The position numbers and the translations under genes were made by a program. Positions 1-40,582 of a stretch of 40,582 nt of DNA are shown here, one piece after another (positions within the stretch are counted from its first letter, which is position 1; each line of letters begins with the position of its first letter). This DNA is from Phycisphaerae bacterium (GTDB lineage Bacteria > Planctomycetota > Phycisphaerae > Sedimentisphaerales > Anaerobacaceae): assembly GCA_030619925.1 (NCBI GenBank), contig JAUXAL010000034.1:1-40582 (forward strand). Direction: 5' to 3'. The notes beneath the pieces were generated by a model. The model searched no databases and was not told the origin of the DNA. It saw only the letters and a list, made by a program, of their open reading frames with translations.

Positions 1-764
1 ACATTAGGATCGATCAATCCCAAATCTCTTATCTGCGCATTGGGATCATTCACATATCCGAAAATCCCTGTATCCTCGGCCTCTATCCAGACATAAGTAA
101 AGTTCGAAATGGTATGACCATTACCGTCAAAAGTTCCCGTAAAAGGGATCTTAATACAAATTGGACCAATGTCATTAAAGTCCCAGAAGCTAATTCCAAT
201 AATGTTGAATTCTGTTCCAGGATAGCTACCCAAATTGATATCTGCCATCAGCTTAAAGTGTTTGTCCCAATCGTTTGGCTCGGCTCCGATGGTGTTCATC
301 TCCTCGGCTGTGTAAATCAGGTATGGGTCGTGGGCTGCTCCGCTGCCGCCGCCGTATTTAGTATCGGAATCAACACAAGGCGCAGTTTCCCATATCCAGA
401 CGCTCATGCCTCCCAGCATATCATAGACCATTGAGAAGCCCTTTGAATCCAAGAAGTTGGAGGCCTGATTGCTTCGACCCCCGCTGCGGCACACCACTAA
501 GACTGGACCATGCATGGGGAGTTCTTCATATCGGGCCTGTAGCACTCCTGAATTCAACGGGTAGTTCACTGCCCCCGGAATGTGTCCTATGGCATCACAG
601 TATTCAGATGGCTCCCTAACGTCAACAACAATGAGATCATTCGTAGAATCAATGAGGTCTCGTGCTTGTTCTGCTGTAACATCGGTATGGGCCAAAGCGC
701 AGGGATTGGACACAATCAAAGGAACGCTGGCCAAGAATAGCACGATTCTGAGATTTATCTTCAT
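1..764 (-). CDS. Secreted rhodanese-domain protein fused to a GLUG-type region (3' end beyond window)
   Basis: The frame opens at ATG 762-764 and stays open to the left edge, so the C-terminus is missing. Residues 1-25 form a signal peptide ending near NPCALA. The next ~100 residues read as a rhodanese domain (VDVREPSEY, GHIPGAVNYP) with a complete active-site loop, VVCRSGGRS, whose Cys carries the persulfide in active family members. After WIWETAPC the sequence changes to a GLUG-type region (YLIYTAEEMNTIG, HFKLMADINLG, FTGTFDGNGHTISNF, GIFGYV), a beta-repeat fold common in planctomycete surface proteins. The start codon overlaps the stop of the upstream RCC1-type gene (ATGA), so translation is probably coupled and both are driven by the promoter at 1226-1255. 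Domain calls are from motif recognition; the exported location is inferred from the signal peptide. Confidence 0.8.
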   Translation of the reverse strand, partial: MKINLRIVLFLASVPLIVSNPCALAHTDVTAEQARDLIDSTNDLIVVDVREPSEYCDAIGHIPGAVNYPLNSGVLQARYEELPMHGPVLVVCRSGGRSNQASNFLDSKGFSMVYDMLGGMSVWIWETAPCVDSDTKYGGGSGAAHDPYLIYTAEEMNTIGAEPNDWDKHFKLMADINLGSYPGTEFNIIGISFWDFNDIGPICIKIPFTGTFDGNGHTISNFTYVWIEAEDTGIFGYVNDPNAQIRDLGLIDPN

Positions 765-1156
765 GACTGTTTCTCCTCAAGAAAAGATTCCGCTATGCCA
801 TCTTCGAGCAGTTCCCACCACAGTTTGGGATAGCCCCTGCCTTCGACAATCCACCAGATGTCATCGGTGTCGTTGGCCGTCTCGTCCACAAACTCATTTC
901 CGGCAGGTGGTGCGGCCTGACCGAAATCGTTCCTGCCCAAGCCGACAATCGAGCCATCGGACCTTAGAGCCGGACTATGGCCCCTGCCGGCAGCTATCGC
1001 GGCAAAGTCGTTGGCGTCAAGTTGGCTGCTGTCTATAGCCATGCTGCCACAGCTCACGATAGAGCCTGCGAAGGCTGATGGGACAACACATAAAAAGCAG
1101 GCCAAACACAGTAAAGGGATCGTCCGCAGGATTCGTGACGTTATTACCTCCTTCAT
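761..1156 (-). CDS. Shortened secreted RCC1-repeat protein joined to a GLUG-protein C-terminus (probable gene remnant)
   Basis: ATG at 1154-1156 is chosen because GGAGG lies 6 nt upstream and the protein then begins with a good signal peptide (MKEVITSRILRTIPLLCLAC, cleavage near AFAG). A longer frame to 1255 exists but would start inside the promoter. After the signal peptide come about 1.5 RCC1-type repeats (DFAAIAAGRGHSPALRSDGS, IVGLGRNDFGQAAPPAGN). These break off abruptly into DDIWWIVEGRGYPKLWWEL, a segment typical of the end of GLUG-repeat proteins. At 131 residues it is far shorter than normal RCC1 or GLUG proteins, so I read it as an internal-deletion chimera still in frame. The stop overlaps the start of the downstream rhodanese-GLUG gene. 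Confidence 0.6.
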   Translation of the reverse strand: MKEVITSRILRTIPLLCLACFLCVVPSAFAGSIVSCGSMAIDSSQLDANDFAAIAAGRGHSPALRSDGSIVGLGRNDFGQAAPPAGNEFVDETANDTDDIWWIVEGRGYPKLWWELLEDGIAESFLEEKQS

Positions 1157-1225
1157 TTTTATCCTCCGTCCCCCATCCTTGTATAACAGGGCAAAAAACG
1201 GCCTTTCCCAATATCGCTGATATGT

Positions 1226-1255
1226 ATTATACCACACGCCCAGACTCGCCGTCAA
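1226..1255 (-). promoter_or_regulatory. Sigma70-type promoter for the RCC1-remnant / rhodanese operon
   Basis: On the minus strand TTGACG (1250-1255), an 18-bp spacer and TATAAT (1226-1231), preceded by TGG as in an extended -10. The -35 box sits in AATTTTTACTTGACG, which recurs at the other secreted-protein promoters here. The promoter and following leader (TATCAGCGATATTGGGAAA) are nearly identical to the copy at 5221-5250. Confidence 0.8.
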
Positions 1256-1267
1256 GTAAAAATTAGG

Positions 1268-1441
1268 TCAATTGCCAACTGCCAGCCAGTTCTCAACAAG
1301 GATTTCAAGGTCGGCTTCATCGACTGTACCGGAGAAGTCAAGGTCCGTACCCTGACAATAATCATTGCTTAAATCGCAGTTATCATTCCCCCAGTGCTCT
1401 ATGAAGAACACAAAATCTTCTATCGTAATGCCGTTTAGCCG
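1268..1441 (-). pseudogene. Orphan dockerin-like C-terminal fragment
   Basis: An open minus-strand frame of 57 codons ends with TGA at 1268-1270 and has no start codon. It reads RLNGITIEDFVFFIEHWG, then CQGTDLDFSGTVDEADLE, then LVENWLAVGN. This is the C-terminal end of a dockerin-like tail: half of a first calcium loop and a full second loop (DLDFSGTVDEADLEIL). The first loop is cut at 1441, where a GC-rich palindromic stretch (GCCGTCGCCGGCACGGCGAC) begins. The fragment directly abuts the promoter at 1226-1255. It is the tail of a lost secreted protein, not an active gene. Confidence 0.7.
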
Positions 1442-1697
1442 TCGCCGGCACGGCGACGCAATCCCTTATGCGTGCCCCGAGCAAAGCTTGTCCTCGATTC
1501 CGACCGGCAGCGGGGGCCTTAATATTGTCATCCCCGCATGCCATTAGCGGGGACACTAATTCACTAATTCACTTCTTCCATCGTCCGCCTTCTATTCTTT
1601 TACCTGATACCCTGCTGTCCTGATACCCTGCCACCTGATTTCCTGTTCACCCGATAACCTAATCTCTAATTCTCTAATCACTTCTTAAGCCTGCCAG
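1442..1697. repeat. Gene-free repeat stretch
   Basis: No coding sequence is supported. The stretch holds a GC-rich palindrome (1436-1456), a hairpin CCCCGC / GCGGGG around 1531-1553, and degenerate short repeats: ACTAATTCACTAATTCACTT, two copies of CCTGATACCCTGC near 1611-1632, and CTAATCTCTAATTCTCTAAT near 1659-1678. The hairpin could end transcription from the LamG gene, but no T-run is clear. Confidence 0.6.
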
Positions 1698-4600
1698 TTA
1701 GTTAGCCACCCACTCAACCTTGTCCACCCAGCCGCAGTCGCTGCCAGAGCCCACGCTCCCATCCTTTATGTATCGCCATTCCAATGCGTGCGAACCCGAA
1801 GTATAGAACGTGTACGTCTTCTGTTGCCAGTTCACCGAGCCGCTGATCTTTTCCTGCAGCGAGCCGTCGATGTAAAACTCCAGGAAGTCAAAATCTTCCT
1901 CAGACGATACCTTCCAGTAGAACTTCACCGTTCCTTTCCCGCTCACCGTCGTCTGCATCCACGAGTCCTGGTTGTTTGAGATATCCCCGCTCTGTGCTGC
2001 ATCTGCCCCGTGGCGGTACGTCGTGGTCTGGCTGAACCAATCCGCACTGCCGCCCGTGGTTAAAGTCAAAACCGTGTCCAAAGCCTCAGACAATTGTCGG
2101 GACCGATAGGTTGAGATATCTGTCCATACATCCTCACATCTTTCTAGTATCACGTCGGGCCTTCCGGCATCCAAATTGTTGTCACGTAGAATCAATCCTC
2201 TCGTAGAGGTGACCCAGATATCGGTCCCGGCGGTGTTGGTGATTGTATTACCTTCGATCATGATATCATTATGCGCCCCGACCGGGGCGATGCCTCCGGC
2301 ACCGGCTCGTGCGTAAACGGCAATGCCCATGCCCAGGCAGTTAGTGATCCGGTTACCGGTAATCAACACATCATTACTGCTGCCGGCCTCGAGCCACCAG
2401 TACTCGGGCGCCACCTTAATGGCTTCTCCCCAGCAGCCCTCGAGGGTGTTATTCGTTACTTCACCGTGACTGGCCTTAATGAGGATCCCACGGGAACGGT
2501 TAAATCCGAAATCGCAGCCTGTGACCTTAAAACCGTTGCCGACCCGATTGGCCGCACAAATGATACTGCCGCGCGCCAGGTCGATGGAACGATCGATCAC
2601 CACTTCGTACATATCACGAAGACTCCCTTCCTTAAACGGCTTGTGCAAACGCTGCACAGCCAGAAAGGCCAATTCCTCGTCCGTAATGATACCGATCCTT
2701 TTGGTTGAAACGGCATTTGCGTCCGGCAACCGGTGGCCATCGTAAGTCACCACTTCCAGCGGATCACCGGATTGGATGTTTAAATCCCCTTTGGCCAGGA
2801 CACGCAACCAGGTTTTTTCTGAGTCCCGCCATCTGCTGACTGGCCATCTGACTTCCTCAGAGGCCATGACCATATGATAATTGCCGTTGATATTGATACA
2901 ATCATCCCCCTGAAAATGGGCCACACAATCGATGACCTGCGGACCTACGACAGCATATTTACTGTGAAAGGCATCGGCATTGAGAGAACGAATACGGGGA
3001 TCCTCACGCTGTTTCAGGTCGTCTGCTGCGGATCGCCGATCAACCACGCAACGCCGGTACGTTGTGCGACTGCATTGGGTTTCGAAAAAACCAAAGCAGT
3101 TTGAGGCGTAAAGTGTGATGTCTTCCAGCACAACGTTTTCGCAGTCTGTTGTATAAACTGCGTGCGGGATCTGGCCACCGGGGGCGTGACAGATGCCGAT
3201 CGCAATGATATCCCCGACTTGTTCACCACGGTAACTGCCGCCTCGCGTTACCCGAATCCGTTTGGGCTCCAGTATCTCGACGCTAAACTGGTAACTACCA
3301 AAACGCAAGGTACGTCTATCAGCCCGGAAGATTTCATATTTAAAGTCATCAACATGATCAGCCGTGGGATATCCGTCAAACAACTCGATATCGTGGACCG
3401 TGTCGTTCCTAGAAAGCTTGACGATCGTGCCTTGGGTATAGGGCAAGGGATCATAGTCAATCGTGAGTCCACATACGGTCATATTACGACAGTCAGAGAT
3501 ACTCATCGCACGGGTCGTCTCGGTACAGATCATTTCGACACCCTGCGCAATAATCTCGATATCAAGCAGATTCTGTAAGACCAGGTGCTGCTGGTTACGG
3601 GGTGCTACCCGGTATTGGCCTGGCGGTATGACAATGCGTTGCTGCCCTGCCTTGAGGCACTGATCAACATATTTCTGTAGATCGAAGGCTACACCAATAC
3701 ATCGGTCGGCTACCGTAAAGCTCCAGACATCGCCCTTGTGTATCGTAGTACCGTCGGCCTCAACCTCATCAATTCGCCAGTAGTAAGTCTTCTCCAATTC
3801 AAGCGGGCCGGGAGTATAGGTTGTACCTCCCTGTGGAAATCCTCCGGCGGCATTGTTCACAGTGTTAAAATCGTCGCCGAAATACACAGTGTGCGTCATC
3901 GCACCGAAACCGAGCGACCAGCTAAGGACTACATTCGGGTCCACATATTTAGCGCCATCAGCCGGGTCGGGCTCATACGCAGTCCTCGGGGGAATCACAA
4001 AGCTCCATGTATAGCCTTTAAAGATGGTGGAGTCTGGTGGGGCATTAACTTCATCGATGCGCCAGTAGTAGGTCTGGCCAAAATCGAGACGGCCAGGAGC
4101 ATACGTTGAAGCGCTTTGACCTTGACTGGCCAGCACACCCAGCGGATTGGTTCTGTCGGCATCGTTGACATCACCAAAAACTGTGCCGAAATAAACATCA
4201 TGTGTGTTGGCGAACTCTCCCGGCTCCCAGCTAAGGACCACATCCCCGGGCACATCTGTTGCCTCATCATCCAGATTAGGTTTGCTGGCTTTTCTTGGAT
4301 CTAACGGCCCAAGGGTATAGACGGCAAGCACCTCATCAGGCGTCAATGCGTGGTCCCAGATGGCAACCTCGTCCACTATACCTCCGAAAGCCTCCCGCTG
4401 GCCGACGATGTAAAGAGGCTGAGTGGGCTCATTCACCCCATCGCAATAACCACCGGGACCGGCAATAGTGGTTTTTGGATTGTAATCGCCATTCGCTGCC
4501 AACTCTCCGTTAATGTAAATCGTCGCGGTATCGGTAGTACTGTCATACGTGCACACGACGTGCACCCACTCACCATCGCTATATGCGCCCTGGGGAACAC

Positions 4601-5039
4601 GGCACTCAGAGCCCCAGCCGCCATAAGCCTGCCAGCCTCCGATACGAAACCGCAGAGGGCTGTCCTCACCCTCGGGCCGCAGCAGGATATTGTTACCGGC
4701 GACGCTGTCTGTTTCATTCTTGTTCATCATGGTCTGAGAGCTATCGTAGTTGTCCACCATCCACCAGGCTATCGATAGGTCGTTGGTCGTCGGTGTTGGG
4801 CCTGGACCAACAAAGATCTCGTCACCGCTCCTGTCGCACTCAAGCGCGGAACCTTCGAATTGGCCCGCAACCCAATCGATATTAGTGAGTTGTGCATCAA
4901 AGCCGCCGACAACGTAGTGGGCTACATCTCCTGTGCCTTGGTCAAACGGCCAATATGCAATTATGTCCGCCTTCGTCACACTTGCTGTCAGACTCAGCAC
5001 CAAAACAAAAGAAACTAAATACTTCAGTTTTCTACACAT
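1698..5039 (-). CDS. Secreted LamG / fn3-like / right-handed beta-helix protein, GH110-like
   Basis: 1113 residues. A signal peptide (MCRKLKYLVSFVLVLSLTAS, cleavage near TKA) is followed by a LamG/concanavalin-like lectin domain (~25-245; IAYWPFDQGTGD, VDEVAIWDHALTPDEV). Two planctomycete-type fn3/Ig-like repeats follow (~250-345 and 350-445), both ending YYWRIDEV...WSF. Residues ~450-970 form a right-handed beta-helix with an N-terminal cap (IVIPPGQYRVAP). The signature ADAFHSKY...GDDCININGNYH resembles the catalytic region of GH110 alpha-1,3-galactosidases; GH28-like activity is an alternative. The C-terminal ~110 residues form a beta-sandwich (FYWKVSSEEDFDFLEFYIDG, CGWVDKVEW) found in many secreted bacterial proteins. 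Its likely role is attack on complex polysaccharide outside the cell. It follows a 31-codon leader ORF by 12 nt. Confidence 0.85.
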   Translation of the reverse strand: MCRKLKYLVSFVLVLSLTASVTKADIIAYWPFDQGTGDVAHYVVGGFDAQLTNIDWVAGQFEGSALECDRSGDEIFVGPGPTPTTNDLSIAWWMVDNYDSSQTMMNKNETDSVAGNNILLRPEGEDSPLRFRIGGWQAYGGWGSECRVPQGAYSDGEWVHVVCTYDSTTDTATIYINGELAANGDYNPKTTIAGPGGYCDGVNEPTQPLYIVGQREAFGGIVDEVAIWDHALTPDEVLAVYTLGPLDPRKASKPNLDDEATDVPGDVVLSWEPGEFANTHDVYFGTVFGDVNDADRTNPLGVLASQGQSASTYAPGRLDFGQTYYWRIDEVNAPPDSTIFKGYTWSFVIPPRTAYEPDPADGAKYVDPNVVLSWSLGFGAMTHTVYFGDDFNTVNNAAGGFPQGGTTYTPGPLELEKTYYWRIDEVEADGTTIHKGDVWSFTVADRCIGVAFDLQKYVDQCLKAGQQRIVIPPGQYRVAPRNQQHLVLQNLLDIEIIAQGVEMICTETTRAMSISDCRNMTVCGLTIDYDPLPYTQGTIVKLSRNDTVHDIELFDGYPTADHVDDFKYEIFRADRRTLRFGSYQFSVEILEPKRIRVTRGGSYRGEQVGDIIAIGICHAPGGQIPHAVYTTDCENVVLEDITLYASNCFGFFETQCSRTTYRRCVVDRRSAADDLKQREDPRIRSLNADAFHSKYAVVGPQVIDCVAHFQGDDCININGNYHMVMASEEVRWPVSRWRDSEKTWLRVLAKGDLNIQSGDPLEVVTYDGHRLPDANAVSTKRIGIITDEELAFLAVQRLHKPFKEGSLRDMYEVVIDRSIDLARGSIICAANRVGNGFKVTGCDFGFNRSRGILIKASHGEVTNNTLEGCWGEAIKVAPEYWWLEAGSSNDVLITGNRITNCLGMGIAVYARAGAGGIAPVGAHNDIMIEGNTITNTAGTDIWVTSTRGLILRDNNLDAGRPDVILERCEDVWTDISTYRSRQLSEALDTVLTLTTGGSADWFSQTTTYRHGADAAQSGDISNNQDSWMQTTVSGKGTVKFYWKVSSEEDFDFLEFYIDGSLQEKISGSVNWQQKTYTFYTSGSHALEWRYIKDGSVGSGSDCGWVDKVEWVAN

Positions 5040-5051
5040 AATAGTCCTCTT

Positions 5052-5147
5052 TCAAACAAAACAACCGATGCCGAATAAAAAGATGGCAGGCAATACAAGT
5101 AACGGGATTGTTAATTTGCCACTGAAATGGTGAGGTAGATTACACAT
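5052..5147 (-). CDS. 31-residue hydrophobic leader peptide ORF upstream of the LamG/beta-helix gene
   Basis: ATG at 5145-5147 has an excellent ribosome binding site (AGGAGG, 7 nt upstream). The ORF encodes MCNLPHHFSGKL then TIPLLVLPAIFLFGIGCFV, a short polar head and a hydrophobic stretch like a signal peptide or single membrane segment. It ends TGA at 5052-5054, 12 nt before the ATG of the LamG gene. Promoter, leader and RBS match those of the RCC1-remnant gene, whose own signal peptide also contains IPLL at the same place. So this is probably the surviving 5' end of a lost secreted-protein gene. It may still be translated, since promoter and RBS are intact. Confidence 0.5.
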   Translation of the reverse strand: MCNLPHHFSGKLTIPLLVLPAIFLFGIGCFV

Positions 5148-5220
5148 TTTTTTATCCTCCTGCCTCTATTTGTTCCATAATAAGGGCAATCAACGGCTTT
5201 TCCCAATATCGCTGATATTC

Positions 5221-5250
5221 AGTATACCACACGCCCAGACTCGGCGTCAA
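5221..5250 (-). promoter_or_regulatory. Sigma70-type promoter for leader ORF and LamG/beta-helix gene
   Basis: Minus strand: TTGACG (5245-5250), 18-bp spacer, TATACT (5221-5226) preceded by TGG. The spacer contains the same AGTCTGGGCGTGTGG as the promoter at 1226-1255, and the two regions stay alike for about 130 bp including the GGAGGATAAAAA RBS. Confidence 0.75.
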
Positions 5251-5377
5251 GTAAAAAATTAGGTCGATTGCGAGCTCTCGGATGTCCGATGTCTGAAATC
5301 TGACGTTGGAAGTCGCAAGTCAGCTCGGTCGTTCATGAGTTTTTAGTATTTAAACTTGGAGTTTTTTGAAATGTCAC

Positions 5378-5407
5378 ATACGTAAAGCGCGTACGCGCTT
5401 TACGTAT
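5378..5407. repeat. Perfect 30-bp palindrome without a loop
   Basis: The half-site ATACGTAAAGCGCGT is followed directly by its exact reverse complement. It lies upstream of the LamG-gene promoter in gene-free DNA. It could be a binding site for a dimeric protein or a cruciform-forming element; there is no T-run right after it on either strand, so a terminator is less likely. Confidence 0.8.
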
Positions 5408-5706
5408 AAGCATTTTTCCCGCGATTGATTGTTATCGAACAATGAAAACAAAATATCGAAATCAATCATCGAGGATCCAGCATCCAGCATCGAGTATCCA
5501 GCATCAATCATCGAGTATCCAGCATCGAGTATCAAGAATCGAGCATCAAGCATCGCTTGTCCGCCGTAGCTTCAGCGAAGGCGGAAGCATCCAGAATCCA
5601 GCATCCAGCATCGAACTCCGTGAATATCCAATATCGAATAGCGAATGTCCAATTATGGAGCGAAAAGTGTGAGAATTTTGAATGGAATTGAGAATGCAGA
5701 TTTCAC

Positions 5707-5735
5707 TTGATGTTTAATAATACATGTGGTATAAT
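5707..5735 (+). promoter_or_regulatory. Promoter-like sequence with no recognisable gene behind it
   Basis: Plus strand: TTGATG (5707-5712), 17-bp spacer, TATAAT (5730-5735), preceded by CAC before the -35 and TGTGG before the -10, as at the secreted-protein promoters. What follows is low-complexity repeat DNA and then the convergent protease gene. It is either the relic of a lost gene's promoter or the start of a non-coding transcript. Confidence 0.45.
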
Positions 5736-6307
5736 GTGTTTAACTATGGATGGTTCATAGTTCGTTGTTCATAGAAAATAGCAAACCGCAAAGAGCAAAT
5801 CGTAAATGGTTCATAGTTCATGGTTCATAGATAACAGACAACAGAGAACAGACGACAGAAAACAGAAGACAGACGACAGAAAACAGACAATCGTCAATCC
5901 GGGGGTTCTCCTGATGGCTACCGAAGTTGATCTTTTTTCAGAGTCCCGTTTATGGGTGTCGAAACTCGTATCGAAGCTAGAAACTGGTAACTGGATACAC
6001 GAAAAAACAAGCTTCAAGCTTCTACAGCAAGTATCGTTACGAGCATCCACAACTTTAAACAAGAATCGCTATTCCGCATCAGAGCCTGCCCTGAGCTTGT
6101 CGAAGGGACAAGTTTCGCGGCAATGGCAGTATGGGCTAAAGCCCATCCTAACCATTTAACCAATTAACCATTTAACCAATTCGGTTTGCACTTTTACCAG
6201 AAATGGTGAGAAATTAAAAGAAGATTCTCGATTCTTGATTCTCGATTCTCGACGAGTATCCAGTATCCAGTATCCAGTATCGAGTTCGGGGTTGAATTAT
6301 TAAGGGC

Positions 6308-8098
6308 TTATTGTTTTATATGCCAATCGGCTTGAAGTTTGTTGTGGTTTAAGAGGATTTCCAAATCGTTGATGTCGATTGCACCGTCAGTATTGATGTC
6401 GCCGAGCAGGTAGCTTTTGGGCGATTCAGTGCTGTTTAGTATATTGAGCAGAATAATAAAATCTGATTCGTTGACAATGCCGTCGGCATTCAGGTCGTAC
6501 CAAAAGATATTATCGCTATCTTGTCTCTCGCTTGTATTCCAGGCCAGGCCGTAGCGCTGACTCGCAGCGGTTTCTTTCTGGTCGTTCGTATTGCTGAAGG
6601 AAACAACAATCTCGTAGTTGGCATAGTTGGCATCTGCGGCGGCATAAATGTGCTCAACGTTGTCGAGGCTGCTGTCGCTGTAATCGAGCAAATAGTCATT
6701 ATCAGGGTTGTTCAGGTCGACTGCCCAGAGTTCGAGTCGCAGGTTGCTGTCTTGCTCATGTGCCGGTTCGAAAGGATAAGTGCTGTTGTAGTGCCTGTTC
6801 CAAGCGATTGTGGAGGTAATCAATTTGTCGGCTGGTTCTGTGAGAGTAATATTGTAGGTATTTTGCGGGTTGTCTGTTTTTCGCAGCACGTTATTGTCCC
6901 AGCTGATTGTTGAAGCATCGCCCGGTTTATTTTGCCCGGCGATTAAATGTCTGTACGCGCCGACTGCGTTTAACATACCTGCCCCTTGAATGTAGTCCAG
7001 AGGGACAGAATGGTCATCGTCGGTTTGGAGCTGACCCTTGTGCCAGTAGGGCAGTTTGGTTGCCGAATTCAGCAAAATTGCTTTGATTACACAATTTCCG
7101 CCCTCCGGTGAAACGGCTGGACTCAAGTCCGGGTCTTGTTTGGCCTTTTGAACGAGCAGGCCGATTGCTCCTGCAGTTAGCGGTGTCGAGAAACTTGACG
7201 CGTTACCGGTTGGTTCATAGCGGTCTGGCTCGTTTACATCTGCGGCCAGGCAATTGCCGGGGGCGACGATGTCCGGCTTACATCGCCCATCGCTGGTCGG
7301 GCCGAAACTGGAATGCTCCGGATAGGCCAGGGCGAAATGTGTCAGATTGGTTGCAAGATTCTCGGTATTTACAGAGTCGACTACACCAACACCGATGACA
7401 TTTGCTCCGGCGGCCGGATATAGTGGAGGGTCATAAGCATCGGCGCCGTTGCCTATGCCGGCCACAACGATAAGGCCGTGGTGCTCGGCTAATGATTCAA
7501 TGCCTCTTGTCCACCAATCTTCAAATGGGTGGCCGATGCCGGCGGTTACAATGTCTGCATCCGGCGGTGAGTGGCCGAATACGTTATTGATTACGAAGTG
7601 CCAAAATTCATAGATATCAGCCTGGGCCTGCGGTGTTGTGCCTTGGTAGTAAAATTGTCCCAGATGCCGATTAGATGCGCCAGGGTCCTCGCCGAACAGT
7701 ATAGAGCAGATGGCTGTCGAATGGGGTGAAATGCCTGCGGGCAGCTCTCCCTGGTCGTGAAAACTAAATTGCTTGGTCTTGAGGCAGTTATGCTCGATAC
7801 TGGGGCGGTAATCGTTTTGTGGTTCGCCATTGATGTAAGTAACGCTTCGGCAAATAACGGCGAATTTAACGCCGGCACCTGTCAGATTGGGGTTTATTTG
7901 TCTTAATGCGTAAACCCCGGCGTGATTTAGCCCTTGCGGCTGCAGCATTTTGTCAGCCTGCGGCTCTGTGGATTTAGCGACGGCGCAGACAGGTATTAAC
8001 AGTGCGGCTATGCCGGCTATCAGGCCCCAGCCCCCGCGTTTGCCGACGCGAGTCGGGGCGGCAGGCAACACAAGCGTTTTTTTATCTGTTTGTACCAT
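6308..8098 (-). CDS. Secreted subtilisin-like (S8) serine protease with dockerin-like C-terminus; catalytic Asp position is Cys
   Basis: 596 residues. An N-terminal basic/hydrophobic segment (~residues 18-42, ending AVAK) is an unusually long signal peptide. Residues ~65-385 form the S8 domain. The His region is SPHSTAICSILFG (His126), the oxyanion Asn is in VVAGIGNGAD (Asn217), and the Ser region is NASSFSTPLTAG (Ser302 in place of the GTSMATP Ser). The position normally held by Asp in VIDxG reads FAVICRS, with Cys83. A beta-sandwich region (~400-525) follows. The last ~65 residues carry two calcium-loop repeats, DLNADGIVNESDFIILL and DINTDGAIDINDLEILL. Export is likely; activity is uncertain because of Cys83. 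The ATG overlaps the stop of a short leader frame and lacks a close Shine-Dalgarno sequence. Confidence 0.85.
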   Translation of the reverse strand: MVQTDKKTLVLPAAPTRVGKRGGWGLIAGIAALLIPVCAVAKSTEPQADKMLQPQGLNHAGVYALRQINPNLTGAGVKFAVICRSVTYINGEPQNDYRPSIEHNCLKTKQFSFHDQGELPAGISPHSTAICSILFGEDPGASNRHLGQFYYQGTTPQAQADIYEFWHFVINNVFGHSPPDADIVTAGIGHPFEDWWTRGIESLAEHHGLIVVAGIGNGADAYDPPLYPAAGANVIGVGVVDSVNTENLATNLTHFALAYPEHSSFGPTSDGRCKPDIVAPGNCLAADVNEPDRYEPTGNASSFSTPLTAGAIGLLVQKAKQDPDLSPAVSPEGGNCVIKAILLNSATKLPYWHKGQLQTDDDHSVPLDYIQGAGMLNAVGAYRHLIAGQNKPGDASTISWDNNVLRKTDNPQNTYNITLTEPADKLITSTIAWNRHYNSTYPFEPAHEQDSNLRLELWAVDLNNPDNDYLLDYSDSSLDNVEHIYAAADANYANYEIVVSFSNTNDQKETAASQRYGLAWNTSERQDSDNIFWYDLNADGIVNESDFIILLNILNSTESPKSYLLGDINTDGAIDINDLEILLNHNKLQADWHIKQ

Positions 8099-8163
8099 TA
8101 CTGCATAACCCCAGAGGTGGCGGAAAAATCCGAAAGAAACAAAGTTGCTCCCCCAATTGCCAA

Positions 8164-8170
8164 CCTCCTT
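8164..8170 (-). promoter_or_regulatory. Strong Shine-Dalgarno far upstream of the protease start
   Basis: AAGGAGG lies about 65 nt before the protease ATG. The frame after it ends in TAATG, overlapping the protease start, with no ATG in a normal position. A short leader peptide from a non-ATG start (TTG or ATT), coupled to protease translation, would fit. This is an inference from spacing only. Confidence 0.35.
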
Positions 8171-8203
8171 AGTTTAGTACCTTTGCCTCCGAATCTTGTA
8201 ACT

Positions 8204-8232
8204 ATAATACCATAAAACGCCTTTGTTTTCAA
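8204..8232 (-). promoter_or_regulatory. Promoter for the S8 protease gene
   Basis: Minus strand: TTGAAA (8227-8232), 17-bp spacer, TATTAT (8204-8209) preceded by TGG. The -35 is in AATTTACTTGAAA, matching the extended -35 of the other secreted-protein promoters here. Confidence 0.7.
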
Positions 8233-8283
8233 GTAAATTATTGGGCTGGTCCTTATAATATGATGGTTTTCAGTGTTATACAA

Positions 8284-8755
8284 GCGGGTTTGCGAAAACT
8301 TATTAAGAAATTTTGGCTTTATCGGGCGTTGCCTGCACCCCCGTGCTTTTGGGCTTGGCCATCCTGCGGACTTGCGAAAGCAGGAACGGGGGTTACGCAG
8401 GCCCCGCGGCAGAGGCCGCTATCTTTCAATATTCGATAGGGGGTGGGAGGGAACCAGCCAATATTCTTGAAGCGGCGTGGAAGCGGAAAATTCGATATAA
8501 AGAACGGAACTACCGGTTTTTGTCATTTCCTGCGGGGCTTGGTCATCCTGTGGACAAGCAAGTTTAGCGAAAACTTATAGAAATCTTGCCTTGTCGGGCC
8601 CGAGTTGCTATACTTGTCTGACGACAGTCAAGATTCGAGCAAATACTTCCCCGCTGCCCCGTCTTGCGACGGGAGGCGCAGGGACATGGGCTTGCTTTAG
8701 CTAATTCATCCTTCGTAGTAGGACTACTACGGAGAACGGAAGGGTTGCCATAATT
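8284..8755. repeat. Gene-free repeat stretch before pyrR
   Basis: Two copies of the dispersed element GGGCTTGGCCATCCTG(C/T)GGA are at 8351-8370 and 8535-8554 (the latter with one change). Around them are purine-rich repeats, and a small hairpin CGTAGTAG / CTACTACG is near 8714-8731, just before pyrR. Short open frames here are repeat translations. No clear promoter for pyrR was found. Confidence 0.6.
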
Positions 8756-9304
8756 ATGAAAGCAATTTTGGATTCCGGACAAATCGAGCAGATTCTCCAG
8801 GATTTGACAAGTCATATTATTCTTGACTGTTGTCAGACAAGTTCCGATACACCGCCTCGCCTGGATATAGCTGTAATCGGTATTCGCAGTAGAGGAGAGG
8901 TTCTCGCCCAGAGGTTATCGAGCCGGTTATCCCGGAAACTTGGTAAAGATGTTCCGTGTGGAACTCTGGATATAACGCTTTATCGTGACGACCTGAACTC
9001 GCCGCACGGCACTGCTCAGCCGCAGGTTCGAACTACCGAGATCGGCTTCGACATAGATGATAAAATCATTATTTTAATTGACGATGTTCTGTATACCGGG
9101 CGCTCGGCGCGTGCAGCGATGGATGCCCTTATAGATTTAGGCAGGCCGAAGGCAATAAAGTTGGCGGTCCTCGTTGACCGCCTCGGCAGGGAGCTGCCGA
9201 TACAGGCTGATTACGCCGGTTACAAAACCGATGCTGCCCCCGATAAATTGGTGCAGGTCAGCCTTGTCGAATCGGATGGAAAAGACGAAGTCGTTATCGA
9301 ATAA
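8756..9304 (+). CDS. pyrR: Bifunctional pyrimidine regulator PyrR / uracil phosphoribosyltransferase
   Basis: 182 residues, the normal PyrR size. In the family PyrR either binds the pyr mRNA to control attenuation or makes UMP from uracil and PRPP. The type I PRPP-binding loop is clear (IILIDDVLYTGRSARAAMD), with PyrR-typical segments IGIRSRGEVLAQRL near the N-terminus, DITLYRDDL in the middle and LAVLVDRLGRELPIQADYAG before the C-terminus. It is followed by pyrB after 72 nt that hold a 24-bp perfect palindrome. Its place ahead of pyrB and pyrC supports a role in pyrimidine control; no anti-terminator structure of the Bacillus type could be confirmed by eye. Confidence 0.93.
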   Translation: MKAILDSGQIEQILQDLTSHIILDCCQTSSDTPPRLDIAVIGIRSRGEVLAQRLSSRLSRKLGKDVPCGTLDITLYRDDLNSPHGTAQPQVRTTEIGFDIDDKIIILIDDVLYTGRSARAAMDALIDLGRPKAIKLAVLVDRLGRELPIQADYAGYKTDAAPDKLVQVSLVESDGKDEVVIE

Positions 9305-9314
9305 TGAATATCGA

Positions 9315-9338
9315 ACCCCGCCCAGCGCTGGGCGGGGT
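9315..9338. repeat. Perfect 24-bp GC-rich palindrome between pyrR and pyrB
   Basis: ACCCCGCCCAGC followed directly by its reverse complement, within the 72-nt gap between pyrR and pyrB. It would fold as a very stable hairpin in the mRNA. No T-run follows, so it may be a REP-like element or an mRNA-stabilising or attenuating hairpin. Confidence 0.75.
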
Positions 9339-9376
9339 ACGAGTGCTTGAGATACGAGTGCCTGGGGTACGGGATT

Positions 9377-10336
9377 ATGGCGTTAAAAAGAAAAAGTAAA
9401 CAATTCAAGTGGCATCGCAAGCATTTGCTTGGGCTGCGGGAATTAAGCGCCGAAGAGATTACGTACATTCTTGACACTGCCAAAGGCTTCGAGCAGATAA
9501 GCACCCGGTCGGTTAAAAAAGCCCCGCCTTTGCGAGGCAAAGTTGTAGTGAATTTGTTTTTTGAAGACAGCACACGGACGCGAAACAGCTTTGCTCTGGC
9601 AGCAAGCCGGTTAAGCGCTGATGTCATAGAGTTCACCAAGAAGGCCAGCTCTGTTAGTAAAGGCGAGACCCTGCTGGATACGGCCAGGAATCTGGAAGCA
9701 ATGGGGATTGATATTATTGTAATTCGGCACAGTGCCGGCGGTGCGCCGAGATTATTGAGCAGGAATATCAATGCTTGCGTGGTCAATGCCGGTGACGGGT
9801 TCTGTGAGCATCCCACGCAGGGTCTTTTGGATGTCTATACTATTCGCAAAATCAAAGGCACTCTTGAGGGTTTGAAGATAGCAATTGTCGGCGATATAAC
9901 ACACTCACGCGTTGCACGCAGTGATATGTGGGCGATGACAAAACTCGGCGCCGAGGTCATATTCGTTGGTCCGCCGACACTTATACCGGCGCAGGTGAGT
10001 CGGCTGCCGGTTAAAGTAAGCTACTCGCTCGATGAAGTTATCGAAAAGGTTGATGTGATAAATATGCTGCGGATTCAGTTTGAACGGCTGGGAGGCAATC
10101 CTTTTCCTTCGATACGTGAGTATTCGCATTATTTCGGACTGACTGTCGAGCGGATGAAGAGAGCAAAGCCCGATATTCTGGTTATGCACCCGGGGCCGAT
10201 TAACAGGGGACTGGAGATGGAGAGCGAGGTGGCAGACGGTGACAATAGCGTTATCCTCCAGCAGGTAGCCAATGGCCTGGCTGTGAGAATGGCGGTGTTG
10301 TTTCTGGTTAACCAGGCAGCAGCCCAGAAGAGCTGA
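9377..10336 (+). CDS. pyrB: Aspartate carbamoyltransferase catalytic subunit
   Basis: Condenses carbamoyl phosphate with aspartate in de novo pyrimidine synthesis. 319 residues from the chosen ATG (MALKRKSKQ). An in-frame ATG at 9347 would start within low-complexity GATACGAGTGC repeats and is less likely. The carbamoyl-phosphate site FEDSTRTRNSFALAASRL, HPTQGLLDVYTI and MHPGPINRG are intact, and IVGDITHSRVARS marks the aspartate domain. No pyrI-like regulatory subunit is seen nearby. Just after the stop lies a 37-bp copy of the pyrC start, showing that pyrC once followed directly. Confidence 0.95.
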   Translation: MALKRKSKQFKWHRKHLLGLRELSAEEITYILDTAKGFEQISTRSVKKAPPLRGKVVVNLFFEDSTRTRNSFALAASRLSADVIEFTKKASSVSKGETLLDTARNLEAMGIDIIVIRHSAGGAPRLLSRNINACVVNAGDGFCEHPTQGLLDVYTIRKIKGTLEGLKIAIVGDITHSRVARSDMWAMTKLGAEVIFVGPPTLIPAQVSRLPVKVSYSLDEVIEKVDVINMLRIQFERLGGNPFPSIREYSHYFGLTVERMKRAKPDILVMHPGPINRGLEMESEVADGDNSVILQQVANGLAVRMAVLFLVNQAAAQKS

Positions 10337-10353
10337 CCGTTTTTACTGTGAAC

Positions 10354-10390
10354 TACGAACTATGAACTCTGAACTCTTGATAAAAAACGG
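10354..10390 (+). repeat. Left-behind copy of the pyrC 5' end
   Basis: 37 bp that match 11031-11067 with 4 differences. The copy contains an ATG (10362-10364) and reads MNSELLIKNG, the same first ten residues as PyrC, then runs into unrelated codons and a stop at 10419-10421. The similarity ends sharply on the right. Confidence 0.7.
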
Positions 10391-10401
10391 AGTTTGCTGG
10401 T

Positions 10402-10707
10402 ATGGACATAGTCAGGTCTAAAAACGGTGTGTCCATCAGATTACCAGAGGGCAGATGGTTTCACATCACAGAAGAGCACTCGGAAATGGCTGGTTATTAT
10501 TTCGAAGTTCTTGAGACAGTTCAGGAGCCCGCAGCGGTTTATGAAGGCAAGGCCGGTGAATGTCTGGCCGTGAGAGAAGTGGAAAGAGATAAATACATTG
10601 TGGTAGTATACAGAGAGGTAAGCAAAGAGGATGGATTTATCATCACCGCCTTTTTGACAAAGCGAAAAGGGCAACTCGAAAGGAGACAAAGGCTATGGCC
10701 GGAATAG
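10402..10707 (+). CDS. Putative toxin-like nuclease, PBECR/RelE-like small protein
   Basis: 101 residues. The order IRLPEGRWFHITEEHSEM, then FEVLETVQEPAAVYEGKAGE, then LAVREVERDKYIVVVYREV and GFIITAFLTKRKGQLERR matches small proteins I recall as phage-barnase/EndoU/ColicinE5-RelE (PBECR)-like, often found before a DUF2283 gene in cyanobacteria and planctomycetes. His22 and His26 with the C-terminal basic segment could form a nuclease site, but this is not proven. Its 3' end overlaps the DUF2283 gene by 13 nt, as in toxin-antitoxin pairs. The pair lies between pyrB and pyrC inside duplicated pyrC ends. Confidence 0.65.
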   Translation: MDIVRSKNGVSIRLPEGRWFHITEEHSEMAGYYFEVLETVQEPAAVYEGKAGECLAVREVERDKYIVVVYREVSKEDGFIITAFLTKRKGQLERRQRLWPE

Positions 10708-10931
10708 AGATAGAAAGAATGCTGACCCTTGTGCCCCAGTTATTACAGATTCCTCACAGCAGGATTTGGACGACATACGATGAGCAGGGGGATGTGCTAT
10801 ATATTAATTTCAAGAAACCGAGCCACGCTGATGATTCTGAACTCATGGATGATGACGTCATAGTCAGGTATGAAGAAGGAGAAATTGTAGGCATCACCAT
10901 ACTGAATGCAAGCAAGAGGGCGCCACAGTAG
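10695..10931 (+). CDS. DUF2283 family small protein (probable antitoxin partner)
   Basis: 78 residues. DEQGDVLYINFKKPSHADDS, then DDVIVRYEEGEIVGITILNA is the DUF2283 pattern. The family is often encoded next to small toxin-like genes. Here it overlaps the preceding nuclease-like gene by 13 nt, so the two are probably co-translated. The N-terminal ~25 residues are a helical extension (MAGIEIERMLTLVPQLLQIP). An antitoxin role is inferred from context only. Confidence 0.7.
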   Translation: MAGIEIERMLTLVPQLLQIPHSRIWTTYDEQGDVLYINFKKPSHADDSELMDDDVIVRYEEGEIVGITILNASKRAPQ

Positions 10932-11030
10932 CGAAAATAGTGTGTAACACAACTGGCAGGTGGAGCTGTGCCCAACGCTGTTTATTCCGCCATGGGCTAA
11001 AACCTCACTTTACAATTGCTAACAATTAAG

Positions 11031-11067
11031 TACGAGCTATGAACTCTGAGCTGTTGATAAAAAATGG
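11031..11067 (+). repeat. Functional copy of the duplicated pyrC 5' end
   Basis: Matches 10354-10390 at 33 of 37 positions and includes the ATG and first codons of the intact pyrC. Together the two copies bracket the nuclease-like/DUF2283 pair. Confidence 0.7.
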
Positions 11068-12346
11068 GCGGGTCATAGACCCTGCAAACGGCATCGATAA
11101 AAAATGCGATGTGCTTATCGTCGATGAAAAGATTGCAGCCGTCGGAGAAAAGACACAAGACCCAAGACTCAAGACCCAAGACAAAGGAACGGTTATCGAT
11201 GCGGCCGGCAAATTGGTAACGCCGGGTTTGATTGATATCCACGTTCACTTTCGTGAGCCGGGTGATGAAGAAGAAGAAACAATAGCAAGCGGCTCAACAG
11301 CAGCGGTGGCGGCAGGCTTTACTTCAGTTGTTTGTATGCCGAATACCAATCCTGTAATAGAAAATGAAACTGATGTCGAATACATCCATAGAAAGGGCAG
11401 ACAGACCAGGAAAACTCATGTTTACACGATGGGAGCTATTACGAAAGGACTTGCAGGTGTTGAGCTTGCTGAAATGGGACTGATGACTGAGGCCGGGGCC
11501 GTTGGTTTTACCGACGACGGCAGGGGGGTGCAGGACGCGGCGGTTATGCTGCGGGCACTGAAGTATGCTACCATGTTCGATGTGGTTGTAGCTCAGCATT
11601 GCCAGGATGATGGGTTTGCCGGCAATGGTGTGATGAACTCCGGTTACTATTCGACTATACTTGGGCTGCCGGGGATAGACCCGTTAGCGGAAGAGGCGAT
11701 GCTGTGGCGGGATATCCAGCTTGTTAAGAAATTTCCTCCTGAGCGGGTTCGCTACCACGCACAGCACATATCGACAGCAGGGTCGGTTGAGCTGATAAGG
11801 GCAGCTAAGAAAGATTCTCTGCCGATTACTTGCGAGGTAACGCCGCACCATTTGCTTTTGAATGAGGAATGTTGCGCCGAATACGACACGAACTACAAAG
11901 TAAATCCACCTTTACGAGGGGCCAAAGATGTTGAGGCCCTAAAGCAGGCGATCGCCGAAGGGCTGGTTGACGCTCTTGTTAGCGACCACGCCCCACATTT
12001 GCAAAGTGAAAAGGAGCTGGAGTTTTTGGCTGCTCCTTTCGGCATAGCGAGTTTGGAATGTGCTCTGGGTCTTTATGTCAAGGCTCTTATTGAGCCGCGT
12101 ATTTTGGATTGGCCCGGCTTAATTCGTTCAATGACGGAAAAACCAGCTAAGATAATCGGCGTTGACAAGGGTACACTCGGCATAGGCAAACAGGCCGACA
12201 TTACGATTATCGACCCCGATGCCGAGTATGAAATCGACGTGAACGAATTCCGCTCCAAGAGCAGAAACTGCCCCTATCACGGCTGGAAGGTCAAAGGCAA
12301 GGTCGAAAAAACAATCGTCGGCGGCGAGATAAGATTTGAAGCGTAA
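11039..12346 (+). CDS. pyrC: Dihydroorotase
   Basis: Interconverts N-carbamoyl-aspartate and dihydroorotate, the step after PyrB. 435 residues, the length of the multifunctional-type (class I) dihydroorotases. Metal-site motifs are present: DIHVHFREPGDEEEE, then MPNTNPVIEN, VAQHCQD, CEVTPHHLLL, and SDHAPH with its catalytic Asp. A short low-complexity insert (KTQDPRLKTQDKGT) lies in the N-terminal beta region, made of repeated CAAGACCCAAGACTCAAG-like DNA as in nearby intergenic regions. Both gene ends occur twice: the 5' end again at 10354-10390 and the 3' end again at 12639-12761. Confidence 0.95.
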   Translation: MNSELLIKNGRVIDPANGIDKKCDVLIVDEKIAAVGEKTQDPRLKTQDKGTVIDAAGKLVTPGLIDIHVHFREPGDEEEETIASGSTAAVAAGFTSVVCMPNTNPVIENETDVEYIHRKGRQTRKTHVYTMGAITKGLAGVELAEMGLMTEAGAVGFTDDGRGVQDAAVMLRALKYATMFDVVVAQHCQDDGFAGNGVMNSGYYSTILGLPGIDPLAEEAMLWRDIQLVKKFPPERVRYHAQHISTAGSVELIRAAKKDSLPITCEVTPHHLLLNEECCAEYDTNYKVNPPLRGAKDVEALKQAIAEGLVDALVSDHAPHLQSEKELEFLAAPFGIASLECALGLYVKALIEPRILDWPGLIRSMTEKPAKIIGVDKGTLGIGKQADITIIDPDAEYEIDVNEFRSKSRNCPYHGWKVKGKVEKTIVGGEIRFEA

Positions 12347-12363
12347 ATATAAAATTCGAAATC
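12241..12363 (+). repeat. Functional copy of the duplicated pyrC 3' end
   Basis: The last ~35 codons of pyrC plus 17 nt after the stop recur at 12639-12761 with about 10 differences in 123 bp. The DUF2442 gene lies between the copies. Confidence 0.9.
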
Positions 12364-12377
12364 CGAAGCACGAAACA

Positions 12378-12644
12378 ATGTCGAAATTTAAATGTCCAAA
12401 TGACCAAAACATTTCGGAAGTTGAAGTCTCCCATATCGACAGTCATGGTTTTTGGCTTTGCGTAGAAGATAAAGAATATTTTTTACCTTACGATGAGTAC
12501 CCGTGGTTCAAAGAGGCGAGAGTAAAAGAGATTCTGAATGTCAAATTGTTACATAGGCATCATCTAGATTGGCCGGCACTTGATGTCGATCTGGAAATTG
12601 ATTCCTTAGAGAATCCGCACAACTATCCGTTGAAATATGAATGA
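12378..12644 (+). CDS. DUF2442 family protein
   Basis: 88 residues from ATG 12378 (an ATG at 12336, inside pyrC, is less likely). VEVSHIDSHGFWLCVEDKEY, FLPYDEYPWFKEARVKEIL and the tail HHLDWPALDVDLEIDSL are typical of DUF2442, a small family frequently next to DUF4160 or toxin-antitoxin genes; no partner is present here. The gene lies between a complete pyrC and a leftover 3' end of pyrC. Its function is unknown; an antitoxin-like role is only a family association. Confidence 0.8.
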   Translation: MSKFKCPNDQNISEVEVSHIDSHGFWLCVEDKEYFLPYDEYPWFKEARVKEILNVKLLHRHHLDWPALDVDLEIDSLENPHNYPLKYE

Positions 12645-12761
12645 ATTCTGCTCCAAGAGCAGAAACTGTCCTTATCACGGCTGGAAGGTCAAAGGCAAGG
12701 TCGAAAAAACAATCGTCGGCGGCGAGATAAGGTTCGAAGCGTAAACGCAAATTTCGAAATC
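12639..12761 (+). repeat. Left-behind copy of the pyrC 3' end
   Basis: 92% identical to 12241-12363, covering the last ~35 codons of pyrC including its stop and 17 nt beyond. Most differences within the coding part are synonymous, one changes Arg to Cys. It has no start of its own and begins within the last codons of the DUF2442 gene. Confidence 0.9.
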
Positions 12762-12981
12762 TCCATCCTCCGAAGCAGAACTTCTACGGAGGACGGGTGA
12801 AACAAATGTAAATTACCAAAATACTGGATTCGAAGTGAGATTGCCGCCTGCTGCGCCAAGTGCACAGCTCGCTGTGACGCATCGCGGCGAGCACGGCGAC
12901 CGGCCTGCTTTCGCAATGACCTGCAGTGGGTTCCCGTGTGCGGGGCAGTGACAGGGGGGCAGACGGGATACGATATACGAG
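12762..12981. repeat. Gene-free repeat stretch
   Basis: Contains the dispersed pieces CCTCCGAAGCAGAACTTC / CTACGGAGGACGG (hairpin-like) and GC-rich stretches with TGCTTTCGCAATGACCTGC, then GATACGATATACGAG. No coding sequence or promoter is supported. Confidence 0.5.
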
Positions 12982-13081
12982 ATGTTTATTATCGATGGTC
13001 ATAATCTGTTGCACTCAATCCGTGAAGTGGACGAAGGCCCCGAGTCTATTAGCGATACTCAGTTGTGCCGAGTTGTAGGCA
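12982..13081 (+). pseudogene. Left-behind 5' end of the NYN-domain gene
   Basis: 100 bp starting with ATG that match the first 33 codons of the gene at 17045-17521 with about 11 differences. It reads MFIIDGHNLLHSIREVDEG, then PESISDTQLCRVVG, and then leaves the family sequence and stops after six more codons. It marks the left edge of the 4-kb accessory block. Confidence 0.9.
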
Positions 13082-13125
13082 CGAAATATTTTACTCTTTG
13101 ACAAAATGTGGGTTATAATAATTAT

Positions 13126-13440
13126 ATGAATCGTGAAGCATTATTAGAACGCGTGAAACAGACTATCCAGGAAATGGAGCCTGATGCTGAAATCATCCTT
13201 TATGGGTTCCGTGCCCGTAAGGATTCAAATGCACAGTCAGATTGGGATTTTCTGATTTTACTTGACGGCCCTGTTAATGATGAACGTGTAGATAAAATTC
13301 GACATCGCCTTTACGAAATTGAATGGGAGAGCGATGAAGTTCTCTGCTGCATTGTACGCAACCGGGAAGAATGGAATAGCCCTCTCTGGAAGAGTATGCC
13401 GTTTTATCAAAATGTCGAGCTTGAGGGGGTAGTATTATGA
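13126..13440 (+). CDS. MNT-type minimal nucleotidyltransferase (antitoxin-like) with altered active-site Ser
   Basis: 104 residues from ATG 13126, chosen over the upstream in-frame codon because it starts right where family homology starts (MNREALLERVKQTIQEM). The nucleotidyltransferase core reads ILYGFRARKDSNAQSDWDFL; the usual GSRARGD..SDWD has Phe28 in place of Ser, while both acidic residues (Asp39, Asp41) remain. In MNT/HEPN pairs the MNT protein AMPylates and neutralises the HEPN RNase. Its stop overlaps the start of the HEPN gene (ATGA). Little Shine-Dalgarno is seen; TTGACA and TATAAT are both just upstream but only 10 bp apart. Confidence 0.85.
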   Translation: MNREALLERVKQTIQEMEPDAEIILYGFRARKDSNAQSDWDFLILLDGPVNDERVDKIRHRLYEIEWESDEVLCCIVRNREEWNSPLWKSMPFYQNVELEGVVL

Positions 13441-13862
13441 CTAAATCAAACGACGAGCTGGTCTCATATCGTCTCCAGAGGGCACGCGAAACACTCGCAG
13501 ATGCGCGTATTCTGGCCGATGCCAGCCGTTGGAATCCGTGTGTGAATCGACTTTATTATGCCTGCTTTTATGCCGTCTCAGCTCTTCTGGTCCAAGAGGG
13601 TTTATCTTCCTCTAAACATACAGGGCTACGAAGTCTCTTTAATCGGCATTTTGTCAAAACAAACAAGGTCCCTAAAGAAAAGGCTCGGATTTTCAACGAC
13701 CTCTTTGAGCGGCGTCAGGAGGGTGACTACATGGATTTTGTGAGCTTGTATTGTCTCCTGTGGCACCTGCACTGGGAGACCAGGAGTTTTTCTATGACCC
13801 TCTCGTCATGGAGTGGATCGATTTTCGATGCCAAATGCTGGGTGACTATATCAAAGAGATGA
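13437..13862 (+). CDS. HEPN-domain protein, C-terminus truncated and read through into foreign sequence
   Basis: The first ~100 residues are a HEPN domain (YRLQRARETLADARILAD, NRLYYACFYAVSALLVQEG, RSLFNRHF, FERRQEGDYMDFV), the partner of MNT nucleotidyltransferases. RSLFNRH fits the R-X(4-6)-H RNase motif. After MDFV at about 13741 the normal last helix is missing. The frame runs on through 38 codons (LYCLLWHLHWETR...) that are an out-of-frame reading of a glycosidase fragment. So the 3' end was lost at a junction and the protein has a random tail. Whether it still acts as a toxin is open. Confidence 0.75.
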   Translation: MTKSNDELVSYRLQRARETLADARILADASRWNPCVNRLYYACFYAVSALLVQEGLSSSKHTGLRSLFNRHFVKTNKVPKEKARIFNDLFERRQEGDYMDFVSLYCLLWHLHWETRSFSMTLSSWSGSIFDAKCWVTISKR

Positions 13863-14065
13863 CTGCCTACGTCCGTTTATTGAATAAGGAAGTGGCTACC
13901 GACATCAACATTGGAACTCTGTCGGGCGGCAACAAGGCATGGCAGAAGAGTCAAAGGTTGTCCCTACTACTCCCACACACGGACGTTTATATCGTTGAGG
14001 GAAACAACGGTGGCCGATATACGGAAGACGGCAGGGTGATTTTTGTCAGGCTTTTATGCCGATAA
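13751..14065 (+). pseudogene. Internal fragment of a glycosidase-like gene
   Basis: A frame without a proper start reads PALGDQEFFYDPLVMEWIDF, RCQMLGDYIKEMTAYVRLLN, then LLPHTDVYIVEGNNGGRYTE and DGRVIFVRLLCR, then a stop. It resembles the middle of large planctomycete/Lentisphaerae glycosidase-like proteins in which a similar RFR.(L)..DY...M..Y...LNPEVA...LLPH.D..W.E segment occurs. Nothing of the rest of that protein is present. It joins the truncated HEPN gene near 13740. Confidence 0.5.
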
Positions 14066-14082
14066 TTTGAGATTTCAAAAGA

Positions 14083-15900
14083 ATGTGTGGTATCGCGGGA
14101 TATATTGGCCGAGCTGCTGTTTCTTACGATCGGATTGGGTCGGCTTTGTCACTGATGAGCAATCGAGGTCCTGATCATAAAGATTATAAGGTTTATGAGC
14201 AGGGGGGGATGAATGTTGTGCTACTACACTCTCGTTTAAGCATTCTTGACCTTGACCCTCGGTCGCACCAGCCATTTTCTATTGGTAACAGCACATTGAT
14301 TTTTAATGGTGAGATATACAATTATCTGGAGCTTCGTGAGGAACTCAAGGCTAAGGGGATTCCTTTACGCACAACCTCTGATACCGAAGTTTTGTTGCAC
14401 TATTATTTACTTTATGGGCAGCGATGCATCGAATATTTTGAAGGGATGTGGAGTTTCGCGATATTTGATGAATCTAAAGGTTTGTTATTTCTCTCTAGGG
14501 ATCGTTTTGCCGAAAAGCCGTTGTACTGCTATCGATCAAAAGAAGGGTTTTATTTTGGTTCAGAAGTAAAGTTCATCAAGGCTTTATCCGGTGAGGTGCT
14601 TTCTGTGAATCAGCGACAGTTATTGCGTTATATGGTAAACGGGTACAAATCTCTTTACAAGACAGAAGACACTTTTTTTGAGGGCATAAAGGAAGTTCCG
14701 TTCGCCACGAATTTAACGATAGATAGCAATTTTAATGAAAGAAGCAGTCGTTACTGGGTACCACAACATAAGCAGCAGTCGATGACGCTGGAGGAGTCGG
14801 TTGAGGCTTTCCGTGAGCGTTTGCTGGAGAGTGTGCGCATTCGTCTTCGTGCGGACGTGCCATTGGCATTTTGTCTAAGTGGAGGTATTGATTCTGCATC
14901 TATTGTTTCTATCGCGGCTAAGTGTTTCGACTATGACGTGGCGACCTTTTCAATTGTGGATTCTGATGAACGCTATGATGAAAGAGATAACATTCAAGCA
15001 ACGTTAGATGATTTGAAATGTAAGCACACAATTATTGAGACCTCGCATGATGGTTTTTTTGAGCGGTTAAGCGGGCTTGTTGATTATCATGATGCGCCTT
15101 TGTATACGATCTCTTACTATATTCATTCGTTTCTTTCTGAATCCATTGCCAAGCATGGCTACCGAGTGGTTTGCTCTGGTACAGGTGCGGATGAAATGGT
15201 GACTGGGTACTATGACCATTTTAACTTGTATCTTTACGAAATGCGCAATTCTCAGAACTACCTCCAATATCTTGAAGACTGGAAGCAACATGTTGGGTGT
15301 TTTGTGAGAAATCCATACTTGAAACAGCCGGAGTTGTACTTCAACAATCCCAGATTCAGGAATCATATTTATTTGAATAATGATGTTTTTTCAGGATATA
15401 TGAATGAAAGTTTTACAGAGGCATTTGTCGAAGAAGTGTATTGCAACAGTCTTTTACATAATCGGATGATGAATGAAATGTTTCATGAGGGAACGCGTGT
15501 GATTTTACACGAAGATGATTTGAATTCTATGCGTTACTCCATTGAGAATCGCAGCCCTTATCTTGACTCGAAATTGTTTGAAGTATCATATTCGATACCA
15601 ACTGAATATCTTATCCAGGACGGATACGGAAAGTATATTCTGCGTGAGGCGGTGAAGGGCATTTTAAATAATCAGGTAAGATTAGACAGGCAGAAGAAGG
15701 GATTCAATGCAGCAATTACATCTCTGGTGAATTTCAAGGATCCTTCCATCAGGGATTATATATTAAGCGATAGTCCAGTGTATAACCTTGTTGATAGGAA
15801 AAAAATAGAAGCTATTATCCCTACCCAGGCTCTGCCTAATAGTATGAGTAAATTCTGGTTCTATTTTCTTAATGCCAAGGTCTTTCTGGAGCAGAATTGA
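14083..15900 (+). CDS. asnB: Asparagine synthetase (glutamine-hydrolysing)
   Basis: 605 residues. Makes asparagine or an amide on a related substrate from glutamine and ATP. The N-terminal class II amidotransferase domain has the catalytic Cys2 (MCGIAGYIG), RGPDHKDY, and FNGEIYNYLELREEL. The C-terminal ATP pyrophosphatase domain has the P-loop LAFCLSGGIDSASIVSIAAK, and CSGTGADEMVTGYYDH later. Such genes within accessory islands often serve surface-polysaccharide or peptide modification rather than amino-acid supply. The DNA is clearly AT-richer than the pyr genes or nifJ. It is followed closely by a methyltransferase gene. Confidence 0.9.
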   Translation: MCGIAGYIGRAAVSYDRIGSALSLMSNRGPDHKDYKVYEQGGMNVVLLHSRLSILDLDPRSHQPFSIGNSTLIFNGEIYNYLELREELKAKGIPLRTTSDTEVLLHYYLLYGQRCIEYFEGMWSFAIFDESKGLLFLSRDRFAEKPLYCYRSKEGFYFGSEVKFIKALSGEVLSVNQRQLLRYMVNGYKSLYKTEDTFFEGIKEVPFATNLTIDSNFNERSSRYWVPQHKQQSMTLEESVEAFRERLLESVRIRLRADVPLAFCLSGGIDSASIVSIAAKCFDYDVATFSIVDSDERYDERDNIQATLDDLKCKHTIIETSHDGFFERLSGLVDYHDAPLYTISYYIHSFLSESIAKHGYRVVCSGTGADEMVTGYYDHFNLYLYEMRNSQNYLQYLEDWKQHVGCFVRNPYLKQPELYFNNPRFRNHIYLNNDVFSGYMNESFTEAFVEEVYCNSLLHNRMMNEMFHEGTRVILHEDDLNSMRYSIENRSPYLDSKLFEVSYSIPTEYLIQDGYGKYILREAVKGILNNQVRLDRQKKGFNAAITSLVNFKDPSIRDYILSDSPVYNLVDRKKIEAIIPTQALPNSMSKFWFYFLNAKVFLEQN

Positions 15901-15928
15901 CAAAGATGATTGTGATAAGGGGAATACG

Positions 15929-16990
15929 GTGAATAGCGATGATATTGAATGCCGTCGTTATGAGGAGCTATTGGAAGAGTTTGTCGAGTTATGTGAAGGG
16001 TTGGTAGAGAGGGGGTTACCATATCTGGCTGTTATACTTTGCCACGAGCTTTATCGTTTTTTGTACCCCGTGGAACCGTATGCGAATTTTACAAATACTG
16101 AACCAGTAGGATTTGTCATTGGTCATATAAAAAGATTAATTAAATCAGGGCAAAGTTTTTCTAAAAGTGTCGTTCCCTATGATGTGAATTTGAGTTTATT
16201 CAGTTGTTGTAAGGAGGAGCAAACACTGGAGAAATCTACCTCGGCTTTGTATTCGGAGTTGTGGGGGGGATTTGATACAGATGACTTGACCAACGAAAGT
16301 TTTCGCCTATTAACGAGTCGATTACCTAAGCATATTATTGAGGAGAACATTGTAGGTAAGAAAGTGTTGGATATGGGGTGTGGTTCCGGGCGCTACTCGA
16401 TTGCTCTTGCAAGGGTTGGTGCTGGACAGGTAATCGGCGTTGATCTACAAAGTAAATCTTTCGCCGTCGCAAAACAATGGTGCGAAGATAATAATCTTTC
16501 AGTACAGTTTGAAGAAGGTAACGTTCATCAATTACCGTTTAATGATAATGTTTTTGATTTTGTTTTTTGTAATGGTGTGCTTCATCATACCGATTCTATT
16601 GAGAAAGGTTTGCAAGAATTATCCCGGGTGTTAAAAAGGTCGGGCAAAGCATTTTTATATCTATATGCTTCGGGAGGGGTGTTTTGGACAACACGGCGAG
16701 CACTGAGGCGGATTTTCAAAAGGATACCGATAGCTTATACAAAGTCTGTTCTTCAGATGATAGGGATGCCGTCCAAACGTTTTGTATTCTGCGATACATG
16801 GTATGTTCCCCAGGAAACGCATACGACGAGAAAACAGCTTACTGAGATGCTGGAAAGAACGGGATTTTCATGTGATAAAATCATAGGAAATAATATGTTT
16901 GATTTGGATGCAGCCATTGAAAGGGACGTTACAGATGCGAAAAAGATGTGGGGGGACGGCGAGCATCGCTATATTCTTGAATTGCAGTAG
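15929..16990 (+). CDS. Class I SAM-dependent methyltransferase with N-terminal extension
   Basis: 353 residues from GTG 15929, preceded by AAGGGG; an ATG at 15872 inside asnB gives a 372-residue alternative. Residues ~1-125 are an uncharacterised, mostly helical region. Then comes the methyltransferase fold: motif I VLDMGCGSGRYSIALARVGA, acidic VIGVDLQS, EEGNVHQLPFNDNVFDFVFC (motifs II/III), and LHHTDSIEKGLQELSRVLK. AT-rich like asnB, and probably co-transcribed with it. The substrate is unknown; a sugar, lipid or peptide made with the asnB product is a fair guess. Confidence 0.8.
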   Translation: MNSDDIECRRYEELLEEFVELCEGLVERGLPYLAVILCHELYRFLYPVEPYANFTNTEPVGFVIGHIKRLIKSGQSFSKSVVPYDVNLSLFSCCKEEQTLEKSTSALYSELWGGFDTDDLTNESFRLLTSRLPKHIIEENIVGKKVLDMGCGSGRYSIALARVGAGQVIGVDLQSKSFAVAKQWCEDNNLSVQFEEGNVHQLPFNDNVFDFVFCNGVLHHTDSIEKGLQELSRVLKRSGKAFLYLYASGGVFWTTRRALRRIFKRIPIAYTKSVLQMIGMPSKRFVFCDTWYVPQETHTTRKQLTEMLERTGFSCDKIIGNNMFDLDAAIERDVTDAKKMWGDGEHRYILELQ

Positions 16991-17044
16991 TTCAACGTTT
17001 TTGTTATAGACTTGGGGTTTGGGTTGCTTAAAAGCATTGCTTGC

Positions 17045-17521
17045 ATGTTTATTATTGACGGTCATAATCTGTTGCACTCAATCCGTGAAGTGGACGAAGG
17101 CTCAGAGTCCATTAGCGATGTTCAATTGTGCCGGATTGTGGGCAGGTATCTAAAGCTGATCGGCGAAAAGGGTGAGATTGTTTTTGACGGTACTGGGCCG
17201 CGAGACAAGAGCGAATTCGATAATATAAGCAATTTGGAGGTCCTCTTTGCCGGCCTGGGGACCGATGCCGACACGATAATCGAGGACAAGATAAGAGCAA
17301 ACACAGCACCGAAGAGATTAACCATTGTCAGCAGCGACCGAAGATTACGAAAGGCAGCACAGATGAGAAAAGCAATGGCGGTGAAGTCACAGGTTTTCTG
17401 GAATAATCTCCAGAGGCAGTTGAGCCGGAAAAAACGTATCAGAGAACCAGCAGCGAAACGGCAAGGACTAAGCGAGAGCGAAACCAAACAATGGCTTGAG
17501 TTCTTCGGCCTTGAGCAATAA
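17045..17521 (+). CDS. NYN-domain (YacP/Rae1-like) putative RNase
   Basis: 158 residues from ATG 17045, where the conserved start MFIIDGHNLLHSIREVDEG begins; an upstream ATG at 17012 adds eleven non-conserved residues. NYN acidic positions are visible: FIIDGHN, EIVFDGTGPRD, GTDADTIIEDKI and IVSSDRRLRKAA. Bacillus Rae1/YacP cleaves mRNA at the ribosome, so an RNase role is plausible. The first 33 codons are duplicated at 12982-13081, on the far side of the accessory block, so this gene once followed pyrC. Confidence 0.85.
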   Translation: MFIIDGHNLLHSIREVDEGSESISDVQLCRIVGRYLKLIGEKGEIVFDGTGPRDKSEFDNISNLEVLFAGLGTDADTIIEDKIRANTAPKRLTIVSSDRRLRKAAQMRKAMAVKSQVFWNNLQRQLSRKKRIREPAAKRQGLSESETKQWLEFFGLEQ

Positions 17522-17568
17522 CATTGTATCTTATTTAGTCGCAGTTCTTGATTCTGAAAAAATTTCCG

Positions 17569-17597
17569 TTGCCTAATAACGTGAAAAGTTGTATAAA
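17569..17597 (+). promoter_or_regulatory. Possible promoter for nifJ
   Basis: TTGCCT (17569-17574), 17-bp spacer, TATAAA (17592-17597), about 90 nt before the nifJ start. The match is moderate. Confidence 0.35.
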
Positions 17598-17687
17598 GGT
17601 GTCTCGTAACTCACAGAACCTGCTGTGGCGGTGCAGGCCTGTGTGGTTAAGTTGTTTATGGTTCTTATCTTAGAAGGTGGAGAAGCT

Positions 17688-20600
17688 ATGAAACGCAAAA
17701 TGGTCACGATTGACGGCAATACGGCGGTGGCATACGTGGCCCACGCTACGAACGAAGTTATTGCAATATATCCGATTACTCCAAGCTCATCTATGGGCGA
17801 AATGGCCGATGCGAAGACGGCCAAAGGTCAGCCCAATATCTGGGGGACGGTTCCTTCGGTTACGGAGATGCAGTCGGAAGCCGGTGCGGCTGGAGCTGTG
17901 CACGGTGCTTTGGCGACCGGTGCTTTGACCACGACTTTCACCGCCTCGCAGGGACTCTTGCTGATGATTCCCAATATGTACAAAATTGCAGGCGAGCTGC
18001 TGCCTACCGTCTTCCATATCTCAGCCCGTTCGCTGGCCTGTCAGGCACTTTCAATATTCGGCGACCATTCCGATGTGATGACCTGTCGCGAGACCGGCTT
18101 TGCCATGCTTTGTTCATCCAGCATCCAGGAGATAATGGATTTTGCGCTTATCGCTCAACAGTCAACGCTGGCCTCGCAGGTGCCTTTTCTGCATTTCTTC
18201 GACGGCTTTAGAAATAGCCATGAGATTCAAAAGGTTGAGGAACTAACTCACGATGATATGCGAGCGATGATTGATGACGAATTTGTTGCCCGGCACAAAG
18301 CCAGAGCGCTGTCACCTGATCGGCCGATGATTTCCGGCACAGCGCAAAATCCGGATGTTTACTTTCAGGGACGAGAAACGGTGAACAAATATTATTTAGC
18401 TGCGCCGAAAATTGTTCAGGATACAATGGATAAGTTCGCTAAGCTGGTCGGAAGACAATATCATTTGTTCGATTATGTCGGCCCGGCAGATGCCGAGAAG
18501 ATTATTATTATTATGGGCTCAGGCGCCGAGACCGCTCACGAGACGGCTGAATACCTGGCCTCTAAAGGCCAGAAAGTGGGGGTGGTGAAGGTCCGGCTCT
18601 ATAGACCGTTCAGCATCAAGCACTTTATTGCTGCTTTGCCGAAAACAGTAAAGAAAATAGCGGTATTGGACAGAACGAAAGAACCCGGTTCCATCGGCGA
18701 GCCGTTATACATGGATGTTCGTACTGCTATTGGAGAAGCTATGGATGCAGGGCAGACACATTTCAAGAAATATCCACTTATTGTCGGCGGACGATACGGA
18801 CTGGGCTCAAAGGAATTTACACCCGCTATGGTAAAGGCCGTTTTTGATAATCTCGATGCTGCAAAGCCCAAAAAAGGTTTTACGGTGGGCATCATTGACG
18901 ATGTAACCAATACCAGTCTGGAAGTTGATGAATCTTTTGAGGTTGCTGGTAAACGACTTTTATCCGGGATGTTTTTTGGGCTTGGCGCAGATGGTACTGT
19001 GGGTGCAAATAAAAATTCTATAAAGATTATCGGTGAGTTAACGGACAATTACGCCCAGGCCTACTTTGTATATGATTCCAGAAAAGCCGGTACTATGACC
19101 ACATCACATCTAAGGTTTGGCGAGCAGCTTATTCGAAGGCCCTATCTTGTAGGTAAAGCTGATTTTATTGCATGTCATAATCCAAGTTTTCTGGAAAAAT
19201 ATGATATGCTTTCCACTGCACGTGATGGTGCCACATTTCTACTGACCAGCAGCCACGGCAAAGATGAGGTTTGGGACACTTTGCCGCAGGAAGTGCAGAA
19301 ACAGATAATCGAAAAGAAGCTGAAGTTCTACGTTATTGATGCAATTGGGCTTGGTTCCGAACTCGGCTTAGGTGCACGAATCAACGTAATTATGCAAACC
19401 GCCTTTTTCAAAATCAGCAATATTATTCCACTTGATACGGCTGTCAAAGCTATCAAAGATGCTGTCCAAAAGACTTACGGCAAGAAGGGACAGAAAGTCG
19501 TTGAGATGAACTATGCAGCCATTGACGGTGCCCTTGATAAAATCTATGAGGTTGCCGTTCCGGACAAGGTTACGAGTAAGATAAAGATGCGGCCGCCCGT
19601 TCCGGAAGACGCTCCTGATTTTGTCAGGGAGGTTACCGCAGAGCTCATAGCGCTTCGTGGGGATAAGTTGCCTGTGAGCAAGATGCCAGCTGACGGCAAG
19701 TTTCCGACCGGTACGACCAAATATGAAAAACGCAATATTGCCGTCAATATTCCCGAGTGGGAGCCTGATATTTGCATTCAGTGCGGAACATGCTCTTTGC
19801 TTTGTCCGCACGCTGCTATAAGAATAAAGGCTTACGACGATAAGTGCCTAAAAGATGCTCCCGCAGGATTTAAAAGCGCTGGCGCAAAAGGTAAAGACTT
19901 TGCCGGTCTGAAATTCACGGTCCAGGTAGCTCCGGAAGACTGCACCGGTTGTGGTGCATGTGTTCTCAATTGTCCGGCACAGGAAAAGGACGAGAATAAG
20001 CAGCCGACAGGACGAAAGGCAATCAATATGGTGCCGCAGGAGCCGATTCGTGAGCAGGAGCGCGAGAATTACAGCTATTTCCTGTCCATTCCAAATACCG
20101 ACCCTGAACTCTTCAAGGCCGGTACCGTCAAGGGCAGTCAGTTAATTGAACCTTTATTTGAATATTCCGGTGCTTGTGCCGGCTGCGGCGAAACAGCTTA
20201 CGTCAAACTGTTGACACAATTGTTCGGGGACAGGGCCTTTATCGGAAACGCGACAGGCTGCTCATCGATTTACGGCGGCAATCTGCCTACGACACCTTAT
20301 GCGAAGAGAGCGGACGGCAGGGGGCCGACATGGAGTAATAGTCTGTTCGAGGACACCGCTGAGTTTGCAATGGGTATGCGACTGACAGTTGACAAATTCA
20401 AAGAACGCGCTCTTGCGATTTTGGACAAAGTGGTAGACGAAGGCTGCTTCGATGCAAAGCTCGCAGAAGAGATCCGAACGGTTACATTGGCTGATGACCC
20501 TGCACAATCTGCTATTGAAGAACAGCGGGCTCGGGTTGATAAACTCAAAGAGCAGTGCAGAAAGAGCGGCTGCCCAGATTGCGAGCAGCTATTGAGCATT

Positions 20601-21356
20601 GCTGATTACCTTGTGCGCAAATCCGTTTGGGGTCTTGGCGGTGATGGATGGGCTTACGACATTGGATATGGAGGACTGGACCACGTGCTGGCAAGTGGGG
20701 CCGATATTAATCTGCTTGTCTTGGATACAGAAGTATATTCCAATACCGGCGGGCAGATGTCGAAGTCTACACCGAGGGCGGCGGTCGCCAAATTTGCCGC
20801 CGCGGGAAAGCCAACGCCCAAGAAAGACCTCGGACTTCTGGCTATGACCTACGGAAACATTTATGTAGCCAACGTGGCAATGGGTGCAAATACGAATCAG
20901 ACGGTAAAGGCCTTTGTCGAGGCTGAAGGCTACGCCGGGCCTTCGCTTATAATTGCCTATTCGCACTGTATCGCCCACGGTATCAATATGACGGCGGGCT
21001 ATCAGGAACAGAAAAAGGCCGTTGCCTGTGGTCACTGGCCGTTGTATAGATTTGACCCGCGACTTAAGGAGCAGGGCAAAAATCCGCTGCAGCTTGACTC
21101 GAAAGCTCCAACGGTTGATTTCGAGGAATATGCTTACGGCGAGAATCGTTATCGAACGCTGAAGCAATCGAAGCCGGAAGTGGCAGCGGAGTTGATTAAG
21201 CTTGCCAGCAGTGACGCCGTCGAAAGGTATGCTTTGATGGAGCAACTTGCGAAATTGACGTGCGCCCAAAAGCGCGAAGGAAGTGTAGAGCCAAGTGCCC
21301 CCTTGCTTTCTTGCGAAAGCAAGAAGGGGGGCGAAAAACAAACTGTAGGGAGGTGA
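17688..21356 (+). CDS. nifJ: Pyruvate:ferredoxin (flavodoxin) oxidoreductase
   Basis: 1222 residues from ATG 17688 (GGTGGAG upstream); the single-chain form of PFOR. Oxidises pyruvate with CoA to acetyl-CoA and CO2, reducing ferredoxin, in anaerobic metabolism. Domain order is normal: domain I (IDGNTAVAYVAHATNEVIAI, YPITPSSSMGE), domain II/III (FGLGADGTVGANKNSIKIIG), the 2x[4Fe-4S] ferredoxin domain (CIQCGTCSLLCPHAAIR, CTGCGACVLNCPAQ), then the TPP domain with the proximal cluster (CAGCGETAYVKLL, IGNATGCSSIYGG, LDTEVYSNTGGQMSKSTPR) and IAYSHCIAHGIN. The last ~25 residues (SVEPSAPLLSCESKKGG...) are an extension encoded by a palindromic dispersed repeat at 21298-21334. The RBS of the next gene lies in its last codons. 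Confidence 0.96.
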   Translation: MKRKMVTIDGNTAVAYVAHATNEVIAIYPITPSSSMGEMADAKTAKGQPNIWGTVPSVTEMQSEAGAAGAVHGALATGALTTTFTASQGLLLMIPNMYKIAGELLPTVFHISARSLACQALSIFGDHSDVMTCRETGFAMLCSSSIQEIMDFALIAQQSTLASQVPFLHFFDGFRNSHEIQKVEELTHDDMRAMIDDEFVARHKARALSPDRPMISGTAQNPDVYFQGRETVNKYYLAAPKIVQDTMDKFAKLVGRQYHLFDYVGPADAEKIIIIMGSGAETAHETAEYLASKGQKVGVVKVRLYRPFSIKHFIAALPKTVKKIAVLDRTKEPGSIGEPLYMDVRTAIGEAMDAGQTHFKKYPLIVGGRYGLGSKEFTPAMVKAVFDNLDAAKPKKGFTVGIIDDVTNTSLEVDESFEVAGKRLLSGMFFGLGADGTVGANKNSIKIIGELTDNYAQAYFVYDSRKAGTMTTSHLRFGEQLIRRPYLVGKADFIACHNPSFLEKYDMLSTARDGATFLLTSSHGKDEVWDTLPQEVQKQIIEKKLKFYVIDAIGLGSELGLGARINVIMQTAFFKISNIIPLDTAVKAIKDAVQKTYGKKGQKVVEMNYAAIDGALDKIYEVAVPDKVTSKIKMRPPVPEDAPDFVREVTAELIALRGDKLPVSKMPADGKFPTGTTKYEKRNIAVNIPEWEPDICIQCGTCSLLCPHAAIRIKAYDDKCLKDAPAGFKSAGAKGKDFAGLKFTVQVAPEDCTGCGACVLNCPAQEKDENKQPTGRKAINMVPQEPIREQERENYSYFLSIPNTDPELFKAGTVKGSQLIEPLFEYSGACAGCGETAYVKLLTQLFGDRAFIGNATGCSSIYGGNLPTTPYAKRADGRGPTWSNSLFEDTAEFAMGMRLTVDKFKERALAILDKVVDEGCFDAKLAEEIRTVTLADDPAQSAIEEQRARVDKLKEQCRKSGCPDCEQLLSIADYLVRKSVWGLGGDGWAYDIGYGGLDHVLASGADINLLVLDTEVYSNTGGQMSKSTPRAAVAKFAAAGKPTPKKDLGLLAMTYGNIYVANVAMGANTNQTVKAFVEAEGYAGPSLIIAYSHCIAHGINMTAGYQEQKKAVACGHWPLYRFDPRLKEQGKNPLQLDSKAPTVDFEEYAYGENRYRTLKQSKPEVAAELIKLASSDAVERYALMEQLAKLTCAQKREGSVEPSAPLLSCESKKGGEKQTVGR
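21298..21334. repeat. Palindromic dispersed element inside the 3' end of nifJ
   Basis: GCCCCCTTGCTTTC, loop TTGC, then GAAAGCAAGAAGGGGGGC. Essentially the same palindrome occurs in non-coding DNA near 22615-22650. Here it is read as codons for the nifJ C-terminus. Confidence 0.75.
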
Positions 21357-21357
21357 A

Positions 21358-22209
21358 ATGATTAGTCCGTTCTTAAAGACAATTTGGCTGGGTTTTGTGG
21401 TGATATCCATCCTCGCAGGGTGTGGTCAGAAACAGGAAAAAGATACTGTAGAGGTCTTGGCTTGCGGGCCGGACCTTGAAACGCTTGGTGTTGTGCCTGA
21501 TTATGTGGTTCGAGCGACTGAAGCGGCCGGGGGGCCGGATGCCTGGATGAGAACAAAAGAGCTGCAGCTTGATTGTGTGGTTACTTTTTACCAGCCGGAC
21601 GGCAGTTTTTACCTCACAGAGCAACATTACGATGTTTACCCCTGGTCGAACTCTATTCGTATTTCCGGCCGGGAGCCGCGGGGCGAGTTCGTCTGGCAAT
21701 TCTCGAAAGGACAATTTAGTGTATTGCAAGGCGGCGATCGAATTGAGGCTTTGCCGAGCGCGGTAGAGAGTCGTTGTTTTGCGGAAGTGATATTAAATGT
21801 TATAACGATACCGGCACGTTTTTTAGACGAGTCGGTCGAGTTTACCAGAGTGCCCGATCCGGTCAAATTGCAAGGACAATGGTATTACCCTGTTAACAGA
21901 CGGATGAAGCCCCGCAGTCCACTGGATGGCCAGGCTCAGATGGCTGAGCCCACTGCTCTCGAAGCCGTTCCAGATCTGTCAGAGGCGGTTTTCTATCAGA
22001 ACAGGGACAGCTCTTTAGTCGATATGATTTTGTTTCCCCGGATGAGCGGAGGGAAGTCCTTGACGGTTCGCGGCTATGACTATAGCGAGATTGAAAAAGG
22101 AGGCGTCCTGGTTCCTGCCAGGATAGAGATATTTAGAACTGATGCCCTTTTTGGAAGCGGCGGTGCCGCCGATTCGCAGGAGCGCCTGGTCAAAATAGAT
22201 TTTTATTAA
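21358..22209 (+). CDS. Lipoprotein of unknown function
   Basis: 283 residues. The start fits a lipoprotein signal: basic-free hydrophobic stretch (ISPFLKTIWLGFVVISILAG) with lipobox LAGC, Cys at ~22. The ATG follows the nifJ stop by 1 nt and uses GGGAGGTG within the nifJ end, so translation is likely coupled. After the signal, EAAGGPDAWMRTKELQLDCV and later beta-strand rich segments (SIRISGREPRGEFVWQF, VDMILFPRMSGGKSLTVRGY) suggest a LolA/LppX-like half-barrel, but I do not recognise the family with certainty. A short low-complexity insert (PRSPLDGQAQMAEPTALEA) interrupts the middle. Function unknown. Confidence 0.75.
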   Translation: MISPFLKTIWLGFVVISILAGCGQKQEKDTVEVLACGPDLETLGVVPDYVVRATEAAGGPDAWMRTKELQLDCVVTFYQPDGSFYLTEQHYDVYPWSNSIRISGREPRGEFVWQFSKGQFSVLQGGDRIEALPSAVESRCFAEVILNVITIPARFLDESVEFTRVPDPVKLQGQWYYPVNRRMKPRSPLDGQAQMAEPTALEAVPDLSEAVFYQNRDSSLVDMILFPRMSGGKSLTVRGYDYSEIEKGGVLVPARIEIFRTDALFGSGGAADSQERLVKIDFY

Positions 22210-22742
22210 GAGCATAAGTCCACAGGATGGCCAAGCCTATTGTGTCTCGCATCAGGCTTCTGGATTCACAATTCACGAATTCCATCGATGTTTATAAAAT
22301 TTTTCTCCACAGGATGGCCACTCGTCGGGGCGGAGCCCGCCGCAGCCCGCAGCCCGCTCCCAAAATAGTCTTCCGCAGGATGGCCAAGCCCATTTTGTCT
22401 GTATTGGTATGGTAGTGATTATCGGCCTAAGTGGATGGCGGGCCTTATATGGCCGTCTAATGAGGGCAATCACATAGGATTGTCCTTACTTCTGCCTTTG
22501 GGCTTGGCCATCCTGTGGATAGCGGATTGCCTTTATGGCCGTTGGGCTTGGCCATCCTGCGGTCAAAAAAAGTTAAGCGAACAAGTCATTAAACCGATAA
22601 ATTTCATCGAGTGGGCCCCCCTTCTTGCTTTCGCAAGAAAGCAGGGGGGGAAAGGTTCGGGATATAGGGGCGGCCTTATATGGCCGCCTACGAGGGCAAT
22701 CACATAGGATTGCCCCTACGTGTTTTTTGGAAGTTTATTGCT
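22210..22742. repeat. Cluster of dispersed repeats upstream of the Wza-like gene
   Basis: No gene is supported. Six copies of GGCTTGGCCATCCTG(T/C)GG lie here or just after: three inverted (22221-22238, 22307-22320, 22373-22392) and three direct (22500-22518, 22544-22562, 22752-22770, the last within the next gene). A ~50-bp direct repeat (GGCCTTATATGGCCG...GAGGGCAATCACATAGGATTG) is at 22439-22487 and 22671-22719. The palindrome seen at the nifJ end recurs near 22615-22650. Frames through this region encode only repeat peptides. Confidence 0.8.
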
Positions 22743-24791
22743 ATGAGAAGTGGGCTTAGCCATCCTGGGGAGCTACGAGCTGAAAGTGAAGGCAAAATTG
22801 GTCTTGGCGGAGCAAGCCGTAGCCAGATTGGTTACTTTTCATTCGCTATTTCCTTTTTGCTTTTCTTGATTCTTTCATCTGGCTGCGGTAATAAGTTTTT
22901 TGACCCGACACAGGTGGGCAGGTTCCGTCCTGTTCCTGCAGTCAATGTGATATTGGATACGTTGGGCGTGGCGGAAGAGACGCCGGTGGCGTGGGAAGAA
23001 GCCCAAGAGCCGCGGCAAAGTGATATTGTAGCAGTTGAATCTGATTATGTGTTTAGGTCCGGTGACATTATCAGGGTAGCTATCTTCGAGTTGCTTCAAG
23101 AGGAAGCGTACTTTGTAAACGATTATGTTGTTACCGAAACCGGAAAGATATCCATGCCGGAGGTTGGGGTAGTTGAGGCGGCGGGCTTGACTGAAACACA
23201 ACTTGAGGAAGAGATAAGGCAAATCCTTTCTCCGAGCATATTAAGAGAGCCATTGGTTACCGTAACTTTAGTCAGGTCCCAGCAGTATACGTTTTCAATA
23301 TTAGGGGATGGTGTGTCGGCTCCGAGCAGGTACGTTATTCCACGATATGATTTCAGGTTGACCGAGGCGCTTGCAATGGCAGGTGGGCCAAGGCAATTCA
23401 ACGTAAGCTACATTTATGTTTCACGTTTTACCAGGGACAAAGAGAAAAGATATAAGCGTTTTGGGCCGGAGGCCGGTGAACTTGAGCTGATTGAACCTGG
23501 GATAACCAGGCCGAAGCGACGGATTCTGGGGATGACCGCGCCTCGACGGAGCTCGCCGAAGTCGCCTCGGGCGCAGCATCGCTGGCCTGAAAGTAGAGTG
23601 GTTATAACTTTGTCTGAAATGATAACGGATAGGGAATTTGCTCAATTGCCGGAAGGTTATGAGCGGTTTAGCAGTGGCACACGGAGTCGGATGGATGCCA
23701 GAGATGTACGGGGGTCATCTGCCGCACCGGTTGATTCAAGAAAGACGATGGATGGGCCGGTAGGTGTCGAGGACATACTGAAAACATTGTCCGAGCGGTC
23801 TCGTCGAGGAAGGAGAACAGATGGGCGAGCAGATGCCGAAGAGGTGCTCAGACCGTTCTGGGGGCCGTCTCGTCGCGAAAGGAGGATAGATGAGCAAGCA
23901 GATGCCGAAGAGGTGCTCAAACCGTTCTGGGGGCCGTCTCGTCGCCGAAGGAGGATAGATGAGCGAATAGATCCCCAAGACACATTGAGGACATCGGTCT
24001 CGCCCGTTGCTCCAAGGGCGATGGGTAAGCCATTGGGTGAGGCCGAAGCTGGGCGTATTGAGTGGATTTTCCAGGATGGCAAATGGGTCCCGGTTCAAAT
24101 CACTCCGCCGAAGCCGATGGAAGATGAGCCCGAAACCGGGCATGTTGAGTGGATTTTCCAGAATGGCAAATGGATTCCTGTTCAAGTTGCTCCACCAGAG
24201 CGGAGAGAGCCGGTTATTAGAGTCGAACCTGGAGAACAATTAGTTGGTCCGTTCAGGGAGCGGGCGGTGCCGGATTTGAGACGGGCCGAGGCGGCCGAGA
24301 CGCGGCTCATAAAGATTCCGGTTGATAGGTTGCTTGCCGGCGACCCACGGTATAATATCGTGATAAAGCCTGGCGATACTATCTATGTACCTGTTGATAT
24401 TGTTGGTGAATTCTGTATTATGGGTAATGTCAACCGTACGGGATTCATTCCTATTACGGGCCGACCGATGACTTTGAAGATGGCTATAGCTGCTGCGGGA
24501 GGGTTGGGACCTTTGGCATGGCCGAGGCGTTGCGAGGTGGTAAGAAGGATAGGCAGGAAGAGAGAAGAAATAGTGATGGTGGATTTGGATAAGATAGCCA
24601 GCGGTGAGCAGCCGGACTTCTTTATTAAGCCGAATGATCTGATCAATGTCGGCACACAAGCTACCGCCAGATGGCGTGCAATTCTGCGAAATGCGTTCAG
24701 GGCAACTTACGGGTATGGCTTTGTTTATGACCGTAATTTTGCAGACAGAGATTTCGGTACTCGAAGACTTATACCGAGCTTGTTGTTCTGA
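22743..24791 (+). CDS. Polysaccharide export lipoprotein, Wza/SLBB family, with internal tandem repeats
   Basis: 682 residues from ATG 22743; an ATG at 22680 lies in repeat DNA. A long N-region made from dispersed repeats precedes the lipobox signal (FAISFLLFLILSSGCG). Poly_export domain: VFRSGDIIRVAIFELLQEEA, TETGKISMPEVGVVEAAGLT, EEIRQILSP. First SLBB: FSILGDGVSAPSRYVIPR, LTEALAMAGGPRQF. Then an unusual ~290-residue linker with three 23-residue repeats (ADAEEVLKPFWGPSRR) encoded at 23768-23974 and two EWIFQ(D/N)GKW(V/I)PVQ repeats. The final SLBB is VPVDIVGEFCIMGNVNRTGF, followed by DLINV. Wza proteins form the outer-membrane pore for exopolysaccharide. It starts the exosortase/polysaccharide locus. 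Confidence 0.85.
   Translation: MRSGLSHPGELRAESEGKIGLGGASRSQIGYFSFAISFLLFLILSSGCGNKFFDPTQVGRFRPVPAVNVILDTLGVAEETPVAWEEAQEPRQSDIVAVESDYVFRSGDIIRVAIFELLQEEAYFVNDYVVTETGKISMPEVGVVEAAGLTETQLEEEIRQILSPSILREPLVTVTLVRSQQYTFSILGDGVSAPSRYVIPRYDFRLTEALAMAGGPRQFNVSYIYVSRFTRDKEKRYKRFGPEAGELELIEPGITRPKRRILGMTAPRRSSPKSPRAQHRWPESRVVITLSEMITDREFAQLPEGYERFSSGTRSRMDARDVRGSSAAPVDSRKTMDGPVGVEDILKTLSERSRRGRRTDGRADAEEVLRPFWGPSRRERRIDEQADAEEVLKPFWGPSRRRRRIDERIDPQDTLRTSVSPVAPRAMGKPLGEAEAGRIEWIFQDGKWVPVQITPPKPMEDEPETGHVEWIFQNGKWIPVQVAPPERREPVIRVEPGEQLVGPFRERAVPDLRRAEAAETRLIKIPVDRLLAGDPRYNIVIKPGDTIYVPVDIVGEFCIMGNVNRTGFIPITGRPMTLKMAIAAAGGLGPLAWPRRCEVVRRIGRKREEIVMVDLDKIASGEQPDFFIKPNDLINVGTQATARWRAILRNAFRATYGYGFVYDRNFADRDFGTRRLIPSLLF
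23768..23974 (+). repeat. Three tandem 69-bp coding repeats in the Wza-like gene
   Basis: Units at 23768-23836, 23837-23905 and 23906-23974. Units two and three are nearly identical in DNA, unit one more diverged. Each encodes 23 residues around EEVL(R/K)PFWGPSRR(E/R)RRIDE. Confidence 0.85.
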
Positions 24792-24856
24792 AAAAAGCGA
24801 AAAAGCGTAACACCGTAGGATTCCGCGGTTTTACTCTTTGGTTCTTGGCTTTTAGT

Positions 24857-25834
24857 ATGGTGGACAATATTGCTTCTTCTATTATTGCAAAAACACAAGG
24901 AACAAATACGCCTTTTCAAAAACAGCAGTGGCGCGAGCTTGGGCTGCATATTTACATTAAGATATTGATAATAGGGGGGCTGTTCTGCTATCTTTTTCAC
25001 AATGAGATTCGAGCAATTGTCCACAGATGGCTCACCGACAGTAGTTGGTCGCACGGTTTTCTAATCCCGCTTTTTAGTTTATACTTCATCAACCAGCACA
25101 AGAAAGAGATTTTAGAGCTTCGAACCGGGCCGAATTATCTCGGTTTGTTTTTTCTGATTTGCGGGATTTTGTTTTATCCTTTTAACATGATTCATCTGCG
25201 ATACGGCTACTTGCGGCCCATTAGCATGATAGCGACACTTGGGGCGATTGTATTGTTTCTGGGCGGGTGGCGTTTGATTAGATATACGTGGCTGCCAATC
25301 GCTTTTCTGGTCTTTGCCGTTCCATTGCCGGAGAGATACTACACGCAGCTGACAATACCGATGCGACAATGGGCGGCCACAGTGGCAAGTGGCTTATTGA
25401 ATCTGGTTCCGGAGTTGGAAACTACGGCTAACGGTGTGGTGATAGATGTGTTTTACAAGGGCAAACCGCTGGAACCTGCGCTTGATGTGGCTGAGGCGTG
25501 CAGCGGGATGAGGCTGTTGATGGCGTTCCTGGCTTTGGGAGTTGCCATGGCGTATTTGCACTACAGGCCTATATGGCAACGAATTATCCTGTTAGCCACA
25601 ACAATACCCATAGCGATAGTCTGTAATATCGTACGAGTTACGGTTACCGGATTTATCTATGTGCTGATACACCCTAAATATACTCAAGGTATTTATCACG
25701 ATATGCTTGGGCTGGCGATGCTGCCGTTGGCATTTGGCTTATACGGTTTTCTTGCGTGGTTTATGTCGAGTCTATTTATACACGAATCCGATGTGGTTAC
25801 CGAGGATATTGTGCTTCGCAAAAACGATGCGTGA
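24857..25834 (+). CDS. Exosortase (EpsH family transpeptidase)
   Basis: 325 residues from ATG 24857. Integral membrane protein with about eight hydrophobic segments. The exosortase catalytic triad is visible: Cys in DVAEACSGMRLLMAFLAL, Arg in AIVCNIVRVTVTGFIYVL and His in GIYHDMLGLAMLP. Exosortases cut and transfer PEP-CTERM-like C-terminal signals, usually within exopolysaccharide loci. Earlier segments (DSSWSHGFLIPLFSLYFI, FAVPLPERYYTQLTIPMR) fit the family. The downstream EpsI-like gene overlaps its stop by one base. No protein with a clear PEP-CTERM-type tail is encoded in this window, so its substrates are elsewhere. Confidence 0.92.
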   Translation: MVDNIASSIIAKTQGTNTPFQKQQWRELGLHIYIKILIIGGLFCYLFHNEIRAIVHRWLTDSSWSHGFLIPLFSLYFINQHKKEILELRTGPNYLGLFFLICGILFYPFNMIHLRYGYLRPISMIATLGAIVLFLGGWRLIRYTWLPIAFLVFAVPLPERYYTQLTIPMRQWAATVASGLLNLVPELETTANGVVIDVFYKGKPLEPALDVAEACSGMRLLMAFLALGVAMAYLHYRPIWQRIILLATTIPIAIVCNIVRVTVTGFIYVLIHPKYTQGIYHDMLGLAMLPLAFGLYGFLAWFMSSLFIHESDVVTEDIVLRKNDA

Positions 25835-26583
25835 TGTGGAATACGAGAGACGATATACGAGTTTACTTACAACCGGCCTTTTTGATATGTGTGCTGGTTC
25901 TCGCTGGGGCCGGGGCCGGTATGTCGGTTACGATGAAGAAGCTTGGGATAATCTTCGAGAAGGAACCCTTGCCGTTGAAAAAATCTTTGGAACTTCTCGA
26001 TGAAAGGAGTTTGGCGCCTTATAAGGTGGTTTCAAAACAAAAAATCGCGAACACGGATAGGTTGAAGGCATTGGGTACGGAGGATTACATTCAGTGGGAT
26101 CTGGAAGATACCGAGCAAGCCACGAACAGTTCTGTTCGCAGATGCTTGCTGTTTGTTACCTATTACGAGCTTCCGGACAGGGTCCCGCATGTGCCGGAGG
26201 AATGCTGGACAGGGAGCGGCTATCAGAGACTCGGAAGAGAGAGTGTAACATTAGAGATAGACAATAATGTCGATTTCAAGGCGAAAGTCCCGGCAAAGTA
26301 CCTTGTTTTTGGTTCTAAAACGACTAATCTTTGGCAGAGCAGCGTACGAATCCCGATTTTGTACTTTTTCAAGGTCAACGGCCAGTACGCAGGCAGCAGG
26401 GAAGAGGCTCGAATTGCCCTGAACAGGAACATTTTTCGGAAATCATCGTATTTTAGCAAAGTAGAATTGGCCTTCAACCAGACATGCGTTGCACTCGGCA
26501 AGGAGGAGGTGGTTGTCGCGACCGAGAAGCTCTTGGCTGTGATTTTGCCCATTTTAGAGGCAGAGCATTGGCCTGACTGGTAA
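25834..26583 (+). CDS. Exosortase-associated EpsI-like protein
   Basis: 249 residues from ATG 25834 (TGATG overlap with the exosortase stop); an upstream ATG at 25756 lies inside the exosortase gene. One membrane segment near residues 12-30 (PAFLICVLVLAGAGAG), the rest outside. The EpsI hallmark is RVPHVPEECWTGSGYQRL, in place of the family's P..C....GW, followed by FFKVNGQYAGSREEARIALN. EpsI-like proteins are common partners of exosortases in EPS loci. No enzymatic role is proven. Confidence 0.8.
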   Translation: MWNTRDDIRVYLQPAFLICVLVLAGAGAGMSVTMKKLGIIFEKEPLPLKKSLELLDERSLAPYKVVSKQKIANTDRLKALGTEDYIQWDLEDTEQATNSSVRRCLLFVTYYELPDRVPHVPEECWTGSGYQRLGRESVTLEIDNNVDFKAKVPAKYLVFGSKTTNLWQSSVRIPILYFFKVNGQYAGSREEARIALNRNIFRKSSYFSKVELAFNQTCVALGKEEVVVATEKLLAVILPILEAEHWPDW

Positions 26584-26645
26584 AGGTGGAGCGTGATACG
26601 CGAAGACAAATATAAAATACAAAATATGTAATACGAGGTTAATTT

Positions 26646-29600
26646 ATGGCAAAAAGGAGGTTGAATAAGAAAGTTGCATTTATTGGCTCGGCGATTTTTT
26701 TGGTTGTCGTGCTGGGTGCCATTTTGGTGATTCTGCACTTGAGCCGAGAACCGGAAGAACTTATCAGAAACGCTGAGGCGGCACTGCTGGCAGCCCGTGA
26801 GGCAACAGATGAACAGATAAAAGAGGAAAAGTACGAGAGGGCTGCACGCAGTTTTTATGGTGCATATAAGCGGGCAAAGACTGATTCGCTCAGGGAAGAG
26901 ATACTTTTCAAGCTTGTGGATGTGTATCTCAAAACTGAGGAATGGCCCTTTGTACTGTGGTGCTGGAACGAGATAATCAGGGTAAACCCAAACAATGCGG
27001 AAGCTCGATACAACCGGCTGAAGTACCTTTACATATTGGCTGACAGCGGTGATCCTAGATATTGGCAGGGGGTACACGAGCAAGCATCGGAATTTTTGGA
27101 GGTGGCCGAGCGCGCCGACCTGCTTATGGAAAATACGGCCGAGTGGGATGTTTTGGAAACAGAAGAAAAAGGAGCTGGCCGGCAGCGATTGGGCCCGTAT
27201 TTGTATCTGCTCAGGGGTAGAGCTGCCCTTGAAATGGCAGACATGGGAGCAGTTACTGACAGGGACCAGTCGCTTGCTCAAGCGGTTGATGATTTGAAGA
27301 AGGTCCAGGAATTTGAGCCAAATAATATCGATACCTACTGGCATTTGGCACAGGCAATTGTCGCAAAAGGGGAGATTCTTGCTTCAAGGGGTAGCATTGA
27401 AGAAAGGGACAAAGCTACAGAGCAAGCCATAGCACTTTTAGAGCAAGCAGTTGAGATTGCGGACACTGACCCGAGAGCACACATTAATCTTCTGGCTATG
27501 AAGCTAACATCTACTACGGGCAGCAGGGCTCTGCTGCTGAAGGAGAAACTTCGATCACTTGAACCTGAGTATTCATCGCTTGCGGATAAGTTCGGCTCCA
27601 GCGCAGAAGTATTTGCGGCAATTTCTCGATTCTATTCAATCTATTCGGTCTATTCAGGCACTTTGCTGGCCCCTAAAAATCTTGATACGGCCATTGAGGC
27701 GGCTGAAGAAGCAATTAGATTGGACGAAAAAAATGTGGATTACGCAATAAATGCGGCCATTTTGCACTATCGCAGGTTTTCTGTTTATGGCCAGGAGCCG
27801 GAGCTCTATAAAGCAATAGAAATAGCGAAGAATGCGTTGACTTTGCCGGATGCCCAGGATACACCCGGCCCGCGGCATCGGGCAAATATGAATAATAGAG
27901 GGCTACTGTATGTTTTTCTCGCACATTACTATATCGAGCAGATACTCGAGCCTTGCCAGATAAGAACGGAGTCGGAAACCGAAGTTTGGCTAACAGATGC
28001 TGAGCAAGCCGTGCACGAAATTGAGCAGATTTCTCGCGGTGGCGAAGAACCGCTGGTTATTAAATGGCGAGGAATGCTTGAGCTTGCCAAGGGAGATAGA
28101 GAAGCTGCCATCAGAAAGTTGTATGCAGCTTATGAACAGTTTAAAGCAGTTAAGCCACCCCCACCACCTCCACCTTGGCCACCAGACCCGGAATTTGCGC
28201 AGCTTTCTTACACTCTTGCGAAGGTTTTTAAGAATACTTCAGAAGTTGTGGCGGTCAATGAATTTCTGATAAGTGCGATATATGCAGGTATTGGCGATAC
28301 TAAACCTGAGGCACTTTTGGATTATGTTGAGGTTGCTTTGAGGCTCAATCGGCGGCGAGACGCCATAGAGTGGATAAATCGGTTTGAAGAGTATTTCGGT
28401 ACAAACCGGAGAAGCCAGGAACTTCGTATCAAGGCTTATATTCGTATTGGCACAGAGGAGTTTGTTGAGACTGAAGAAGGAAGAGTCAAGTTCAGGTCTG
28501 AACTTGAAAAGCATGAAGAAGGATTGGCCAGGACCGGGTTTGAAACGGCTGCGGAAGCGTTGGCAGACAGACCTAAGGACGATCCCAATACAATTAAACT
28601 CAACCTGGCGCTGGCAAAGACCAAAATTTGGCAACTCGAAAGGGAAATATCACGAAGGAAATTGGACGAAAAGCGGGGTGCTATTTTCCAGGAGACCAAG
28701 CCTGGCGAAGAACAGACTGCCGAATCGGCTGCGCGGCAGTCAATGATTGATGAAGTGGAAAGTTGCAGGCAGCTTGAAGCCAGGCTGCTGGAAAAGCTGC
28801 TGCTGATAGAGCCAAATTCTGTGGAACAAGCTTCCGTCGTTAGTGTTTGTAGAAATTACATAATGTTGGGCCGGATCAGTAAGGCCGAGGATTTAGTCAA
28901 TCAATTTCTGGGACATTTTCCGGATAATGCAGCAGTTCTGGTTTACAAACAGATACTTTCTGAGCCTAAACCCGAGGCGGTTTCGCAAGAAAGGTATAAG
29001 GAAATAGCAGAGCAGGTGCTGTCGAGTATTGCAGACCCGGTTCGCCGGGCTGTGCAGCTTGGAATATTTTATCAGAGGAATAACGAACTGGAGAAAGCGG
29101 CTGGAGAATTCAAAAAGGTTCTTAAAATAACAACTTCCCAAGAGGGTGTTATTGAGAAGCCGGCTTATTACCAGACGGAACAAACGAATTTGCGGCGCTT
29201 TGCCGTGAACTATCTTTTTGATATAGCGCTTGGGACGAAAGACTGGGAGCTGGCGGAGCAAATCACAGAGACAGTTCGACTTGAGGATCTCGATAATTCC
29301 CAAGGCCAGGTTTTTGCGACCCGCCTGGCTATGGCCAAAGGCGAATTCAAAGACGCATTGGCAAAAATCGATGAATGTTTGAAACAAAGACCTGTATTTT
29401 CATATGCTTATATGCTCAGAAGTAATATCAATGCTGCTCTTGGAAATGAGCATGCATCTCTGGAAGACATTCGCAAAGCGGCATCTTTGAATCCTCTGGA
29501 TGGAACTATTGCAAAAGTAGCAGCGAACGTATTGTACAATCGCGATCGAAAGCTTGGCGATAATGTCTCCTCCGACCAAATGATTGAAACCAAGACTGCT

Positions 29601-31751
29601 TTGGAAAGAGCAATCGAGCTGAATCCACGTGATCTGGGGTTACGTCGCTTATGCGCTGAATATATAACGCCGACGGATCCGTTAGAAGCAATGGCGATTC
29701 GGCAGGACCTGCAACAAGCCGCCCCCACTATAGAGAATGCTATACTGCTCGGACAACTGGCAACGAAAACGGCTGTTAAGGAAACCAATCCGGCACGCAA
29801 GGAGGCGTTGTTTGATGTTGCCGGTTCAGCTTTCGAGCAGGCCAGGAGAATGGACCCGAACGACAGGGGAATGCTCTATTTTTATGCGGAATACTTTCGG
29901 GCCAGGCACCAAGATGAAAAGGCTACGGAATTGCTGCAGGAATCGCGAGACCAAAAATTGCTTGGGGGCCATTATTTTGAACGTGGCCGGTACGAGGATG
30001 CCAAGAGGATTTTGGAGCCGTTGTATAAAAGCGAGGCCAAAGACAGCGATGTGGTCAAAGGCCTCTTGCGTATTGCTGAAAAAACCACTGACAGAGAAGC
30101 GGTAAAGAAATATTCTGAAGAACTTATATCGCTCGAGGACACGGTAGATAACAGGCGTGTTCAAATTGAGATTTTTCTTACGGTTGGCCTTATCAAGGAA
30201 GCTGAATACAAATTGCAAAGCTTTAAAGAAAAGTATCCGGATGAGCCCGGAATACTGCTGCTTCAGGCATGGCTGGCAACGAGGCAGGGGCAGCTGAAAA
30301 AGGCATTGGAGCTGACAAATCGAAATCTGCAGAGCAACCAGAACAGCTCGGTGGCGTGGCGGTTAAGAGGTGAAATAAATTTCTTCCTGGCAGATTATGA
30401 TAAGGCAATCAGCGATCTTAGGACAAGCAAATCATTGTTAGATGAGCCTGCCACTCGGATTTCTCTGGCCAAGGCTTATATGCAGGCGGGTCGATATGAG
30501 GATGCTATAACAGAACTTAAGATAATGATTGACGCACCTGGCGATTCTCTGGAAGCCAGGTCGTTGCTTGAACTGATTTGCTTACAGCTTGACCGAAAGG
30601 AAGCACTAAAGAAATTTTACGAGGATACTCTTGAGAGATTTCCCGACAGTGTACGGTGGCTTAGTCGAGCGGGCGCATTTGCCATTAGCACGGAAGAATT
30701 CGACAGGGCCGAGCAGTTGTATAAGAAAGCCTGTCTGGCCAGACGTCAGGCGCTTCTCGAGCAGGACGAGAAAGACAGAATGCGCGATGTGCTGTACGTA
30801 ACAGCGTTCGATGGGTATTTGAAGGCGCTTCTCATGGGAGCTGGGGCACCAAACACAACAAATTGGGACCCTCGCAAGTTGGATAAGCTTTTTGAAGAGG
30901 GCATGAAATATAAAGACAGCGTTCTTGGCTCCATAGCGTATTCGTGGATGGCTCAAGCGAAGTGGAGGCTCGGCGATAAAATAACCGCTGCAGAATATTG
31001 CCGAGAAGCTGTTGATAAAGCGGGGACAAACGAGGTGCTTGCCTCTGAGGCTCTGCGGAGAATGTACTTGATGCTTGGAAGTGATGAAGTCTCGAAGTAT
31101 TGCCAACAAAAACTTGAAACAAACCCTGATTCACTTGCTGCCAATTTTGCTATGTTCAATTTGGCGAAAATTAATGGCGAGTACGACAAGGCCATAGATT
31201 ATATTGACAAATGCATAGACCTAACTGACCCGGATAGCCAGCCCAGAGTTAGTTACACATGGAAAAAAGCAGAGATTTTTGCTGTGGCTTATGAGGAAAG
31301 TTCCGATAAAGATTATCTTAAGAGGGCTATCGCAGATTACGAAAGTCTGTTAGCTAAAATGCCGAATAATACCAGTGTTTTGAATAATTTGGCGTATATG
31401 CTTGCTGAAAGTAATGAAAGACTCCCGGAGGCTCTTCAATACGCCAAGCGGGCACTTGACGCAAGGCCGAATGCCCCGGCCGTCTTGGATACTTACGCTT
31501 ATTTGTTGTGTAAAAACGATAAAAGCTCACAAGCTGTTGAATTTTTGGTAGCCGCCTTCCAACAATATAAGCAGGATGAAATTCCCGTACCAGCAGGGGC
31601 ATACGAGCATTTAGGGATGATAAAGGAAGACCTCGGAGCAAAAGATGAGGCACTTGCTGCTTATAAACAGGCGTTGGAAGTAGGAGCCGATACATTGTCA
31701 CAAAAAGCTAAGCAGCGAATAAACAAGGCTATTGCCCGTGTTTCGCCGTGA
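26646..31751 (+). CDS. Giant membrane-anchored tetratricopeptide (TPR) protein
   Basis: 1701 residues. A single N-terminal membrane segment (AFIGSAIFLVVVLGAILVIL, ~10-31) with basic residues before it suggests an inner-membrane anchor, bulk outside. The remainder is nearly all helical TPR repeats with typical Ala/Tyr/Pro positions, e.g. EPNNIDTYWHLAQAIVAKGE, LQSNQNSSVAWRLRGEINFF, ADYDKAISDL and, at the end, ALQYAKRALDARPNAPAVLD, TYAYLL. A proline run (KPPPPPPPWPPDPE) at ~500 separates two TPR blocks. It resembles PrsT-type TPR proteins found in exosortase/exopolysaccharide loci, where they may scaffold the synthesis complex. It is larger than usual. Confidence 0.85.
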   Translation: MAKRRLNKKVAFIGSAIFLVVVLGAILVILHLSREPEELIRNAEAALLAAREATDEQIKEEKYERAARSFYGAYKRAKTDSLREEILFKLVDVYLKTEEWPFVLWCWNEIIRVNPNNAEARYNRLKYLYILADSGDPRYWQGVHEQASEFLEVAERADLLMENTAEWDVLETEEKGAGRQRLGPYLYLLRGRAALEMADMGAVTDRDQSLAQAVDDLKKVQEFEPNNIDTYWHLAQAIVAKGEILASRGSIEERDKATEQAIALLEQAVEIADTDPRAHINLLAMKLTSTTGSRALLLKEKLRSLEPEYSSLADKFGSSAEVFAAISRFYSIYSVYSGTLLAPKNLDTAIEAAEEAIRLDEKNVDYAINAAILHYRRFSVYGQEPELYKAIEIAKNALTLPDAQDTPGPRHRANMNNRGLLYVFLAHYYIEQILEPCQIRTESETEVWLTDAEQAVHEIEQISRGGEEPLVIKWRGMLELAKGDREAAIRKLYAAYEQFKAVKPPPPPPPWPPDPEFAQLSYTLAKVFKNTSEVVAVNEFLISAIYAGIGDTKPEALLDYVEVALRLNRRRDAIEWINRFEEYFGTNRRSQELRIKAYIRIGTEEFVETEEGRVKFRSELEKHEEGLARTGFETAAEALADRPKDDPNTIKLNLALAKTKIWQLEREISRRKLDEKRGAIFQETKPGEEQTAESAARQSMIDEVESCRQLEARLLEKLLLIEPNSVEQASVVSVCRNYIMLGRISKAEDLVNQFLGHFPDNAAVLVYKQILSEPKPEAVSQERYKEIAEQVLSSIADPVRRAVQLGIFYQRNNELEKAAGEFKKVLKITTSQEGVIEKPAYYQTEQTNLRRFAVNYLFDIALGTKDWELAEQITETVRLEDLDNSQGQVFATRLAMAKGEFKDALAKIDECLKQRPVFSYAYMLRSNINAALGNEHASLEDIRKAASLNPLDGTIAKVAANVLYNRDRKLGDNVSSDQMIETKTALERAIELNPRDLGLRRLCAEYITPTDPLEAMAIRQDLQQAAPTIENAILLGQLATKTAVKETNPARKEALFDVAGSAFEQARRMDPNDRGMLYFYAEYFRARHQDEKATELLQESRDQKLLGGHYFERGRYEDAKRILEPLYKSEAKDSDVVKGLLRIAEKTTDREAVKKYSEELISLEDTVDNRRVQIEIFLTVGLIKEAEYKLQSFKEKYPDEPGILLLQAWLATRQGQLKKALELTNRNLQSNQNSSVAWRLRGEINFFLADYDKAISDLRTSKSLLDEPATRISLAKAYMQAGRYEDAITELKIMIDAPGDSLEARSLLELICLQLDRKEALKKFYEDTLERFPDSVRWLSRAGAFAISTEEFDRAEQLYKKACLARRQALLEQDEKDRMRDVLYVTAFDGYLKALLMGAGAPNTTNWDPRKLDKLFEEGMKYKDSVLGSIAYSWMAQAKWRLGDKITAAEYCREAVDKAGTNEVLASEALRRMYLMLGSDEVSKYCQQKLETNPDSLAANFAMFNLAKINGEYDKAIDYIDKCIDLTDPDSQPRVSYTWKKAEIFAVAYEESSDKDYLKRAIADYESLLAKMPNNTSVLNNLAYMLAESNERLPEALQYAKRALDARPNAPAVLDTYAYLLCKNDKSSQAVEFLVAAFQQYKQDEIPVPAGAYEHLGMIKEDLGAKDEALAAYKQALEVGADTLSQKAKQRINKAIARVSP

Positions 31752-31831
31752 TACCTTGTGTGAAAAACACAAAATACAGATATGCGTAACAGGATGTTTG
31801 CTTTATTGGTTAATCCTGAGTAAAGACTGAA

Positions 31832-34069
31832 ATGGTAGAAGAAAGCCCAAGAGCTTCGAACAGGATGGCAGGGCTGGTTGGGCCGAGGCCCCCGGCGGCT
31901 GCTGCGCTGACACCGAAAGAGGCTCTCGGAATCTTGCGTCGCCACATATTGCTGATAATTGCTCTGACTTTATTGGGTTTGATGATCGGCAGCGCAGGCT
32001 GGTGGCTTATACGGAAATTTTATCCAAGATATACCGCCGGAACCCTTATTCAAGTCCTGTCCCCCATAGAAACTGACCCTATGACCATCGGCGGCATTCA
32101 GCTACAAAAGGACATCCTGTACGGTCATCGTATGTTAATAGCCGCCCTTATAAAACAGCAGAGTACTTTGCAAGAATTGCTCGCCAGGGACAAAGTTAAA
32201 CAAACCGACTGGTTTAGGCGCCAAGGCGGGAGTATCAGAGAAGCCTTTAAGGAGTTGAACAGACATTTTGTTGCTTACGCCCCCAGAGATGGTGAGTTTG
32301 TTGAGATAAGGATGACCTGCCGTAGTGACACGGAGTCGGCGCTGATAGTCAACGAAATGCTCGAATTGTTTCTTGCTCAGCGAGGCACTACAGAAAGACG
32401 AGAGGTAACTGATAGACTGGCAAGGCTTGAAGAGCAGCGAGCCAAAATTGAAGGAGAGTTAAGTGCAACCGAAAGGGCGTTGAGGGAGGTACGTGAGTCA
32501 TCTGGCATAACCGACCTTGACCTGTCTACAGGGCGTTATTTCCAGCATACAATCACACTAAGGTTGAATAGTCTGGAACTTCAGAAAAACGAGCTTGATC
32601 TGGCAATAAGGCAGTTTGCAGCTGATATAAAAAATCTTGAGCAATTGGCGATAGGTCCTATTACTGAGCAGATTGAATATGCAATAGAAAGAGACCCCGT
32701 TATGCTTACACTTGCTCAGCAGCTTGCCTTTCAGGAGGCCAGCCTCTCCGGCAGGCTCACAAAGTTTGGTGAAAATCACAGAGATGTGCGTCAAACGCGA
32801 GAGCTGATAGATGAAATCAGAAGAAGAAGAGAGCTCAGGAAGACCGAGATCGCAGAACAGACCACGCGGGCGAATCTCGAAAATGCACGGGATGGCTTGC
32901 TCGTATTGAAGGAAAGAGCCGACCAGTTAGAAACACTCAGGCTGGAGGCGGAGACAAAAAAAAGAAAGCTTGATTTAGCCCGCGTGCAGTATGAACAGAG
33001 GATAAAGATAAGAGATGAAAGAATAGCAATGCTTGACTCAATCAAAGAGCAGATTGGGAAATGGAAGATAATACATGATGACCCGGAGACACCTAAAGTG
33101 CTGCCTGTTGGGCGTGCTCCGGTGCCGCTGGAAATGGTGTTCTCGCGCCAGTGGTACTTTTGCCCCCCCCTGGGAACGATATTGGGCTTGCTGCTTGGTG
33201 TAGGCCTTACTTTCCTTGTTGAGCTGGCTAATGACCTGGTGCGGACACCGAGCGACGTTGCCAGATTTCTGCACATTCCGCTTTTGGGTGTTATCCCCGA
33301 TGAATCTGAAGATAATCAGGTTCGCGGCATTGAGCTTTGTCATGCTGTTCGTCAGGCACCGTACTCTGTTATAAGCGAGTCCTACAGGCGATGTCGGACG
33401 AACTTAAAGCTCTCCGGCGCTGCGGAGTCTTTGAAGGCTTTGCTTGTTAGTAGTGGCTCGGCAGGCGATGGAAACACTTCCGTGGCGGTTAATCTTGCAA
33501 CAACTTTTGTCGCCACAGATAAAAAAGTGCTGCTGATAGATGCCAATTTCAGGCGGCCGAGTTTTCAGGCACTGTTTCCAAAGGTAGAATCTGACGACCT
33601 GGAAGCCGAGCAATTTGATTTTGGATTAAGCAATTTGCTGATGAACCAGTGCGGTGCCAAGGAAGCTGTAAGGTCCAGTGGTGTAGAGGGCCTTGATGTA
33701 ATCTATTCCGGGCCGTTGCCTGCTAATCCGGCGGAGCTGCTCGGCAGCCCGCGGATGGGAGAACTGCTTAAAGGGCAGCGTAAGAACTACGATTACATCA
33801 TAGTTGACGGGCCGCCCGTACTGCTGGTAAGTGACGCCAAAGTGCTGGCCGGAGCCGTTGATGCGACAATTTTGGTATTCAACGCTGCCGCCACAAGTAG
33901 AGGCGCCGCTCAGAGGACTATTCGAGAATTCAAAGAAGTAGATGCTAAAATAGTCGGCTGTGTGCTCTTTGCCGTAAGGGCTATGAAGGGTGGCTATTTC
34001 CATGAGCAATTCAAGTCGTACCGGAGATATCAGAAGAAGGCCAGAAAACTTGCTCGCGCCCAAGCCTAA
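31832..34069 (+). CDS. Wzz / BY-kinase-like polysaccharide co-polymerase with altered Walker A
   Basis: 745 residues. N-terminal chain-length determinant (Wzz) domain: first TM ~36-58 (LLIIALTLLGLMIGSAGWWL), then a long coiled-coil region (~180-420; RLARLEEQRAKIEGELSATE), second TM ~447-468 (PPLGTILGLLLGVGLTFLVE). The C-terminal BY-kinase-like ATPase begins SESYRRCRTNLKL. Walker A reads SSGSAGDGNTSVAVNLA, with Asn548 where Lys is expected. Walker A' is VLLIDANFRRP and Walker B YDYIIVDGPPVLLVSD. The C-terminal tail has a few Tyr (FKSYRRYQKKARK). In EPS loci this protein controls polymer length and export with Wza; kinase activity is doubtful because of the missing Lys. Confidence 0.88.
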   Translation: MVEESPRASNRMAGLVGPRPPAAAALTPKEALGILRRHILLIIALTLLGLMIGSAGWWLIRKFYPRYTAGTLIQVLSPIETDPMTIGGIQLQKDILYGHRMLIAALIKQQSTLQELLARDKVKQTDWFRRQGGSIREAFKELNRHFVAYAPRDGEFVEIRMTCRSDTESALIVNEMLELFLAQRGTTERREVTDRLARLEEQRAKIEGELSATERALREVRESSGITDLDLSTGRYFQHTITLRLNSLELQKNELDLAIRQFAADIKNLEQLAIGPITEQIEYAIERDPVMLTLAQQLAFQEASLSGRLTKFGENHRDVRQTRELIDEIRRRRELRKTEIAEQTTRANLENARDGLLVLKERADQLETLRLEAETKKRKLDLARVQYEQRIKIRDERIAMLDSIKEQIGKWKIIHDDPETPKVLPVGRAPVPLEMVFSRQWYFCPPLGTILGLLLGVGLTFLVELANDLVRTPSDVARFLHIPLLGVIPDESEDNQVRGIELCHAVRQAPYSVISESYRRCRTNLKLSGAAESLKALLVSSGSAGDGNTSVAVNLATTFVATDKKVLLIDANFRRPSFQALFPKVESDDLEAEQFDFGLSNLLMNQCGAKEAVRSSGVEGLDVIYSGPLPANPAELLGSPRMGELLKGQRKNYDYIIVDGPPVLLVSDAKVLAGAVDATILVFNAAATSRGAAQRTIREFKEVDAKIVGCVLFAVRAMKGGYFHEQFKSYRRYQKKARKLARAQA

Positions 34070-34238
34070 GCGGACCTAACAAAGGCAATGAAAGGCCTTG
34101 GCGGAATCCGTTGGCAATATGGATATTAAAACCTGGTTTCCATCCCCGCTTTCGCGGTCCGCAGGACGCCTTACGGCGGGGCAATGATTCGCGAAATGGG
34201 AAACCTTTTGTACACTAACTTTCTTTGTAAGAGGGAGC

Positions 34239-35180
34239 TTGATGCAGAAATTTTTAGTCACCGGCGGAGCCGGCTTTATCGGTTCGAATATCTGTAAGAA
34301 ACTCGTTTCGCAAGGCTGCTTTGTAAGAGTCATTGACAATCTGCTTACGGGCAAAAAGAGCAATCTTGCCGATATTTTAGACAAAATTGAGTTTATTGAA
34401 GCCGATATGGGCGATGCGGAGGTCGCCCATTTGGCTATGAAGGGTATTGGTGTTGTTTTGCACCAGGGCGCTTTGCCCTCGGTGCCGCGCAGCGTTGATG
34501 ACCCCGCCGCCACACACAAACACTGTGTCGATGCCACTTTCACACTTCTTTTAGCCGCTCGCGATGCCGGCATAAAGCGGTTTGTCTATGCGTCAAGCTC
34601 CTCAGCTTACGGCGATACGCCAACTTTACCAAAGACTGAGACGATGGCTCCTATGCCTCTTTCGCCTTATGCGGTGGGCAAGCTCGTCGGCGAATACTAT
34701 GCTAAAGTTTTCTATGAGGTCTTTGGCCTTGAGACCATTTCGCTGCGGTACTTTAACGTCTTCGGCCCGTATCAGGACCCGGCCAGCCAATATGCCGCCG
34801 CCATCCCGGCTTTTGTTACAGCTATCTTAAAGGACAAACCGCCGACAATTTTTGGCGACGGCGAGCAGAGCCGCGATTTCACGTATATTGACAACGTTGT
34901 CGGGGCCAATCTGCTGGCCGCAAGGGCCAAACAGACTAAAGGCGAGGTCATAAATATCGCCTGCGGCCAGGCCGTAACGGTCAATGAGATTATTACTCTG
35001 ATTAACGATTTGCTCGGCAAAAATATTAAGCCGATTTACACCGACCCCTGCCCCGGCGACGTAAAGCACTCCCTCGCCGACATCACTGCTGCCAAAAACC
35101 TGATCGGCTTCAAACCAACGGTTCCATTTAAGCAAGGCCTGCAAAAAGCCATAGACTGGTATCGCAAAAATCTTTTGTGA
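34239..35180 (+). CDS. NAD-dependent sugar-nucleotide epimerase/dehydratase (extended SDR)
   Basis: 313 residues. Rossmann motif LVTGGAGFIGSNICKKL and catalytic ASSSSAYG and SPYAVGKLVGEYY (Tyr-x3-Lys) are intact; RYFNVFGPYQDPASQYAAAI and IFGDGEQSRDFTYIDNVV are typical of UDP-glucose/UDP-GlcNAc 4-epimerases of the WbpP/GalE group. It probably feeds a sugar nucleotide to the exopolysaccharide encoded upstream, 170 nt after the BY-kinase-like gene. The exact substrate cannot be told. The last 38 bp recur in diverged form at 35640-35676, beyond a small gene. Confidence 0.9.
   Translation: MMQKFLVTGGAGFIGSNICKKLVSQGCFVRVIDNLLTGKKSNLADILDKIEFIEADMGDAEVAHLAMKGIGVVLHQGALPSVPRSVDDPAATHKHCVDATFTLLLAARDAGIKRFVYASSSSAYGDTPTLPKTETMAPMPLSPYAVGKLVGEYYAKVFYEVFGLETISLRYFNVFGPYQDPASQYAAAIPAFVTAILKDKPPTIFGDGEQSRDFTYIDNVVGANLLAARAKQTKGEVINIACGQAVTVNEIITLINDLLGKNIKPIYTDPCPGDVKHSLADITAAKNLIGFKPTVPFKQGLQKAIDWYRKNLL
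35143..35180 (+). repeat. Functional copy of the duplicated epimerase 3' end
   Basis: The last 38 bp of the epimerase gene align with 35640-35676 at 31 of 38 positions with one gap. Confidence 0.5.
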
Positions 35181-35359
35181 TCTATGTGGATATTATCGTG
35201 CGGGTATATATTTAGTATCTGTTGCGGAAAACAAAAACCGACAATGTCACCCCTGCGAGGGACCCCGCCTTGCGGGAACTCAAAGCAGGGGTCCAGAGCA
35301 AAAAACTGGATTCCCGCTTCCGCGGGAATGACAAATACTGTTTTCGTAGTAGTAACTAT
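35181..35359. repeat. Dispersed-repeat element after the epimerase gene
   Basis: Contains CACCCCTGCGAGGGACCCCG and, further right, TGGATTCCCGCTTCCGCGGG, a commonly seen type of intergenic palindromic element with a GGGAATGACAAA tail. A transcription terminator with T-run is not clear. Confidence 0.5.
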
Positions 35360-35557
35360 TTAATCTGGTTTTCTTTTAATAATTTCAGTAACTGCTCTGT
35401 GTCCATTTGTTTTTTTACGCAGACTCAACATTTCCTCGGTTTTTGTGAACATCATTTGGAACCGCTGGCTGGTTGTTAGAGACGTAAGGTAATCTAATTC
35501 AAATTCGATTTCCTTATCCTCATCCTCATTATGCGGGTCTAACTTTAGAATAGCCAT
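35360..35557 (-). CDS. Small acidic protein of unknown function (antitoxin-like)
   Basis: 65 residues with a good RBS (AAAAGGGGCTGT before ATG). It begins MAILKLDPHNEDEDKEIEFE and continues LDYLTSLTTSQRFQMMF and KTEEML. This pattern resembles small proteins I have seen encoded next to nucleotidyltransferase genes of toxin-antitoxin-like loci, but no partner is present here. It sits, in opposite orientation, between the epimerase gene and a diverged leftover of the epimerase 3' end, matching the other small-gene insertions in this window. The function is a guess. Confidence 0.6.
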   Translation of the reverse strand: MAILKLDPHNEDEDKEIEFELDYLTSLTTSQRFQMMFTKTEEMLSLRKKTNGHRAVTEIIKRKPD

Positions 35558-35639
35558 ACAGCCCCTTTTAGCCGGTATCCGATTTAGTTTGAAACGGTTT
35601 CATAAAGATTTTAAAACGATATAGTGTATAGTTCAACAA

Positions 35640-35676
35640 AAAAAGCAATAGACTGATAACGCGAGATCTTTTGTAA
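35640..35676 (+). repeat. Probable left-behind copy of the epimerase 3' end
   Basis: Shares AAAAAGC, ATAGACTG, CGC and TCTTTTGT with 35143-35180 in the same order and spacing. It reads AIDW-to-stop in the same frame, with stop codons (TGA, TAA) where the gene has Trp-Tyr. Older or more decayed than the pyrC and NYN copies. Confidence 0.45.
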
Positions 35677-35706
35677 ATCCGCCCTATTTGCGACACGCTA
35701 GATCAT

Positions 35707-36717
35707 CTATTTGATTTTTTCTTTGTTTTTTCCCCACCACTCCAGCATTTCTTTCGACGCAAGGGGGTGGTTCTTAAGCCCTGCTTCTTCTCTAAAGTAA
35801 CGGCCTGCGTATTCTACTGCATCAAGACTATCATCCGTTTTCATGACTTCAATAAGGAATTCCATTCTATTTCGTTTTTGAATATCTTCTCTTTTCCAAA
35901 TATATTCGATCAAGGCTCGTTTCAAGTGAGGAGCTGATGCCGATATGTTTTCGTAGTTCTTTTTAAGGTCTGAGAGGCTGAGTTTGGATGGATCAATGCC
36001 CTCTCTCCATGGCACATTAAATCCTGATCTATAAAAAGGAGAATTATGCATAGATCGGATTTTTCCATAAGCAACATTTGCTTGTGAAGAAAGCATAAAA
36101 GTGTTGTCTTCGCCCCATGTTTTTAACCTTTCATATGATTTCCGATCGCCATTCTCAGCAGCACTTACTGTTATAAGATATTCAATAAATGTTTCTTGTT
36201 TAACTATAAGATCATTTGTAAATTTATCTTCAAGTGCAACAAGACGATTGTTTGCATCTTCAATTTGTTTTACAATTACATTTATCAGTGGAATAACTTT
36301 TTCATCTATCTTTTTACTTATAAATTCATCTGCGACTGCATCAATTCGTTCCTTGGCAGTTGTTTGAACCAACTTGTGTACATTTTCTTTGTTGAATTCT
36401 TCTTCAATTCTACTCCTGACTTGACGTCCAACTAAGTCAACTTCATCTTTGAATCGAGACGTTATCGTGTTAGTTTCTTCTCTTAAATCGCCCCTCATAT
36501 CTGCAATGGTATTCCATGTAATAAAAGTTACGGCGGTTATGCCTGCTACAATAATGACTCCAAGAATTTTCGAGACTAAATAATAAGTACGGTGAACACG
36601 TTCTATTTCTTTATCTGCTCGATTTATGATTTTTTGATATTTATCAATCGCTTGGTGTTCATCCTCTTGTTTTTTCGCTATTACATTTTTTTTGATATTT
36701 TTATTTTCTTCATCCAT
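35707..36717 (-). CDS. Single-pass membrane protein with coiled coils, function unknown
   Basis: 336 residues, AT-rich DNA. The N-terminal ~45 residues are charged (NKNIKKNVIAKKQEDEHQ), then one membrane helix (YYLVSKILGVIIVAGITAV, ~47-70), then long charged helices likely to form coiled coils (~75-200; RSRIEEEFNKENVHKLVQTT, KIDEKVIPLINVIVKQIEDA). The last ~120 residues are a helical region (SPFYRSGFNVPWREGIDP, AVEYAGRYFREEAGLKNHP, EMLEWWGKNKEKIK). I do not recognise the family. It may be accessory DNA, given its composition and the debris around it. No neighbour suggests a job. Confidence 0.7.
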   Translation of the reverse strand: MDEENKNIKKNVIAKKQEDEHQAIDKYQKIINRADKEIERVHRTYYLVSKILGVIIVAGITAVTFITWNTIADMRGDLREETNTITSRFKDEVDLVGRQVRSRIEEEFNKENVHKLVQTTAKERIDAVADEFISKKIDEKVIPLINVIVKQIEDANNRLVALEDKFTNDLIVKQETFIEYLITVSAAENGDRKSYERLKTWGEDNTFMLSSQANVAYGKIRSMHNSPFYRSGFNVPWREGIDPSKLSLSDLKKNYENISASAPHLKRALIEYIWKREDIQKRNRMEFLIEVMKTDDSLDAVEYAGRYFREEAGLKNHPLASKEMLEWWGKNKEKIK

Positions 36718-36782
36718 GATTGAAACCTCCGCTTTTTTTGTTTATTAAAGAGATATTGAGCAAAACTTACTTAAATAACTTT

Positions 36783-37184
36783 TTATAGCTGTTTCTTCAG
36801 TTTCTCAGCGGCTTGGATTAGTGCTTCCCGGCTTATTTCCTCTTTAGGGGCAAGCTCAAATGTCCATTCGTAGGAATCGACGATTCTGCCCGGATAGACT
36901 ATCTGAGAGAGGAAATCGAACGGAAAGTCATCATACCACGGCCCTATTAGCTCGCGGTGGGTATCAAGGGTCTCGTAGCCTTCCTTCCTTATCCTGACCC
37001 AATAATCTCCGTACCAGCTAAAATTGACCGTGACAGGAGACTCGCCTATTTCCTCGTCATTAAGCATAACCAACGCCCCCTGTGGCTCGGTGTTGATTGT
37101 GAGTTTGCGTTCCACACAGCCGCCTAAGATCACAGCGGCAATTAGACTAATAACCATCGGAACTGGTAGATTCTGCTTTCTCAT
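36783..37184 (-). CDS. PEGA-domain lipoprotein
   Basis: 133 residues from ATG 37182-37184 (MRKQNLPVPMVISLIAAVIL, lipobox LGGC at Cys ~23); a longer frame to 37241 adds a non-signal N-terminus and is less likely. After the lipid Cys a PEGA domain follows: RKLTINTEPQGALVMLNDEE, GESPVTVNFSWYGDYWVRIR, KEGYETLDTHRELIGPWYDD. PEGA domains are small extracellular beta modules often on surface-layer or cell-wall proteins. The rest is a short helical tail. It is divergent from the TrkH gene on the plus strand. Confidence 0.85.
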   Translation of the reverse strand: MRKQNLPVPMVISLIAAVILGGCVERKLTINTEPQGALVMLNDEEIGESPVTVNFSWYGDYWVRIRKEGYETLDTHRELIGPWYDDFPFDFLSQIVYPGRIVDSYEWTFELAPKEEISREALIQAAEKLKKQL

Positions 37185-37313
37185 AACTGATACCCCTAAA
37201 TTCGTTGACAGCCATATTATAAGGAAAAGGCGAAAAGACAAAAGCCCAAAGTTGGGTGTTCGAAATGTTTTGTGCTTGTTGTGTTAAAGGGCGGAAAACG
37301 ATAATGTGGGCAG

Positions 37314-37333
37314 GGCCGATTCTCAAATCGGCC
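37314..37333. repeat. Hairpin GGCCGATT / AATCGGCC
   Basis: An 8-bp perfect stem with a CTCA loop, in the intergenic region between the divergent PEGA and TrkH genes, about 30 bp before the trkH promoter. Possible operator or REP-like element. Confidence 0.5.
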
Positions 37334-37359
37334 TTGAAATATACGGCCGTGCAAATAGC

Positions 37360-37387
37360 TTGCAAAAAAATCCACTGATGTTATAAT
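37360..37387 (+). promoter_or_regulatory. Probable promoter of trkH-trkA
   Basis: TTGCAA (37360-37365), 16-bp spacer, TATAAT (37382-37387), with a start about 40 nt before the ATG at 37434. Confidence 0.5.
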
Positions 37388-37433
37388 CCAGAAACCACGC
37401 TGGCAGCGGCATCGATAAACTGTGGAGTTGCGA

Positions 37434-38963
37434 ATGGGAAATGGATTTCGGCGAATCGATTGTATATTCCACTTTGTTGGGAATCTGCTGGAAATATTAG
37501 GCTTGGTTCTTTTGCTGCCGCTGGTGGTAGTTTTCATCTACTGGGGCCAAAGGGGCGACGGCTGGGTTACGGTAAGTGCTTTTGTCGCTACGGCCCTAAT
37601 CTCATTTTCGTTCGGATTGATTTTACGCAGCAAGTTTAAGCCGGAAACGCTTGATACGACCGGTTGTATGCTTATGTGTGCTATCGGCTGGCTTTCTGTT
37701 TCAGCGTTGGGAGCTTTACCCTTCGTAATTGCAATTCCTTCAACAAACTATCTCGATGCCTACTTTGAAGCCATGAGCGGTTTTACTACCACAGGTATCA
37801 CGGTTTTTTCCGGGCTGGATGCTATGCCCAGGAGTATCCTCTTCTGGCGGGCGCTTACACAGTGGCTGGGCGGCATAGGAATACTTTCGTTTTTCCTGGC
37901 AGTAACCTTTCAGGTCAGTGGAGCTCATCATATCTTCGGGGCCGAGAGCCATAAGATTTCGTCCGGCAGGCCTGCGCCAGGATTGTTCCATACACTCAGA
38001 ATAATCTGGGCGATATATGCGATGTTTACACTGCTGGCTGCGGTAATTCTTGCTATTGAAGGGATGCCGATTTTCGATGCCGTCTGCCACGCCTTGACCG
38101 CTTTGGCCACCGGCGGCTTTTCACCTCATGACAGCAGCATCGAATTCTACCGCCTAACAGGGCATCACAATTACCGGCTGATAGAATATACGCTGGCGTT
38201 CCTAATGATGTTAGGCGGAATCAACTTTCTGGTACATTACCGTGTCTTGACGAAGGACTTTAAGGCCCTCTGGGATAACATCGAGATTCGCTACTGGTGG
38301 CGACTCATAGCCGTCTTTACGACCGTTATCCTAATCGAGCGTCTTTACAAGACGGGCGCTTTTGGCGCCCTCTTCACACACGGTACCGCTGTCAACCTCA
38401 GCGAATTTGAGCGCTCATTTCGGCACAGCATTTTCCAGGTGATTTCTATTCTCACAACGAGCGGTTTTGCGACAAAGAATATTGGTTCTGATTTCTTCGG
38501 TGCCGCGGCTAAACAATTGTTCCTGGTTATGATGGTTATCGGTGGCTGTGTCGGGTCAACATCGGGCGGCTTCAAAGTCTTACGGGTCGTCATACTTAAC
38601 CGGCTGATGTTCAGGGAACTTTTCAAACTGAGAATCTCCGGCAAAGCGTCCACAGGGCTGGTTATTGACAGGAAAGTGGTGCCTGAAGACGAGGTGCATC
38701 GGGTAGCTGCTTTATTTTTCACGTGGATGATATTTTTACTGGTCGGCGGTGCGATTACTGCTCTTTTTTCGAATCAAGGGGCCTTGGAGTCATTTTCGGG
38801 GATGTTTTCTGCTGTGGGCAATATCGGCCCCTGTTATATCTCGGGCGAGGATATGATAAACATTCACCCTGTTGTGAAACTGACGTATATCTTCGGCATG
38901 CTGGCGGGAAGGCTGGAAATATTGCCGGTATTGCTCCTGTTTTCCAGAAAGGCATGGAAATAG
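37434..38963 (+). CDS. trkH: Trk/Ktr potassium uptake channel subunit
   Basis: 509 residues from ATG 37434. Membrane subunit of Trk-type K+ uptake. The four selectivity-filter loops of the TrkH/KtrB fold are visible in order: SGFTTTGITVFSGLDAMP, ALATGGFSPHDSSIEF, LTTSGFATKNIGSDFF and FSAVGNIGPCYISGE. Between them are the expected paired membrane helices, and GGCVGSTSGGFKVLRVVILNR is the usual loop before the last repeat. It is followed after 96 nt by trkA, its regulatory gating subunit. Confidence 0.93.
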   Translation: MGNGFRRIDCIFHFVGNLLEILGLVLLLPLVVVFIYWGQRGDGWVTVSAFVATALISFSFGLILRSKFKPETLDTTGCMLMCAIGWLSVSALGALPFVIAIPSTNYLDAYFEAMSGFTTTGITVFSGLDAMPRSILFWRALTQWLGGIGILSFFLAVTFQVSGAHHIFGAESHKISSGRPAPGLFHTLRIIWAIYAMFTLLAAVILAIEGMPIFDAVCHALTALATGGFSPHDSSIEFYRLTGHHNYRLIEYTLAFLMMLGGINFLVHYRVLTKDFKALWDNIEIRYWWRLIAVFTTVILIERLYKTGAFGALFTHGTAVNLSEFERSFRHSIFQVISILTTSGFATKNIGSDFFGAAAKQLFLVMMVIGGCVGSTSGGFKVLRVVILNRLMFRELFKLRISGKASTGLVIDRKVVPEDEVHRVAALFFTWMIFLLVGGAITALFSNQGALESFSGMFSAVGNIGPCYISGEDMINIHPVVKLTYIFGMLAGRLEILPVLLLFSRKAWK

Positions 38964-39059
38964 GAAAGCCGTCGCTCCTGACTTGTGATTGGCAAGAGTC
39001 GATCCATTTCGAGCGACGGGTCACAAGAGACGAGCGATGAATTTTGGAGGTAATAAAAA

Positions 39060-39743
39060 ATGTATATTGTGGTCGCTGGCGGCGGAATGATTGGTGGTGG
39101 GCTTGTTCGTAGGTTACTGGATAACAAACATGATGTGGTATTGATTGACCAGAATAAAGAGGCCTGCGACAAGCTGTATGCGGAAACCGGGGTTGTTGCT
39201 GTCAATGGAAACGTCACGAGCATTGAAGCTTTGAATGACGCCGGCGTTAGAAAGGCCGATGTTGTAGTTGCTACAACGGGCAGCGATGCGAATAACCTCG
39301 CTTGCGCAATATTGGCTAAGAGTTTTAATGTGTCCCAAATTATAGTCAGGATGAGAGACCCGGCTTATAAAAACGCTTATAGAGTTGCGGGCGCAAACAC
39401 GATTGTTCGTGTAACCGACCTGATGGTCAGCCAGATGATGATGGATATCGAGAACCCCGAGGTGCGAAGAATAACGACCATAGGTGGCGGCAAAGCGGAT
39501 ATCTTCATAGTTACTGTGCCCGAGCGAGCGAAAGTTGCCGGCAGGAGCGTTGAGGATATTGTAGAAAGTCGCCAGTTTCCCTCCCCGTGTGTTTTCATTG
39601 CAGTATATAATCAGAAAAGAGAGGAATTCTCGATTCCCAGAGGCAAACAAGTCATCAATGAAGGCGATGAACTGTTCTTAATCTCAACGGCTGAGAACAT
39701 TAAGAAGGCGGTGGAATTCCTGACCGCCAAGAACAGAGCCTGA
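39060..39743 (+). CDS. trkA: Trk system K+ regulatory subunit TrkA
   Basis: 227 residues with a strong RBS (GGAGG, 10 nt before the ATG). N-terminal RCK/TrkA-N NAD-binding domain (IVVAGGGMIGGGLVRRLLDN, VVLIDQNKEACDKLY, VVVATTGSDANNLACAILAK) and C-terminal TrkA-C domain (RAKVAGRSVEDIVESRQFPS, FLISTAENIKK). It is half the length of E. coli TrkA (one RCK unit instead of two), as in KtrA or single-RCK TrkA. It gates the TrkH channel in response to NAD(H)/nucleotides. Co-transcribed with trkH. Confidence 0.93.
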   Translation: MYIVVAGGGMIGGGLVRRLLDNKHDVVLIDQNKEACDKLYAETGVVAVNGNVTSIEALNDAGVRKADVVVATTGSDANNLACAILAKSFNVSQIIVRMRDPAYKNAYRVAGANTIVRVTDLMVSQMMMDIENPEVRRITTIGGGKADIFIVTVPERAKVAGRSVEDIVESRQFPSPCVFIAVYNQKREEFSIPRGKQVINEGDELFLISTAENIKKAVEFLTAKNRA

Positions 39744-39834
39744 CATTGGGTTCCCGCCTTGCCTGTCTCGGCTTGGCCGAGCCAAGACGGGCGGGGTCCC
39801 TGTCACATAGCACCCGGCAAGCCCGGACCCAAAG
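39744..39834. repeat. GC-rich fold-back element after trkA
   Basis: CCCGCCTTGCCTGTCTCGGC, then TTGGCCGAGCCAAGACGGGC pair over most of their length around 39754-39797. It could end the trkHA transcript, but no T-run follows and the same type of element occurs elsewhere as a dispersed repeat. Confidence 0.5.
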
Positions 39835-39929
39835 CTTGCGGCAAGGGTGTTCTGAAGCTTCATTAACTGACTTGACGTGACCCCCAATACGCCAAGGGCC
39901 TTCAGAAAATCACGGCGAGTGTTCTTCAT
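39835..39929 (-). pseudogene. Orphan Tat signal peptide (5' end of a lost exported protein)
   Basis: ATG at 39927-39929 with AGGAG 8 nt before it. It reads MKNTRRDFLKALGVLGVTSS then QLMKLQNTLAAS: twin-arginine motif TRRDFLK and hydrophobic segment, as on planctomycete sulfatases and oxidoreductases. After about 35 codons it enters the dispersed repeats near 39834, and no mature domain follows (the frame runs on in repeat DNA to 39684). So this is the 5' end of a lost gene. Confidence 0.6.
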
Positions 39930-40027
39930 TGCTTTTCTCCTACTATTCTGTAACAACTAATTTGATGAGTGGCAGCTCGACATTTGGATTATTTGGCCTG
40001 CCTTTGCGGACTGCGAATGTCGGTTTA

Positions 40028-40047
40028 CCCGCCACGCGAATGGCGGG
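40028..40047. terminator. Hairpin with flanking TTTA, possible bidirectional terminator
   Basis: CCCGCCA, loop CGCGAA, TGGCGGG, followed by TTTA on both strands. It separates the orphan Tat signal peptide from the repeat-derived frame to its right. T-runs are short. Confidence 0.4.
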
Positions 40048-40054
40048 TTTACTC

Positions 40055-40351
40055 TCATAATACCCTGTAGCACAAAAGTTTACATTCATTCCTTCTAAGA
40101 TTGGCTTTGAATTGGGTTCGAATTGGGTTTGAATTGGGTTTGTTTTTTTGGACTGCGAAAGCGTCGTTTTTTCTGTAATCCTTCGTTATAAGTGAGTTTA
40201 CATTCATTTGGGCTTTTCGGAAATTGGGTTTGTTTGGGTTTGAATTGGGTTTGTTTTCACCAAGTGTCCAATTGGATTTATTTTCATAATCCATTGTATT
40301 ATATAGATTTACATTCATTTGACTTTTTCGGAAATTGGCTTTGTTTTGCAT
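40055..40351 (-). repeat. Dispersed-repeat block read as a 98-codon frame
   Basis: The DNA is built of units like TTTACATTCATTTG, CTTTTTCGGAAATTGG and GAATTGGGTTTG, repeated two to four times. The minus-strand frame reads NFRKSQMNVNLYNTMDYENK and then variants of KPNFRKAQMNVN. I recall nearly the same peptide repeats annotated as hypothetical proteins across many planctomycete draft genomes. So I read it as a repeat family, not a gene, although its periodicity in codon phase is notable. Confidence 0.65.
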
Positions 40352-40373
40352 AATTTATAGTAAAACTCACTCT

Positions 40374-40454
40374 CTATTTCTCTATTTCTCCGCTATTTCG
40401 GACTGATATGACAAAAAAGCCCTGTTTTCCGGCGTTTTGTAAAACGCTGGCCAT
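40374..40454 (-). CDS. Possible 26-residue leader ORF
   Basis: ATG at 40452-40454 with AAAGGGGGG 6 nt upstream, about 70 nt after the promoter at 40528-40556. It encodes MASVLQNAGKQGFFVISVRN plus six residues. The first codons overlap a palindrome (GCGTTTTGTAAAACGC). It could be the relic of a gene start, as with the 31-codon leader before the LamG gene. Weak. Confidence 0.25.
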   Translation of the reverse strand: MASVLQNAGKQGFFVISVRNSGEIEK

Positions 40455-40527
40455 TAGGAACCCCCCTTTCTGATTGACGATTGACGATTGACGATTTATT
40501 GTGATTCTATTCCATTAGTTGAGGTGT

Positions 40528-40556
40528 ATTATACCCAGTGAGAGCTTGGCCGTCAA
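40528..40556 (-). promoter_or_regulatory. Sigma70-type promoter at the right edge, reading left
   Basis: Minus strand: TTGACG (40551-40556), 17-bp spacer, TATAAT (40528-40533) preceded by GGG. The -35 lies in AAATTTTACTTGACGGC, the same extended pattern as at 1250 and 5245. No intact gene follows; behind it come a 26-codon frame, repeats and the orphan Tat signal peptide. Confidence 0.7.
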
Positions 40557-40582
40557 GTAAAATTTAACCACAGACGCCGTCC

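Follow-up and report, generated by a model that had tools for sequence, protein, structure and literature searches.

Small toxin-antitoxin-like cassettes between duplicated gene ends at the pyr locus of a Phycisphaerae bacterium and across its family

The window, by which we mean the whole stretch of 40,582 nucleotides of Phycisphaerae DNA that was analysed, carries a pyrB-pyrC-NYN locus in which small accessory genes lie between intact core genes and second, diverged copies of the ends of these genes. Payload families were assigned with Pfam at E<=0.001, and the terms toxin-type and antitoxin-type express membership in a Pfam family only. The genes and repeats of the locus are the following.

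9347..10336, plus strand: pyrB (aspartate carbamoyltransferase), intact core gene (NCBIfam NF002032/TIGR00670, over cut-off)
10351..10390, plus strand: leftover pyrC 5' end, upstream of the payload (40 bp, 87.5% identity to 11028-11067)
10402..10707, plus strand: PBECR2-like toxin-type gene (Pfam PF18810, E 8e-5, below the curated cut-off)
10695..10931, plus strand: DUF2283 antitoxin-type gene (Pfam PF10049, E 7e-17)
11039..12346, plus strand: pyrC (dihydroorotase), intact (NCBIfam TIGR00857, over cut-off)
12240..12363, plus strand: pyrC 3' end, functional copy (124 bp, 91.9% identity to 12638-12761)
12336..12644, plus strand: DUF2442 payload gene (Pfam PF10387, E 7e-14)
12638..12761, plus strand: leftover pyrC 3' end, aligned as the partner of 12240-12363
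12982..13081, plus strand: leftover 5' end of the NYN gene (100 bp, 89% identity to 17045-17144)
13108..13440, plus strand: MNT-type nucleotidyltransferase gene (Pfam PF01909)
13437..13862, plus strand: HEPN gene, partner of the MNT gene (Pfam PF05168)
14083..15900, plus strand: asparagine synthase-like cargo gene (Pfam PF00733, PF13537)
15872..16990, plus strand: SAM-dependent methyltransferase cargo gene (Pfam PF08241)
17045..17144, plus strand: 5' end of the NYN gene, functional copy, partner of 12982-13081
17048..17521, plus strand: intact NYN (YacP-like) gene (Pfam PF05991)

Comparison of the window with itself confirms as real the three gene-end pairs that a first-pass annotation of the sequence had placed within 10351-17144, namely those at the pyrC 5' end (E 1.5e-6), the pyrC 3' end (E 1e-45) and the NYN 5' end (E 6e-31). 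A weaker fourth case near 35143 did not hold up in the same comparison. Indeed, the pair 35143-35178/35640-35674 (36 bp, 83%) has an E value of 0.033, which many other pairs in the list equal, and the hand-translated protein of the small ORF beside it had no Pfam match; this pair is therefore not counted and was set aside as weak and not above chance. None of the payload genes of the window matched an integrase or a transposase in Pfam at E<=0.001, in keeping with the initial impression that neither was visible. At the leftover pyrC 3' end, the final codons and the stop codon of the DUF2442 gene fall inside the leftover, and inspection by eye against G009 revealed a 7-bp microhomology, GTAGGCA, at one junction, between the leftover NYN end and its payload. 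The homology of the HEPN gene at 13437..13862 to L396 ends at residue 103. The close relative L395 carries the same payload at the pyrC 5' end, next to a leftover of 89 bp at the corresponding position, and the leftover of the window looks common to both.

The orthologous loci of relatives provide the empty sites that the first-pass annotation had proposed to look for. The pyrB-pyrC gap is shorter than 150 bp in 21 of the 32 relatives with a measurable gap and the pyrC-NYN gap in 28 of the 37 measured, and the three genes are contiguous, with both gaps below 150 bp, in 17 of the 30 relatives for which both were measured. Where sites are occupied, different genera repeatedly carry cassettes at one and the same gene end: G004, G023 and L395 likewise have DUF2283 homologues between pyrB and pyrC, the DUF2442 payload recurs together with the leftover pyrC 3' end in L398 and L403, and homologues of the MNT-type nucleotidyltransferase lie directly 3' of pyrC in seven relatives (G009, G016, G002, L396, L421, L436 and L440).

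This layout reflects a repeated process and not a local oddity, and it recurs at TA-like (toxin-antitoxin-like) loci across the family. Taking as a strong bracketing repeat a direct repeat of at least 45 bp with E<1e-8, we found 32 of 175 TA-like loci (DUF2283, DUF2442, HicA or HEPN) to be bracketed in this Sedimentisphaerales/Phycisphaerae family (23/115 in a first set and 9/60 in a second), against 14 of 420 random windows with comparable repeats (Fisher p 5e-9), which bears out the anticipated enrichment of such payloads between duplicated ends. The enrichment persists when the pyr locus is left out (29/170, p 5e-8). Strong repeats bracket neither S23 loci (0/29; 1/29 at a looser threshold) nor NUDIX loci (0/27), and the difference between TA-like loci and these two controls together is significant (p 6e-5), which argues against the idea that any small accessory gene would do. 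Y1_Tnp transposase loci are nevertheless bracketed about as frequently, with 4/29 (9/29 at the looser threshold), and this counts against the explanation favoured below. Furthermore, an unbiased scan of 943,572 bases (the window, 20 background stretches and 40 pyr-region stretches) returned 27 two-copy pairs, 8 of which are those of the window or known pairs of G004, G023 and G027. Several of the remaining pairs enclose content that by eye is not TA-like in appearance, and a payload gene of G027 is retropepsin-like. Both observations rule out exclusivity for TA genes. Since some payloads are of other kinds, TA genes are no precondition of the end duplication as such.

At E<1e-6, 43 bracketing pairs were collected, with a median length of 72 bp and a range of 30-378 bp, shorter repeats lying below detection; 19 of them lack a 400-nt ORF outside the repeat, and membership in repeat families is possible for some, which counts against the explanation favoured below. 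The duplicated ends include those of pyrB, pyrC, purH, pheS, tyrS, guaA, uvrC, mutS and folP (names by NCBIfam). In the 17 gene-3' cases inspected, the repeat ends between -25 and +26 bp from the stop codon, and its edges are abrupt even where the two copies are 94-100% identical. The repeat edges keep closer to stop codons than a random duplication of the target would require, which counts against such a duplication.

Starting from the layout, the empty sites and the enrichment observed in the family, we favour, with a rough probability of 0.48, an explanation in which selfish TA-like cassettes insert with a long target duplication and are later shuffled by recombination. Small, mostly TA-like cassettes would enter at the ends of housekeeping genes or close to them and would duplicate about 30-170 bp of the target end, so that the repeats would have arisen as target duplications. 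One complete end would stay with the gene, leaving an essential gene whole, and the other copy would be stranded beyond the payload, where it would decay or become the C-terminus and stop codon of a payload gene. The trkA loci may illustrate this second fate: a nucleotidyltransferase gene lies directly 3' of trkA in 8 of the 22 loci examined, and at several loci the HEPN payload has a TrkA-like tail at its end, which is presumably a reused leftover gene end. Further arrivals at the same end would build small arrays, and cassettes may later pass from lineage to lineage at matching gene ends, most likely by recombination, which could also exchange the two end copies or make them alike. The over-representation of TA-like genes is probably explained by the clean deletion of inserts that direct repeats permit and that an addictive payload would resist.

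The strongest rival, possible if on balance improbable, is the homology-facilitated illegitimate recombination already considered in the first-pass annotation, according to which linear DNA of a relative, bearing the payload and the relative's version of the gene end, would recombine by homology inside the core gene and illegitimately on the far side, making the functional end that of the donor and the leftover native. For 12 pairs, L398 being kept apart, a host relative was available; it is matched by the intact copy at 74 sites and by the leftover at 37. In these pooled pairs, the derived copy is mostly the leftover, as expected where a duplicated target decays. After this relative-matching test, the claim that incoming DNA had brought its own functional end was dropped as a general rule and kept for L398. 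There, past the conserved core, the sister genome G023 is matched by the leftover at 11 sites and by the intact copy at 1, in a region picked after viewing the alignment (12 to 7 over the whole repeat), and the C-terminus of the sister, RFSAGD, is found in the leftover only. L403 is a suggestive case: the nearest sequences to its leftover are those of relatives of its gene body, and its intact end is closest to G000. In addition, the sister L398 is not the closest to the intact NYN start of G023. However, discordant gene ends are also found in genome pairs without inserts, and discordance of the intact end alone was dropped as evidence of a donor.

Only in 6 of the 12 pairs checked is the leftover closest to the intact copy of its own pair, which favours recombination with a donor and counts against target duplication; the first-pass model of an end brought in by the incoming DNA may thus still hold at loci other than L398. 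In six polarised pairs, 34 changes are leftover-derived and 24 intact-derived, a difference that is not significant (p 0.24) and that counts against target duplication. Changes at codon positions 1 and 2 taken together are commoner among the leftover-derived (18/34) than among the intact-derived ones (8/24), which speaks for it. Pooled over pairs, the codon positions fall between what decay and what constrained divergence would give, which again counts against target duplication. Recombination with a donor further agrees with the single microhomology at the leftover NYN junction and with the presence of a competence-type protein (ComEC domain) in 35 of 41 genomes, G000 included. The same process has been proposed for the effector-immunity arrays of type VI secretion systems (T6SS; PMC5361080). 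Altogether, the first-pass suggestion finds agreement at L398 and at one junction and is opposed by the pooled pairs. Among the papers searched, none joined toxin-antitoxin genes with homology-facilitated illegitimate recombination.

We consider it rather doubtful that the cassettes form an integrase-free mobile class for which the copied host gene end serves as vehicle and built-in homology arm. In such a scheme, the cassette would integrate into a gene end and excise from it by recombination, restoring the gene each time; arrays would form in which gene-end copies separate the payloads, and these copies may turn into payload C-termini.

Quite improbable is an origin by old, vertically inherited insertions whose end copies gene conversion would keep similar and whose payloads would later be replaced through allelic exchange in the flanking core genes. 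It would account for the repeat pairs of L159 and L127, whose middle is identical and whose edges have diverged, for payloads of one type that several genera carry at a shared gene end, and for the apparent sharing of the pyrC 5' leftover by the window and L395. It also fits trkA, where the payload is more diverged between G000 and G035 than the gene itself (fourfold-site identity 12/34 vs 73/89). The opposite holds at purH: between G000 and G009, identity at fourfold sites amounts to 19/21 in the payload vs 110/213 in purH, the payload-leftover junction is by eye common to both, and the leftover is present in only 2 of the 37 genomes with purH. This payload has moved horizontally, between genera, and the spreading of payloads that had been surmised is thus established for at least this cassette. 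Vertical inheritance is further opposed by the 17 of 30 relatives in which both pyr gaps are empty.

An integrase or similar site-specific enzyme acting in trans on gene 3' ends, with the repeats as attachment sites, is very unlikely. Different genera do share a payload at one and the same gene end, and gene 3' ends, that of guaA among them, are known targets of genomic islands; however, the payload genes of the window lack any integrase or transposase match, the targets are unrelated genes of many kinds, and no core sequence common to the aligned ends was seen by eye. Integrative elements that enter gene 3' ends restore the gene, as e14 does in icd, and the cassettes resemble them in that a functional end is rebuilt and a leftover remains on the far side. 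They differ from them in that no integrase was matched, payloads often measure a few hundred bases and targets are many and different. Insertion sequences and transposons carry a transposase and leave a short duplication; here, no transposase was matched and the repeats of the window measure 40, 124 and 100 bp. Ku-dependent end joining with filled-in ends was also considered and rejected, Ku being found in 3 of 41 genomes and only as a fragment in G000. Chance, repeat families or assembly error are highly improbable: some intergenic pairs, like the fourth pair, are weak or of low complexity and the nearest named relatives of the window are metagenome-assembled genomes, but TA-like loci differ several-fold from controls, the copies have diverged, and related structures occur in contigs of differently named assemblies (L395, L398, L403 and L397, L443). 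For the three main pairs in particular, the results speak against such an origin.

Among known systems, restriction-modification genes have been described to insert with long target duplication and without a transposase (PMC3874152, there citing Nobusato 2000 and Furuta 2010). Both cases involve selfish, addictive gene pairs, a duplicated target of about 100 bp and the ability to move without linkage to a known mobile element. The present cassettes are distinct in that their payloads are mostly TA-like, the payload families of the window not being of restriction-modification type, that many repeats lie at housekeeping-gene ends and the same site is used recurrently across genera, and that the leftover end is apparently reused as a payload C-terminus; controls were also run here. 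With T6SS effector-immunity arrays (PMC5361080), the cassettes share a single anchor gene and the accumulation of earlier 3' regions pushed downstream, but those arrays replace the end of the effector gene itself, whereas here an unrelated housekeeping gene stays whole. Likewise, the Rhs/CDI toxin genes named in the same paper leave orphan gene ends beyond a new toxin module, whereas the end stranded here is that of a metabolic gene without known toxin role.

These observations bear on how chromosomal TA modules reach regular positions without a carrier element, and they suggest how housekeeping operons tolerate insertion. A copied gene end beyond a TA module is a signature that can be searched for, and the family makes it possible to test whether an insert is shielded by addiction from deletion between direct repeats. 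For such work, these uncultured planctomycetes provide numerous cases side by side, together with empty sites and a scar that can be measured.

Self-comparison of the window, which is the entire contig C103 (40,582 bp) of a 4.02-Mb genome in 141 contigs (G000), recovered three gene-end pairs noted in the first-pass annotation, each consisting of an intact copy on the whole core gene and a leftover stranded beyond a payload:

10351-10390 and 11028-11067: pyrC 5' end, 40 bp, 87.5% identity
12240-12363 and 12638-12761: pyrC 3' end, 124 bp, 91.9% identity
12982-13081 and 17045-17144: NYN 5' end, 100 bp, 89% identity

A fourth pair suggested there (35143/35640) had an E value of 0.033, within the noise of the self-comparison list. 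The payload genes matched Pfam families PBECR2-like (weakly), DUF2283, DUF2442, nucleotidyltransferase, HEPN, asparagine synthase, and methyltransferase, and no integrase or transposase was matched among them, as first read; toxin-antitoxin (TA) function was assigned from family membership alone. The nearest named matches of pyrC are from metagenome-assembled Phycisphaerae and Sedimentisphaerales (Planctomycetota).

Other features of the window deserve mention. Within 13437-14065, the HEPN gene ceases to be homologous to its counterpart in locus L396 at residue 103, with a different frame starting at 13751; it may be frameshifted. A direct pair (1156-1275 and 5149-5271; 125 bp, 84%, 3.9 kb apart) upstream of two minus-strand genes (RCC1-like; LamG/beta-helix) seems to reflect duplication of an upstream region, not of a gene end. 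A short-repeat family in both orientations (8344-8571, 21298-21332, 22216-22719) is of a kind that can mimic gene-end pairs, and tandem repeats with 69- and 87-bp steps (23741-24204) are internal to ORF 22680-24791.

Empty sites, which the first-pass annotation proposed looking for, do exist: among 40 stretches from 38 relatives, with gaps under 150 bp counted as empty, both pyr gaps were empty in 17 of the 30 stretches where both were measured (pyrB-pyrC in 21/32 measurable, pyrC-NYN in 28/37). Gene content varies among the occupied gaps, and three relatives have own-gene versions of the architecture, the remaining filled gaps of this set showing no gene-end copy at the thresholds used. In a GTDB genome scan restricted to the best 80 of 175 pyrC loci (57 pyrB-pyrC and 76 pyrC-NYN gaps measurable), six of the 80 loci had a gene-end copy 30 bp or longer in either gap, and three of the six are the same three relatives over again (identical pyrC bodies).

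G004: pyrB 3' end pair, 86 bp, 89.5%, flanking DUF2283
G027: pyrC 3' end pair, 94 bp, 80%, flanking a retropepsin-like gene
G023: NYN 5' end pair, 76 bp, 76%, flanking a HicB-HicA pair
L395 (GTDB scan): pyrC 5' leftover, 89 bp, preceding PBECR-DUF2283
L398 (GTDB scan): pyrC 3' leftover, 98 bp, following DUF2442
L403 (GTDB scan): pyrC 3' leftover, 104 bp, following DUF2442

At L395 (2425-3645) the order by eye is nested: pyrC 5' leftover, PBECR, DUF2283, a pyrB-end copy, HicB and part of HicA, a DUF2283-like fragment, and pyrC.

TA-like genes are enriched within such duplications, and the duplications are not exclusive to them. Forty-one family genomes were searched for DUF2283, DUF2442, HicA, and HEPN loci (120 fetched, 115 testable), and a locus was scored as bracketed when a direct repeat had one copy on either side (blastn E<=1e-4, 1.5-kb flanks), strong repeats being at least 45 bp with E<1e-8.

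Bracketing of TA-like loci and controls (bracketed; strong)
First TA-like set: 37/115; 23/115
Second TA-like set, from the remaining listed matches: 15/60; 9/60
Random windows: 29/420; 14/420
S23: 1/29; 0/29
NUDIX: 0/27; 0/27
Y1_Tnp transposase: 9/29; 4/29

The combined strong fraction (32/175) exceeds that of the random windows (p = 5e-9), which overlap and come from twenty 20-kb stretches of 19 genomes, at least two stretches containing test-set TA-like inserts; it also exceeds S23 plus NUDIX (p = 6e-5) and does not differ from Y1_Tnp (p = 0.39). Since the payload families were picked from the window's locus or a relative's, the fair figures are those with the pyr locus removed (29/170) and the second set alone (p = 8e-4 versus random windows). 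In an unbiased scan run in the reverse direction over 943,572 bases, 27 two-copy pairs were detected. Eight belong to the window or to the G004, G023, and G027 pairs already described; several others enclose, by eye, genes without a TA-like look, so that the association drawn at first reading stands as an enrichment only. A pair at L198 (8256-10098; 152 bp, 78%) encloses a gene with, by eye, a DNA methyltransferase look, and one at L202 (1837-3046; 44 bp, 98%) a gene with an rmuC look, the latter appearing by eye to be a young non-TA case. S23 (23S rRNA IVP) genes are very common, occurring in 36/41 genomes with nine copies in G000, and yet strong bracketing was seen at none of the 29 examined.

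The anatomy of the duplicated ends was examined in 43 bracketing pairs at E<1e-6 (30 from the first set, 13 from the second), by a repeat search that misses short or very old repeats. Relative to an ORF reaching at least 400 nt past the repeat, 18 lie at a 3' end and six at a 5' end, while the other 19 lack one; the medians are 72 bp for length, 87.7% for identity, and 637 bp for spacing. The repeat edge falls -25 to +26 bp from the stop codon in all 17 inspected 3' cases of the 18 (median +1; within 8 bp in nine), with a sharp boundary even where the copies are 94-100% identical (L333, L342, L174, L159, L084). The duplicated genes include, above NCBIfam cut-offs, uvrC, guaA, folP, tyrS, pheS, fumarate hydratase, aroE (with an aroD-like part slightly under cut-off), mutS, purH, pyrB, and pyrC, and, under cut-off, trkA-like, mnmE-like, gloB-like, and mpaA-like genes. 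In G000, four of the eight TA-like loci of both sets are bracketed at E<=1e-4: pyrC 5', pyrC 3', purH (C82), and trkA (C13).

Two of these sites recur in different genera. A leftover purH end was found only in G000 and G009 among the 37/41 genomes with purH; both have the same payload and, by eye, a common payload-leftover junction. Fourfold-degenerate identity between them is 19/21 for DUF2283 versus 110/213 for purH (p = 4e-4), a sequence signal indicating payload movement later than the split between the hosts. At trkA, surveyed over 380 to 6,164 bases downstream in 22 of 35 trkA-bearing genomes, five of which were picked for a HEPN match on the trkA contig, a nucleotidyltransferase gene starts at most 77 bp from the trkA stop in 8/22 (G019, G023, G012, G007, G063, G030, G000, G035). 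Leftover trkA ends lie downstream in G000 (39 bp, 97%), G035 (45 bp, 87%), and G030 (29 bp, 97%). The adjacent HEPN carries a TrkA-like C-terminal tail, LEKLPQE* in G023, G000, and G035 and variants in G063 and G012; a truncated HEPN continues into DLAKLPQE* in G030, and no such tail was evident in G019 and G007 among the trkA loci compared. Among 29 HEPN C-termini from L161-L190, only L172, L174, L179, and L185 have such tails, and all four lie at trkA; we interpret the tail as coming from an earlier leftover that the payload gene took up. The G000 array (L174) runs trkA, MNT, HEPN with tail, HigB-HigA, and trkA leftover. Between G000 and G035, MNT has diverged far more than trkA (fourfold identity 12/34 versus 73/89), so that, barring a much higher evolutionary rate in MNT, the trkA islands do not have the appearance of a simple, single insertion passed on vertically.

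Which copy is native was addressed, with one genome per species in the collections, by four tests that partly conflict, each single-locus statement resting on 30-106 sites as the repeats are short. Polarised changes in six pairs number 34 on the leftover (codon positions 13:5:16) and 24 on the intact copy (4:4:16; totals not significantly different, p = 0.24). Third-position counts are equal and the leftover has more changes at positions 1 and 2, a pattern suggesting that the copies diverged once duplicated, the leftover being under relaxed constraint, less relaxed than for a fully neutral copy. The first-pass annotation proposed instead that incoming DNA supplied its own gene end, making the leftover the native one. 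This fits L398, where the body is 90% and the leftover 95% identical to G023 while the intact end is 82.5% with a different C-terminus, and perhaps L403, which shows the same tendency. At differing sites from core to end of L398, the leftover matches the relative at 11 and the intact copy at one (p = 0.006, region chosen after the alignment was seen; 12 and seven over the whole repeat). As a general rule it is not supported: 12 other pairs pooled give intact 74, leftover 37 (p = 6e-4, taking the relative listed first and treating sites that are not independent). The leftover is nearest to its own intact copy in 6/12 pairs (G000 pyrC 3', NYN, purH, and trkA; G004 pyrB; G035 trkA) and nearest elsewhere in the other six (G000 pyrC 5', G027, G023, G009 purH, L398, L403), and end-body discordance is also present in control genome pairs without inserts. 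The first bases beside the payload are common to the L398 and L403 leftovers and the remainder differs, as expected if these are chimaeras from recombination inside the repeat.

Homology-facilitated illegitimate recombination, proposed for T6SS arrays (PMC5361080), yields the same outcome as long target duplication and accounts for L398 and for a 7-bp microhomology at the window NYN junction. A ComEC-type competence domain occurs in 35/41 genomes and Ku is nearly absent (3/41); in G000 the latter is only a domain fragment (G000:C127:15207-15347, L272). Insertion with long target duplication is described for R-M genes (PMC3874152), with an outcome like that of the present gene-end cassettes. 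With moderate confidence, we favour target duplication at insertion: a cassette would insert with duplication of the target gene end, the spare end copy would decay, and later exchange would proceed through recombination. The prevalence of TA-like payloads may then be explained by resistance to deletion, because direct repeats would let the insert be deleted cleanly, and cells losing an addictive payload would be selected against.
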